In this document: piece by piece, positions 1-64,000 of the stretch | Numbering within the stretch: position 1 is the first letter of the stretch | Layout of the letters: each line of letters opens with the position of its first letter | Source: Polytrichum commune | Lineage: Eukaryota; Streptophyta; Polytrichopsida; Polytrichales; Polytrichaceae | Length of the DNA stretch: 64,000 nucleotides | Direction: 5' to 3' | Assembly (NCBI GenBank): GCA_950295325.1 | Contig: OX485805.1 | Coordinates: 37,871,501-37,935,500 of the forward strand | Made by a program: the position numbers and the translations under genes | Notes under the pieces: model-generated | The model's input: only the letters and a program-made list of their open reading frames with translations | Database searches by the model: none | Told to the model about the DNA's origin: nothing

Positions 1-41
1 ACAAGTGCTTTCGGAGCTTTTTAAAGCTAAGTACATGGGTG

Positions 42-1173
42 GACATTAAGTTCCCCCATACGAACTATAGGGCGTGTCAGATCCGGGCGGGGGCAGCCTC
101 CAGTGAAATTTCTGAACCCGACAGAAAACTATTGCCCGCCCCGCCCAACTTCGAAAAAAATATTGCCCTTGCATTCTTGAAGGCCGCTTGACTAAAAATC
201 CCATATTGAGTGCACTTCACCTTCAAGGTCTAAAATCCAATATATATCTGCACTTCCAAATAGTAAATAAGCAATTCATTGGGATTTCATTTTGGAATTG
301 AAACCATCAATGAAGCATATAATTAACTTGGAGGTCAAATAAAATTATAAATTCCTTATTAACATTGAGGTTATAATTTTTATGACTTGCCATTTGAAAT
401 TGTCTTTGTCATTCTAAAATGACACTTAAATTTAGTGTGTTGATTTAGTATGTATATTTTATAATATTTTAGTAATGCCGTCTACTTTCACAAGTATTCA
501 TACACATTCAAACCAATTAAGTGTGATTTAATGTAATTAAGTCTAATTAATTCTGATTAATCCTAATTAAGCCCAAATAAATCAGAAAGTATGCTTACCA
601 AATTAAGTAAGACTAATTAATTATAAAATATAATTACTGGAATTAAATATAATTAAATCCAGTGATTAAATGAATGAATTAATTAATTCCAGTAATTACA
701 TTTTATAATTAATAAATTAATTACTGTGATTACATTAATTAATTGTGTATGAATACTTGTGAAAGTAGATGGCATTACTAAAATATTATAAAATATACAT
801 ACTAAATAAACACACTAAATTTAAATGTCATTTTAGAATGACAAAGACAATTTCAAATGGTAAGTCATAAAAATTATAACATCCAAATTAATTACGTGCT
901 TCAATGATGGTTTCACTTCCAGAATGAAATCCCAATGAATTGCTTATTTAATAGCTGGAAGTGCACACATATATTGGATTTTAGACCTTGAAGGTGAAGT
1001 GCACTCAATATGGGATTTGTAGTCAAGCGGCCTTCAAGAATGCAAGGGCAATAATTTTTTCGAAGTTGAACGGGGCGGGCAGCAGTTTTCAGTCGGGTTC
1101 AGAAATTTCACTAGAGGCTGCCCCCGCCCGGATCTGACACGCCCTATAGTTCGTATGGGGGAACTTAATGTTC
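42..1173. mobile_element. Mutator-type foldback element (MULE-MITE 1)
   Basis: The two halves are near-perfect reverse complements over roughly 500 bp each, with an AT-rich centre. The left end begins ACATTAAGTTCCCCCATACG and the right end is its complement. The second LRR unit lacks the element: its empty site is around 29203-29220. The AGTACAT sequence present on both sides here (34-40 and 1179-1185) matches ATACAT there, so the element duplicated about 9 bp of target. No ORF of interest is present. The ends and GC-rich subterminal blocks match the element at 38652-39990, so they form one family. The superfamily call rests on duplication length and long terminal repeats; the exact terminal base is uncertain by a few positions. 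Confidence 0.82.
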
Positions 1174-1611
1174 GCAGAGTACATATTTCTCACTTCCTGT
1201 GAAGTTCCATACAATGTGGGATTACTTGCAAGATTTAGAGGAGGGCCCTGTCACAACTCCAGCACGATGATCCAAGGCCAGGTTTGTTCTCGAATCTCAA
1301 AAGTTTGATCCAGACATCCCAATCTCTTCTCTTCATCTCCTGCATCAATATTTCATTCTAGTCGATGAGTTTAAGAGAGTATTTTGGACTGTGCTGCTGG
1401 AGTATTTTGGACGTGTCGGTGAAGACAGCAGCCTGTAACATGTTTGCTACCCGTTCTGTGATGCATCAGAAAGTGAACCGAGCGGTTGTATCTACATTGC
1501 ATAATCTGCGAGGAATGCTTATGTGAACCTCATAGACTAAAACTTATTGCTTTGGTTTTGCAGGCAAGCAGGCACTCGCCCCTGAAATCAGACTCTGAGC
1601 CTCATGTTCAA
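1174..1611 (+). other. 5' leader region of LRR gene A
   Basis: This stretch is conserved with 29213-29634 upstream of the second LRR gene. It contains a pyrimidine-rich run ending TTTTGCAG at 1555-1562, a good 3' splice site, so the 5' UTR is probably spliced and the coding start lies downstream. An open frame does run back to 1486 without a stop, so a longer N-terminus cannot be excluded. I see no convincing TATA box. Confidence 0.45.
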
Positions 1612-4600
1612 ATGGCCCTCACAATCATGCCTCCCCGAAGTAGACCAATGTCTTTCATGTGTGCGTGCCAGATGCATGGGATTACACCTGTGGTAGCACT
1701 TCTCGTGATTACTACACTGCTTGTCGATGTGGTACTCTTGGCGGATGCGCTTCCACCGGCCCTTGATGTGCACTTGACGGAGTGGAAGACCTTACCCACT
1801 GGCGAAACAGTAAGCTGCCCAGAACGGAGACGCCGACTGCGAATGGAGGCTTGGGAGAAGAAAAGAGAAAAGGATATTATCGATCAACACTGGAGGCAAG
1901 AAGTTGGTGGTGCAAAATTTCATGCAACTTCTAGTGCACTGGACCTTCAAGTGCAAGCGGCCTCTGATACCCGGTCGACCCAGCAAGAAAGGTCTCATCC
2001 TAAGGAGGTTGAACATGCTGGCAGGAGGCTTTCTTCTTCCACGGCTACGGACGATGTGTCGGTTTTACTGGCCATCAAGAAAGCCATTTTCTATGACCCT
2101 CGTAGTGTCTTGTCTAATTGGACAAACTCAAAGAATTCTGATCATTGCCGCACATGGGCAGGAGTGACATGCAACTCCAAGCGGCAGGTGGTGAGCCTCT
2201 CTCTCCCAGGCTGCCAGCTCAATGGCACTCTCAGTCCTCAAATTGGCAACCTTACTCAACTAACCTACCTCAACTTCTCTTCGAACAATCTCAGTGGGAG
2301 CATCCCTTCCGAGTTGATGAACTGCCATAACCTCTCTGTCCTGGATGTGAGTGTTAACCTTTTGAGTGGTATAGTCCCCCCACAACTCGGTAATCTCTCT
2401 CAACTCCAAGTGTTGTGGATCTCCAACAACACCTTCTCTAGTTCCATTCCTGAAGCCCTGGGCAACTCGTGCCAGAAACTCACAAGTCTGCAAGCAGATT
2501 TTGCCAATCTGTCCGGGACGATCCCTGCAAGCTTGGGCAAGTGCCAGAACCTCATAGTTCTCTCACTTCTCTACAACAACTTGACGGGAAACATACCCAC
2601 CACCCTTGGTAATTTGCAGCTGCTTCAACAATTATGGCTGAAAGGCAACAGCTTAACAGGATCCATCCCTGCGAGCTTAGCCAAGTGCAAGAGCATGGAG
2701 TATCTCATACTTTCTGTGAACAGTTTGAGTGGGTCTCTTCCCACAGAGTTTGGCGGGCTTGGGCAACTCCAAGCCCTTTCAGTTCGGGGCAACCAACTCT
2801 CTGGGAAAATTCCAGCAAGTCTAGGAAGATGCCACAACATGACTCAGCTTGTGCTGGATAGCAACAACTTCACAGGTGAGAGAACCTCACGCCCCAAATT
2901 TCATCTGTTGACAACAATGGCTTATGTGTGCTATAGACTTGAATGCACAATGATCCCTCAAAGGTCACGTCACTAGCGGTGCCTTTATTATTGAACCCAT
3001 CTATTAACTGTATTTTTAGACCTGGATGTGTCCTTACTGACTATCTATCATAAAATAAATATTAATTTTCTGTATAGGTTTGAAGCAATCTTATTGATTT
3101 AGATTTGAAAGCAACTCGTCAATATGGTTGGGAAGCAATTTTTGTCATGCATCTTGCGCCAATTCCATGTTAGACCATACAAATTGTACTTAGCTTTTGG
3201 ATAGATACTGCTGAAACCTGGAGATAACATGTACAACAAGTTTTTAGCTTCATGATCATGTTTACCACTTTGAAGTACTTGATTTTACTCAACTCCAAGC
3301 ATGCCGAACCTCTCCATACTTGTTATAATTATGAATCCATGGTGTGTGTGTATGTGTATGTCATTAGGGCCAATTCCAGTGGAGCTTGGTCAATTGAGCA
3401 ATTTACAGATTCTTTCAGCCACTGATAACTATTTAGAAGGTACGAAATTATAACTTGAGCCTTCAAAGTGCCTATAATAGGATTTTTGATGTAAATATAT
3501 TGTATGATTTAGACACCACCAGATTACAAGCTCAAACTGGTAGACTAAATGTTTGGCCTTTGCAAGAATCACAACATTTAGGTAGATTGATTATTGATAC
3601 CAATTGCTTACTGCTGTCAACTTTGAGAGATTACCCGGTTGTTTTCTATTTGTGTTTCTGACTTGAACCCTTAAACCCAAATTGTGCCTCGCCTCTCGGT
3701 TGAGCGGTCTAGTTATCAGAGGAAATAAAAGTCAAACACACCAAGGTTTTGGAGGTACTTTCAATTTGTGATCAATTTGTGCACAAAACTTAGAAATCTT
3801 TCATCCACATGGATAACCTCCACGACTTCTCACAATGAATAGATTTCATGTACTACTTGAGCAGTATGAGTTTCGTGAGATTTCATTTTGATCATGAAGT
3901 CCAAAAGACACCCAACAATATGAGTGAGTTCCCCAAGCTGAACAAGGTAAGGATTGGAACAATCTCCATTGATTTTGTGTAAGATCAAAGAGGGCATGAA
4001 TAAGCGGAAGTATTAGGGCTGGTTCACATGGGGTCCCAAGTCCCAAGTCCCACATATGTTAGCAAGTCTCAACATGGAGGCAAAGTCCCAACTCAAGAAA
4101 TCATTAAATATGGTTGATTGTCATTAAAGTTGAATATTGATTATTTTATGCAGGACTTGTGTTGAGAGTTTGGGTTTAGCTCTTTGCTCCACCCAACTCT
4201 GAACACAAGTCCCAAGCCTCACCTCTGAAATAGTGTTGTCATGTAGGCATCCATGTCATACTTGGGACCCTGTGAGAGGTGGTAAGTCCCAATTTCTATT
4301 CTCTCAATGGTTAAGATTGCACGGATTGACCTCAAGTGACTTGTGACTTAGTACTTGGGACCCCGAGTGATCCAAGCCTCATAGTTATTCATAAAGCAAA
4401 GCAAAGCAAATAAAACCATGGGTTTAGTCCCAAACCTTGAGTTTCCGAGAATCAACACAAAGTCACCCGACTTTTCTTAATGCTTAAATTAACATACACT
4501 AAGAGTGGTGTTGGGCTATTAAAAACCAGATTTCTAGCTTGTCCTACTAGGATGGGTGGGCCAAGTTAGCCTTGCATAGGCCAATCTAGGATTTAAGATA

Positions 4601-7160
4601 GCAAGTCCACCGAATCATCATGGGTTGCATTAAATTATTATGTACGAGATGATGTAATGCAATTCAAATGACCATAAATGGTTTTAGCCCTCAATGAGAT
4701 GTGTGGTAGAGGTTATGGGTGAGAAGAAATAAACTTCTATGGGCAATGTTCCAAGTAACCATTTTATAATCTTTTTTATTACGGTATGCCAATGTTTAAA
4801 AATGATCCAGTTATGAAACTTATATTTTATGCCAAGTAAGGAATTGGTTATTCTAATCGACTAATGTATGGTGGGATGCAGGGGAAATACCTATGGAACT
4901 TGGCAAATTGAATCAACTCCAAGTCTTGCAACTCAAAAACAACACTCTCACTGGTTCAATTCCACCATCACTTGGAAATTGTTTGTCTTTATATTTTTTA
5001 TTATTGGGCTACAACAACATTAGTGGAAGCGTACCGATGGAATTTGGAAGGTTGGCATTGTTGCAAGAAATTGGTCTTGAATACAATTGGGCGTTGGGTG
5101 GCCCCATTCCAAGATCCATATCAAATTGTTCTCAACTTCAAATTCTATTTGCGGGTGCTTGTAATTTTTCAAACATACCAATCGAACTTTGGAGCATGCC
5201 AAATTTGCAACAAGTGGCATTGTTCTCCAACAGTCTACGAGGTGAGCTTCCATTGGAAGTTGGCAATTGCACTTATCTATCTTGGTTGGACCTTGGATGG
5301 AATGGAAATGAGTTGAACGGATCCATTCCGAGGACTCTTGGGAACTTGAAGCAACTATCCACCTTGAGCTTGATTCAAAATCAGTTCACTGGAGAGATAC
5401 CCAAAGAGCTTGGAAGTTTACCTCAATTGCAACTATTGTGGTTGGAGAGAAATTATGGATTGAATGGATCTATTCCTCAAGAATTTGCTAATCTATCCAA
5501 TATACAAGACTTAAGGTTGGGATACACCAACTTATCAAGTTCTATACCCAAATATTTGTTTAAAAATTGTACCAATCTAGTGACTCTCGTCTTGTACGAG
5601 TCCCAACTTACGGGAATCCTACCAGATGGGATAGGTGGATTGCAACATCTTCAAACCCTATATATCCAGGGCAATATGCTAACTGGCATCATTCCAAGTG
5701 ATATTGGAGATTGTTCACAACTTACAACCTTTGCAATGTCTAGAAATCAATTCACTGGTAGTATACCAACAAGCCTTGGCAAGTTGACTAATTTAGATGC
5801 GACATTGGATTTATCATACAACAATCTCAATGGGTCCATACCTTGGGAGTTGGGCAATTTGACAAAGTTACAAACATTGCAACTTTCTTCAAATTTGTTG
5901 TCAGGTGTTATTCCCGAGACTCTAGGCATGTGTACATCTTTGAACCTCCTAGACATATCATCAAATAGTATTTCTGGTGCAATTCCTACAACATTGGGGA
6001 ATTTGAGCAACTTGGTATCCTTGGACTTGTCAAAGAATAACCTCAATGGTAGTGTTTTTGCAGTGTCAAGTCTTGAAGGATGTCCAAAGTTGGAAACACT
6101 TAGGTTTGGAGACAACCAATTGGTTGGACAATTGGAACTAAACTTCACCAAATTACCGTCCCTCAAATATTTTTCAGCCTATTCCAATAGCATAACCGGA
6201 CCACACCCGGCATCCTTTGCTATCACCAATTCTAGCCTTGTGCTTATTGACCTTAGTAGGAATAATATATCCGGGGTAATGCCTTCTCAATCCATATTAG
6301 GGAGTCATTTGCAAAGCTTGCGTGTTTTGGAATTGGCACACAACAATCTTCATGGTCCAATACCATCATGGATTGGAGATTTGAAGTCGCTTCAAGTGTT
6401 GGACTTATCTTACAACAACTTGGAAGGCTCGATACTATCTCATGTTGATGGCTTGGACAGTTTCAAGGGGACAAATAATTCAGCTCAAAACACAAATGGG
6501 GCTTTCACATTAGACCAAACTGTAAATCTCACAAAGGGGCAAGGGATTTCATTGACATATACCTATATCTTGAAAACCATGACCTACTTCGACTTATCCT
6601 ACAATAACCTTGTGGGTGGTATCCCAGAAGCCCTTGCACAACTAGTGGGATTGAAGTATTTGATCTTATCCAACAATGAGTTGGAGGGTGAAATCCCATA
6701 TGATTTGGGGACAAATCTTCCAGGATTAGAAACTTTGGATTTGTCCAACAATAATCTCAATGGGACAATTCCATATAGCTTGGCACTTCTCCAATATTTA
6801 TCTTCTTTCGATGTGTCATCCAACAACCTTCAAGGTGCAATTCCAACAACCGCCCATTTTGATACCTTCGACAACACATCATACCTTCCAGGGAATCCAG
6901 GCCTTTGTGGGAGTGTTATAAATCGATCATGCAATAAAGGGACCCCTCCAAGTCAAGGTGAATGGAATATATCCACACAAGGAAAATTCTTTGAAGATGA
7001 AGTGTCAGTGACCGGGTTTGAAATTGGAGTTGCAATTGGGTTTTTCTCAATGGTGTTTTTTATTGCGTCTTGGAGGCCCGCAAGGAGCTTGATATTGACA
7101 TCACAATCAAAGAACATAGTGGATCCTAGATATTATGGTGCATTTGAGGAAAGATCTTAA
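1612..7160 (+). CDS. LRR receptor-like protein A (no kinase), three exons
   Basis: Likely cell-surface receptor-like protein of 1204 residues. Exons are 1612-2875, 3368-3439 and 4882-7160; both introns are GT-AG with phase 1, and the 72-nt middle exon encodes exactly one 24-residue LRR. Order of parts: hydrophobic signal segment (residues about 24-47), a charged linker, an LRRNT_2 cap starting near residue 146 with a CRTWAGVTC motif, a long series of plant-type LRRs with GxIP turns, an island of about 50 residues before the last repeats, a C-terminal LRR cap (NPGLCG), a transmembrane helix (about 1155-1176) and a short basic tail without kinase. This is the layout of plant RLPs, which usually need a partner kinase such as SOBIR1 (family knowledge). 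ATG 1612 is chosen because a splice acceptor lies just upstream. The sister gene is at 29635-35192. The ligand is unknown. Confidence 0.9.
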
Positions 7161-8422
7161 AAACGACATAGTAGCCAACAATTTTGTAGCTAGAATTTGT
7201 TGATTTATATTGAAATCATGTTGTACTAAAGAGATGCATGCATATATATAGGTATGTTAGTTTAGGTTGTAAAAAATATAATGTACTATTGTTTAACTAC
7301 TAGTCTTTGATTAGTGTACAACATGAAACCACATTAAGATTTTGGTGTTGTAACACTTGAGATGTTATGTATCCACTACAATTGTGTGCAGAGTGAGAAT
7401 ATCACATGGATGAGTCTAAATGTCTAATTGTCTAAACTTGGAATATGAGAATGTGGTGAGCATTTGTGTATCCAAGGTGGAAGCTATGAAGATGTGTAGC
7501 TTGCTACTCCCTTGCTACTCAAATTCAGCTCATTGCAAGTTGGTACAAGTGAAGGTGGATGGGAGTGCTTGAAGTTTTTTCCTCTTCTCGCTTCCCTTCA
7601 GTTCAACTCTTTTATGCCCAACCGTCATTGACAACCTAACCCTCACAAGGCCAAGAGGCTCAATGTGTGATTTACATACAAAACTAAAAATTTCTATGAA
7701 CCCCACCAAGTCTTGAGCCATATTTTATATTTATTTAAAGGTTTGATATTTCATCTACTACAAAATATTATGTTAAGGAGGAAAAATTAACTATACTCAT
7801 ATGGAACATTGATGATCAAAACACAAATTGCGTATGAACATCCAAGGACACACATGCCCGTGTAACTGAACCCAAATCTTCAAATCTCACAATAAATGAA
7901 ATTCCCATCACCGTGGGGACATGATCCTACCATTCACTGTAAAAGCGTTTACGTTCAGTTTTGAAGTCAGAATAACTATATGGGCAATGGTTGTGTGGAA
8001 ATGGAAATAAGGGTGTGACCAGCCTCTGTCAGATTAGACAGAATGGAGACGGGAAAAGTAAAAAAAAAATCAAAAATTGGTCAATCAATAGGGTAAAGCG
8101 ATCAATACCAATGGAGATGAGGAAACGGAGCAGCTTGATTGTTCATTCAATTGGCCTTTCTAATTTCTATTGCCTCAGCCTGGGTTGACAGGTCCACACT
8201 AGGCTTAGTTAAGGGTTTGAAACTTGAGCATGGAAATCTGACATTTGGGTTATTGTAATTGTGCAGTACTGATCACAATAGCTCCGCGGGTTTTTATGTC
8301 GACTTGAATCCTTAACTCCTGCTCCGGAAGTATAAAATTAGGGTTTCGATGATCACCTTCACGCAACAATGAAAATGATATACTCACGCAAGGGAGTCCT
8401 CTTTTTGAAGCAACGATTTGAG
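7161..8422. other. 3' flank of LRR gene A, part of duplicated unit
   Basis: This noncoding flank is closely matched by 35193-36458 behind the second LRR gene. The first few hundred bases include the likely 3' UTR. I see no other gene; the short ORFs here are not preserved in a way that suggests coding. Confidence 0.6.
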
Positions 8423-8430
8423 CTCATACC

Positions 8431-9929
8431 CACGGGGAGGTCACTCAGTAGGATTTTTGTGTACCACGTGCGGCGGAGGGGTATTTGTTTAGGGGCTATT
8501 TACCTCCAAGGCATGAATTAAAAGCTCCCCATAATTACATAATATTCTAAAATGGCCTATTTTTTTGTTCCCTACCATTACTTATAATGCCCATGTCATT
8601 GAAATTTTTTGTAGTCTATATTCCTTTTAATTTAAAAAAATGAATTTAAGAATGTATGCAATGCAAAAGTGATGGGAAAAGCATGGCAACAAAAAAATAG
8701 AAAAATTACGTACCATTACAAAAACCAAGTACAAAAACTTAAAGTGAAAATACAAAAAGAAGACTTAGGATGGAACACAACATGATTGAGTGTGTGTTTA
8801 CAAACACAACAAGATTGTGTGTGTGTTCACAAACACAACACCCGCTCCATAAAAATCCTTTATTCAAAATCACTTTACATGCTAGTGAAGACCACAACCA
8901 TATAGTGTGAAACACTTTAAGCTTGGTCGTGAATCTGATATAGTTCGTTCTGTCACAAACTTGGACAGTTGCTTTGAATCATTCCTATCAAGAGTGTACA
9001 TCTCATTTGTAGAATTGTAGCTCATGGTTACCGTAGATATAATGCAATCTACATCAATTCATTTGCTATCCGTGTGATCATACTTAAATTTGTTACGGCC
9101 TGGATATTTTCTATAATATTGCAACATTACTTCGATGTGGGGATTATTAGGATTTCTCCTCCCTGATTCCTCCGTCCGAGCAAGGAGGTCAACCGCTTGC
9201 CTAAGTACTCCAAATTGTTTCCCATTGCGCCGCCGCATAGCCTGCACCCTACCCACCCACCATGAACTGGAATCTACTCCGTTCAATATGTTAGTAGCAT
9301 TTCCAGCTTTAACATCAGTCATTGAACGTCCCCTTTTTCGTTTGGCAGCGGATTTTACAGTTGACAATAGCATTGTTGTGCTCCGTTGGACAAAATGCAC
9401 CCCACAATCAGATCCTATAGATAACAACTTGATCCACATGAAGATCTTGCTTGGTGACAATTATCATGGTTGTTGCAATGAATACTATGTTTAATTCTTG
9501 CTAATCTATCTTTGGATAGAAAAACATCACCATTGAGTTGCGAGACAAACGTTGACTTGTAAATGGAATGCCCATCAACTTCTACGGTTGGCAAAAAATT
9601 TCCGGTTCTCTGTACTGAGGCTTCCAATTTCATCCATTTTTGGGTGAATGATGAGTATTTTTTCATCCATCCCTCGTGAGGCATGCGTACAAAATTGATT
9701 CTACTAAACATACATCCTAAGATCCTTATTTTCAGCCCCTATATTATTTTTACTAAAAGGGAATGGCCCATATTTTATACCTATCTATTTTACTTGTAAT
9801 GGGCTTATGTACTTTTAATGGACCCTTCATTATTTGGAATTCTTTTATAATTTTTATGTCAAATGATTTGAATCCTCCCTATATTATGCCGCACGTCGTT
9901 TTTAAAATGCACTAAGTGACCTCCCTGTG
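8431..9929. mobile_element. hAT-like DNA transposon with captured ORF
   Basis: An insertion of 1499 bp absent from the second duplicated unit, where GAGCTCATACCTCTTTG is uninterrupted (about 36450). It is flanked by a perfect 8-bp duplication CTCATACC (8423-8430, 9930-9937). The ends are inverted repeats: CACGGGGAGGTCACTCAGT at left and the complement of CACAGGGAGGTCACTTAGTG at right, followed by a second shared block, ACGTGCGGC. Eight-bp duplications are the rule for hAT elements. No transposase is visible, so it is non-autonomous. The same terminal motif occurs in the 399-bp element at 14684. Confidence 0.85.
9059..9711 (-). pseudogene. captured coding fragment inside hAT-like element
   Basis: Two minus-strand open frames overlap around 9415-9460 and read as one protein broken by a frame change: an N-terminal part (9711 to about 9430) containing TVEVDGHSIYKSTFVSQLNG, and a C-terminal part (about 9440 to 9059) containing a basic AAKRKRGRS stretch, a WWVGRVQAMRRRNG segment and a tyrosine/lysine-rich end. 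The composition is clearly protein-like and lies wholly inside the transposon, which suggests a host or element gene fragment carried by it. I do not recognise the family with certainty and assign no function. Confidence 0.45.
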
Positions 9930-9937
9930 CTCATACC

Positions 9938-10780
9938 TCTTTGAACTGGAGTGTGATATCACCGAAGATGCTGAGACTCTGTTACTGTTGGGGTTTTAAG
10001 TTCGGTTTGATGAGTAATTCGCAAACATCTAGGGGTTGAGGTATAGGTCGGTGGCCAAAGGGTCCGAAGCTCCTTACGGTCAAAGAAGAGACTAAGAATT
10101 GGTGGATGGCCTTCGTATGGGGATGAGGATGTTGGATTAGCAAGGAACACAAAGAGAAAGCCCAAAATTAATGTTTCTTTAATATGGATGATTTCTAAGA
10201 TCCTGATTTTGCCGACTATAGTGTCGGACGTGTCAAACTGGAAACCTACAACATGCAGCAGTTTATATTGCACGTTACAAGTGTTGAAAGTCATGAGCTT
10301 CCAGTGCTTGATCCTACTATGAAATGCTATGAGGAACATCTACAATGGTAGTATTTGTGTATGGGTGGGGCAATTAAAAACAAAGGCCTTTGTTGAGAGG
10401 CCTGATGCCTGATGTTAATATACTTTGAGCACATGGTCAATCTCCTCGGGATCTCCTTGCAACATGTGTGATTTGTTTTTAAGAATAAGTCTTGCCACAT
10501 ATTACTCAAATGTGTGTGTCCAACTTAGTGTGATCGCAAAATTAAGGCCCACCAAGAAACACATGGAAAAGCAAGCTTTTGTTTCTACTTGAGGAGGTCC
10601 AGCTTGAGATTTTTTTTTTGGAGTCAAGTAACAACAAAGTAAACCACATTGCAAAATGATTAAAGGTGACATCAATACCAATTGAGATGAGGAAACTGAG
10701 CAGCTTGATTGTTCGTTCAATTGGCCTTTCTAACTTCTATCGCCCTGGCCTGGGTTGACAGGTCCACACTGGGCTTAATT
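9938..10780. repeat. duplicated intergenic segment
   Basis: Continuation of duplicated unit A after the hAT-like insertion. It matches 36465-36735 plus 37869-38410, the solo LTR interrupting the second copy. Part of it (10040-10360) also matches a third partial copy at 38580-38650 plus 39991-40260. No gene is seen. Confidence 0.7.
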
Positions 10781-11216
10781 AAGGGTTCGAAACTCTGAAA
10801 GGTTTGTTTGTATGGTTGTTTGTTTTTTTGAGACAAAAGGCTAAGTGGCCAATACCAAGATGCATAAAAAAAAGGAAGCCATGGCCACTCCAAGGAGAAG
10901 CAAGGCCCTTCAGTTGCGCCACATCACCACGTAAAAGATAGGGGTTTACATTTGGGTCCAACATAACATTAAGTAGCAATGTTAGGAGGGTACCCTTTGA
11001 GTACCCACAAATTTACCTCAACAAGAAGGAAAAAGTTTGCAAAGCAAGGGTGAATGAATGGATAATTAATCAAATATAGAAGCTATAAAAAGGTATCAAA
11101 GAGGTTTCCAATGCAGGTGTTGGGAGACTTTTCCAAAAAAGGCAACTATCTTTTTGACCTCACCAACTTTATTGTTTGCTTTATAGCTATTTAGATTTGT
11201 TTAGATCGTAATTTAC

Positions 11217-11270
11217 CCTAGATTCGAACCTTTACCACCACTTGGCATTGGTTTTGTCTTAGAAACCAAG
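11217..11270 (-). repeat. tRNA-like (SINE-head) sequence
   Basis: On the minus strand this reads CCAAGTGGTGGTAAAGG followed by GGTTCGAATCTAGGG, resembling the A box and B box of an RNA polymerase III promoter as in plant tRNA-derived SINEs. I cannot fold a full tRNA, and the 3' end of a SINE body is not defined. It lies in a gene-free stretch (10781-11472) where I see nothing else. Confidence 0.35.
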
Positions 11271-11472
11271 ATAACTAATTCTAAGCATTGAAAGTAACTG
11301 CCCAGATAGATTAAAAATAGCCTAAGTAAAACTCAAACTTAGTGCTACCTTTGCTCTTGAAAGAGCATCTAACCGGCACGCACCAGTTTGATGCTCTTTT
11401 GAGAAGGTCAATCCGGGTTTGCCACTTAATGTTATGAATACCATTCAAATTTGGAGGCATTTCTAGATTATA

Positions 11473-11638
11473 GTTTTTTTTAAATAATTTATTTTTTGGT
11501 TGGTTGGTAGTTCTTTTAACTTTGGAGGTGAATGAGCCAAATATTTCACTTTTGTCATTGTGGGTGAAATATTTGGCGCATTCACCTCCAAAGTTAAAAG
11601 AACTACCAACCAACCAAAAAATAAATTATTTAAAAAAA
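11473..11638. repeat. long near-perfect hairpin
   Basis: Arms of about 75 bp (11473-11550 and 11563-11638) are almost exact reverse complements, separated by a loop of roughly 12 bases. Each arm holds GGTTGGTTGGTAGTTC and a GGAGGTGAATG(A/C)GCC block. A third partial copy of the arm (GAGCCAAATATTTCAC) follows directly at 11640-11655. It could be a small foldback element or a precursor of small RNA. Confidence 0.75.
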
Positions 11639-12005
11639 TGAGCCAAATATTTCACTTACATTTGACACAAATGAACCGAGAACTTCAATTTCGGCAAGCA
11701 ATCTCTGGCAATTGAAATTTGATATCATTGAAGTAATTAAGCAGAGTATGTGTACAAAGTAGTCTTCTTCATATATGTAAAAAAAAAATTTTAATTTTAA
11801 TTTTTTTTTTAAATGAGGGTTTTTTGACAATAGCCATGTCAAAGCGGCTAGGGTTCACAGACCCAATTTTGTTTGGAGCCACCATCCGAACTTTGATTTT
11901 CATTTGCATACTGATTTGTGGTCAATTTCGTTAGATCATTAGTGCATTGTGACGCTCTACAATTGGAGATTGTGTAGTAGTGAGCATTCGTGCAATTGCT
12001 TTTGT

Positions 12006-13022
12006 ATGCCTCGTTCATTTGTGTCACAAAAGCTCCAAGCGTTGGAGCAACTTCGGAATGGCAATTCAACACGAAAAGTTGCGGATGCAATTGGAATGAG
12101 TCAATCTTGGATAGTTAGGCTTAGAAAGGATATTGCGGGGGAGCTTGAGAGGCAAAAAGGAGGGCGCCCAAGATACCTTACTGCAAGAGAGAGGTGGAGA
12201 TGTGTCACCTTGCTTACGGAAGGGCGTTTGGGAGTTGCTTCAAAGGTGGCAACAGAGATTCGAAATGAATAAGGTAAAAATGTGTTTGATGTAATTGTGA
12301 GACGTGCTTTGCGATGGGAAGGTTTCGCTGCACATGTGCAACGGAAGAAGCCGTTGTTGACAAGAAGACATGTCTAGGCATGGGTGAGGTTTGTTCGCAG
12401 GTATGCAAATTGGACCGTTCATGATTGGAAACGTGTTATTTTTAGTGATGGGACGAAGATAAACATGTTTAATTCCGATGATAGGTCCTGGTGTTGGATA
12501 ACAGATGGAGAACTTGTACAACCGCAACATGTCTAACAAACATTGAAACATGGCGGTGGACATATCATGAATTGGAGTTGTATGACAGCTTTTGGACTTG
12601 GAGCTTGGCATAGAATTGAAGGTATAATGGATCAGAACCTGTACAAATTTATTTTGAAAAACTTCTTGTGGTTTACAATCAGGCATTACAATTTGGTTCC
12701 AAACAATGTTGTGTTTCAACATGATAATGATCCAAAACACACAAGTAAGAGGGTGCAAGAATGATTGAAATTGCAGCCATTCCAGCTTCTCTTGTGGCTT
12801 GCTCAATCATCATATTTGAATCCCATGGAGCATTTTTGGGTTCTTCTCAAACAATGTTTGAATGAATTTTCTACACCTCCACGAGGATTTGAAGAATTGT
12901 GGGAGCGTCTGTGCATTGTTTATTCTAATTTCAGTGAAGAGGATTGTATGGCACTATATGAGAGTATGCCGTGAAGGATTGCTGCTATATTGGCTGCTAA
13001 AGGCTACTGGACAAATTATTGA
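12006..13022 (+). pseudogene. Tc1-type (DD34E) transposase, decayed
   Basis: One reading frame runs through without any frameshift but with stops at 12270, 12375, 12534, 12762 and 12972. The N-terminus is a helix-turn-helix (KVADAIGMSQSWIVRLRK) followed by a GGRPR basic motif. The catalytic core shows VIFSDGTK (first D), VFQHDNDPKHTSK (second D) and SSYLNPMEHFW (E), with 34 residues between second D and E, counting one stop as a residue. That is the Tc1 signature; plant mariner-like elements normally end in D (DD39D). All five stops can arise by one C-to-T or G-to-A change. Terminal repeats were not found. The product would have been a cut-and-paste transposase. Confidence 0.85.
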
Positions 13023-14675
13023 AGTTCAAAGAAGTAGATTGAACAATATTGAGTACTTGTATATGGTTGGTGATTGTAAATTGTAGAAGGTTATCTAGTT
13101 TTCAATATGATGTATAACTCTACATTTATATACAAATCTTTATTTGTTTTTAAAACTCACTTTTTAGCTTTGCAAAAAAATATCTACATTGTTTGTAATG
13201 GCTTTTCGAAGTTGGCTTCTTCAATAAAGTACTCAGTTTCATTCATCACTGTACCTCTTGATGCTTCAAATATGGAGGTGTTTCTTGATTATAGTTCTTT
13301 GTGGTGAGCACCAACTTCACTGAAAGAAAGCCACTTGTTGATTACTTAACAATACATTGGTACTTTAGAGAAGCATCCACACCGTATGTGGGCTTCGATC
13401 ATGGAGGATTTCTTCAAAGTTGAGCAAGTAGATTACAAAATAAGAGAATGTTTTTCTTTGAAGTCACCTTACAATCACTTTATATGTACTACGTTTAAAG
13501 GTCAAACCATGAAAGATTGACTTCAATCTAGTGTCGTCACCAAATTCTCAACCTAAGGTATACACCCCCAATTTTGAGGGGGCTACCTGATATCGAGCAC
13601 TAGGGAACAAATTAGAAGATAGATTCATAGGGTTCCCAAAGTTCTCAATGCATTGAACTAACAAGGGGGGGGGGGAAAGGTGTCAGAGTTAGGTGGAGCC
13701 CATTTCCATGCACGATATTTAGAAGCACTTACATAGGAGAGACAATTTGCTAAAAATAAGAACCCTAATCTCTCTAATTATGACAAGGTAAGCATGTTTT
13801 CAAGGACAAGATGATTTCTTCCTAGTCCTTTGCTATGATTGGTTGCTAGGGTGCCGGATTCAAGACACATGGTGGGGGTATTTAGAACCAAGTTAGTGTG
13901 TAGTTAGGCTCACTCGCCTGTTAGAAATCTCCTATATGAATTGGGCTATTGCAAACTCTTAAAATTTTATATTGACAAGGCTAGCATGAGGCATGGCATA
14001 AGGTAAGTGAAACTACATTTTTTATGGTAATTAGTGTTACTAACTATTTGAAATTACGCAATGCTATATATATATATATATATTTATTTTCCCCTCTCCT
14101 TCTAACAACAACAATCAAATAGATAAATTTGGACATCCCATACGTAAATGACTTTTACTTGGTAAATGTTTGTACTCTTAGTAAAAAGATAAAGCATGGT
14201 GTAATTTCAAGTACTACGTGATATGAGCAGTCTAATTCATTTACTTATGATCTATACCAAACATCTTTATTTTTTGGGACATGGATGGTGTGTGGAATAA
14301 TGGATTTATAAGAACGGATGTTGGACATGGCAAATGATATGTCAAGATCTTCTTGATTGTACTAGAATTGCCTAGAAAAAACCTCTCAAAGTCTCAAAGA
14401 GGAAGGACATTTATGATGATGTCCTTGCCACTTTCCGCGTTACGTGGGCGGTTGCAACTACTCCATGTTTTAAAATCACGGAAACAATCATGAACCCGAT
14501 GTTGACTTAGGTTGTTCACCCCTCTATGAGGTTTTGTGGGTCCACCAAGCTTATCCAAGAGAGTTTCCGAAACTTTTTCGAAACTTGGTGGCCTTGTTTA
14601 TTTTCCGACAAAAAGATTAAATCTTGTTTCATTCATCTACAGAAGAAGAAGAAGAAGAACGGACATTGGACACCA
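13023..14675. other. gene-free interval
   Basis: No convincing gene. Contains an AT dinucleotide run (about 14065-14083), an (AGA)n microsatellite (14641-14659) and, around 14030-14066, a fragment resembling the internal part of the CACTA-ended MITE at 15310. Confidence 0.5.
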
Positions 14676-14683
14676 AAATAAGT

Positions 14684-15082
14684 CACGGGGAGATCACTTC
14701 ATTGTCAAGTTGACACCACGTGGGGGCAAAGTTTGCTACCCCTATATTACATGCCATATATAATTTTAAAATTTATGATATTTTTTCTAAATATACATAA
14801 CCATTGATAGTATCTTTTTTATATTTTTAGTCATCTTTATTTATTTTAGTAATTGTTTTAGTTCAATTCTGTGTCATTCTAGTTAGAAACGGTATGTTTT
14901 ATGAAAAAAACAAATCATCAAATTTAGTTACCACTTTTGACTATGTCATAGGTATTGTGTATATCTACTCATGAAAAAACATTGATAAAATTTTGACCTA
15001 TTTTGGTGGTGCAACTTACCAAAAGAAGATTTTTTTTTGTCGCACGTGGTGTTCAACTTGACAATGGAGTGATCCCCCCGTG
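14684..15082. mobile_element. hAT-like MITE, 399 bp
   Basis: Inverted ends CACGGGGAGATCACTTCATT and, complemented at the right, CACGGGGGGATCACTCCATT, continuing through TGTCAAGTTGA and a CACGTG block. A perfect 8-bp direct duplication AAATAAGT flanks it (14676-14683, 15083-15090). The first 14 bases match the ends of the 1499-bp element at 8431, so this is a short internally deleted relative. No coding sequence. Confidence 0.88.
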
Positions 15083-15309
15083 AAATAAGTGTTTAAAAAA
15101 AATTTGGAGTATTTGCTAAAAATCTAGTAATTAAAATGGTTGCCTATTTTAACTTGGCAACAACATTAAGGAGGCCTACATGATCAACTAAGAAGAAAAA
15201 GTATCTTCATTGTGATATTGAATACAATGTTATTCATACGAGCTTCAAACTTCTGAGGAAGGTGCTACAACGTTGATTTATATTTCTAATTGATAGTCTT
15301 GTAGTACTA

Positions 15310-15528
15310 CACTATTTATGGTATTTAGTGTCACTTACTTTTTTGGAAGTTACGTAATGCTATAACTTCTTACAGTTAATGAAAATTTTTACCAAGTTAA
15401 GATGTTAATGTTCTATAATATCCAAGCAACCAATTTGACTTTTGTTCGTGAAAAAGGATATGTACAATAATTAGTTATAGCACTGCGTAATCCCAAATGG
15501 TAAGTCACACCAAATACCATAAATAGTG
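15310..15528. mobile_element. MITE with CACTA...TAGTG ends
   Basis: Terminal inverted repeats of about 28 bp: CACTATTTATGGTATTTAGTG at left and its complement (with two changes) at right, flanked on both sides by TA. Subterminal blocks (AAGTTACGTAATGCTATAAC) are also inverted. Related copies are at 47422 and, degenerately, near 28011. Ends resemble CACTA elements but the duplication looks like TA, so the superfamily is left open. Confidence 0.75.
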
Positions 15529-16870
15529 TAATAGAGTGTTTGATACCCTAGAGGAAATGGGCTAGTAGTTAAATTTGTAAATTGTACTACACCACCGTAC
15601 ATGATATTTAAGCTTAGTGTCACATGCGTAATAGTGTCACTTACCCTATTTTGAGGCGTATCTTAGGTTAGACTAGCAATCAACAATTTCATCATTAATG
15701 TCACCTCATGACACTTGGAGTTCAAGTGCACCTACTAATATCTTGGCATGAGTATGTCCAATAGTGTTATGAGTTGTATGCCTATGTGACACAATGTTCT
15801 ACAAGTTCATTAAAGTGTACACAAATGACACTTGACATTAGTATGCTAAAAAATGTCTTCCTCTCGCATATTAAAATGTAAACAAATGACACTTGCCCCT
15901 GGTATGCACAATAATATATTCCCCTTGCATACTAGAACACAAAACTATCATCTCAAGTATTCCAATGTACTACACTAATGTCCCTTCCCACTTGACTTTA
16001 GCCAAGCCTAAAAGTTGGTTCTAAAAACATAGCCTTCATACCATCAAAAGATGTGGCATGGTTTAAGTCTCAAGCACCGACCCTCCCATCGGTACCTAAT
16101 CATGAGGCAAGAATGTAGGACCTTTAAAAGTGTCGCCTCCCGCCCTTGTGATTGGTTGCTTTCAGTCTTAGCTATGAGGGCATGAGGAGCTCCATTAACA
16201 AAAACCGATGGTAAGATAGATGAGTAGTAAGGCATTTGGGGATGGGGCAAAAACTATCCAACGTGTCATTGCTTGGTAGATAAAACAACAATGAACATGT
16301 GTGAAAACTACTAAACTTAAACCTACTCGAAAATCTCCGGAGCAAGTTCTTCTTGGTGTATCGGGATAGCCGGATGCCTCCCCTCTAACCAAGAGCGCTC
16401 TACCCAGTTTTTAGGAAAGACTTTGATTATTTGATAAAGCTAGGTCAGAAGGGAGCATGAATGTCTTAATGTAGATAAATTTTTGCTGAAAAAAAGTTAC
16501 TTATGTTGATACATACATAATATCATATTGACACTTTAGCGGGCGTGACACTTTGAAACCTATAGACATCTAGTTTAGGCCCTTTGCAACATGGCAATAA
16601 ATACCATAAGTGGTGTATAATACCATTAAAGGGCTTTCTGGCTTAATGCGGCCACCGCCATCTTCGGATGGGTGGGCTCCATGAATGCCCAAGTCATTGG
16701 GCTAGGACCATAAGACTCGGGCACACACAAAAGGCATAGTTCCCAATTTTGAGATGTATGGTCATTCCACCATAAATCATGGGGTCTACAAGAGTCTTTG
16801 GGTCAACAACGTTGGACACTCAAGTCCAAGTCCAAGTCCACATAACATTATTAAATTTGACTTTGTACTA
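15529..16870. other. gene-free interval
   Basis: AT-rich sequence with scattered CACTTG/ATGACACTT motifs between 15690 and 15960. Open frames here are short and of non-protein composition. I see no gene, repeat array or RNA. Confidence 0.5.
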
Positions 16871-17181
16871 CACTAAATAGGATATTTAGTGTTTGATTAT
16901 ATTTAGTGTTGTTACCACCTTACACTGCTCAACACTAATTTTCAATTCCTTGATAATTAGTGTTAGATGTAATTGTGCCGCTACTTTCCATACTGCCACC
17001 TCCTTTATTATATCATTTTTTTTCACATCCTTACTAACACTAAATTCAAACATGTAACTTCCACATATTACCATAGTTGTGTTTGAGTTTACATTTAATG
17101 TTACTTACTTTCATAGGGTTATTGATATTTAGTGTATGCATTTGTATTGAATGTATCAAACACCAAATATCCTATTTAGTG
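16871..17181. mobile_element. MITE with CACTA...TAGTG ends
   Basis: Starts CACTAAATAGGATATTTAGTG and ends with CACCAAATATCCTATTTAGTG, the inverted counterpart, flanked by TA on both sides. Its right part recurs at 26589-26720 as the edge of a separate duplicated block. Confidence 0.7.
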
Positions 17182-18245
17182 TAGTTGTGGCATCCCATGG
17201 TTATATTCTCGGGGTTCACATGGACGAACGCACACTGCTTAGTAATGTCGCGCACGTGCATGGAAGAATGAAAAGAGTATGTCATGCTTTTGAGGATGGA
17301 GGGCCCCAACATGCAAGTCCATTATAACTACACTAAGGCAAACATGCCTTACTCAACTTCTTCTCTTAATTGAATGCCTATATTTGCGTGGTATACATTT
17401 GTTATGCCTCCAAGGATAGACCCCAACAATAGATGTAATAAAAAGAAATTGGACTGCATGCTCAAAATTTGATAGTCATTCTAGGTTTAAAAAACATTTT
17501 TAGGGGGGGGGGGAGCTTGTATGACCATTTAATAAGCACAAGAATCTTCACTTTGATAATGAATAAGATATTACTATGAGCTCTGAAAATTATGAGAAGG
17601 TGACTATGGCCTCCTATGGTCTTGGTTTGGATTTGATAACCATGTTGTAGTAATTGCATATTTTGTATCCTAGGAGAAGTGGGCTCGTCAAAAAAAGTAA
17701 CCATTTAATACCCATCTACCTTATACATGTTACTCAGTGTGGTGTACCTTTTTTTCCTCTTTTATGTTTGGATTCTAATAATCAAGACAAAATGCCAAAC
17801 AACCAACACCAAACATGGCTTTAAATGAAGGAAGACACCCACTTTGAGGGGAGGCAGAGGTCCTCAAGCATGCCAAAATGTTGGCCCACACTATGCATAT
17901 CATCGACCTCACACAAAATATCTTGCAATCACAACTCAATCATAGGGTGGCAACTAGAGAAGGTGGGCATAGGACACTTGTTGCTTCATGATAAGTCATA
18001 GAGGTCACTCTAATTAATATAGCACATTGATTTTATGCCACATCGAATCAAATACATAGAATATTTTTTTCTTGGAAACTAGCCTAGACAAGTTATTGCG
18101 AACTAGAGTAGAGGTGCCTATTCCCGACTAGGACCCCATCGGTAATCTATACAATACCTGAATTTTGATCAGGCTAGAACAAATAGTGCCATGACACATA
18201 TCCTGGTTTTGAGTGCTAAAGTGGGGAGGAATGCATGGTTATGGT
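17052..18245. repeat. dispersed duplicated block, copy 1
   Basis: About 1.2 kb nearly identical in order to 26589-27785, in the same orientation. It contains a G-run near 17505 (shorter in the other copy) and no convincing ORF. The left boundary falls inside a MITE, suggesting a transposition- or recombination-linked duplication distinct from the LRR unit. Confidence 0.8.
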
Positions 18246-18249
18246 ACGA

Positions 18250-19560
18250 GGCATTGGATGCGTAAGGAGGCCACCACCAGTGGATCCACGGTTCCACTCA
18301 TCGGCAAGCACTCGGACCGAAATCCCCCTCCTCACGTGTCGATTGCTATGTAGTTGTGTTTACGTGGATGGCTAAGCAAAGGTTTGAGCGTTTAAATTGT
18401 TGCTAAATTCATTTATGGACGAAATGGACGCAGGAGTTGGTGCGATGCGGGGCGCAGTGTTGGGTGTTGTATTCAGGCTCTGGAAGAAGACCTGTGGCGG
18501 AAGGCATAGCAAGAAGTGCACCGCCACCACAGGACAATGGGGGAGGCATCGTACGGACCATGTTAATGGAATTGTGCGAGGATGGCAAACAATTGGTGAA
18601 GGTCACAAAGATGCACAAAAAGAACGTTGAACTCATGTACCTAGAACTGAATGCAGGCCTGCAACACCTGAAGCACTGCACAACTCCACCTGCTCCAAAG
18701 AACACATGGGTGACGTGGGCAACGCAGTACCTAGTGGAGAAGGCAACCGACACATTAGAGGCAAAAACATGGCCACAATGTAGCACAACCCACAAGGGGA
18801 AGGGCAAAGGGGAAAGAATATTGGAAGAGCACCATAGTGAAGACATGGTTGCTCTATTGTAAATAGACACATGCAAGAAAGCTGGAAGTCTGCGGGCATA
18901 GATGTTTTGTGGTGGCCTATGTGCTTGGAGTTGGCAAAGAAGGCACAGAATGCATGCACTTGGACAGACCCGAACGACATTGCAGCAACAGATTTTGTGG
19001 GGGGCCTTGTGGGGGAGCGGGAGGCTGCATGCTCTGGCAGTTGCCGGACAGCGGTGGGACATTTAAAAGCAAGGGTGCATTGTTGTTGCAGTGTGGCGAA
19101 ACCGGGAACGGGCAGATGCGCACACGATAGCTCCAACATATATCAGCATTCCAACGAGGGAGGCGGGCGAAATCCCAACGGGGAATGCAATAGGCGGGGA
19201 ACGCACTGAATTATGGAAGCACTTTGCAATGCAAACACATGGATGTCCCCGTGGGGCATGTTGGCTGCGCGTGGGAGGGATGTTTTGCAAAGGCCCCAAT
19301 ACGGCAACATAACCTCCGGCCAGGAAGAGAACATGTTTGTGGAACAAGAGCCTGGGTGGGAAGAGGTGGATGTGGTTGATACGCAGTTCAACCACAACAG
19401 TGCATGCAAGTATATATGGCAGGCAGGCACTCCGAATGGAAAGGAAACTGCAAGGGCGGATGGCATGCAGGACGACAGATGGCAAGCACAAACGATCACG
19501 TTGTAGTAGATGAACCATCGCTGCCACTAGTGGCAACGAATTTGCAACGAAATAAACTCT
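18250..19560 (+). other. GC-richer patch with overlapping ORFs, possible captured gene
   Basis: Noticeably richer in G and C than its surroundings. A plus-strand frame at 18437-18862 (141 residues) has a helical LMELCEDGKQLVKVTKMHKK segment reminiscent of the tail of plant Myb/SANT-like transposon proteins, but the resemblance is weak. Equally long frames overlap on the minus strand (18409-19062 and 19063-19536), so strand and coding status are unresolved. The patch is absent from the paired block ending at 27785. Confidence 0.3.
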
Positions 19561-19922
19561 GATGCATACTGTAAATATTTATACTATGAATATATTGTGC
19601 AGAGTGTACCTAACACATGCAATACACACAAAGTTATGCAATGGTCGGAAATGCACACACCATTGTGAGTCCATGTTGTTTGCAGTGTGTATGCGGTTTA
19701 CATTGCAATATCACATTTACAAGAAATATTTGTATTTCGCACAGACGAATACGTTCTGGGAAAAAACAGTGCACGACGACGCATGTTAATATGCGTATAA
19801 AGCTCGCCCGTAAAATATACTATGTACATACCACAACTAGTATAACAACTCATGATGGCTGGGATACGAATACTAACCACGTATGAAGTATACATGTACA
19901 TGCAATTAATGCGCGGGGTCAA

Positions 19923-20192
19923 TTATGGTTGTGAAACACATGACACACTTGCAACACTCTGTGGCCCAAAAAAATTCAACACAGTTTGTGTACCATGTTT
20001 GCTAATAATAGGACTAGTCCATGATGACACCGCGTCCACAGTCGCTGGCACCACTTGCACACTCTCCAACATGTGTGCTGCACTTTGCACAATGTCAATG
20101 TACTGTGGGTTTTCATGTGTAAATGGACCCTCGTTCCTAGTACTGAGAGGTGGGGTGTCAGGCAGAATGACTTTGCTTGATGATGGCCCCTC
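19923..20192 (-). other. possible terminal exon, unknown protein
   Basis: On the minus strand a splice-acceptor-like CGGTCAG is followed by an 88-codon open frame ending TAA (19923-19925), with a protein-like run PPLSTRNEGPFTHENPQYID. There is no ATG of its own and I find no upstream exon. It may belong with the GC-richer patch to its left. Low confidence. Confidence 0.22.
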
Positions 20193-20256
20193 CTGACCGA
20201 TGACTACTCATAACTTACAACTACATACATGACTTTGAATGCCACTTGACCACACA

Positions 20257-20277
20257 GGGCAGGGCAGGGCAGGGCAG
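20257..20277. repeat. (AGGGC)n microsatellite
   Basis: About four tandem copies of a GGGCA pentamer. Confidence 0.9.
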
Positions 20278-20339
20278 TGAACAAAATTTGGCACAGGCAG
20301 CGGACACCTGTCACCCCTCCCTCCGAAATAATTCTCTCT

Positions 20340-20560
20340 CTCTTTCTCTCTGGCTGGGCCCAGTGATCGGGGAGATTTTTGGGCATAATCGGTTGAGATC
20401 CTAGTGTTTGCAAGTCCAACCGGTTGCATGTTGACATCTTTCAATTTTCCTTTATTAAATTGGGGTATATTCTAAAAATTCCTCTTGAAATGATTGGTAA
20501 TTTTCTTTCAGTCTCGAGCTTCAACCGGTTATTTCTCAAACTCAACCGGTTCATCTGTAA
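20340..20560. repeat. dispersed repeat, inverse copy at 62060-62290
   Basis: Shares GATTTTTGGGCAT, CCTAGTGTTT, AAGTCCAACCGG, TTAAATTGGGGTATATT and CAACCGGTTATTTCTCAAAC, in the same order, with the complement of 62060-62290. No coding content. Element type unknown. Confidence 0.7.
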
Positions 20561-20667
20561 CTAACTGCCGGTTCTCCCTGATCATAGGCCGGGCCGGGCC
20601 GATGATGACTTGTAAGTTTGGGCCGCTTCACACTAGGAGTCAAGGCACGGGCAGTGGACACCTGTCA

Positions 20668-20712
20668 CCCCCCCCCCCCTCTCTCTTTTCTCTCTGTCTG
20701 TCTGTCTGTCTG
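20668..20712. repeat. C-run, (CT)n and (TCTG)n microsatellite
   Basis: A cytosine run followed by CT repeats and four TCTG units, compound simple sequence. Confidence 0.9.
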
Positions 20713-20899
20713 AGTGTCCGTCTGGGTGTCTGTCCTCCCCTTTTGTACCCGCGTGGTCCTTCCATGTTGATGAACTTTTGATGGCACACCGCCCCAACTT
20801 CATAAGCACTTGCTTGCACCTTGTGAGATACGATTGGAGGCCCAGCCAAAACCAACTCCCTCCACTTGGGATTCCACAAATCCTTCTCGAACCCATGCC

Positions 20900-21780
20900 T
20901 TATCTTAATTACAAACGAATTTTAGGTCATTCGGTTCAAAAACGAACCAAATCACCTAAGGTAAGGTATGTGGGTGTAATTTTAGGGTTCGTTTCCCATG
21001 TTCTCCAATTTCTTCCGATTTAGGTCTTTGTGAATTCACACGACTATTGTGGTGGAATTTAGTGTTGCATGGGCAAACCTATGATGAAACATCTACAAAA
21101 AAAAGAAAAAAAGATTGAAAATCAACCTTGTTTGATTTAGTTGAGGTTATTGGAAGTGCAAGTTTGCTGATTTCTTAAATGAATACATAGGTTTCTCCCG
21201 ATTGTGTTCATTGTCGAGTGTGGAGTAGTTATGAGTATTTGAAGACGTAGTGCAATCTCTTTTGAACATGTCGTTATGACGTTTGCTCTTTGATCCTCAC
21301 CGAACCACATACCAATCAAATATAGGCGTCCATTTAAGGAAATGCACCACTTAATACCCATATTAACTTTGAGGTATGTGGGTGTTATTCGGAATTTTTT
21401 TTCCCTTCATTAATCACATGTATTTGATTGGTGTGTGGTTTAGGTGAGGATCAAAAGAACAAAGATCATAAAGGTGCATGGTTGAAAGTGATTGGATTAT
21501 GTTTACCTGCTCCACATTCAATAGTGAACAACACCGGTTTCGTTAAAAGTGCAATTCAATATGTAAAAGTGCACATGAACAAATTATTGCAAACGCATAG
21601 ATTTCAATGAAAATACGACCATATTATAATTGTATTGGCTATAAATTTTTTTTTATAAATATGGGTACATTTAGATCAATGTTCTTGGTCATTAATCAAA
21701 TTATTATTTGATGATTTTTGTAAAAAGACTTCATGCTACAGTAAGATGAGGAATTCATTTTATGGGAGTTATGTATAATA
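20900..21780. other. intergenic, repeat-derived
   Basis: Parts of this stretch (TGATGAAACATC, GGTTTCTCCCGATTGTGTT) reappear in diverged form at 25830-26220, so it is an old dispersed repeat. ACACCGGTTTCGTTAAAAGTGC at about 21531 is found inverted near 25345. No gene seen. Confidence 0.4.
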
Positions 21781-21796
21781 ATTATAAAATAAAAAC

Positions 21797-22083
21797 CAAT
21801 TACGGCTCCACAAGGTGTGGCATATGCCTCACCCCTATAAATCTTGAGAAAACCAATTACGGCTTCACAAGGTGAAGCATATGCCCCACCCCCTTAAAAC
21901 TTGGAAAAAAAACTAATTATTGCTTTACAAGGTGAGGCATATGCCACACCCCCTTAAAACTTGAAAAAAAAAACTAATTATTGCTTCACAAGGTGAGGCA
22001 TATGCCCCACCCCCTTAAAACTTGAATAAAAACTAATTACGGCTCCACAAGGTGTGGCATATGCCTCACCCCTTTAAATCTTG
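21797..22083. repeat. minisatellite, five ~58-bp units
   Basis: Five units each contain CACAAGGTG(A/T)GGCATATGCC followed by a C-rich stretch and CTTAAAACTTG or a variant. The core AGGTGAGGCATATGCCTCACC is a near-palindrome shared with the larger array at 23025-24320. Confidence 0.88.
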
Positions 22084-23020
22084 TTTTTTATAATATTTTT
22101 ATAATATAATATATTTTTATTTGAAGTTATATTTATATTATGAGTAGAATAATGCCACCGGCCCACCTAAAAAAATTCAAGTATAACTTTTTAAATCTGT
22201 GCATGATAGACCAATACAAAGTTTGTCCACACATATAAAATTAAAAAATAAATGTTTACCCTAAACCCTTAAACGCCGCTTAGGGTTAGGTCAAGTTTTT
22301 TAGCCGCCGGTCTTTTCCAACGCCGCTCTTTTCCACCGCCGATCTACTTCGGCGCCTCTTACTCCTACAACTCTTACTCCAACACCTTCTTGTTTCTCTC
22401 CAATGGTACCTCTTCACTCCTTCTTCTAATTATTATTCCTCAAAAGTTCAGAAGTTGTTCTAGTACTACACTGGCTAACCTATTGCTGCAAATTTTGATC
22501 CTTCAGCTCTCTATCATCTTATTGCGTTCAATCCACTCTCCAATAATTCTAATGTCTTCATTTGCAGCTCAACTGATCTTTGACTCTATTTTCAACTTAT
22601 ATAGGCGCTTCAACACCAACTTTTATTCAATATTCAAATACCATCGTATTTTACGCTTATTTTCAACTTTATTCAGAATGTACTTCAATTCAACACTATA
22701 TTCATGTAATTGTTTAACTCTTCAATTTTTTGGGATTCAGATCTAAATCTGATTTCATTTTCCAAAACAACACAATTTATTAATTATTACAAAAGATTAC
22801 AGTATACTTAGTACATGTAGTTCATACTATGAGATTTTCGTAATAAATGCCTCATCCTCATTTTTCAAACTCTGGAATATATGATGTTTACCCTTACATA
22901 ACCCTTCAAAATCGGTATTACTCATCCGTATTACTGAATTTTGTTTTCTTCATTCTTGATTACAAAATATTGTATCACTTCTCTTCCTTTCAAGTTAAGG
23001 CAAATGTTTTGAATTTGTTT
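22084..23020. other. gene-free interval between minisatellites
   Basis: Contains short CGCCG-rich motifs around 22270-22350. The open frame at 22390-22746 is a low-complexity hydrophobic translation and does not look coding. Confidence 0.4.
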
Positions 23021-23024
23021 TTTG

Positions 23025-24320
23025 GGGATAAGGCACATGCCCCACCCTCATTGAAAAATGTGAATTTCTCCTTAAGCTTGTGCTTAGAGGTGAGGCACAT
23101 GCCTCACCCCTATGAAATAAAATTCTAAGTTTTTTGAATATCTTTTTTTGGGGTGAAACACATCCCTCACCCTCCTTGAGAAATCTAAATTTCTTCTTAA
23201 GCTTGTGCTTAGAGGTGACGCACATGCCTCACCCTTATGAAACAAAATTCTAAGTTTTGAATTTGTTTTTTTGGTGTGAGACACATGCTTCCCCCTGCTT
23301 GAAAAATCTGAATTTCTCTTTAAGCTTGTACTTAGAGGTAAGGCACATGCCATACCCTTATGATACAAAATTTTATGTTTTGAATTTTTTTTTGGTGGGG
23401 CACATGCCTCACCACCTTAAGAAATTTGAATTTCTCCTTAAGGTTGTGATTAGAGGTGAGGCACATGCTTCACCCTTATGAAACAAAATTCTATGTTTTG
23501 AATTTGTTTTTTTTGGGTGGGGGACATGGTTCACCCTTTTTGAGAAATCTGAATTTCTCCTTAAGGTTGTCCTTAGAGGTGAGGCACATGCCTTACCCTT
23601 ATGAAATAAAATTTTATATTTTGGATTTTTTTTTTTTGGGTGAGACACATTCCTCACCCTCTTTGAAAAATCTGAATTTCTCCTTAAGCATGTGCTTAGA
23701 GGTAAGGCACATGTCATACCTTTATGAAATAAAATTCTATGTTTTAAATTTTTTTTGTGGGGCACATGCCTCACCTTCTTGAGAAATCTGAATTTCTCCT
23801 TAAGGTTGTGCTTAGAGGTGAGACACATGCCTCACCCTTATGAAACAAAATTCTATGTTTTGAATTTGTTTTTTTCGGGTGGGGCACATGGTTCACCCTT
23901 CTTGAGAAATATGAATTTCTCCCTAAAGTTATGTTTAGATGTGAGGCACATGCCTCACCCTTATGAAACAAAATTCTAAGTTTTGAAGGTGAGGCATATG
24001 CCTCACCTCCTTGAAAAATCTGAATTTCTCCGTAAGGTTGTGCTTAGAGGTGAGGCACATGCCTTACCCTTATGAAATAAAATTCTATTTTTTGAATTTG
24101 TTTTTTTCGGGTGAGACACATGCCTCACCGTCTTTGAAAAATCTGAATTTCTCCTTAAGGTTGTGTTTAGAGATGAGACTCATGCCTCATCCTTATGAAA
24201 CAAAATTATATGTTTTGAATTTGTTTTTTTTGGGTGGGGCACATGCCTCACCCTCCTTGAGAAATCTGAATTTCTCCTTAAACTAGTGCTTGGAAGATGA
24301 GACACATGCTTCATCCTTAG
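23025..24320. repeat. palindrome-cored minisatellite, ~122-bp higher-order unit
   Basis: About 11 units of some 122 bp, each made of two half-units of about 61 bp. Every half-unit carries a version of GGTGAGGCACATGCCTCACC, so about 22 near-palindromes are spaced every ~60 bp. The linkers alternate between a TTATGAAACAAAATTCTA type and a TTGAGAAATCTGAATTTCTC type. Tandem repeats make fortuitous long frames on both strands, which I reject as genes. Confidence 0.92.
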
Positions 24321-24481
24321 TGAGAAAATCGATTTTTGTTGTGATTGTTTAAAACGTTATGTGTTTAGAGGATATTTTTATATCTTTAGAATGGTTTATG
24401 TGTGCTTGAATGAAGTGAGGTTGGAGGTGATATCATGCGGGATAAAGGGGGTGGGCCTTTAAGGGCCCCCCAAATAAACAT

Positions 24482-24830
24482 TTGAATCCTTCGAATGCTT
24501 TTAAAGATTATGGATGGTTTCTCACACGCGATGATAAGTATGTGCTTCTAAAGATTTCTACTTGTGTGTGGATGGAGAACAAAATATGGTGTTCTAAAGC
24601 ATGGTCCAAAGAAAAAATTGTTCAAAAAATTGTTATTCATGCCTATACACAAGATCTTGTTAAATATAAATATATTGAATGAAGTTTTGGACACAATCAT
24701 GATGAAGAACTTGAAGTAAATGCTATTATACTTGAAGCAACAAAGTTTGAAGAATATGCATTGGTACATCCAGATGTACGAAAAAATATTTTTTCTCTAG
24801 GTTTAGGTTTAGACTCTTTGGATGGTTAAA
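24482..24830 (+). pseudogene. coding-like remnant, unknown family
   Basis: An open frame of 66 codons to a TGA at 24680, continuing in the same frame for 49 more codons to a TAA near 24828, with acidic, protein-like composition (NHDEELEVNAIILEA). A single nonsense change would account for the break. No family recognised; it may be the end of a transposon gene. Confidence 0.3.
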
Positions 24831-25384
24831 ATTATTTTAGTTCATATTTGTATTTTATTATATAGATATATATAGTTTGGAAAGAAAAATGTTTGTTATA
24901 TTATATATTATATTTCAATATAAGCTGACACAAGTATGTCGTTATTTTTTTTGGAACCATCTACTTCAATATTATTACTTCTATGGTGAAGCGAGTGTTT
25001 TGTCACTTAGTTTCAATTTATTTTCATGTGTTTGGTCCAAGGGTGAGGTGTATGTGTCACATTTTTTATTAAGTTTATAAATAATGTATTTTAAGCTATG
25101 CACAAATGGATGTGTTTTATTCCTTTGATTTATTTCATAATCTAAATTTTTTTACTAAAAAAGTGAAACAAAATATAAATATGATGGTCATGTAGTGTAT
25201 AAGCTTTGTCTTGGAATTATTTGAAACTAATAATATTTGAAAGTATTTGTATCAAAGTACGAATTTATTGCGCAATCATTCCAAAAGTTGAGAATAAAAT
25301 ATTAAAAAATAATCCCCCCAAAAAATGCACATGCTTATGTGCACTTTTAACGAAACCGGTGTTGAATACAAATGGTAGAGACTA

Positions 25385-25765
25385 CACTAAATATGGTTTT
25401 TAGTGTCATATGGTATGTTTATGTCACTATGATAACTTTTTGGATGAGTCTTCTTATGAGTAATAAGTGAACAAATATTGTCATGGACGATGGATGAGTT
25501 CATCCATTGGCCAAAACCCTACATTATCTTGTCAGCAACTTGTGATGAAATATCGTCATGGATGATAGAAATTTGGATGAAATTTCACTTGGTAAGTGAC
25601 AGTAATTGCAACAATATAAAATCTTCAATCCCCCCCAAAAAAAATTACAATGGAATGACAAGTAATGTTGGGTTAATATTTGGTGTTGATGACACTGCAC
25701 CGCATTTTACAATTAGTATTGAGCAAGACAATTACGATTTGTGACACTAAATACCATATTTAGTG
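25385..25765. mobile_element. MITE with CACTA...TAGTG ends, 381 bp
   Basis: CACTAAATATGGTTTTTAGTG at left and its inverted counterpart ATACCATATTTAGTG at right, TA on both flanks. Internally related, in opposite orientation, to the copy at 61561-61940; both contain a matching open frame (DEISSWMIE / DEILSWMIE). Confidence 0.78.
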
Positions 25766-25829
25766 TACTAGTGTATCGAGTTAAAGTATGAATGAACATG
25801 CACATTCAATAACCATGACTAGTAAATTG

Positions 25830-26588
25830 TAGGAGGTCTGATTTTCAACCTTAAAGGCTTCACCATATATTTGTTAGTCTAATGCAAGTGTTCTTGTGTG
25901 AATGAAATGGGTTGAAGTTGGAGAACATGGAAAACGAACCTAATAACACCCACGTACTTTGAACGCTTGAATGTTTGAATGCTCATGACTTTGTGTGATT
26001 TGACTACCTGCATCAACATTCATTTATGTCTTCATATTGTGTTGCATTAGCAAGTCTACGATGAAACATCAACAAGAGCCTTATTGAAAATCGGACCTCC
26101 CCTCACTTAGTTATGGGTATCAAAAGTGCATGTTTGGTTGAATCCCTAACTGATTACTTAGGTCCTCCCAATTGTGTTAAACACTATTGAGTGTAGAGTA
26201 CTTGATAAGAATTCTCTATATTAAACCTGTGATTTTGTGGTGTTTTTTCTTTGATCCTAATCTGACATAATAAGATAAAAGTCAACGTATGTAGCTCAAA
26301 TACATGTCTTTTGTGCACGGAGAGGTCCAATTTGGGCCTCTTGGACACTTAAGGATTAACAAAACAAACCTTATTTTGTGGACTCAAGATTGGGTCCAGT
26401 TAGAAGTCCTTTTGAAGTTTGGCTTCTAAAGTTAGATGGAGAGTTTTTGTAGGTTGGGACTAGCGAGATTGGGTAAGAAAGTGGTGCCACATTAGTGCCA
26501 CTTCGTTGTCTCCCCGGGGGGTGGACTCTTCATACCACATGCGAAATAACGTGAGTGTAAAAAGGGTACTATTCGAGGCAATGGCATA
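25830..26588. other. intergenic, diverged repeat
   Basis: Diverged relative of 20930-21500. No gene seen. Confidence 0.35.
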
Positions 26589-27785
26589 AACATGTAACTT
26601 CCACATATTACCATAGTTGATATTTAGTGTTTGAGTTTACATTTAATGTTACTTACTTTCATAGGGTTATTGATATTTAGTGTATGTGTTTGTATTGAAC
26701 GTATAATATCCTATTTAGTGCAGTTGTGGCATCCCATGGTTATATTCTCAGGGTTCACATGGACGAACGCACACTGCTTATTAATGTCATGCACGTGCAT
26801 GGAAGAATGAAAAGAGTATGTCATGCTTTTGAGGATAGAGGGCCCCAACATGCAAGTCCTTTATAACTACACTAAGGCAAACATGCCTTATTCAACTACT
26901 TTTCTTAATTGAATGCCTATATTTGTGTGGTATACATTCGATGTGGCTCCAAGGATGGACCCCAACAATAGATGTAATAATAAAAAGAAATTGGATTGCA
27001 TGCTCAAAATTTGTTAGTCATTCTAGGTTGAAAAATCATTTTTAGGGGGGGGAGCTTGTATGACCATTTAATAAGCACAAGAATCTTCACTTTGATAATG
27101 AATAAGATATTACTACGAGTTCTGAAAATTATGATGAAGGTGACTATGGCCTCCTATGGTCTTGGTTTGGATTTGTTAACCATGTTGTACTAATTGCGTA
27201 TTTTGTATCCTAGGAGAAGTGGGCTCGTCAAATAAGTAACCATTTAATACCCATCTACCTTATACATGTTACTCAGTGTGGTGTACTTTTTTTTCCTCTT
27301 TTCTTTTTGGATTCTAATAATCAAGACAAAATGCCAACCAATCAACACCAAACATGGCTTTAAATGAAGGAAGACACCCACTTTGAGGGGAGGCGGAGGT
27401 CCTCAAGCGGGCCAAAATGCTAGCCCACACTATGCATATCATCGACCTCACGCAAAAGATCTTGCAATCACAACCCAATCACAGGGTGGCAACTAGAGAA
27501 GGTGGGCATAGGACACTTGTTGCTTCATGATAAGTCATGGAGGTCACTCTAATTAATATGGCACATTGATTTTATGCCACACCATATCAAATACATAGAA
27601 TGCTTTTTTCTTGGAAACTAGCCTAGACAAGTTATTGCGAACTAGAGTAGAGGTGCCTATTCCCGACTAGGACCCCATTGGCAATCTATACAGTACTTGA
27701 ATTTTGATTAGGCTAGAACAAATATTGCCATGACACATGTCGTGGTTTTGAGTGCTCAAGTGAGGAGGAATGCGTGGTTATGGTA
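26589..27785. repeat. dispersed duplicated block, copy 2
   Basis: Same-orientation copy of 17052-18245. Differences are mostly point changes and homopolymer length. No ORF of interest. Confidence 0.8.
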
Positions 27786-28010
27786 GACTCTAGACATTGT
27801 TAATATGATCAGGCCAACTTTTGACTTAAAAAATTCACCGTAAATTCAATTTAAGGAATAAAATTTCCAATAAAATTGCAATCCTCCTAGTTTCCGTCTT
27901 CCTACATGGGAAAAATTCGCACCGCGTTATACTTTTTTAGGTATGGCAAAAAATGTTATGGACACCTCTACTCTATATATGTCAAGATTATGAATATAGG
28001 AAATGATCAC

Positions 28011-28230
28011 TACATGTCCATTTATATTGTTCAATGTCACGTACTATTCACAATTACGTGGTGCTATAACTTTTTTGCTAAAAATGTTATGTCTTACCAA
28101 GCAAAGTCATTTATGTTGTAGAATGTCCGTACAACCTATTCAATATTTTTTGAGAAAAATAGAAAAAGCTATAATGAGAAGTCATAACATTGTGTAATCT
28201 CAAACAAGTACGAAATACCATATTTGGTGT
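28011..28230. mobile_element. degenerate CACTA-ended MITE
   Basis: The left part follows the 15310 element loosely (CACTACATGTCCATTTATATTG, GGTGCTATAAC), and the right end has AAATACCATATTTGGTGTAG and then a second end-like block ACTAAATACCATAAATGGTG. Boundaries are approximate. Confidence 0.4.
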
Positions 28231-28518
28231 AGCACTAAATACCATAAATGGTGTAGGTGTATCATGTGGAATCAACATTGGTTCTTGACCACTATTCAGT
28301 CCCAAATTTATGGATGTGGATCTAGAATCTATTACATTCATAGATCATACATCCACCTATGACTAAAGTACTACGTTGTGATTTTATTGTAATGTAGCGT
28401 AACATTCAAAAAACGATATGTCACATTGAGTAGAGTGACCAACATGACCTGTCACGGAACAACAAGTGTCCCATGCCACCTTCTTTGGTTGCCACCCTAC
28501 GATTGCAAGATCATTTGC

Positions 28519-28541
28519 ATGGATGGATGGATGGATGGATG
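28519..28541. repeat. (ATGG)n microsatellite
   Basis: Five to six tandem ATGG units. Confidence 0.9.
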
Positions 28542-28948
28542 ACAAATAGTGTGGGCCACACTAAATGACCACAATGTCTAAGTAGTACAACCACATGATC
28601 CCTGGCACTTGATAGGATAGTGCCTTGGATTGGAAACTTATGGGAAGTATGTTCAGCACCTGTGAAGTAGGTTCATTATAATATCCTCTAACCAAAATTG
28701 AGAAAAGTTAATAAAACTTATTCTCCATTTCTTATTTATTCTTAATATAAAAGAAATTAAATTAAAGCAGTTAATAACTCAAACATCTCTTTAAAAAGTG
28801 ATAGTATCCATTAAAAAGAAAAAGAAAAAGAATTCTTTATTTAAAAAATATGTAACTAAAATATAAAATTATTTAAAAATTTAGGCATTAAAAAAAATTG
28901 AATAATGTAATTCCAATTTTTTTTAATTACTAATATTTTTTCTTATTA

Positions 28949-29062
28949 TACCTCGGGGCACCGGACATCTTCCCAGGGTACAGGGAATCTTTCTTTGGGC
29001 ACCGGGCATCTTCCCTGGGGTACAGGGCATCTTCCCCGGACACCAGGAATCTTCCTCGGGTA
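28949..29062. repeat. GC-rich minisatellite
   Basis: Tandem ~18/36-bp units of the type GGGCACCGGGCATCTTCCC and GGGTACAGGGCATCTTCC, upstream of the second LRR unit. The minus-strand frame through it is a repeat artefact. Confidence 0.8.
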
Positions 29063-29169
29063 CCCTGTTTTACAAAGTATGGTCCTTTTGGTATTCCATA
29101 TTCCATACCTTTTGGCATTCCATAGAAGGCACCTTCCGCGTCCCGGGTTTAGCCCTGGCCCGTACTAGC

Positions 29170-29634
29170 ATCTCTTACACGTGCTTTCGGAGCTTTTTAA
29201 AGCCGAATACATATGTCTCACGTCCTGTTCCATACAATGTGGGATTACTTGCACGATTTAGAGGAGGGCCCTGTCACAACTCCAGCACGATGATCCGAGG
29301 CCAGGTTTGTTCTTGAATCTCAAAAGTTTGATCCAGACATCCTAATCTTTTGTCTTCATCTCCTGCATCAATATATCATTCTAGTCGATGGGTTTAAGAG
29401 AGTATTTTGGAGTCTGCTGCTGGAGTATTTTGGACGTGTCGGCGAAGACAGCAGCCTGTAACATGTTTGCTACCCGTTCTGTGATGCATCAGAAAGTGAA
29501 CCGAGCGGTTGTATCTACATAGCATAATCTGCGAGGAATGCCTATGTCAACCTCATAGTCTCAAATTTATTGCTTTGGTTTTGCAGGCAAGCAGGCACTC
29601 GCCCCTGAAATCAGACTCTGAGCCTCATGTTCAA
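29170..29634 (+). other. 5' leader region of LRR gene B
   Basis: Matches 1-41 joined to 1174-1611, without the foldback element. The TTTTGCAG acceptor before the coding start is conserved (29580-29587). Confidence 0.5.
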
Positions 29635-32600
29635 ATGGCCCTCACAATCATGCCTCCCCGAAGTAGACTAATGTCTTTCATGTATGCATGCCAGATGGAT
29701 GGGCTTACACCTGTGGTAGCACTTCTCGTGATTACTACACTGCTTGTCGATGTGGTACTCGTGGCGGATGCGCTTCCACCGGCCCTTGATGTCCACTTGA
29801 CGGAGTGGAAGACCTTACCCACTGGCGAAACAGTAAGCTGCCCAGAACGGAGACGCCGACTGCGAATGGAGGCTTGGGAGAAGAAAAGAGAAAAGGATAT
29901 TATCGATCAACACTGGAGGCAAGAAGTTGGTGGTGCAAAGTTTCATGCCACTTCTAGTGCACTGGACCTTCAAGTGCAAGCGGCCTCTGATACCCGGTCG
30001 ACCCAGCAAGAAAGGTCTCATCCTAAGGAGGTTGAACATGCTGGCAGGAGGCTTTCTTCTTCCACGGCTATGGACGATGTGTCGGTTTTACTGGCCATCA
30101 AGAAAGCCATTTTCTATGACCCTCGTAGTGTCTTGTCTAATTGGACAAACTCAAAGAATTCTGATCATTGCCGCACATGGGCAGGAGTGACATGCAACTC
30201 CAAGCGGCAGGTGGTGAGCCTCTCTCTCCCAGGCTGCCAGCTCAATGGCACTCTCAGTCCTCAAATTGGCAACCTTACTCAACTAACCTACCTCAACTTC
30301 TCTTCGAACAATCTCAGTGGGAGCATCCCTTCCGAGTTGATGAACTGCCATAACCTCTCTGTCCTGGATGTGAGTGTTAACCTTTTGAGTGGTATAGTCC
30401 CCCCACAACTCGGTAATCTCTCTCAACTCCAAGTGTTGTGGATCTCCAACAACACCTTCTCTAGTTCCATTCCTGAAGCCCTGGGCAACTCGTGTCAGAA
30501 ACTCACAAGTCTGAAAGCAGATTTTGCCAATCTGTCCGGGACGATCCCTGCAAGCCTGGGCAAGTGCCAGAACCTCATAGTTCTCTCACTTCGTTTCAAC
30601 AACTTGACGGGAAACATACCCACCACCCTTGGTAATTTGCAGCTGCTTCAACAATTATGGCTGAAAGGCAACAGCTTAACAGGATCCATCCCTGCGAGCT
30701 TAGCCAAGTGCAAGAGCATGGAGTATCTCATACTTTCTGTGAACAGTTTGAGTGGGTCTCTTCCCACAGAGTTTGGCGGGCTTGGGCAACTCCAAGTTCT
30801 TTCAGTTTGGGGCAACCAGCTCTCTGGGAAAATTCCAGCAAGTCTAGGAAGATGCCACAACATGACTCAGCTTGTGCTGGATAGCAACAACTTCACAGGT
30901 GAGAGAACCTCACGCCCCAAAATTTATTTGTTGACAAAAATGGCTTATGTTTGCTATAGACATGAATGCACAATGATCCCTCAAAGGTCACGTCACTAGC
31001 GGTGCCTTAATTATCGAATCCATCTATTAACTGTATTGTTAGACCTGGATGTGTCCTTACTGATTATCTATCTTAAAATAAATATTAATTTTCTGTATAG
31101 GTTTGAAGCGATCTTATTGATTTAGATTTGAAAGCAACTCGTCAATATGGTTGGGAAGCAATTTGTCATGCATCTTGCGCCAATTCCATGTTAGACCATA
31201 CAAATTGTACTTAGCTTTTGGATAGATACTGCTGAAACCTTAAGGAGATAACATGTACAACAAGTTTTTAGCTTCATGATCATGTCTACCACTTTGAAGT
31301 ATTTGATTTTACTCAACTCCAAGCATGCCGAACCTCTCCATACTTGTTATAATTATGAATCCATGGTGTGTGTGTATGTGTATGTCATTAGGGCCAATTC
31401 CAGTGGAGCTTGGTCAATTGAGCAATTTACAGATTCTTTCAGCCACTGATAACTATTTAGAAGGTACGAGATTATAACTTGAGCCTTCAAAGTACCTATG
31501 ATAGGATTTTTGATATAAATATATTGTATGATTTAGACACCACCAGATTACAAGCTCAAACTGGTAGACTAAATGTTCGGCCTTTGCAAGAATCACAACA
31601 TTTAGGTAGATTGATTATTGATACCAATTGCTTACTGCTGTCAACTTTGAGAGATTACCCGGTTGTTTTCTATTTGTGTTTCTGACTTGAACCCTTAAAC
31701 CCAAATTGTGCCTCCCCTCTCGGTTGAGCGGTCTAGTTATCAGAGGAAATAAAAGTCAAACACACCAAGGTTTTGGAGGTACTTTCAATTTGTGATCAAT
31801 TTGTGCACAAAACTTAGAAATCTTTCATCCACATGGATAACCCTCACAACTTCTCACAAATAATAGATATCAGTGGGAGCTTCCATGTACTACTCGAGCA
31901 GTATGAGTTTCGTGAGATTTCATTTTGATCATGAAGTCCAAAAGACACCCAACAATATGAGTGAGTTCCCCAAGCTGAACAAGGTAAGGATTGGAACAAT
32001 CTCCATTGATTTTGTGTAAGATCAAAGAGGGCATGAATAAGCGGAAGTATTAGGGCTGGTTCACATGGGGTCCCAAGTCCCAAGTCCCACATATGTTAGC
32101 AAGTTTCAACATGGAGGCAAAGTCCCAACTCAAGAAATCATTAAATATGGTTGATTGTCATTAAAGTTGAATATTGATTATTTTATGCAGGACTTGTGTT
32201 GAGAGTTTGGGTTTAGCTTTTTGCTCAACCCAACTCTCAACACAAGTCCCAAGCCTCACCTCTGAAATAGTGTTGTCATGTAGGTATCCATGTCATACTT
32301 GGGACCCTGTGAGAGGTGGTAAGTCCCAATTTCTATTCTCTCAATGGTTAAGATTGCACGGATTGACCTCAAGTGACTTGTGACTTAGTACTTGGGACCC
32401 CGAGTGATCCAAGCCTCATAGTTATTCATAAAGCAAAGCAAATAAAACCATGGGTTTAGTCCCAAACCTTGAGTTTCCGAGAATCAACACAAAGTCACCC
32501 GACTTTTCTTAATGCTTAAATTAACACACACAAAGAGTGGTGTTGGGCTATTAAAAACCAAATTTCTAGCTTGTCCTACTAGGATGAGTGGGCCAAGTTA

Positions 32601-35192
32601 GCCTTGCATAGGCCAATCTAGGATTTAAGATAGTAAGTCCACCGAATCATCATGGGTTGCATTAAATTATTATGTATAAGATGATGTAATGCAATTCAAA
32701 TGGCCATAAATGGTTTTAGCCCTCAATGAGATGTGTGGTAGAGGCTATGGGTGAGAAGAAATAAACTTCTATGGGCAATGTTCCAAGTAACTATTTTATA
32801 ATCTTGTTTATTACGGTATGCCAATGTTTAAAAATGATCAAGTTATGAAACTTATATTTTATGCCAAGTAAGGAATTGGTTATTCTAATCGACTAATGTA
32901 TGGTGGGATGCAGGGGAAATACCTATGGAACTTGGCAAATTGAATCAACTGCAAGTCTTGCTACTCAAAAACAACAATCTCACTGGTTCAATTCCACCAT
33001 CACTTGGAAATTGTTCGTCTTTATATTTTTTATTATTGGGCTACAACAATATTAGTGGAAGCGTACTGATGGAATTTGGAAAGTTGACATTGTTGCAAGA
33101 AATTGGTCTTGAATACAATTGGGCGTTGGGTGGCCCCATTCCAAGATCCATATCAAATTGTTCTCAACTTCAAATTCTATTTGCGGGTGCTTGTAATTTT
33201 TCAAGCATACCAATTGAACTTTGGAGCATGCCAAATTTGCAACAAGTGGCCTTGTTCTCCAACAGTCTACGAGGTGAGCTTCCATTGGAAGTTGGCAATT
33301 GCACTTATCTATCTTGGTTGGACCTTGGATGGAATGGAAACGAGTTGAACGGATCCATTCCGAGGACTCTTGGGAACTTGAAGCAACTATCCACCTTGAG
33401 CTTGATTCAAAATAATTTCACTGGAGAGATTCCCAAAGAGCTTGGAAGTTTACCTCAATTGCAACTATTGTGGTTGGGGAGAAATTATGGATTGAATGGA
33501 TCTATTCCTCAAGAATTTGCTAATCTATCCAATATACAAGACTTAAGGTTGGGATACACCAACTTATCAGGTTCTATACCCAAATACTTGTTTAAAAATT
33601 GTACCAATCTAGTGACTCTCATCTTGTACGAGGCCCAACTTACGGGAATCCTACCGGATGGGATAGGTGGATTGCAACATCTTCAAAGCCTATATATCCA
33701 GGGCAATATGCTAACTGGCATCATTCCAAGTGATATTGGAGATTGTTCACAACTTACAACCTTTGCAATGTCTAGAAATCAATTCACTGGTAGTATACCA
33801 ACAAGCCTTGGCAAGTTGACTAATTTAGATGCGACATTGGATTTATCATACAACAATCTCAATGGGTCCATACCTTGGGAGTTGGGCAATTTGACAAAGT
33901 TACAAACATTGCAACTTTCTTCAAATTTGTTGTCAGGTGTTATTCCCGAGACTCTAGGTATGTGTACATCTTTGAACCTCCTAGACATATCATCAAATAG
34001 TATTTTTGGTGCAATTCCTACAACATTGGGGAATTTGAACAACTTGGTATCTTTGGACTTGTCAAAGAATAACCTCAATGGTAGTGTTTTGGCAGTGTCA
34101 AGTCTTGAAGGATGTCCAAAGTTGGAAACACTTAGGTTTGGAGACAACCAATTGGTTGGACAATTGGAACTAAACTTCACCAAATTACCATCCCTCAAAT
34201 ATTTTTCAGCCTATTCCAATAGCATTACCGGACCACACCCGACATCCTTTGCTACCACCAATTCTAGCCTTGTGCTTATTGACCTTAGTAGGAACAATAT
34301 AACTGGGGTCATACCTTCTCAATCCATATTAGGGAGTCATTTGCAAAGCTTGCGTGTTTTGGAATTGGCACACAACAATCTTCATGGTCCAATACCATCA
34401 TGGATTGGAGATTTGAAGTCGCTTCAAGTGTTGGACTTATCTTACAACAACTTGGAAGGCTTGATACTATCTCATGTTGATGGCTTGGACAGTTTCAAGG
34501 GGACAAATAATTCAGTTCAAAACACAGATGGGGCTTTCACATTAGACCAAACTGTAAATCTCACAAAGGGGCAAGGGATCTTATTGACATATACCTATAT
34601 CTTGAAAACCATGACCTACTTCGACTTATCCTACAATAACCTTGTGGGTGGTATCCCCGAAGCCCTTGCACAGCTAGTGGGATTGCAGTATTTGACCTTA
34701 TCCAACAATAAGTTGGAGGGTGAAATCCCATATGATTTGGGGAAAAATCTTCTAGGATTAGAGACTTTAGATTTATCCAACAATAATCTCAATGGGACAA
34801 TTCCATCTAGCTTGGCACATCTCCAATATTTATCTTCTTTTAATGTGTCATCCAACAACCTTCAAGGTGCAATTCCAACAGGCAACCAATTTGATACCTT
34901 CAACAACGCATCATACCTTCCAGGGAATCCAGGCCTTTGTGGGAGTGTTATAAATCGATCATGCAATAAAGGCACCCCTCCAAGTCAAGGTGAATGGAAT
35001 ATATCCACACAAGGAAAATTCTTTGAAGATGAAGTGTCAGTGACCGGGTTTGAAATTGGAGTTGCAATTGGGTTTTTCTCAATGGTATTTTTGATTGCGT
35101 CTTGGAGGCCCGCAAGGAGCTTGATATTGACATCACAATCAAAGAAAATAGTGGATTCTAGATATTATGGTGCATTTGAGGAAAGATCTTAA
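29635..35192 (+). CDS. LRR receptor-like protein B (no kinase), three exons
   Basis: Tandem sister of the gene at 1612-7160, also 1204 residues, with exons 29635-30898, 31392-31463 and 32914-35192 of exactly the same lengths, splice sites and phases. Signal segment, LRRNT_2 cap, LRR series, island, C-terminal cap, membrane helix and short tail are all intact. Amino-acid differences from copy A are few and scattered, including S/F, V/L and I/F changes on LRR faces and a segment near the C-terminal LRR (TGNQFDTFNNA against TAHFDTFDNT in A), which may affect recognition. It is a presumed plasma-membrane receptor-like protein needing a kinase partner (family knowledge). No damage seen, so both genes could be active. 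Confidence 0.9.
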
Positions 35193-36739
35193 AAACGACA
35201 TAGTAGCCAACAATTTTGTAGCTAGAATTTGTTGATGTATACTGAAATCATGTAATACTAAAGAGATGCATACATATATATATAGGTATCTTAGTTTAGT
35301 TTGTAAAAAATATAATGTACTATCATTTAACTACTAGTCTTTGATTAGTGTACAACATGAAACCACATTAAGATTTTGGTGTTGTAACACTTGAGATGTT
35401 ATGTATCCACTACAATTGTGTGCATAGTGAGAACATCACATGGATGTGTCTAAATGACTAATTGTCTAAACTTGAAATATGAGAATGTGGTGAGCATTTG
35501 TGTACCCAAGGTGGAAGCTATGAAGATGTGTAGCTTGCTACTCCCTTGCTACTCAAATTCAGCTCATTGCAAGTTGGTACAAGTGAAGGTGGATTGGAGT
35601 GCTTGAAGTTTTTTCCTCTTTTCGCTTCGCTTCAGTTCAACTCTTTTATGCCCAACCGTCATTGACAACCTAACCCTTACAAGGCCAAGAGGCTCAATGT
35701 GTGATTTACATACAAAACTAAAAATTTCTATGAACCCCACCAAGTCTTGAGCCACATTTAATATTTATTTAAAGGTTTGATATTTCATCTACTACAAAAT
35801 ATTATGTTAAGGAGGAAAAATTAACTATACTCATATGGAATATTGATGATCAAAAGACGAAGTGTGTATGAACATCCAAGGACACACATGCCCGTGTAAC
35901 TGAACCCAAATCTTCAAATCTCGCAATAAATGAAAATCCTATCACTGTGGGGACATGATCCTACCATTCACCATAATAGCGTTTATGATCAGTTTTGAAG
36001 TCAGAATAACTATATGGGCGATGGTTGTGTGGAAATGGAAATAAGGGTGTGACGAGCCTCTGTCAAATTGGACAGAATGGAGACGGGAAAAGTAAAAAAT
36101 TTCAAAAATTGGTCAATCAATAGGGTAAAGCGATCAATACCATTGGAGATGAGGAAACGGAGCAGCTTGATTGTTCATTCAATTGGCCTTTCTAATTTCT
36201 ATTGCCTCAGCCTGGGTTGACAGGTCCACACTGGGCTTAGTTAAGGGTTTGAAACTTGAGCATGGAAATCTGACATTGGGTTATTGTAATTGTGCAGTAC
36301 TGATCACAATAGCTCTGCAGGTTTTTATTTCGACTTGAATCCTTAACTCCTGCTCCGGAAGTATAGAATTAGGGTTTTGAAGATCACCTTCACGCAACAA
36401 TGAAAATGATATACTCACGCAAGGGAGTCCTCTTTTTGAAGCAACGATTTGAGCTCATACCTCTTTGAACTGGAGTGTGATATCACCAAAGATGCTGAGA
36501 CTCTGTTACTGTTGGGGTTTTAAGCTCGGTTTGATGAGTAATTCGCAAACATCTAGGAGTTGAGGTATAGGTCAGTGCTCCTTACGGTCAAAGAAGAGAC
36601 TAAGAATTGGTGGATGGCCTTCGTATGGGGATGAGGATGTTGGATTAGCAAGGAACACAAAGAGAAAGCCCAAAAATAATGTTTCTTTAATATGGATGAT
36701 TTCTAAGATCCTGATTTTGCCAACTATAATGTTGGACGT
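35193..36739. other. 3' flank of LRR gene B, part of duplicated unit
   Basis: Matches 7161-8430 and 9930-10225 with the hAT-like element missing. Provides the empty site for that insertion at about 36450-36465. No other gene. Confidence 0.6.
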
Positions 36740-37868
36740 TGTCGTAATGTAAATACGTACACTGTATAGATGTGTACGTATTTAGAATTGCATTGTGATT
36801 TTAGTACCCATAGGTTACTCTTAGTTACCTTTACTAAAGGATAGAAATAGATTACCTTTATGTCTACTCATAGTTAGTCTTAGTTACCTTTACTAAAGGA
36901 TAGAAATAGATTACCTTTTTGTTTACTCATAGTTTACTCTTGCCTTTTAGTTATCTTGAGTTACTTTGGACCAATAGGTGATTAGAAGCCATGTGATGGG
37001 GATAAGATGGAACTTTGTCTTGGGCATTGAGGAGAGAGAGACATTGTGAAGATGAGAGTTGTGGTGTTATTATGGTATTGAGGAGGTTGTGGAGAAGAAG
37101 GGACTTGATTTGAAGCATGGTGTGTGTTGTGTTGAGAGGAATTTTGAAATAAAATACTGAGGAGTTGTGAAAAAGTTGTTTCTTTAAGAGTGATATCACT
37201 TGTTTGTTTTGAAGTTAGCAATCGAAATCTGTGCTAGTTTGAGTGGAGGGAGGTTTGTTGGTTCTTAAAAAAGAAGAGCCGAGGCTTCGACCGACCATAG
37301 AAGACGGACAAATTTGAAGATTTGAGAACTTCACAAGACTCAAGAGCGTTGTTCGTTGTGTTTTTTTTGTGATTCCAAGCCGGTTTTGGAGGCTAGTTGC
37401 ATTTGTACTTTTCATTGTAAATTTGTTGCGGGTTATGTGGGAAACCACAAACCCCCGTTTCATGTTTGTGACAACGAAGTGGGATTGATGACCCACAAGG
37501 TTGTTTCATGTTTGTGACAACGAAGTGGGATTAATGACCCACAAGGTTGTATTCTGTCGTTCCCATTGGTGAGGCGCGATTGCTGGTCACCGTGGGTTTG
37601 AAAGTTTAGGAGCCAATCTTTCGGACGTCAACTCGTGTTCTGACGTCCCGTTTTACCCGTCCGAGGCCTGTGGTATCTTATCACCCTACCCTTACCCTTG
37701 ACCCATATAGAGCCGCAACAGGATAGGTCGACGGGAAAGAGTTTGAAGACTTGAAGAAACTGAAGACCAAGACTCTTGAAGACTAGAAGATTCGATGGTC
37801 CGGTAAACAAGTCCAGTTGCAGCCAAAAGCCCAGTGCTTTCCCAAGGCGGAACCCTCTCTACCTGACA
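36740..37868. mobile_element. solo LTR of a retrotransposon
   Basis: A 1129-bp insertion absent at the matching point in copy A (about 10227). It begins TGTCGTAATG and ends CCTGACA, i.e. TGTC...GACA, and is flanked by ACGT on both sides (36736-36739, 37869-37872), possibly a 5-bp duplication with one change. It has no ORF of a retroelement. Internal tandem repeats occur at about 36823-36950 (units with TTAGTTACCTTTACTAAAGG) and 37450-37555 (units with GACAACGAAGTGGGATT). It most likely arose by recombination between two LTRs. Confidence 0.82.
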
Positions 37869-38397
37869 ACGTGTCAAACTGGAAACCTACAACATGCAAC
37901 AGTTTTGCATGTTACAAGTGTTGAAAGTCATGAGCTTCCAGTGCTTGATCCTACTATGAAATGCTATGAGGAACATCTACAATGGTAGTATTTGTGTATG
38001 GGTGGGGCAATTAAAAACAAAGGCCTTTGTTGGGAGGCCTGATGTTAATATACTTTGAGCACATGGTGAATCTCCTCGGGATCTCCTTGCAACATGTGTG
38101 ATTTGTTTTTAAGATTAAGTCTTGCCACATATCACTCAAATGTGTGTGTCCAACTTAGTGTGATCGCAAAATTAAGGCCCACCAGGAAACACATGGAAAA
38201 GCAAGCTTTTGTTTCTACTTGAGGAGGTCCAGCTTGAGATTTTTTTTTGGAGTCAAGTAAACAACAAAGTAATCCACATTGCAAAATGATTAAAGGTGAC
38301 GTCAATACCAATTGAGATGAGGAAACGGAGCAGCTTGATTGTTTGTTCAATTGGCCTTTCTAACTTCTATCACCCTGGCCTGAGTTGACAGGTCCAC

Positions 38398-38651
38398 ACT
38401 GAGCTTAATTAAGGGTTTGAAACTCTAGCATGGAAATCTCCCATTCAGGTAATTGTAGTTGTGCAGTATTGATCACAATAGCTCCGCAAGTTTTTATGTC
38501 GACTTGAATCCTTAACTCCTGCTCTGGAAGTATAAAATTGGGGTTTTGAAGATCACCTTCCCACAACAATGAAAATGATATAGGTTGATGGCCAAAGGGT
38601 CTGAAGCTCCTTAAGGTCAAAGAAGAGACTAAGAATTGGTGGATGACCTAC
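38398..38651. repeat. second, partial tandem copy of the intergenic unit
   Basis: 38398-38580 repeats 36235-36420, and the sequence continues into a copy of 36570-36620, so about 2.1 kb has been duplicated again inside unit B. The foldback element at 38652 interrupts it; it resumes at 39991 and runs to about 40270. Confidence 0.65.
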
Positions 38652-39990
38652 GGAGGACGTTAAATACCCACCCACGAACTTTTCGGGAGGGGGGGGGGGG
38701 GGGGAATATTTTGTAAGGTGCAGCCCCCGACATTTTTTCTGCACCCGACCGAAAACTGTTGCCCGCCCGCCCGATTTCGAAAAAACTATTGTACTTGCAT
38801 TTTTGAAGGCTACTTGTCCACAAATCCCATATTGAGTGCACTTCATTTTCAAGGTCTCAAATCCAATATATATGTTCACTTCCATTGAGTAAATAAGCAA
38901 TTGACTAGATTTCATTTCCAAAGTGAAACCGCCAATAAAGCATGTAATTAACTTGGAAGTCAAAAATATTACAAAATCCTCATTACCATTGAGGTTGTAA
39001 TTTTTGTCACTTACAATTGAAAGGGACTTTGTCACTCTAAAATGAAACTAAAATGTATTTTTTAAATTATTTTTAAATAAAATATAATGTATTCTAATGT
39101 ATTATATATTTTAATATATAATCTAATATCTAATCTAATCTAATATCTAATATATATTTAATACCTTCTACTATCACAAAGTTTTCATACGCATTTAAAC
39201 TAGTTAAGAAAGATTGAATGCAACTAAGTCTAATAATTTCTGATTAATCCTAATTAATCCTATTCAAGCCCAATTAAATCAGAATATATACGTACCAAAT
39301 TAATTAAGCCTAATTAATTACAAAATGTACTTACTGGAATTAGTCATGATTTAAATGGAATTAACTCCAGTAAATATAATTTATTATTAATTAGGCTTAA
39401 TTAATTTGGTAAGCATATTTTTTGATTTAATTGGACTTATATTAGGATTAATCAAAATATATTAGACTTAGTTGCATTCAATCTTACTTAACTAGTTTAA
39501 ATGCATATGAAAACTCTGTGATAGTAGAAGGTATTAACTATATTATATATTATGTTATATTAAAGAATTAAAGAATTAAAATAAATAAATTATTAATTTT
39601 AGTTTCATTTTAGAATGACAAAGTCCCTTTCAATTGTAAGTGACAAAAATTATAACCTCAATGGTAATGAGGATTTTGTAATATTTTTGACTTCCAAATT
39701 AATTACATGCTTTATTGGCAGTTTCACTTTGAAAGTGAAATCTAGTCAATTGCTTATTTACTCAATGGAAGAGAACATATATATTGGATTTGAGACCTTG
39801 AAAATGAAGTGCAATCAATATGGGATTTGTGGACAAGTAGCCTTCAAAAATGCAAGTACAATAGTTTTTTTGAAATTGGGCGGGCGGGCAGCAAATTTCG
39901 GTCGGGTGCAGAAAAAATGTCGGGGGCTGCCCCTGACAAAATATTCCCCCCCCCCCCCCAAAATTCGTGGGGGGGTATTTAACATCCTCC
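38652..39990. mobile_element. Mutator-type foldback element (MULE-MITE 2)
   Basis: Ends GGAGGACGTTAAATACCC and the complement GGAGGATGTTAAATACCC, with arms of about 500 bp or more. A 9-bp direct duplication flanks it: ATGACCTAC (38643-38651) and ATGACCCAC (39991-39999), with single-copy empty sites at about 10105 and 36613. Nine bp is the Mutator rule. The long frames at 38553-39035 (minus) and 39615-40025 (plus) are the same translation read from each arm, so I treat them as artefacts. G- and C-runs lie symmetrically near each end. Same family as 42-1173. Confidence 0.9.
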
Positions 39991-40334
39991 ATGACCCACG
40001 TAATGGAATGAGGATGTTGGATTAGCAAGGAACACAAAAAGAAAGCCCAAAAAACAATGTTTCTTTAATATGGATGATTTCTAAGATTTTGATTTTGCCA
40101 ACTATAGTGTCAGACGTGTCAAACTGGAAACCTACAACATGTGATAGGTTATATTGCACGTTACAAGTGTGGAAAGTCATGAGCTTCCAATGCTTGATCC
40201 TACTATGAAATGCTACGAGGTACATCTACAACAGTAGTATTTGTGTATGGCTGGGATAATTAAAAGCAAAGGCCTTTTGTTACGAGCAGGGTCAACACAA
40301 TGCTCGTCTACAACTCATCATGGACATCCTCTAG

Positions 40335-40503
40335 TTTAGATTTTTGGATACGATAAAACCTAGGGGAATACGCAAGGAAGACCTAAAAGGTGATATTTTG
40401 AGTCTAGATCTCTCATATAAGCTTTATGAGGACAATTTTAGGTTCATTTCAAGTTATTTAGGATTTTTAATGGACAATTCATACTTCAAGTATGTAGGTT
40501 TAG
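40335..40503 (+). pseudogene. ORF fragment interrupted by the giant element
   Basis: A protein-like frame (DLSYKLYEDNFRFISSYLGF, then MDNSYFKYVGL) runs straight into the target duplication and, after removing the 16-kb element, continues in frame on the other side from 56460 for 14 codons to a TAG at 56511. The giant element thus probably landed in an open frame. Family not recognised; a TAG lies just upstream, so the fragment was already incomplete or spliced. Confidence 0.35.
40494..40503. repeat. target-site duplication, left
   Basis: GTAGGTTTAG, repeated exactly at 56460-56469. Confidence 0.88.
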
Positions 40504-40563
40504 CAGGAATGCTATCTTGTGAGCGGTGAGCGATGAGCAGTGAGCCGTGAGCAGAAAATTTGA
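40504..40563. repeat. left terminal inverted repeat with heptamer array
   Basis: CAGGAATGCTATCTTGTGAG, then a run of heptamers (GTGAGCG, ATGAGCA, GTGAGCC, GTGAGCA) and AGAAAATTTGAA. The inverse is at 56400-56459, where more of the heptamers read GCGAGCG. Such subterminal arrays are typical transposase-binding sites (family knowledge). Confidence 0.85.
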
Positions 40564-41234
40564 ATTTTTATTCTTCAAATTTTTCAATGAAATGTATGAT
40601 ATAGACCCTATGACCGTGGAGAATTTATGGTTTCATTCTATAAAATCTGCATATTATTTAACAAAAATTAATCAAGGTCCTATTCCCGCGGAGGGATTTT
40701 TGCAGTTCACACAAATGATTTTTTTTGGAAAGGCCTTGTAAACAAAAAAAACACCTTTGGTACATTAGAATCTCCCAACATGCATATCAACATGGTTGAA
40801 TTTTTTTCAAATGGCCCAATTTAAATAGTCATCATCTAGACATTAAAGTGGTTAATAAAGTACGCATCCATTTAAGTACGCATCATGGTTAAGTGCGCAA
40901 TTTTTTTTAACAAAAATCAAGGTTTGTATTTTATTGTTTGAATATGTCATGCAGAGTTGTTTGTCGTGAATGCATGAGTTTTTTTATGCTTGACATTAAA
41001 TGTCAGTTTGTTGACGTTTTGCTAAAACGTCTCAAACGATCATCACAATTCATCATACATATGTCTAGCTTCCGTTTGAACATCGGAGCAAAGCAATTGG
41101 TCGTCGATGTCGAGGACAATGCTATGTAGAGCTTCAAAGCCTTTAAAGTTCTTAAAATCCAAGGTTCATAAAAATAAAAATAAATCATATATTAGAAGGA
41201 AATACACGTATTTTTATGTGAAGTGCTTCAATGA
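40564..41234. other. left noncoding part of giant element
   Basis: AT-rich sequence between the left terminal repeat and the end of the leftward gene; its 3' UTR should lie here. The plus frame at 40547-40741 begins in the terminal repeat and is not supported further. Confidence 0.4.
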
Positions 41235-44200
41235 TCACGAAGACAATTCAACATCATTAGAAGCCTTAATCCATCCTTCCTCGCTATCACTGTCACTAGA
41301 TGATCCATCAACTTCTGTAGAAATATGGAAATATTTTTCTACGGGACGGCAACTACTATGTTTTTCTGGAGAAGGGTCTGGTGATGAAGTAGCTGCATAC
41401 GCTTCTGCAACAATCTCAGCATGAAAAGGAAGCTGAAGAGGTCTAATAGGGCTTCTAATCTTACTGATATAGTGTGAGAGAATGCTTCCATCATACTTCA
41501 TCATAGAGGACTTCAACGCTTCCTTGCGCCATCTATAAACAAGTAAAAATCAACCATTTAAAAATGTTGGTAAGAAAAATTGAGGAAATGTTTAAAAATT
41601 TGAAGATAGATAGTGTAGACTTAATTACTTACAAGCTCGCTTGGCAACAGTCTTCTTCTCTGGCTCATCTGCATTCTCCAAAGGGCGTTTCTTCTTTGGA
41701 GAAGACCTTGTAATTTTGACTGACTGAATTTCTTCAGCTTGGGGAAGAAGAGAAACCAATACCTCTTTGTATAAGATACTGTCATATTCAAATGCAATAA
41801 TATGACGATGAAGACTCTTTGATGCCCGAACAGAAGCACTTGAAATAAACAATACCATTTAGTACTTGGTATAAATTAATAACCAAACATATCAAAAAAA
41901 AGTATAGGGGGAAAATAATACCTGTGGAGGCTGTGAGGTCCATGACAATGTCATCTTCAACCGTGCAGAGATCAATAAGAGCCATGAGTAATTAGAAAAC
42001 TTCTCCCGTGCACCTCTAAATGGCATTCTATTCTCCGACTGAACAGTTAGAGAATCAACATCAATGAGGTTTGTGAGATGTCCATCTGATGACAACTTGA
42101 TGCCATGTGCAAGAAGTTCAGGACGGTCACAAAACACAAAATTGGACATTGGAACCTCTTCATCCGGATTTTCCTTTCTAACAAAGCATTTCACCATGAA
42201 ACACTTATGCGTACGGGATGGATGATCCGGGACAGTCAAAGGAAGACCGTTAATTGCAAACCACTTGGATTCCTCCTAAAAATTTGCCCAATCCGCCCAA
42301 GATAAAAATTCATTGGATATAAACTTTGAATTAGGATAAAATACAATGAGGGCACCATCATCTTGAAGAAACTGCATGGCAAACTCAAAATGCCTCTTGA
42401 TCCATATGGATTCCACTTTTCCATCTATATCATCTGGTTTAGTCTTTGGATGACGGTTCCAAGGTGGAATTTCACCAGCAATACCAAGTCCAGGAACAGG
42501 TAAATCCTCCGGAACATCAGGGATAACAAGATCAACTACATTGTCAGCTTCACAACCCGCATAGCTTCGAATTTTTTTACCTTGATGATCTTTAATCCAT
42601 GCTTTCATACGCCTCCAAATCTTTGGCTCATCACTCTCAGTAACATCATCAAACAAGTCAAAAATATCTGAAGGACTATTATTGATGATCTCTATCCCAC
42701 TCTCTACATCATCCAACTTCGAGCATGGGATAGTATACACCGTTTGTGACGGAAAATGGGCAACGGAAAGAGGCACCTGAGAAACCAAAGGAGTAATAGT
42801 AGCGGGCATGCTACTGCCTGAAGGAGAAATACCCACATAAGAAAGAAGTTTTTCTGGCCCTTCCTTTAACACAAGCTTCGCCAACTCTTTGTTCCGTGCC
42901 GCAACCTCCTTCTTCAACTTTATTTCTTCCTCCTTGCCTTTCTTCTTTTTTTCTTTCTCCTTCAAACGAGTTTCAACCTTTGCTTTCTTGTCAGCCAATT
43001 TCTTCCTTTGTTTGTCAGATATAGAGTTGTCATCACCCACCTCCGATGCATCTTCTTCAATATGCACCAAATTCTCAGCCTCTAATTGTTGCATCATATT
43101 GTCACAACTAGCCTTCAAGGCTCTCTCCTCTCCAGGACATCTTTCATTTTCCTTTAACTCAAGATACCAAGGACATTGAAGAAGATGAGGTCTTTCAAAA
43201 TATTTTTTCTGATAGTTTGAAAAAATACATTCACTACTAGAAACATCCACCCACTTGTTAAAACGTTGAGGAATGTTCTTCCTATCAATGGCCCCCTTAA
43301 TCACCAACTCCCTCCAGAAATATCTCAAGATAGCTCTCTTCATAGCATTCTCAGTACCAGCTTGGACAAGAAATAACTCCTTCGTATAAGTGCCATCATT
43401 TGAAAAAAATTCTTTGAAAGCCTTCTTCCACAAAGTAATAGAATGGGACTCAATCCAAGTTCCAATATCGTCCACTGGGTTGGGCAAGTCCTCGGTCTTC
43501 AATATGATAGCATCTTCCTCCATAATTTCTCAAATCGATTTACTGCCTCTTCCTCTAACTGCAACAATGTACAATTATTCAGCAAAACAAATTCAATTCA
43601 ATCCATCAAATTCTCAAATTTTAGATATAACTCAAACTTCATAAAAAATATAAATATACGGTTCAAAATAACATACCCCAGTCCAGAAGGCAGCTTTATC
43701 TATCCAAATCCGAAGAACTGAATCAGAAGCGGGTGAGGGAGGAAAATTGTATTCTTTACGACTCTCCTTACTCATATTCCACCACCTTAACCATCTCTCT
43801 TTGTGCTTCGAAGAAACCTTTGTTGTTGCAATAAGTTGTAGTTTTTCTGAAGTCATCTCAGGCTTCACTTGAAAGATATCAAAGTGACAAATAATCTACT
43901 TTCAAAAGTACAATTAGATTAGTAAAAATTTGCACTACAAAAAAAGACATAATATAGAAAATATTTAATGACATATATGCAAAATTTACGACATTAATTG
44001 TTTAGGTTTAACCCTCTCAAACCCATAATCAAGCCAACCACACAAAATAACATCACAAAAACCAGTGAAGGCCTCCTAATTTAACTAATCACTTACCTCA
44101 GCCACATAGAACTTCTTCTTAAACAAAGCACACAATAACCATGTAAAGGGCAGTAAGAGGATTATTATTTCATAAATATTTATTATAAACGTCCCATCTA

Positions 44201-45534
44201 ACTTCTCTCGGATCCGAGACCATGCAAACCAAGTTGAATAAAATTACAAAAAACAAAAAAATCTATGATAGATGGTGGAGCACATACCTCTCGTATGAAA
44301 CCCTCTCCATTTGCTGGATTGGCAATTGCGAGGTACCGAGATAGGTCTGTAGAGAGGAAGGCCTTCTTTGCCTCAACAGCCTTAGTTGCGGCGGCCTGTA
44401 GTTCAAACGGACTTCCAATTCTATCTTCGCCTGTACCGGTGACAAGACTGTCTTTGTACAACCTGATTGCCTCTTCTTGTGCTGCGGAGATTTCTTGCTA
44501 CAAACAAAGATAACAAATTCAGACAAGTTCTCATTTAAACTTGTAGGTGACAAATTGAAAGTAGACAAGTAATTTACCTCGTATAAACAATTGATGAATG
44601 CATCGTGAGTAAGATGATACCACTTCCGTCTCTTCCCACCGTGACGATTCCACTCAAGAATACTAGCTTGAAGGTCTTCATCACTGACAAGTCCTTTAAG
44701 TTGATCAAAGTCTAGCAATCCCAATTGCTGGACACACTTGACATTGTGCGTGAAGTGTTGGGCGACGTGATCAACCTGGTTTTTCATGGATTGCATACAC
44801 CTCAACTAAGAATACAAATGATACACGATGCATTTACTAACATGAGTGTTTAAATAATAAATAACAAGAAATTCGAAATTCAAATAACATATTTTGAAGA
44901 ACTTACTTGTTCCAATCTGTCATCACATGCAATAGCATGTTACAATTTTCTGAAGATACGTTGATCAAAACAGAACGTACGGGAACATGAAAAAATGCAT
45001 CATTTTTATGGAGGGCACTAATGACATCCATCCATGCAATATGACGGTGATTTCCGTCCCATACGTAGAAAAACTGATTAGAATACTTTCCTAATGCTGG
45101 ATTTTTTGCCAATCGAGCTTCAAACTCCAAATCCTCCTTGCGCCACAAATCCGACCATGAAGCCCAATGAGTCTCCGTGACGGTTGCTTCTTCCATTCTA
45201 AAACTCCTTAAGGATAGATAGAAGCAGGCTGATGCCCGCCTATACCCACGAGAGAACTTTGCCTTCAACTTCTGAATGTCAGTCTTCAAGGGCTCTCTAA
45301 CATTCTTCATAGGAATCATCCTGCACAAGGGCACGTCAAGTTCACAGTTTGGAGATTCAAGTGCACTTTGAATTGCATCATGTGAATTGCCTCTCACGGC
45401 TCTCCATAATTTCTCCTCAATCTCTGCTAAACCACCATCTTCAACCTCCATGTTGACCTTTGGGCTCTCGCTTTCACCCTCTGCAAATTTGTGAGTCATC
45501 TGCGCATATGGATAAGAGAATTGAGAAATAAGAG

Positions 45535-46250
45535 CATTTTCAAAAAAATAAAATAAAATAATACATGTCCACCTTTGTTTCGGATCCGAGACAACAAATT
45601 TAACGCATAAAATTGGAGTGAATCCCTTAACGAATTGAGAAATAAAGCATTTTCGAAAGAAAAAAAACTACAACCAAGCAATGAGTGCAAGAGCATTTTC
45701 AAAAAAAATAAAATGAAATAGTAGCCGTCCACCCTTGTCTTAGATCCGAGACAACCCATTTAATGCACAATCCTAGAGGAAAACTGACGGGTTTCTCTGA
45801 TGTACATGAAGCCATGCCCGCTTAGAACCCAAGGCTATGAGAACAAGCGCATTTTCAAAATAAACAAAACAAATAGTACCCGTCCACCCTTGTTTCGGAT
45901 CCGAGACAACAAATTTAACGCAGAAAATTGGATTGAGTCCCTTAACGAATTGAGAAATAAAGCATTTTCAAAAACAAAACTACAACCAAGCAATGAGGAC
46001 AAGAGCATTTTCAAAAAAAATAAAATGATATAGTACCCGTCCACCCTTGTTTCGGATCCGAGACAACAAATTTAACGCACAAAATTGGAGTGAGTCCCTT
46101 AACGAATTGAGAAATAAAGCATTTTCGAAAAAAAAAACTACAACCAAGCAATGAGGACAAGAGCATTTTCAAAAAACAAAAAAATGAAAAAGTACCCGTC
46201 CACCCTTGTCTCGGATCCGAGACAACCCATTTAATGCACAATCCTAGAGG
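45535..46250. repeat. tandem array, five ~157-bp units with palindrome
   Basis: Each unit contains GAGCATTTTCAAAA, CCGTCCACCCTTGT, one palindrome, and (in most) TTAACGAATTGAGAAATAAAG and ACTACAACCAAGCAATGAG. Palindrome spacing is 160, 155, 157 and 159 bp. A CCTAGAGGAAAACTGA..GGGTTTCTCTGATG segment ends the second and fifth units. It lies in an intron of the leftward gene just upstream of the ParB exon. Confidence 0.9.
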
Positions 46251-47421
46251 AAAACTGATGGGTTTCTCTGATGTACATGAAACTCTGCTACTTGACAATT
46301 ATCTTTCAACACTCTGGTATCATTTTCTGCTGAAGCTGGAGAGCGATCTTTGACATGTCAAATGACCTAAGCCAAAAGAATCAACTCTTCAGGAAATGAT
46401 TTTTCATAATATGATTTAGAATTGACCTATATCTGATTTAGAATAACCTCATTTTTTGCTTGATTTGGTACCTTGAATGTTTGGGGGTAAAACATTTACC
46501 AGAATCTAATCTCAAGCAAGCCATGCGTTTAAGCACCAGGATGACAATTATATCTCTCTCTAAGGTTGAGATTAATCTCCAACAATTTCATTTGACCACC
46601 AAACTTCATTTTAATGGTGAATTTAAGAAACTAATTCAAGGCATTTGAGTTGAGCATACAAGTGGAGAAGAAGACAATACCCCGACAATGCAGTGAACTT
46701 ATCAACAACTTGTGCACGCTAATTGCAAGTTTTCACAAAACATGCAATGTTTTTTTCCAATTCAAAACACAATGTGAAGTTGCAATTTGACCCCACATAG
46801 AGACACCAAACCCTAAGCTCCATCCCCTTCAACTCATACGGCCTGCCATGTGGAAACTATCTGTAGCACATTTCAAATGCATAAGCACTCTTTCTGGAGC
46901 TGCCACTCAGGCTTTCATAATGATTATTAGCATTTTTGAGACTGCAGTAAGCTCTAAGAACTCGCATAAATTTCGTTAGTGTCACCAATGGCAATGGCGC
47001 AATCTCCGCCTTCAAGTTTTGCAGTGGCTAGACTAGAGGAATTTCCTGCGGTTTCAAGATTCACATAGTTTGGAGTGACACATTAAGTTCTTTTTGACCG
47101 CATGTACTTAATCCATATACAACTAAATTCCTCTCTTGAAAGATTGCCAGGGAATTGATTCACATAAATAGAAATGGACATTACAAGTAAATTATGAGAC
47201 TCTGGAGATGTTCTTGTACTTGGATGAGGCAGCTTGTCACTACACTGAGCTATAACTATTTAAAGTTGTATATATCAAAGAGCTAACCGTGAAGCTCAGA
47301 ACAGATTGAAGAAAATTTCGGTATTTTATCCGATTCTAACCTATACGAGTTCATCAAGGCAATAGATATTGAAGTTACCACCAAAATTCAAGGCAACTGG
47401 TACACCTTCAAAAACACAGTA
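46251..47421. other. intronic/noncoding part of giant element
   Basis: Within the intron between the 47989 and 45480 exons of the leftward gene. No ORF, RNA or repeat recognised. Confidence 0.45.
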
Positions 47422-47662
47422 CACTATTCATGGTTTTTAGTGTCACTTACTATTTAGAGTTACACAGTGCTGTAAAAAAATTACTGTTAGCGTAAGTTTT
47501 TACCAAGTTAAAAATGTTTTTTGAAATTTTAAAAAAAACCATTTTCTTAAATGTCCAACCAACCAATTCGACCTTTGTCAGTGAAAGAATGAAGATGTGA
47601 AAGAATATTTGTAGCCTTGCGTAACTCCAAATAGTAACTGATAGCAAATACCACAAATGGTG
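47422..47662. mobile_element. CACTA-ended MITE nested in giant element
   Basis: CACTATTCATGGTTTTTAGTG at left and AAATACCACAAATGGTG at right, inverted; same subfamily as 15310-15528 (shared TTTTTACCAAGTTAA and CAACCAATTCGAC-type blocks). Left flank TA, right flank CA. It lies in an intron and post-dates the element's assembly. Confidence 0.7.
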
Positions 47663-47989
47663 CAGCTGGGTAACATCTATTCCAACGAGCACAGGGAACT
47701 TCTGGAAATTTATCGCCACATGTAGAAACATGTCGTAATAAATTGCCAAAGCTTCAGCACAATGACGGAGGGATTCTAAACATATAAGTAGTGAACTAAG
47801 AATTTAGCTCTGTGATAGTTGGAACATTAAATTGTCGATCAGCGGAGTACTGCTCAGTGCAATAGAATTTCAAGATGCAATTTCCTCTTACCTGGATAAT
47901 TAAGAGCTGTCAATGCCTCATGACACTCAGCTTCACCCTCAGCATCTAATACATCCTCAGCCTCTTCTTCACCGGAACAATGAGAATAC

Positions 47990-49440
47990 CTGTTGGGACC
48001 CGAAAGCCTTGTCTCGGATCCGAGACAAGGCTTCACTGAGGCGCAAGGAACCTGACAGGTGGGATCCCCCGGTAACAAAGGGGAGCACCATTGACCGACC
48101 CTGATCTTCTGTGAAAGGTTTGAGTGTGAGCATACCTCTCTTAACCCGGCCGAAAGCCTTGTCTACCTCCCCCTCGAAATAAAGGCAAGCAACAACACAA
48201 GTGCACTGAGATTAAACGGCGATTCAGAATACAACAGGAGCACACAATCCATTGATTCGATTGCAGTGAACAAGCAAGTGAGCGCTGAGTGCCAGCGAAG
48301 CTCTTTGGAAACTATCAAACTACAATCTCTCACTTAGGAAACTATCCCTCGAAACTCTTTGGAAAGTATCAAACTACACCCGGCATTTACAACAAGTCGC
48401 CCGCTCGCACTGGACATTCAGATTAGCGTCGTTCTAGGAGAAAATAGAACCCGCTTTGCACATACACAATCCTCCAAACCTTGCTCGTGAAGACTGACTA
48501 ACTCTCGAGAAGGTGAAAAATTTATCAAATAACTAAAGGTACTAACGATGCCTTCAAGTCCCAGTAGCATGACTAGGGTGATTTCGTGATAGACAGCCTG
48601 ACTTCGAAAGACTGCAACGAACACATACAATCATGACGGCGAGCAAGAACCTACCTTCGAAATTCAGAGGAGCAATAACACATACCCTGAGATTAAAAGG
48701 CGATTCAGAATGCGACAGGAGCACACAATCACTTGATTCAATTGCAGTAGACTAGCAAGCTGTAAGAGCTGAGTGCCGGTGAAGCTCTTTAAAAACTATC
48801 AAACGAACTCAGCATTTACAATTAGTCGCCCGGTCGCACGAGACATTTAGGGGAGCAGGCTTCCGACGAAAATACAATCCACTTTGCACCCACGACAAAG
48901 CCCCAAACCTCGATCACGAAGACTGCCCGATTCTCGGGAAGATGAAATAAAATGGCAACTTGGGATGAAATATGGCCATGGATGATTGAAATTTAGTTGT
49001 CTCGGATCCGAGACAACTAAGCCGTGAGACTGAGCCGTGAAAATCGACGATCAGACCTCAGATCAGGAAAGACTACCCGCTGAGTTTAAGCATATCACTA
49101 AGCGGAGGAGAAGAAACTAACCTGGATTTACCGCGTATTGTCCAGGTGCCAGCCCTTGATCATCCTCGCTCAAATTCACGGTGGCTGAAATCGACCGACC
49201 CTGATCTTCTGTGAAAGGTTTGAGTGTGAGCATACCTGTTGGGACCCGAAAGCCTTGTCTCGGATCCGAGACAAGGCTTCATTGAGGCGCAAGGAACCTG
49301 ACAGGTGGGATCCCCCGGTAACAAAGGGGAGCACCATCGACCGACCCTGATCTTCTGTGAAAGGTTTGAGTGTGAGCATACCTCTCTTAACCCAAAAGCC
49401 TTGTCTACCTCCCCCTCGAAATAAAGCCTTGTCTACCCGC
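47990..49440 (+). rRNA. 25S rRNA fragments interleaved with palindromes
   Basis: Short 25S pieces appear in shuffled order: TGTTGGGACCCGAAAG (47991, 49239), GACCGACCCTGATCTTCTGTG to GTGAGCATACC (about 48092-48138, 49194-49236, 49338-49382), and the 25S 5' end ACTACCCGCTGAGTTTAAGC (49070). A ~150-bp module with palindrome plus 25S piece is present twice (47990-48140 and 49238-49388). Another repeat pair, CGGCGATTCAGAATACAACAGG-like, is at about 48215 and 48700. These are relics, not functional rRNA genes. Confidence 0.8.
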
Positions 49441-50270
49441 TGAGTTTAAGCATATCACTAAGCGGAGGAGAAGAAACTAACCTGGATTTCCCTAGTAACG
49501 GCGAGCGAACCGGAAAGTGCCCAGCTTGAAAATCGAAGTTCAGACCTCAGATCAGGAAAGACTACCCGCTGAGTTTAAGCATATCACTAAGCGGAGGAGA
49601 AGAAACTAACCTGGATTTCCCTAGTAACGGCGAGCGAACCGGAAAGTGCCCAGCTTGAAAATCGAGGGGCTTCGCCCCTCAAATTGTAGTCTGGAGAAGC
49701 GTCCTCTGCAACGGACGTTCCCTGGAACGGGACGTCGGAGAGGGTGAGAACCCCGTCGAGTTCGGACCCTGTTGCTCCACGAGGCGCTGTCTGCGAGTCG
49801 GGCTGTTTGGGAATGCAGCCCTAAGTGGGAGGTAAATTCCTTCCAAGGCTAAATACAGGCAAGAGACCGATAGCGAACAAGTACCGCGATGGAAAGGAGG
49901 GCGCGGGGGTCGTGGAGCAGCTTTGGGCGTGAGCCCAAGTGAAACGGCCTCCGGTGCAGATCTTGGTGGTAGTAGCAAATTTTCAAATGAGAACTTTGAA
50001 GACTGAAGTGGAGAAATTAAAGGTTCCATGTGAACAGCAATTGGACATGGGTTAGTCGATCCTAAGAGATGGGGCAATCATGTGTCAATGGCGCAATGCG
50101 CCCCGTGTATCGAAAGGGGATCGGGTCAATATTCCCGAACCGGGCCTCGGCAGCGGACGGCGACGTGGCCGAATCCAGAGACGCCGGCGAGGGCCCCGGG
50201 AAGAGTTCTCTTTTCTTTTTAACAGCCCGCCCACCCTAGAATCGGATCACCCGGAGATAGACACAGATCG
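49436..50270 (+). rRNA. 25S rRNA 5' region, truncated and rearranged
   Basis: The 25S start is present twice more (49433-49530 and 49560-49660: CCGCTGAGTTTAAGCATATC, GTAACGGCGAGCGAACCGG). From 49560 the match continues through GGAGAAGCG and AGACCGATAGCGAACAAGTA to about 49888, then jumps to a later 25S region (GGTGCAGATCTTGGTGGTAG at 49954, CATGGGTTAGTCGATCCTAA at 50046, AGAGTTCTCTTTTCTTTTTAACAGCC near 50200). It lies in the large intron between exons 50946 and 47989 of the leftward gene. Numerous substitutions show a non-functional copy. Confidence 0.88.
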
Positions 50271-50945
50271 TGTTACAGGAATGGGCAGAGCAGCTGGCTA
50301 ATGAGGGAAAGGCCAAAGCATATGCCAATTCAATGGCGGAGAAGCAAACTCCCTCTCCGGACACGGGAAGGAGAAGAGACGAGGGTGGGGGGGGGGGGTA
50401 AAAGGTTTCTGGATGGATGGATGGATGACCGGGACCAGGTGGGGGAGAGGCTAAAACTCACCACACTGGTCTCACTCACACAACCTCGAAATCGACACTC
50501 TCCCCCTCAACTCACCACACATTTCCCACAAATGACGCAGTTTAGGGTTTCGGGTGAAGAAGCAGACTTGTGATTTGTGAGCAAGTATGCAATGGAATGA
50601 GTCTACAAAAAAAATAATGAACAATCCGTGTAATGTAATTGTGAAGATGCTTCTCTATAGCAGTCGAGATTGTGAAGATGCTTCTCTAGGATCCCACCCG
50701 ACCTCGAAGCTGCACACTGAAACTCTCGCCAGGTTGGATGGTTCAATATCAGATTCCTCGCCTGAGATTTTCAAAAGAATCAGGAAAAAATTGCCCTTTC
50801 ACCCTTGTCTCGGATCCGAGACAAGGCTTCATGTAGGTTGTTCTAGAGCCGGACCGCACACTATGAGGGATGTGTAAACCCGGCGAAGCCTCCTCTCCTC
50901 CAGAAATAATTACATAAGGCATTCAAAACTAATTACTAAACCTAC
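50271..50945. other. noncoding intron segment
   Basis: GC-rich to AT-rich transition with a G-run (about 50389-50398), ATGG repeats (50412-50427) and one perfect palindrome at 50807. Directly followed by the 50946-51032 exon of the leftward gene. Confidence 0.45.
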
Positions 50946-51441
50946 CTCTTTGGCAAGGGGAGATTGAGCCTCAATCGTTGGCTGATCTCCGGGGCATGCG
51001 TCCCCTAGGTCGCCAACTTCACAAGCAATACCCTGCGAATCATTCAACGAATGCTCAAAACCCTAATGATAAAAACCCTAGTGATCACTGTCAGAGTCAC
51101 AAAAATGCAGGTTATGCAAAAAGCTCCGAGTTTTCTCAGCCATAGTTTAAGTCTATGAATACACAGCTTGGTCAATACGCGAACCCTCAACAGACTACCC
51201 ATAAACCATTGAGAATATTTACCTTGCAAATATCCCCTAATTCCTTAAAGTTCAAATGGTTTGTATCATTTGAGCTGCTATCAACCTCAACAATTTGATT
51301 AAGAGCCATTTTTTCCCGTCGTCTCCGTTGAGCCTTCAGTTGCTTTGGCAGTGTAAAATGGCTACTTCGTCTTCTTCCTCTACCTCTACATGATCTAAGA
51401 GCTCTTGGAACTACTGCGCTTGGGACCTCGCCCTCCTTCAT

Positions 51442-52210
51442 GTGTCTGATTCACAATCACACCACAACTAGTCACTACTAGAAACGAAATAGAAGCGAAG
51501 GATAATGTACATTGTCATTTCAATAGAATGACTCATTATTCTCTTCAAATTGCTTTAGGGTCTTCCCATCAGATACTTCACTAATGGTTAATGATTAATA
51601 TTTTCAGATCATGGCTCATGATTATATTTAGATAAACATTCTCATTGTTATTATTAGAGTACTTCTACACGATGTTCTCAATACAGGTCTTCCAAAACAA
51701 ACAAGTATAGCAATGGATAATTATAAAGCATCTAATTAGCTCATAGGACAAAGTACGATCGTCACGCAATTTTAAGTATCTAGGATCTAACAGATTTAAG
51801 TGACTATGAATAGTGGTCTTAGCTTGCATGCCTTAGAATAGAGTCATGAACTCCATTTCAGTGCTATTAAAGGACATCTATAATTTTGGCATAAATACGG
51901 CTGGATGTTATTATTGTATCACCTAACACCTTTATGCTTGGTGGTCTCAGCCGTCAATGGAATTCTTAATTTCAATGCTTTATAAAATATGCTTTGCCTC
52001 TTTCAACACCTACTTTACAGATCATTGTCATATACAACAAATATTCTATTGAGCTTCCACCCACTACCTATAGTGTGACCACAAGGTCTACAATCCCATC
52101 CTCGGTGAGATATATAATGAGCATATCAATTGAAACCTTACATCTTCTTCTAAGCATTTTCTTATTCAAAGCATGATTGTACGTCTTCCATCTTCTATAG
52201 CACACTTAGA
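51442..52210. promoter_or_regulatory. divergent promoter region of giant element
   Basis: The 769 bp separating the ATG of the leftward gene (51441) from that of the rightward transposase (52211). AT-rich, no ORF of note, no palindrome copy. Its role is inferred from gene arrangement; I cannot define a TATA box. Confidence 0.5.
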
Positions 52211-55200
52211 ATGGCTTCTCTTAGATCCCACGCTGGAGGTGTTCCATTTGTGATGTCTTTGGGCCCAGACGACAAGGTAGTTGTCCATGAACAACTTCTT
52301 AGTCTTAGGTTTGGTTTCAGATCTGGTACAATTTATGTGGAAGAGGAAGTGTTTGATGCTAATGGAGAGTTATGTGAGTCTATATTTCAGGTCAAGGATA
52401 GTACTGATGAGGGCTATGTCTGGAATTTAACAAGTGGTACTTACAAAGTGTACGGTTTATCAGATGTTCAAATGTCCGGGTCTACTATAATCATGACACC
52501 TCCTACTTCCACATCAACCGTTCATGTACCTGGTCTAGCTACTGTCAAAGTCGAACCGACTGAATCAAATGTACAGATATTGAGTGATTCAGACGATGAC
52601 AATGTTAATGAGATCAAGCTAAGTGACATTTCAAGTAATCCATTTCAGTCACGTGGCTTGCTTGGATCCGCACGTCCATTTCAGCACCATAGTCGCTCAA
52701 GTGTGTCACCGTCACTCTCTTCAAGACATCCACCTATTCATCCTAATTGTAGGAAGAGTCGTAGTATCTTATTTGCTATTAGAAAGACTGCCTCTAGAAA
52801 GGGTTCTCGTTCAGAGCTTTCACGAATAGATTTTGACAGTATTGATCACGAACAAGTCAAGTATTTACCTCCAACTTATGATGGAGAGAAGATATTTGAG
52901 TTGCCTCCTCTTCCTGAAGGAATTCCAACTCAATTTGGAGGTAGTATGGATGGAATGAGCAAACAATACGATGGCCATACATGGTGCAAAACCATCACAA
53001 CTAATATCAAGAATGAATTTGGCCTTACCTATCGTAGGTCCTCTTGTACTGGACACCTTGAGTGCCCAAACCAGAGTTGTAATTACATCTGCAGGAACAA
53101 TGGCAAGGTAAACTGCACAGAGTGGTCTGGAGTGGCTTTGATACCATTTTCAATTGGAGGGGGTCCAAGTGAGAAATCCACATTAGCGTGTAAGGTTTGT
53201 CAAACACCTCCCATTTGCTTAGCATTATGTGATGCTAGAATCTACCATGTGTCGTCCAATGACAATGATGTCACTCGTGCTGCAATCCACTTAGGATGTC
53301 ACAATCATCCAGTATCTCAAGGAACATGTCAAGATTCTATGGACATTATGTATGATTGTATTGCCAAGGAAGTCCAGAAGACTCCTAATGCAAAGAACTC
53401 TGCTATCATCATGGCGGCAAGTAAGAACTATCTTGCGGATGCCTTGATTCGTCCAACTCCAGGCGGAAGCAACCTTCAAGGAGCATCTATGGATGTTGTT
53501 ATGGACCAGTTTGAGACGCTTACTTCACCAAACTTACGCAACTTCGTATCTGGAACAAAGAGATTCTTCCGTCAGGGGAGAGGAGTTACGGATAGCATTC
53601 TCGAACTCAAAGACTACTCCAACTTTGTTTTCATCCACCAAAATCAATTTCCAGGTCAAAACAAGGGAAAGGTATTTGTTTTCAAGATGTCCGTGGACCG
53701 TCCAGGGAGTGGTGTGGACTTGGTGAAGCGCATGCAACCCGGCGGTGACCTTCAAGATTGTTGGGTCATGTTCGACCATGTGAAGCATGTTTCTAGTTGG
53801 ACTACTATGGCATGCCATGTCTACGACAGCAAGTACTGTAAGGTAATGACCATTGCCCTTTGTGATATGCAATCTGAGGATGCAGAAGCCCAAGAGTTGT
53901 TTTGGCTTCATCTGAACGAAGTTATGCGGAAGAATGGATTAGAAACTACAAACTTCAAGGGCTTCATGGCTGATAGTGCTGGAGCCAATTGGCACGCCGT
54001 TCGCAAAGTATATGGCAACGGAGATCCCAACAAATGCATGGAGAACCGGGAGCGGACATGTTTGTTTCACTGGACAAAGTGCCTTCAAAGAGCCACCTCT
54101 AAAAACATTCTACCGGGTTTTCAAGACCAGCACATCGCTATGTGCAAAGTCTGGAAGGATGCTAAGTCTCAAGAAGAAGCACAAGCGCAGTATAACGTCA
54201 TTCGGGGTTGGTGGCTTTCATCTGGTGCTACAACAGAGGATGGAAGGCGTTCTCTAAATGACTAGATAGCATTCTGGCACTTTCGCTACAGACAGTGGGG
54301 CGGCTCTATGCAACTTGTAAGTTTGTGCATCACTTCACATGTTTTAATACACTAAACCTTCACTGTAATTCATATCGTTAGGCCATTACTCATCTTTGCA
54401 TGTGGTTTCTCCAGGACCTCACTCTTGACGAGAGGGCGGACATGCCTTCTTGCAATCTAGCGGAAACTGTCCACAACAGATGGCTGCAACAGTCCGGAAA
54501 CACAATGACATGTTTGTACGAGGCTACGGTGGACGATCTCTTTCGTGCTTTCATGCAGATTACAAGCTACCGATTTTGGTTGAAAGGGGGGAAGGGAGGA
54601 AAGGGACCAGACAAATCTGAACTTCGTCTACGCCATGCACAACGCTTTGGAGACCCTAAGCTAATAGCTGAGGCAGTTAACTCTTACCCTGGGGCTGCAG
54701 ATCTATTGACCAAGAAAGGAGGCCTTGAGGGCGCAGAGATTTTTGGGTCCACAAAACGAAAGTTAGATTTGCCACCAGGATCAAGTCATGATTCGCATCG
54801 GTCGGATACAGTGAATTACTCTATTCCACGTGATGGTACCAGGTTCACTAAAGCACGCATTGAGGAGGCTCTATCTAAACCTGACTCGGGCGTCCAACAC
54901 ACTACCTCCGTTTTGGAAACCAACTGCGATCCTTCAAAGTGGCATATTGCCCGTCTTTCAAGCAAATCCACACGGAAATGCCAGGCCATGTGTGCTCATA
55001 CTAATGAGAAATGTGATACCAGAGTAGGACGAGGTCCACATGGCACCCCTGCCCCTACGTATGTTGGCGATAAGAAGGGGTACAAAACTCATCGAACTAT
55101 TTCTACAAAATTTTGGTTTTGTGCAGATGACATTAATCGATGTGTGAAGGGGACCAAGAAATCCTTTGTGGTAGGTTGGCCATCTGTTCCTATGACCTGG

Positions 55201-55797
55201 CCTGTGAAGAAGGGTACAAACTTAACTATGAAGAAAATCTTGGCTCTAGAAGAGGCAGGTTTCCAACTCCAACAACATGGTGCCTTCTCTCCGCGCCGTC
55301 AATTCCAGAATGCAGCAGACATGCCACTTCCAAGATCACATTTCCCAACTCCTGTGAATCCAGACTCACATCCTACAACTCGAGACGGTTTTGCCATCAG
55401 AAGAAGCTCAGATGCACCCACTCCTGAGCATCGCAATAAGTGGAGCAGTGCAGGACTTATGAACAATTGTCATGTGACAAGCGTTACGTCCATACCATAC
55501 CCTGCATATGGGTGTGTTATATCCATGGATAGTGGTAATGGAAAGGTGTATTGTATTACCATCACCGATTTACCGGGATGTACCTGCCCCGATTTCATGA
55601 AGATGACATCAGAGACCTTAGGAAAGAAGGGTCAATGGAGGTATTGCAAGCATGTGTACTACATCTTTCGCTATTTCTGCAAGATGGATTACAAAGTGGA
55701 CACTTTCATGCACGCACCCAGCTTTAGCTACAATGAGGTTATGCATATTTTAGAACTTGCTAAAGTTGTTGAACCACTTATGTACGTAGTTCCTTGA
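52211..55797 (+). CDS. MULE-like transposase, two exons, one in-frame stop
   Basis: Exons 52211-54316 and 54382-55797, phase 0, GTAAGT donor and GTTAG acceptor; 1173 codons. The N-terminal 200 residues are acidic and serine-rich. A zinc-binding region (about 270-366) has spaced cysteines and ends CHNHP, like WRKY/GCM1/FAR1 fingers. The RNase-H-like core has MFDHVKH (D about 522) and MADSAGANWH (D about 588) followed by CLFHWTKCLQ, a Mutator-type C..H pattern. A SWIM finger CTCPDF...WRYCKH lies near 1101-1125. A TAG at 54263, 17 codons before the intron (LND*IAFWHF), would truncate it; TGG or CAG to TAG explains this. Role: excision and insertion of the element. Whether this copy works depends on read-through or an alternative donor. 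Confidence 0.82.
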
Positions 55798-56399
55798 CTT
55801 CCTTCATGCTTCAAGGTGCTTGGTAGTGAACTTTTTAGTTCGTGAATCCCATCTTCAATAGCGGAATTGATTTGAATTGCCTTTGATTTGTATTTGAATC
55901 TGCACATTATTAAAAGATCATATTTATGAAACCATGAATTTTCCAATCTTGGATACAAAAGGATTGCCATGAAAATGACTATTTTTCTCTATTTTTTATT
56001 CTCAATTGTGACTATAGAATATTCTTGTCTCGGATCCGAAAGGACATGGACAAAAAAAATTCATTTATTTTATTATCTGTTTTCTTTTTTTTGAGTTTTC
56101 GTGGATAATACTTAAAATTTTAATTTACATTCTTATTCCCTTATTTTATGTTCCCTATTATTTTGAAAGTTTTTTTTCTAATTTTTTTTTTCGTTTTCTT
56201 CCGTTTCTTTTTATGGATGGTTTTTTCAAAAGTTTATAATTTCTTCCACTCCACGGTTATAGGCACCATCCACAGTTAAACGTACCATCTACTTTTAGTC
56301 ATATTTGTAAAGAAACTATACGAAGAGTCCTACTTGGTGTAAGAATTAAGTCAAATATTCTAATTTTTTTTTTTAAATCAAAATTTTTTTTCAAAAATT
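55798..56399. other. right noncoding part of giant element
   Basis: Transposase 3' UTR region, with a half-damaged palindrome at 56027 and T-rich tracts leading into the right terminal repeat. Confidence 0.5.
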
Positions 56400-56459
56400 T
56401 CAAATTTTCTGCTCGCCGCTCGCCGCTCACTGCTCACCGCTCACAAGATAGCGTCGCTG
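56400..56459. repeat. right terminal inverted repeat
   Basis: Reverse complement reads CAGCGACGCTATCTTGTGAG followed by heptamers GCGGTGA/GCAGTGA/GCGGCGA and AGAAAATTTGAA, matching the left end. Confidence 0.85.
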
Positions 56460-56469
56460 GTAGGTTTAG
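56460..56469. repeat. target-site duplication, right
   Basis: GTAGGTTTAG, identical to 40494-40503. Confidence 0.88.
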
Positions 56470-56511
56470 AAGCCTCTCAACCACAATATATGCATTTGGT
56501 GACAATCTCTT

Positions 56512-58753
56512 AGACTCACACTATTTTACCTAGGCAATAGACTGGTAGTGAGTTTATTTTAATTGGACATTGTGCGGTGCACAAACATAGGCATAACCAT
56601 TGTCAATAATCTAATAGGTAGTAATTTTTTTTTTCTTTCCTTTTTACCAAAGCCAACCGTACTTTGGTGTATTCAATTCTCTTGTGTTAATTAGCCTTTT
56701 AAAGAAGCTTAAAAGTGCAGTGCAATCATCCTTCCAAGGTTTTTAATTTTCCTTTATTAATCTTGCACTTTAATAAGATTCTCATACTATGGTTTTTTTA
56801 CCTTAACTCCAATCATAAGTGATAGTTGGGGGCATTCACAGTTGGGGTACTACTTTTGGGTGTCTAACAGAAAAAAGACTTTTTTGGATAACTTCACATG
56901 CTTGGTATGCTTGGATTTGTATTGTGAAGCATATTTTGGATCATACCTACCATTCATACTCCATATTGAGTACACCGACAAAGTTAATTTAGAAGGAATA
57001 GGGTCATCTAAGATATCATTTTGATTCCTTAAAGGACATTTAGGAGTGTTGTCTTAATTGTTCACCTTAGGATCAAGGAATGAAAAGGACAACAAGAATT
57101 AGTCGAAACGATCCCAAATTTTTTCCTCACAATCATCGTTCAAGTGTGTACCAATAGAACCAAAAATGTATTCAATACAAATTGCCCAACTTTACATGTG
57201 GCACCAAACATGGCCAAAAATACATATGTACCAGGCCACACGCAAAAGGAACGTCTAGTATAAGAATTGGACAAAAACAATTATATGAATGGACACATGA
57301 CACTTATGCCAAGGTACCAAGATGCAAAACATGAAATAATTGACCACCAATGCACACCTAAATAACAAAAAATGCCATTGATGTCGCCAAATTGTCAATT
57401 TTTATTTTGGATTCATGCTGCTCTGGAAATCCCGTCACCTTCCCGCTGACACTTATCCGAGAAGATCCCGGCCGTTGGTTCTCCCCGATTTTTTGGTAAT
57501 TAATAAAAATATCCTAAACGTACCCAAATACTGCGAAGTCCTTAAGTCCTTTGTCCCAAAAGTAGTACCTCAATCGTGAATGGACCCAGTTATCCACCGA
57601 TGGAGTCCCTAGGGTCAACTCCACTGCAACCAACAATTATTCAACTCTTTAACACGCTAATGTAAAACCAATGAGGTTCCATTCTTTCAAGCAATGGTGG
57701 GTAAGAATAGTTAGTAATTTAAAGTTAAGAACTATGGCCAGAACACCAAAGGTCAGGCTATTGACTTTTCAAAAGGCTTTCCATCAATGGATAGCCTCTT
57801 CAGCTAAATCCCAAGGAATAAACATGGCATGCTACAACAACGCCCACTTTGCTCTTCCACTGTTGGAACATCCACTACACAATATTCTTAATTTTCTCAT
57901 GCCAATAGGAGTGCACTCAAGAAAGATAGTCAAATTAAATTTGGAATATATCAAATTCACAGGCTATGGTCTTGTATCTTCTTATTGAGTAAAAATCTTG
58001 GCATGAATATATAACCTCAAATAACACTAGTTTATCCTCATAGCTTGTCCATCAACTTGCAAAGTTCACACAAACCTAGGCTACCCGAGTTACACTCACA
58101 TGCATAAATAATCATATGAACTTTTCTTTTAATTTATATCAATTTACTTGCATCTCACATACATCCAAGGTATGGACTTACAAGTTTATCTACATCTCTC
58201 ACAAGCTATTGATTGACAAGTAAAACTTAAGTTCTTTGATGTTCAGTAAAGCTTACCCCCATATTTAACAATCCCTAACCAATTAACTTCTCCAACATCA
58301 CTTTCATTCATTCTTCCAACGTCTGACAACAAGGTATAATTCTATGGTGCTTCTCTCTATGGAATTACACTTGAATTGACAATTAACTTTTAAGTAGAAT
58401 TTCCACTTAATTATGCTAACTATGCACCTAGTTTGACAACTTATAATCCATAATTATAAGTTATAATTCATACTTATATTATCTCAGACAATGGTCACAG
58501 TAATTTTGAGGCGAACCCCTCACCCAACAAGTAGGATTCTTAGAACTTCATATGCCAATTCAATTTTTTTGATAGAGGTTTAATACTAAGTCAAAAATCT
58601 ATATATATCTCCTCCCGGTAAGGAGAAAAATTCCCCTACTTATACCAAGAAATTACCATGTGTTATAATCAGGAGGGGTGCATCCTTTCTTATTAGACAA
58701 TGGCCATCTTTTAATATATATTTTTCTAAATCTCAAGTTCATAGTCATATGAT
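56512..58753. other. gene-free interval
   Basis: AT-rich. The longest frame (57671-57988, plus) has no recognisable motif and no supporting splice context. Nothing else seen. Confidence 0.45.
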
Positions 58754-59540
58754 TCACATGTCTCTTAAACTTTCTACTTCATTGTAACTCCATCTACACT
58801 TCATTTTAATAAGGAACCATATATATAATAAATACCACACATCCCCATTGTTGAATAAAATGAAGTCGGACTCCATGGCAATCATTTGATTTGTGTCCAA
58901 TTTTTTTGTATCAAAGTTGACCGGTATCAGCACCCACTGTCTGCAAAGCAGACTGAATGCAATTGCAATACATGATAGGTGGTTCACATATATCTTGAAC
59001 AACCCTTGTGATGTTTTCCTCACTCAATTCTTTCCAATATTCAATGAATCTGAATATACCTTAATCAATTTTGGCCCATACCTCCTAGGGTTGGGTGTAC
59101 AAGGCTTTGGCTCTTCATCTGGTAACATACATTTGCCATGTTCATCTTGGCACCAAACAAGTATTCCATCCTCTGGGCCCCAATTTGGTGAAGTGCACAA
59201 AACTTTGAATTGCATGGCATGTATATCATTGTCACACATATAGAAGCAAAGTTATTGAGTTTTGGTATGGCCAAATAAGTGTTCACCTCTTTTGAGAATC
59301 ATGAATGGTTTGATGAATGCCTTGAAATTGGGTACTTCTTCAATCAAATGCGGAATGACACACACAATATCCAAATCTAGGTATGATTTCATGAGACATG
59401 GAATTGTTGGTAAATTCTCTTCGTGCACTCTTCATACTCCAACGTCCAAATGATGCATCAATGTCGTCATGCATATGTCCGACCATCAAGAAAGAAAGAA
59501 AAACCTCCTTGATAATCTTTTGGCTACGAGCAACAACCAA
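58754..59540 (-). pseudogene. DUF7869-like transposon protein fragment
   Basis: Reading the minus strand from 59540: KEVFLSFLMVGHMHDDIDAS followed by FGRWSMK, the VGHTHxDIDAxFGRW motif of the plant and algal DUF7869 family associated with mobile elements. The frame breaks near 59400, resumes about 59350 (VPNFKAFIKPFMILKRGEH), has a stop near 59240, and continues through GPEDGILVWCQDEHGKC to a TGA at 59024 that abuts a further open stretch to 58754 (VRKTSQGLFKIYVNHLSC). At least three lesions; upstream exons are not identified. Dead fragment. Confidence 0.62.
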
Positions 59541-59648
59541 AATAGAACATATATTATCGATTATCTAGTTGCATGTATAGAGTTGGTAGCAGTTGTTTGC
59601 CAAGAACGGGTTGTTGACGGGGTTCTGCCAATGAAGTGAAACACATTT

Positions 59649-59670
59649 CCCCCCCCCCCCCCCCCCCCCC
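59649..59670. repeat. poly-C run
   Basis: About 22 consecutive cytosines. Confidence 0.9.
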
Positions 59671-59943
59671 GTGTATTGCCTCAAGAGTTATTGATCTAAA
59701 ACCCTTGAATAAAGCACGAGACGAAGGTACTGGTGGTTTTCAAGCTCTCAAAGAAGTTTTGCAAAAAAATTCATTGTATGATTGTAGACCTTGGACAACT
59801 AACTAAGTGGGCAGCTATTTAGCTAGCTAAAAGCTCCAACTAGCTAAAGCTACACAAAAATTTGGTGCCTCAAAAGAATAGCTATCTAACACTAATGCCA
59901 TAATCTGGGCGAGGAAAGTTAGCTAGCTGAAGTTAATAGCTAG

Positions 59944-60279
59944 TTGGAATCTAAATGTAATCTCGGTGGAATGAATGATGTCATTGCATCCAAACGGTCA
60001 TCTCTTAGACCTAGACTCGTTGAAGCAACGATGTTTCTGAAATTGAACATGAGCCTAATTCTTAATAATCAAGCAGCTATCGCGGAATCTTTAGTTTGGA
60101 ACACCTTGATTCCATCTTGTCCTGAATTGCCAAATTACATTGATGATTCCGATGATACTGATACTGGTAATGACGATGACGATGATGATGATGATGATGA
60201 TGATGATGATAATGATAATGAAGATGATGATCTATCACCAGTGCCAGTCGAAAGTAAGGAAGCTGGCTATACGTGTTGA
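59944..60279 (+). pseudogene. hAT transposase C-terminal fragment with poly-Asp tail
   Basis: The frame contains SKRSSLRPRLVEATMFLKLN, matching the conserved dimerisation end of plant hAT transposases, where such a segment precedes an acidic tail. Here a (GAT)n expansion (about 60171-60230) encodes a long Asp run before a stop at 60277. The rest of the transposase is absent upstream. Confidence 0.6.
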
Positions 60280-61560
60280 TTTTAAGCCTTTCAATTTCCT
60301 TGTGCAACAACATGAAAATAAAGAATCAACTGAGAGCAATACAACCAAATCTATATTGTTTGGTTTCGTTTGAATGAATTTCTCTCTAGTTTAGAATGAA
60401 TATGTATGTCACACAATTCTTTAGCTAGTCGAAGCTGAGTGAAAATGAGAGTTCTAGAAAAATTAGCTAGCTAAAGCTAAGTAAGAATCCTAGGTTTGGT
60501 GAACCTAACTAGCTAAGGCTAAGTGAGAAATAGGGGCCCAAAAAATTTAGCTAGGTGATTTTAGTTGACTAGTTGTCCAAGGTTTGTATGATTGACATCA
60601 CCAAGGTTGAAGTCCAACCCATATTGCGCATATTTCACATATCCATGTACGACCATATATACTTGGGGGGGGGGGATGTGTTGATAGAAGATAATGTGTA
60701 AGTTATTATAAGTTGTGCATGCCAACAAATGCAAATTCTTTACCTAGCATATGAAAATGACCAACTTGCAAATCCACATATGTAACTATAAAAAAATTGC
60801 TAAAATATTCCAAATATTACGAACTTGTGACTGCTATTGGGAGTTTGAAAAGTCTACATGTGGCCTTAATTTAATGAGCATAACAAGGACAAACAATCTT
60901 GGCATGATCTATCTTATCATGAACTATAATTGTCAAAATCATAACAAAAAGAAATGCAATAAAGCAACAGTAAATGTGCTACTAACACATTCTCAATGAA
61001 TGAGATATGAATTTAGAAACTTAGTAATGAAATGGGCATTACATACTTTCAAGAAACACAACATCTCTCAAGACTCACTTGATACAAGGCAAGTTGTCTC
61101 TTATTTCATACGCGATGAAATAAAGAATGTACAAAGAGATAAAGGAGAACTCATAAGCAATGACAATCTGCCATGCTTGAAGCAAACTCTACACCATAAG
61201 TTATCTCTCTTGTTCACAACTACAAAACCCAACTTCACAAGAATGTGAAGTTGAGGGAGCCGCCGTGCCTTGATCCCTTTAAACCCAACCTTAAGTGGGT
61301 CTCACGGCAAGAGGGTGGGAACCTTCCAAAAGGTGGCAAAGTTCCACAAAGAAAAATTAACCACCAAACAATGATTTTAACCTAGGTAACTACCCCGAGG
61401 GTTAAACTAGCATAATGTTTAGCCTATAAACTAAGCAACATAACTAATTGTTCTAAAGACTAACTAACCGAGCCATAGTTTGGTACTTGATATCATTTGG
61501 AGTTACGCATTGCTATAACATCTTATTGAGAGTATCATGTTTACCCAAGCAACTTAAGTA
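60280..61560. other. gene-free interval
   Basis: Contains scattered TTAGCTAGCTAAAGCTA motifs (59810-60560) and a G-run at about 60665. From about 61450 it enters a degenerate 15310-type MITE (GGAGTTACGCATTGCTATAAC) in which the next element is nested. No gene. Confidence 0.45.
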
Positions 61561-61940
61561 CACTACATATGATATTTAGTGTCACTGTGTCACCAATTCT
61601 AATTGTCTTGCTCAAGACTTATTGTAAGCCGCGGTGTAGTGTCACCAACACTAAATGCTAACCTAACATTAATTGTCATTCCTTGTAATTTTTTGGGGGG
61701 ATTTGGATTTAAACTGTTGCACTTACTGTCACTAACCAAGTGTTTTTTCATCCAATTTTCAATCATCCATGACAATATTTCATCACGAGTTGCTAACAAA
61801 GAGAAGGTAGGGTTGTGGCCAATGGATGAACTCATCCATCATCCATTACAATATTTGTTCGCTTCTTCATAAGACGTGCCATCCAAAAAGTTACCATAGT
61901 GACGTAGAATACCATATGACACTAAACATCATATTTAGTG
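61561..61940. mobile_element. CACTA-ended MITE nested in another MITE
   Basis: CACTACATATGATATTTAGTG and its inverted counterpart (AAACATCATATTTAGTG), TA on both flanks. Internally an inverted relative of 25385-25765. Sequences on either side (61496-61520 and 62005-62030) are inverted arms of a 15310-type element, into which this one inserted. Confidence 0.78.
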
Positions 61941-62059
61941 TAGTTAGTATGCACACCGAAGAATATAATATAACTAAGTTGGTAAAAAACCGATAACCTT
62001 AGTAAAAACTTATAGCAACACATAACTCCGAATTGCAACCCACACTAATTAGACAACCT

Positions 62060-62290
62060 AGTGTAGTTACATGTGATCCAGTCGAGTTTGAGAAATAACC
62101 GGTTGAAGGTCAAGGCTTCACAAAAATTTACCAATCATATTAGAGGAATTTACAATATACCCCAATTTAATAGAGAAACCCAAAGTTTTTTTCAACATGC
62201 AACTGGTTGAGTCAATGTGTGACCGGTTGGACTTGGAAACACTAGGATTTTGACTGATGATGCCCAAAAATCTCGCCACACACTGACAAT
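62060..62290. repeat. dispersed repeat, inverse copy of 20340-20560
   Basis: See the copy at 20340; the shared blocks include AACCGGTTGAAGGT and AATATACCCCAATTTAAT. Confidence 0.7.
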
Positions 62291-62811
62291 GTGTGATCAT
62301 GTTTGTGCCAAAAAAAAGAAAAAAAAAGAAAAAGACAACATGTGATCATGCTGACATGCTCTGACCATAAATCCTGTGCATCACCTCGAACTTATAATTA
62401 AATGTTATAAACTGCAGTCTGCATGTGTGTGACATATGCATGACACAGGCAAATTTAAGACTTCAAGTTAATTTACTAATGTACTGGAGTTGATGGAGTG
62501 TAAGACACAGTCCGGGGAGTTCTGTAGAGAAACCGGCTAATTGCCGAGGTTTATGGAGGTGGCTCGGATTTTACAAATTTTACCCGGAAGTGGTCTAAAG
62601 AGTGCAAAATTTATCGGTTGATAGCCCCCATTTCCTAATGTGTTTAGGCGATTAGCCGGAATTTTTTTTTTTCATTTATGCAATTTCCGGAAGGTCTAAA
62701 GTGCGGCCGGTTTTATATTTTGGTGGTGGATGTGTCATGATCATTTTTTAAAATTAATGTGGATTAATTCAATGTGGGCATCCACTCTCCATTTATTGTC
62801 ATCTAAATAGT

Positions 62812-62865
62812 ATCCTTAGCAGGATTTGAACCTGGCAAAGCCCCTACCATATTAGGGCTAAGGAT
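62812..62865 (-). tRNA. tRNA-like sequence without anticodon arm (pseudo-tRNA or SINE head)
   Basis: On the minus strand ATCCTTA pairs perfectly with TAAGGAT over 7 bp. Between them lie a D-arm-like GCCCTAATATGGTAGGGGC (A-box-like) and a T-arm CAGGTTCAAATCCTG (B-box-like). No anticodon stem-loop fits, and total length is 54 nt, so it is not a working cytosolic tRNA. Confidence 0.45.
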
Positions 62866-62869
62866 TTAG

Positions 62870-63761
62870 CCTTCGAAAAATACAAGCACCACAAAAGGGT
62901 CCAAGTATTATTCAGAGGCTAGTTAGTATTGAAAAGTCACGAGATTTGCGTACCATTGCCGTTAGTATCAATTGCCCCAAACGAATAAGGCACATCACTC
63001 ATACTCACTGCTCAAGCTCAGGCTCATTCCGGCACAGACTTCGCCAGCTCACAGAGGCCGACTCTCAGTATTCTCCGGCTAACAAATATTTCTCCGCTCA
63101 CATATTTCTCTGCTCACAGGTTTCACAACTCATAGATTTCACAACTCAGAGAGGCCGGCTCCCTCACAACTCACACAGGCTTGCAGGTACTACGACGACA
63201 CAACAACTCTCTCACAGAAGTAACAACAAATTTAGGGTCCAGGGTGCTTGTTTGTGAAACCGACAACGAAAATGGAACCTCCACTACTACGGAGTCAAAG
63301 CTGGTTTAGGGAAGCAAGGGGAGCCCTAAACCACAAGCCACTCTAACCCTAAAGGGCCTAAACCACAAGCCAACAAGGCATAGTCTCCAACTATGCATAG
63401 TATTGAAAACCTTACCTAAAAAATATATATTTGGTCGGCTGCCCGCCATGAAAATAATTTCTCAATCAGCAATTTGCCGTGGATACTCTAGGGCAGCTTG
63501 CCGAAATGCCGGCATTTTATTTTTCTAATCGGCCCATTTCCGTAAACCTTCATTTTCTTCCGGAACCCCTTCCTAAACTTTCCAATTGCATTCGGAAATT
63601 CTCAAAATCAACCGGCTAGCTCGTAACTAACTGTCAGCACTACCCGTTCATTGGTGTAAGATATATTGCAGGATTTTATGGGGATCTTATCTCGGAGCCC
63701 GTTGTAAAAGCACGTGGCTTTATTGTTCGAGCTTCTATAATGGGTTGCAAATGACCTATGT
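62870..63761. other. gene-free interval
   Basis: Rich in CTCACA-type short motifs (63000-63210). The plus frame at 62946-63257 is low-complexity and not supported. A possible frame-shifted upstream part of the reverse transcriptase fragment begins near 63660. Confidence 0.4.
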
Positions 63762-63959
63762 GAACCAATCACAAAGCTATTTGATTTGATGGCTGACGAG
63801 GGTTTCTCGGCTTCATGGACTATCAACATCATTCAAATGATCTTCAAATATGGTGAAAGACGCTCCCCAAGGAACTATAGGACCATAATGCTAGGAACAA
63901 TCTTTGACAAGCCTTATGGCTTTGTTGTTGATAAAATAATTAGTGATGGGCACAATTGA
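63762..63959 (+). pseudogene. LINE-type reverse transcriptase fragment
   Basis: Open frame with LFDLMADEGFSASWTINIIQ, then a PRNYRTIMLGTIFDKPYG segment, the N-terminal palm pattern (LF..M....P..W......PIFK.G....P.NYR.I......K) of plant non-LTR reverse transcriptases. A TGA at 63957 ends it, and the frame upstream of 63762 is also broken. The element would extend beyond the right edge. Dead copy. Confidence 0.62.
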
Positions 63960-64000
63960 AAGGGGTCAGGGCGAAATGGCAAGCATGTTTAAGGGAAGGT

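Follow-up and report, generated by a model that had tools for sequence, protein, structure and literature searches.

How a transposon can escape silencing without waking everything else is understood in the case of VANC proteins in Arabidopsis. In VANC-like anti-silencing, DNA methylation is removed by a protein that the element itself encodes and that binds element-specific motifs. The catalytic layout of Mutator-like elements (MULEs) is DDE with CxxH between the second D and the E, and the catalytic motif of N6/N4 DNA methylases is (D/N/S)PP(Y/F/W). In PMC6446971, MULEs are described as having target site duplications of 8 to 11 bp, inverted ends and a SWIM finger. Extra MULE genes in the table rows examined from that paper are PMD, FAR1, SET, ovarian tumour and MutB, with no DNA methylase among those rows, and the terms "moss" and "Physcomitrella" have 0 occurrences in the text examined.

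We analyzed a window of 64,000 nucleotides from the moss Polytrichum commune, which contains an element of about 16 kb (40504 to 56459). The element resembles MULEs such as MuDR, Jittery and VANDAL in its duplications of 9 to 10 bp, its inverted ends, its short nonautonomous derivatives, captured host DNA and second gene (MULE features as in PMC6446971), and its transposase may share, by eye, the D-D-E layout with CxxH and a SWIM-like finger. It differs from MULEs in that its transposase finds no match in Pfam MULE or among the canonical MULE frames from its own genome, and in that its second gene is DNA-methylase-like, unlike the extras in those table rows. Its features are as follows.

40494-40503, no strand: left target site duplication GTAGGTTTAG, exact copy of the right one
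40504-40564, plus strand: left terminal inverted repeat, with tandem 7-bp GTGAGCR-form units inside (by eye)
41633-45499, minus strand: gene 2 (methylase-like), with exons predicted from GT-AG sites and reading frames; broken here
41633-42570 (approximate), minus strand: gene 2 methylase-like core, DVPE read as motif IV and DDIVMDLTASTGAS as motif I
44907-45499, minus strand: gene 2 exon 1, a conserved N-terminal domain with a WDGNHRHIAW motif
44203-56044, no strand: 11 sites of the palindrome TTGTCTCGGATCCGAGACAA, 20 bp each, at most 4 mismatches
45530-46241, no strand: 4.5 tandem repeats of a 157-bp unit, holding five palindrome sites
49073-50362, plus strand: captured 28S rRNA gene pieces (Rfam LSU_rRNA_eukarya at 49565-49891 and 50022-50362, with a repeated 5' piece that starts at 49073)
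52211-55797, plus strand: transposase gene, split by a 65-bp intron into predicted exons 52211-54316 and 54382-55797
56399-56459, minus strand: right terminal inverted repeat, pairing with the left end
56460-56469, no strand: right target site duplication GTAGGTTTAG, exact copy of the left one

The preliminary description had claimed matching inverted ends of about 60 bp, an exact 10-bp direct duplication, and a transposase gene with a second large, divergent gene, and all of these were located. The 61-bp ends are identical at 52 of 61 positions by eye count (69 nt at 84% in a repeat search), the duplication lies directly outside both ends, and the two divergent genes are real, since large genes are present on both the plus and the minus strand. 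The element had also been placed inside an open frame; such a frame does read across the duplication for about 70 codons, stop to stop with the flanks joined, but its status as a host gene is unsupported.

Copies of the element were sought in the 408-Mb genome. A 97-bp left end gave 40 scored matches at 97 to 100% identity, with the window's own counted in (37 span all 97 bases and 3 span 95 or 96), and a chance origin of the ends is thereby excluded; the transposase was found at 14 loci at 92 to 100% identity. Given these near-identical left ends and transposase loci, the family is young. Nine of the ten long copies examined, the window counted, carry both genes in the same divergent order, some of them truncated, and seven have both ends, so the gene pair recurs across the family at other loci with these ends; this favours the preliminary description, for which a lack of such loci would have counted as refutation. 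Exact 10-bp duplications flank five of the seven both-ended long copies (the window and four others), with none at the remaining two. Short copies consist of the two ends joined (502 to 591 bp), have their terminal inverted repeats in common with the long copies and, among five with both ends, show duplications of 9, 9, 10 and 10 bp in four and none in the fifth. Ends, duplications, copies, gene order and the conservation of both genes are direct observations, and the element is a real, recently mobile DNA transposon, one of at least 14 long copies, belonging to a young subfamily within a larger two-gene lineage. No copy with both genes intact was seen among those examined. The window transposase has an in-frame stop at 54263-54265 and its gene 2 has several lesions; gene 2 is interrupted by one or more stops or frame breaks in each of the other six own-subfamily copies translated, and the transposase of copy L013/L014 is apparently intact.

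Unusual size and an unusual gene pair had been proposed as the novelty of the element. The pair stands, and its second gene is the main news: that this gene is methylase-like lay beyond the preliminary description, as did the palindrome that seems specific to the family. Size alone is less telling: the seven both-ended long copies range from 11.1 to 16.0 kb, and part of the length stems from a variable middle, where pieces of the 28S rRNA gene and tandem repeats lie, so size is not the main novelty. In sister elements of the larger lineage, the transposase is about 59% identical and gene 2 lies in the same place and orientation. In sister element L056/L057, for example, transposase, exon-1-like domain and methylase are arranged and oriented as they are here; the length of one sister element is about 9 kb, and one has an open methylase frame of 577 amino acids.

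The transposase motifs, read by eye, are MFDH, GFMADS, CLFHW, LAETVHN and CTCP...CKH, which suggest a D-D-(CxxH)-E layout and a C-terminal SWIM-like CxC...CxH. The protein has 55 database relatives at 44 to 97% identity. Pfam MULE (PF10551) had no match in the window transposase or in 23 scanned relatives, and, by eye, none of the 142 genomic MULE matches listed falls at one of the 14 own-family loci. This lineage escapes current Pfam models and is therefore likely unannotated in moss genomes. The earlier label "Mutator-like" is borne out by the ends and the duplication length and, by eye, fits the motif layout, but is not borne out by Pfam MULE or by profile comparison; judged on these features, the element is Mutator-like by ends and duplication and unplaced by transposase sequence.

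Gene 2 has inferred exons at 45499-44907, 44800-44578, 44497-44288, 44117-44097, 43862-43677, 43558-41922 and 41838-41633. Judged by homology, its product resembles bacterial-type N6/N4 DNA methylases; such a protein is here carried by a plant DNA transposon. Its core has four database relatives at 44 to 96% identity, with long invariant blocks. Pfam N6_N4_Mtase (PF01555) matched an own-subfamily copy, translated with X at stops, at an E value of 8.8e-6 (26.3 bits, just below the cut-off of 26.7) and the 577-amino-acid sister frame at 35.3 bits, above that cut-off, over profile positions 163 to 216; a genome match at C1:9.66 Mb scored 30.6 bits over profile positions 1 to 216, and two of the four database relatives gave weak matches (best E 0.01). 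In hhalign, the core matched YhdJ plus four phage methylases at a probability of 93.5% (E 2.4e-7), versus at most 0.4% for one reversed and three shuffled controls. The own and sister methylase parts are 22.7% identical over 587 positions (E 1.3e-21). PDB sequence searches and NCBIfam gave no useful match, and an AlphaFold model of the methylase part from four sequences had a mean pLDDT of 40.5 and was unusable.

The likeness to beta-class N6/N4 methylases (YhdJ, phage methylases, PF01555) extends to the motif order, in our own reading, and to SAM motif I. In contrast to these enzymes, the expected catalytic motif appears to be absent at the presumed motif IV, which reads DVPE in all four database relatives of the own subfamily and DIPD in the sister frame; the position was assigned by eye, because the hhalign stretch and the Pfam stretches in the own-subfamily copy and the sister frame begin after it. 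On this reading the protein has probably kept the SAM motif and changed the catalytic one, which makes amino-methylation by the gene 2 product doubtful. A further difference is that the core follows a domain with a ParB-like motif and rides a plant transposon. That domain, encoded by exon 1, has 14 homologues, one of them from Ceratodon purpureus, and its WDGNHRHIAW is what we take to be a ParB/sulfiredoxin-like motif, so the domain itself may be ParB/sulfiredoxin-like. Profile methods did not establish this: no useful Pfam or PDB-sequence match was found for the exon 1 domain, and hhalign against YbdM alone gave a nonsignificant E of 0.13, confined to the DG-x-HRH motif. A protease was also considered for gene 2 and rejected, as Pfam gave a methylase and no weighty protease match (Peptidase_S76 at E 0.006 in one exon-1 relative).

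Sites of TTGTCTCGGATCCGAGACAA start at 44203, 45575, 45735, 45890, 46047, 46206, 48009, 48997, 49255, 50805 and 56025. Nine of the 11 lie between the two genes; of the others, the first falls within an intron of gene 2 and the last is 3' of the transposase. The genome holds 132 sites, versus 0 for the reversed control, and all 50 of the 50 sites listed are at loci of the own family. This concentration is observed directly, as is the homology of gene 2 to methylases. Judging from the listed sites, the palindromes mark the own family only, which hints at self-recognition of the kind known from an unrelated element of a flowering plant. A different palindrome, TGTGCGCTAGCGCACA, belongs to the sister elements, with 75 genomic sites versus 0 for the control. 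Nine of its ten exact sites are within 15 kb of a methylase match and one is near no listed transposase or methylase match, as are 14 of the 40 one-mismatch sites listed.

Overall, we consider it likely that this is a Mutator-like cut-and-paste transposon whose gene 2 may read the element's own palindromes in a VANC-like self-recognition. The transposase would bind at the ends, to their tandem GTGAGCR units, and would mobilize the element as well as its short derivatives, with duplications of 9 to 10 bp as the result. With less assurance, the gene 2 product may recognize the palindromes in the element's own noncoding DNA and, as a SAM-binding protein with a probably altered methylase fold, may alter or protect its own family's chromatin or transcription. 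Such self-recognition would work as the VANC/motif system does in VANDAL elements of Arabidopsis, with a different protein, and we infer that gene 2 and the palindromes form a VANC-like self-recognition or anti-silencing module. Compared with VANDAL21/Hiun and its VANC, the present element has a palindrome of 20 bp as its putative motif and a second gene that resembles a methylase, and its system is a proposal from sequence. More tentatively, moss Mutator-like elements could have independently evolved a VANC-type system, in which a bacterial-type methylase-like protein, maybe with a ParB-like N-terminal domain, reads palindromes of its own subfamily only and works against host silencing or diverts it, with joint divergence of palindrome and protein between subfamilies. 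If true, a moss would offer a second system, distinct from that of Arabidopsis, in which the protein is defined and so are the target palindromes of each subfamily, and the question of selective escape could be put to the test.

Several parts of this explanation have competitors. The palindromes might be no more than promoter or host-factor sites of an ordinary kind that tandem duplication has spread, with no reader encoded by the element, a possibility that we hold to be real if somewhat doubtful. They do lie mostly between the divergent genes and partly in tandem arrays, and within the array they show no special conservation: across 25 units the mismatch rate is 0.064 inside the palindrome versus 0.012 outside, and a single C/T position accounts for 22 of the 32 mismatches inside, so that array conservation was discarded as evidence. 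However, palindromes occur in several contexts, including the intron and the 3' site, every listed site is at an own-family locus, and the sister elements read lack TTGTCTCGGATCCGAGACAA but have another repeated palindrome between the genes in at least one case. It is unlikely, in our view, that the transposase represents a separate DDE superfamily outside Mutator that shares 9- to 10-bp duplications by coincidence. Besides the Pfam results, hhalign against 11 canonical MULE frames from this genome gave a nonsignificant best E of 0.33 and, for three subsets, 0.37 to 0.71, versus 0.88 for the reversed control, which leaves homology to canonical MULEs unsupported; yet the test is weak, with the frames picked at the locus centre and eight of the 11 having the open-frame length that the MULE scan gives. 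Moreover, the best segment falls on the second D and CxxH in register, one relative matched Transposase_mut at E 0.18, and duplication length, SWIM finger and terminal repeat length agree with the MULE descriptions in PMC6446971.

Least probable, and quite improbable in our judgment, is an ordinary large MULE in which gene 2 is a captured fragment without a role, as in Pack-MULEs. MULEs do capture host DNA, and this one holds 28S rRNA gene pieces; the sister group is abundant in the genome and includes a copy at C6:17.28 Mb without the methylase core, and gene 2 is broken in all seven own-subfamily copies translated. A mere passenger would nevertheless sit poorly with the long invariant blocks among the database proteins, the constant position and orientation of gene 2 in two subfamilies, the open sister frame, and the divergent pairing of six of the 11 sister methylase matches used with a listed transposase match. 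The element resembles Pack-MULEs in that captured host sequence, the 28S rRNA gene pieces, has been amplified with it. The difference is that the capture sits in a two-gene element, of a family that may be autonomous; the 5' piece of the 28S gene is present in six of the ten long copies.

The element spans 15,956 bp and is flanked on both sides by the exact 10-bp duplication GTAGGTTTAG, while its inverted ends, inside which tandem GTGAGCR units were seen by eye, agree at 52 of 61 positions. The matched ends and exact duplication reported in the preliminary description are thereby borne out. Its main features are as follows.

40504-56459, whole element
41633-45499, minus strand, gene 2 (DNA-methylase-like)
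49565-49891, LSU rRNA piece (Rfam)
50022-50362, LSU rRNA piece (Rfam)
52211-55797, plus strand, transposase gene

The left end (first 97 bp) was searched against the host assembly (407.8 Mb in 64 contigs, nearly all of it in seven large ones of 42-78 Mb). At least 40 matches with 97-100% identity were scored, the window counted, a lower bound given that 337 candidates were found. Eight of these loci were returned: the window itself (L001), two that extend into longer copies (L004 and L007), and five short copies of 502-591 bp made of the two ends alone (L002, L003, L005, L006, and L008). Duplications of 9 or 10 bp border four of the five short copies, and none borders the fifth. A 1.3-kb palindrome, a large imperfect inverted repeat (84%) at 38652-39990, lies a short way to the left of the element.

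Searching the assembly with transposase exon 2 identified at least 14 loci of the element's own family (92-100% identity, five of them partial) and at least 76 places at 58-60% identity, which form a sister group; these 90 were scored out of 3030 candidates. Nine of the 13 other own-family loci were examined, leaving out C4:30.09, C3:46.29, C3:10.26, and C6:24.33 Mb. Each of the nine retains the right-hand, transposase side at least in part, and eight also have gene 2, truncated in some, in the same order; in the ninth (L015/L016), the 20 kb examined show no more of gene 2 than its 5' end. With the window included, both ends were seen in seven of 10 long copies, at sizes of 11,065-15,956 bp; exact 10-bp duplications flank five of these seven and are absent from two. 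Other loci with these ends and these genes, the genes truncated in some, are thus found, so that the refuting outcome named in the preliminary description did not arise, and we conclude that this is a two-gene mobile element. The element also contains pieces of a 28S rRNA gene, rearranged and partly repeated (49073-50362). Six of 10 copies matched a 37-nt probe taken from the beginning of the captured 5' piece; the capture has therefore spread with the element.

The transposase gene has one inferred intron of 65 bp, and the in-frame stop of the window copy is missing from seven of the eight other copies that span the site. In L015/L016, a frame of 1169 amino acids is uninterrupted once the intron is removed, yet the splice acceptor is changed. 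Copy L013/L014 has a start codon, an exon 1 without stops, both splice sites, and one exon 2 stop; as this stop falls at the end of the frame, its transposase looks intact at the sequence level. Database searches gave 55 relatives with 44-97% identity, mostly open reading frames (ORFs) of 650-860 amino acids spanning roughly half the region used as query. MFDH and GFMADS are conserved among them, CLFHW is present in most, and exon 2 holds LAETVHN and a SWIM-like CTCP...CKH.

Pfam MULE profiles recognized none of 23 transposase relatives (one Transposase_mut match, E 0.18), and none of the 142 places listed in a MULE scan of the host genome lay, by eye, at an own-family locus. Against 11 frames taken from the best Pfam MULE places, hhalign found no significant similarity (E 0.33, with 0.37-0.71 for subsets and 0.88 for a reversed control), the best segment falling on the second D and CxxH. 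This comparison is a weak test, because eight of the 11 frames keep the open-frame length of the genome scan. The designation Mutator-like therefore stands on ends, duplication, and layout, while membership of the superfamily is unproven by sequence.

Gene 2, the second large divergent gene of the preliminary description, was recovered on the minus strand as seven inferred exons. Several lesions break it in the window copy, and all six other translated copies contain a stop or a frame break. In copy c3_29.7 (L021/L022), the product of exons 5-6, translated with X at stops, scored 26.3 bits against Pfam N6_N4_Mtase (E 8.8e-6; cut-off, 26.7), and two of four database relatives matched weakly (best E 0.01). 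By hhalign, five gene 2 sequences compared with YhdJ and four phage methylases gave 93.5% (E 2.4e-7), with one reversed and three shuffled controls at or below 0.4%. L055, a 577-amino-acid ORF of a sister element, scored 35.3 bits in Pfam, above the cut-off (profile positions 163-216), and, taken alone, 84.9% (E 6.5e-6) by hhalign. Between the methylase parts of the own family and the sister group, identity is 22.7% over 587 aligned positions (E 1.3e-21). These results demonstrate that gene 2 is homologous to DNA methylases.

Motif I reads DIVMDLTASTGAS or ILDLFVGTGAS. The usual motif IV of N6/N4 methylases is (D/N/S)PP(Y/F/W), whereas at the putative motif IV the four database relatives all have DVPE and the sister ORF has DIPD; the putative motif was placed by eye, since the Pfam and hhalign matches start downstream of it. 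Judged from these motifs, the product likely binds SAM, and ordinary amino-methylation is doubtful. Exon 1, with 14 relatives that include one from the moss Ceratodon purpureus, contains a WDGNHRHIAW motif that presumably resembles ParB, a reading that received no support from profile tests.

Among sister elements (transposase about 59% identical), the copy at C6:17.28 Mb is about 9 kb long, with related ends that show no evident duplication, a transposase, and a gene 2 that lacks the methylase core. At C1:9.65 Mb, a related left end is accompanied by an exon-1-like domain, a methylase ORF, and a transposase in the same order and orientation as in the window element; no right end was found within the stretch examined. 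PF01555 matched 118 places in the genome, of which the best 11 on large contigs (E 2.4e-5 to 0.015) were used. The 107 left out comprise three strong ones on two small contigs, C10 and C12, and 104 weaker ones. A listed sister transposase lies within 15 kb of six of the 11, and all six pairs are divergent by strand; the other five are no counter-evidence, because transposase scoring covered only 90 of 3030 candidates. The strong ORFs on C10 and C12 (L052-L054) are of bacterial DNA methylase type, possibly bacterial contamination of the assembly. Many of the 104 weaker matches, spread across large contigs, are short (profile positions about 163-196), often in 119-amino-acid open frames, and possibly represent a further, shorter element family.

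Eleven sites of the palindrome TTGTCTCGGATCCGAGACAA (up to 4 mismatches) lie in the window element, in at least four different contexts by eye, and each of the 10 long copies holds 7-11. Genome-wide, 132 sites had at most one mismatch, versus 0 for the reversed control. Of 50 sites listed, 41 are no farther than 15 kb from an own-family transposase, in regions that make up 0.10% of the genome; another four are 6-8.5 kb from a left end at C2:63.02 Mb, and the remaining five fall in a stretch at C3:14.62 Mb whose long matches to the element are 89-98% identical. None of the 50 is near a listed sister transposase, and both sister elements read lack the palindrome. One of them carries TGTGCGCTAGCGCACA in its place, detected through repeated words, with 75 sites genome-wide versus 0 for the control. 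Within 15 kb of listed sister transposase or methylase matches (0.64% of the genome) were nine of 10 exact and 26 of 40 one-mismatch sites among the 50 listed; the other 15 lie beyond. One-mismatch copies at C4:21181096-21181505 have a 197-bp spacing and no listed transposase or methylase nearby. In the 157-bp array, TTGTCTCGGATCCGAGACAA was conserved no better than its flanks.

In the Arabidopsis self-recognition system of VANDAL elements, the short motif bound by VANC21 is enriched in that protein's own elements, is located in introns and upstream of VANA21, builds up through tandem repeats, and varies between families (PMC5735166). The layout of the present element is of the same kind, its components being a palindrome and a methylase-like protein. 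By inference, gene 2 may be linked to the palindrome, which we consider possible rather than probable. Among the open-licence PMC papers listed in literature searches, none was seen from its title or abstract opening to describe a DNA methylase gene in a Mutator element.

Elsewhere in the window, a leucine-rich-repeat receptor-like frame, identified by eye, lies in a 7.3-kb block that occurs twice (1174-8430 and 29202-36461; 96.8% identity), and a tandem array with a period of about 120 bp lies at 23004-24350, its shifted copies 82-85% similar.

Follow-up and report, generated by a model that had tools for sequence, protein, structure and literature searches.

The window, i.e. the whole 64,000-nucleotide stretch of Polytrichum commune DNA that was analyzed, raises the question of what use a plant DNA transposon could have for a leftward gene that appears to join a ParB-like domain to a methyltransferase-like domain. 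That a DNA transposon carries the gene, as a sequence-only reading of the window had proposed, is borne out by the inverted ends and by the duplicated flank TAGGTTTAG, which lies at 40495-40503 and 56461-56469 and measures 9 bp, or 10 bp if a shared G is counted (in a chance control with 20000 random pairs of stretches 30 bases long, 86 pairs shared a word of at least 9). A target duplication of 9-10 bp together with terminal inverted repeats defines the Mutator-like elements (MULEs), and the window copy has both. Its transposase-like ORFs (Table 1) are absent from the matches listed in the genome for the MULE transposase domain PF10551 (150 reported).

Table 1. Features of the transposon and its leftward gene (positions in the window; L001 is the window copy, other L numbers are loci compared with it).
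Feature	Position	Strand	Remarks
Whole transposon, ~16 kb	40504..56460		based on inverted termini and duplicated flanks
Left inverted terminal repeat arm	40501..40569	+	84% complementary to right arm over 69 nt
C-terminal tail exon	41235..41549	-	95% identity with L024
Exon with motif II (HIIAFEYD)	41625..41841	-	contains FEYD
Motif I (DLTASTG)	~41926..41991	-	out of frame with preceding part in window copy; in frame in L024
Coil/motif-IV exon continued, frame unchanged past TAG	41958..42275	-	L023 open across TAG position
Exon with charged coil and motif-IV-like methyltransferase half	42276..43529	-	exon closed by in-frame TAG in window copy
Exon e4	43681..43872	-	in most other families read, 36-56% identity
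Short palindrome TCTCGGATCCGAGA	44206..44219		in intron, just past e3; also in L003, L004, L005, L008, L009
Exon e3	44290..44497	-	weak matches in L014, L022, L029
Exon e2	44580..44790	-	95.7% identity with L023
Exon with ParB-like (DGNHR) domain	44906..45451	-	155 genome matches reported (lower bound); all 11 exons aligned share an invariant DGNH
Array of five family-A palindromes	45575..46225		starts 45575, 45735, 45890, 46047, 46206
Palindrome AAGCCTTGTCTCGGATCCGAGACAAGGCTT	48004..48033		sequence read
Palindrome TTAGTTGTCTCGGATCCGAGACAACTAA	48993..49020		sequence read
Palindrome AAGCCTTGTCTCGGATCCGAGACAAGGCTT, second occurrence	49250..49279		sequence read
Palindrome CCTTGTCTCGGATCCGAGACAAGG	50803..50826		sequence read
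Transposase-like ORF, first part	52154..54265	+	48-49% identical ORF in L027; no Pfam match
Transposase-like ORF, second part	54382..55797	+	CxC...CxH stretch, SWIM-like by eye; no Pfam match
Right inverted terminal repeat arm	56394..56462	-	pairs with 40501..40569

The leftward gene is real. The exons with the GNHR box, the charged coil, the motif-IV-like stretch, DLTASTG and FEYD were all read on the minus strand. The window copy, a member of family A, is broken by an in-frame TAG at 42276-42278 and, ahead of the DLTASTG exon, by a frame break. L023 is open at the TAG position and also has the frame break, and L024 is open across the frame-break position but its exon there contains a single stop elsewhere, so that no wholly intact family-A gene is shown; in family D the exon corresponding to the coil/motif-IV exon is open over 416 codons (L025). 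A putative 5' exon at 51187-51450 found no match among the fetched loci, most of which end short of that distance. The 155 genome matches of the ParB-like exon are a lower bound because only 149 of 1096 candidates were scored. Inside families dN/dS is 0.24-0.52 for this exon (family A, 11 loci, L007 and L023 being the same copy, 54 of 55 pairs usable; family C, three of six pairs usable, those with L018 lost to the length or dS filter) and 0.15 for the methyltransferase part (one pair). Judged from these comparisons, the many copies of the ParB-like exon exceed chance, and the values indicate that the gene is under purifying selection.

For the C-terminal half, profile tests confirm the permuted beta-class DNA methyltransferase fold that the sequence-only reading had suggested. 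A profile search matched CcrM with E=8.1e-9 over profile positions 21-240; all six spliced rows matched PF01555 (N6_N4_Mtase; best 6.6e-7, with the first row exceeding the curated cut-off), the unspliced single exons giving weak matches or none; and hhalign reached 98.75%, scoring 119 where none of 50 shuffles went beyond 21. The resemblance to CcrM and PF01555 extends to the SAM motifs and to the motif order, motif IV standing ahead of motifs X, I and II in a Rossmann-type fold. Motif I reads DLTASTG, DLTCSTG, DCTAATG, DINAGVG, DVNAGVG and DCFASTG in the six aligned rows, its first G being retained or replaced by S or A, and RH.(2)A.E.D is partly invariant across all six; the acidic residue of motif II is thus retained as well as motif I. 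Since the SAM motifs are retained across related families, the loss of the SAM-binding motif from intact copies, which had been named as evidence against the proposal, was not seen.

The catalytic motif of beta-class amino-methyltransferases is (D/N/S)PP(Y/F/W). Unlike CcrM and PF01555, the moss proteins have D-x-P-[E/D] or QFPD in place of DPPY: the six unmodified ORFs read DLPE, DIPE, DVPE, DQPE, QFPD and DIPD, all without PP and all with an acid at the aromatic position, so that the missing DPPY, first seen in the window, extends to every aligned sequence. A working methyltransferase that puts 6mA or 4mC into the palindromes described below, marking element DNA as self, would agree with the beta-class fold and its SAM motifs, with purifying selection on the methyltransferase domain in the one pair, and with the prediction that a comparable Ectocarpus protein makes 4mC or 6mA, as given in the accessible text of PMC12477816; the loss of DPPY in six of six makes such an enzyme unlikely. 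Self-marking, which the sequence-only reading had considered, finds another sort of support in the family specificity of the palindromes. Because the SAM site is conserved and the catalytic tetrad altered, we expect the C-terminal part to serve as a SAM-sensing or non-canonical domain, not as an ordinary 6mA/4mC enzyme.

ParB homology of the N-terminal part, also proposed earlier, was not borne out. None of the 11 aligned exons matches Pfam ParB or ParB_N and none of eight further proteins (five being trimmed cores) matches Pfam ParB; Pfam made no assignment for single exons, searching PDB profiles with the ParB-like exon yielded nothing, and a PF02195 search of the genome listed only three places, all of bacterial type and situated on contigs C12 and C23. 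Profile-profile comparison gave no support either: hhalign of ten of the 11 exons (L026 was left out for its frame break) against 18 phage sequences yielded 0.4%, and 0.8% with the insert removed, where two of 100 shuffles were equally good. A single-sequence AlphaFold2 model of the exon is very poor (pLDDT 36.5, pTM 0.29), and a PDB structure search with it was uninformative. A true ParB-type clamp, spreading from parS-like palindromes and clustering or partitioning the element copies, could appeal to the DGNHR box, to palindromic sites and to the strand-helix order of this very poor model, which would be compatible with ParB/Srx; with no ParB profile match and no profile-profile support, we regard it as highly improbable. 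Phage-type ParB-methylase fusions (L031, L033, L034 and others; Bce_0392, as far as described in the accessible text of PMC5512222) share the proposed domain order and a beta-class methyltransferase. In contrast to the moss proteins, L031 matches PF02195 over the cut-off and the three aligned fusions have DPPY, and their N-terminal parts could not be linked to the moss protein by profile.

A feature missed by the sequence-only reading is a set of palindromes. Gene families A-D each have their own perfect or near-perfect palindromes of 18-30 bp in introns and flanks, and none of 90 palindromes at nine loci touches a mapped exon, 22.2 being expected. Members of the family-A array are 20 bp each with at most two mismatches to the consensus. 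The A, B1, C18, C14 and D palindromes have the centre CGNNNNCG in common, where C18 and C14 are imperfect; the C14 type comprises two palindromes. Across 30 sequence sets, with overlapping loci excluded, no palindrome occurred in another family at up to one mismatch, the sole exception being a single B2 match in L030, a truncated copy; the patterns were derived from the same loci, and therefore only absences in other families count as a test. L022 and L029 have none of the tested palindromes, the only palindrome of L026 is a variant read from L026 itself, and nine of ten D-type sites in L025 differ from the perfect 18-mer by at least one edge letter. We found no report of such palindromes in the literature.

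Genome-wide, the family-A palindrome has 79 exact sites. The 50 listed ones form 11 clusters, each adjoining a related gene (a family-A gene of at least 92% identity in ten cases, a 61% relative in one), and all 50 lie 5' of the ParB-like exon. A gene match stands within 10 kb of 20 of 22 clusters for family D (null mean 0.27), nine of 11 listed for family B (0.12) and six of 14 for C18 (0.18), the null reaching at most 3 in 2000 draws. This test used all 27 D sites, 50 listed of 444 B sites and 42 C18 sites chosen, mainly as run ends, among 100 listed; its genes were 147 ParB-like positions from 155 matches and 94 of 104 matches of a second gene list, with the intention of counting a copy split into pieces only once. 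The clusters lacking a listed gene match at this distance (D, 2/22; B, 2/11; C18, 8/14) could be due to gaps in the gene lists or to copies that lack the gene. Reversed-pattern controls for the palindrome searches gave 0.

Some candidates were set aside. A family 'E' based on L030 was dropped: its 5' half consists of unrelated sequence and its methyltransferase shares 96% identity with D, so we treat L030 as a truncated D-type copy. The E-type palindrome AGGCCTCGGATCCGAGGCCT (2137 sites) was not counted as gene-linked, since no gene was shown to go with it. The pattern CTCGGATCCGAG has 3285 sites (reversed control, 9), a count unused for family A because it includes both A (79) and E types. 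A palindrome trio in L022 was dropped as a family-C feature; it recurs in L025 at identical spacing and looks like a separate nested element. The palindromes might also be passive components of tandem repeats that spread through unequal exchange, and be read by no protein. Several are indeed arranged as tandem arrays, and the listed AGGCCTCGGATCCGAGGCCT sites are mostly satellite-like; the families, however, each have a different palindrome, often around the same CGNNNNCG centre, and spacing is irregular in A, C18 and part of D, which leaves a purely passive origin quite improbable.

If the palindromes are read, the reader could be the transposase or an element-made repressor using them as operator sites, the ParB-like/methyltransferase protein doing something else. 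The transposase diverges between families along with the ParB-like/methyltransferase gene (the L027 ORF is ~48% identical), the two genes are divergent in families A and F, and the 5' position of the listed family-A sites would suit such a reader. Against it, the inverted termini of the window element have no palindrome inside them, many family-C palindromes sit between exons of the ParB-like/methyltransferase gene, and about ten sites per locus would exceed what an operator needs. We consider this alternative rather unlikely. Our preferred reading, held tentatively and at somewhat less than even confidence, is that the gene encodes the element's own sequence-specific recognition protein, which binds the family palindromes and is likely to act in anti-silencing. 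The N-terminal module, possibly ParB-like, together with other variable parts of the protein rather than the transposase would bind same-family palindromes arrayed in introns and non-coding flanks, each family having evolved its own. Bound to the non-coding DNA of its own element, the protein would most likely keep that family from silencing, as VANC does for VANDAL elements. Against this reading stand the parallel divergence of the transposase, the loci with none of the tested palindromes or with a self-derived variant, the clusters that lack a listed gene match nearby, and the imperfect C18, C14 and D-type sites.

A close parallel in logic is VANC of Arabidopsis VANDAL, in which a transposon-encoded protein coevolves with arrays of family-specific non-coding motifs (accessible text of PMC5735166 and PMC10398659). 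VANC motifs are short and tandem, lie in introns and upstream regions and differ between families (PMC5735166); the moss families likewise have family-specific motif arrays in the non-coding DNA of the encoding element, L022 and L029 excepted. By contrast, the accessible descriptions of VANC mention no methyltransferase or ParB-like domain, the proteins being apparently unrelated, and those of its motifs do not call them palindromes (PMC5735166). An epigenetic effect is described for VANC, whereas the moss system is known from sequence alone.

VirB, a bacterial protein, belongs to the ParB family, and we know of no methyltransferase part in it. It shows that such a protein can act against silencing, for VirB is described as an anti-silencing regulator needing CTP (PMC10653881, accessible text). 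Close in architecture is Sola1-1_Ec32 of Ectocarpus, which encodes a ParB-like plus DNA methyltransferase accessory protein and has green and red algal relatives (this and the following as far as the accessible text of PMC12477816 goes). There too, ParB-like and N4C/N6A-type methyltransferase parts are joined in one protein, and a giant DNA transposon carries the gene on the strand opposite the transposase. Compared by description only, the moss differs in having several families in one genome, in its changed catalytic motif and in palindromes specific to each family; the word stem 'palindrom' is absent from that paper. Acquisition from a prokaryotic source, as the sequence-only reading had suggested, is unsupported as a recent event, because pattern-led scans with ParB-like or methyltransferase profiles, which reach only relatives retaining short conserved stretches, found no relative in viral contigs or in prokaryote genomes, and similar ParB-methylase proteins are already reported in algal transposons (PMC12477816).

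Transposon ParB-methylase-like proteins have been noted as possibly self-binding and self-marking (PMC12477816, accessible text), and we found no candidate target sites for them in the literature. The palindromes offer concrete candidate sites, with several putative independent protein-site pairs in one genome. They may belong to an addressing system built by a eukaryotic transposon superfamily, to which we give a little under an even chance: a bacterial-type methyltransferase fold rebuilt as a SAM-binding, non-classical reader or effector would have diversified jointly with CpG-centred palindromes of 18-30 bp, giving four or more protein-site pairs that exclude one another in a single genome. 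If true, a second protein chemistry, next to that of VANC, would have given rise to transposons that recognize themselves through a protein coevolving with its motif, and new DNA-binding modules specific for long sites would be at hand. Most of the relative families read carry their own non-coding palindromes, as if these elements label and recognize themselves.

The transposon carrying the gene is about 16 kb long and spans 40504-56460 of the window, with terminal repeats and a duplicated flank, TAGGTTTAG, as listed in the table; when 20000 pairs of random 30-base stretches were compared, 86 shared a word of at least 9. A duplication of 9-10 bp fits Mutator-like elements, a tentative superfamily assignment. 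The transposase-like ORFs gave no match in a Pfam search and are absent among the PF10551 matches listed for the genome; a relative (48%) occurs in L027, one of the related loci. Within the transposon lies a eukaryotic large-subunit rRNA fragment (RF02543, 390 bits; 49565-50549), preceded by shorter repeated pieces (related copies from 49073), as if captured by the element. Elsewhere in the window are an inverted repeat at 38691-39959 (374 nt arms, 95% complementary) and two near-identical ORF sets about 28 kb apart (1477-7160 and 29500-35192), which by eye resemble leucine-rich-repeat receptor genes.

Features of the transposon and palindromes of the gene families
Feature	Position or sequence	Remark
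Inverted terminal repeats	40501-40569 and 56394-56462	84% over 69 nt
Duplicated flank	40495-40503 and 56461-56469	TAGGTTTAG
Spliced gene (ParB-like + methyltransferase)	inside transposon	leftward
Transposase-like ORFs	52154-54265 and 54382-55797	strand opposite spliced gene
Palindrome A	TTGTCTCGGATCCGAGACAA	
Palindrome B1	CCCTGTGCGTTAACGCACAGGG	family B
Palindrome B2	TTTGGGTCGNNCGACCCAAA	family B
Palindrome C18	TGTCTCGGGACCGAGACA	imperfect at centre
Palindrome C14	GGTTTCGGGACCGAAACC	imperfect at centre
Palindrome D	ACTGTCGGATCCGACAGA/T	

The sequence-only reading had proposed a methyltransferase-like domain of beta-class order lacking DPPY in motif IV, and both points are upheld. A profile built from the spliced exons of six relatives matches CcrM (8.1e-9, profile positions 21-240) and DpnA (1.1e-8), and PF01555 is found in all six spliced rows. 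Rows regenerated from DNA by script, set against phage-type ParB-methylases (methyltransferase half) in a profile-profile comparison, gave a probability of 98.75% and a score of 119 (maximum 21 in 50 column shuffles). Unspliced single exons give a weak match or none, in our reading because key motifs straddle an intron. The motifs follow the beta-class order IV, X, I, II, and the SAM motifs are retained; where CcrM has DPPYNL, the unmodified ORFs read DLPENL, DIPENL, DVPEDL, DQPEGL, QFPDGF and DIPDGL. With the catalytic tetrad lost, classical 6mA/4mC activity is doubtful, and the methyltransferase fold could serve as a SAM sensor or possess an altered activity. For family D and its near relative L030, a single pair, dN is 0.021 and dS 0.140 in this domain; the altered domain is therefore being kept. 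L030 itself (1-4285) is a D-type copy with unrelated coding sequence in place of the 5' half.

The ParB-like N-terminal domain proposed in the same reading was not borne out. DGNH is invariant across 11 aligned exons, and a very poor structure model (pLDDT 36.5) has a strand-helix order compatible with ParB. ParB profiles do not match these exons; profile-profile comparison with phage ParB domains gave 0.4%, or 0.8% with an insert removed, where 2 of 100 shuffles did equally well. The best weak matches are DUF5531 (0.035), T7 Gp13 (0.041) and DUF1015 (0.051), and we use the name only as a lead. PF02195 occurs in three places only in the genome, on contigs C12 and C23; the 61-kb C12, probably contamination, bears a bacterial or phage-type ParB-methylase fusion that has DPPY (L031:302-1630).

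No wholly intact family-A gene was found among the window copy and two further copies, L023 and L024. In the window copy TAG interrupts the large exon (42276-42278), and the reading frame breaks before the DLTASTG exon; L023 is open at the TAG yet shares the frame break, and L024 is open at the frame break yet contains one further stop codon in that exon. In family D the exon corresponding to the interrupted one is open over 416 codons. For the ParB-like exon, dN/dS values are 0.52 (family A, 54 pairs), 0.24 (family B, 28 pairs) and 0.35 (family C, 3 pairs).

A search of the loci for inverted symmetry revealed that each of families A-D has its own palindrome or palindromes, of which A, B1, C18, C14 and D have the centre CGNNNNCG in common. 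Since the patterns derive from these loci, their presence there is no test; the real tests of specificity are absence from other families' loci and the genome-wide results. With one mismatch allowed, across 30 sequence sets, each palindrome stays within its own family's or sub-family's loci, apart from a single B2 site in the truncated L030, and the 48 kb of the window outside the element contain none. L022 and L029 have no palindrome of the tested set, and L026 only a variant that was itself read from L026. A palindrome trio with steps of 475 and 95 bp recurs in two gene families (L022:2588-4246 and L025:1215-1808), probably reflecting a distinct nested element that has palindromes of its own. 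Another palindrome, AGGCCTCGGATCCGAGGCCT, has 2137 sites (e.g. G000:C1:2252876-2257762); most of those listed belong to satellite-like arrays whose steps measure about 96 and 127 bp, and no accompanying gene was shown.

Across the 408 Mb assembly there are 79 A sites, 444 B1 sites, 27 D sites (perfect 18-mer) and 205+253 C18 sites by strand (20-mer), and none for reversed-pattern controls. Fifty of the 79 A sites were listed; they form 11 clusters, ten adjoining a family-A gene and one a 61% relative, and all 50 lie on the 5' side of the gene. Clusters lie within 10 kb of a gene match in 20 of 22 cases for D (null mean 0.27), 9 of 11 among those listed for B (0.12) and 6 of 14 for C18 (0.18), the null maximum being 3 in 2000 draws. 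At nine loci (up to 2 mismatches) none of 90 palindromes touches a mapped exon, against 22.2 expected from the coding fraction. The observed gene and palindromes are real and no artefact.

Proteins of this kind are already known, since PMC12477816 reports a ParB-like plus methyltransferase protein encoded on the strand opposite the transposase in Ectocarpus Sola1-1_Ec32 and refers to examples from green and red algae. Self-binding and epigenetic self-modification are the roles it suggests; it makes no mention of palindromes. Among the titles and abstract openings listed, with subscription literature thinly covered, none was found joining such proteins with palindromes or a moss. Hosaka and colleagues (PMC5735166) describe VANC anti-silencing proteins of Arabidopsis VANDAL elements, which bind short motifs. 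These motifs are tandemly repeated in introns and upstream regions, vary from family to family and direct the loss of DNA methylation. The moss elements likewise have family-specific sites in introns and flanks and encode a protein that diverges yet is under selection. From this likeness we propose that the ParB-like/methyltransferase protein recognises its own element and would shield it from silencing. Its binding to the family palindromes is inferred, and the transposase as binder is a serious alternative. The gain lies in candidate pairs of protein and site that can be tested.
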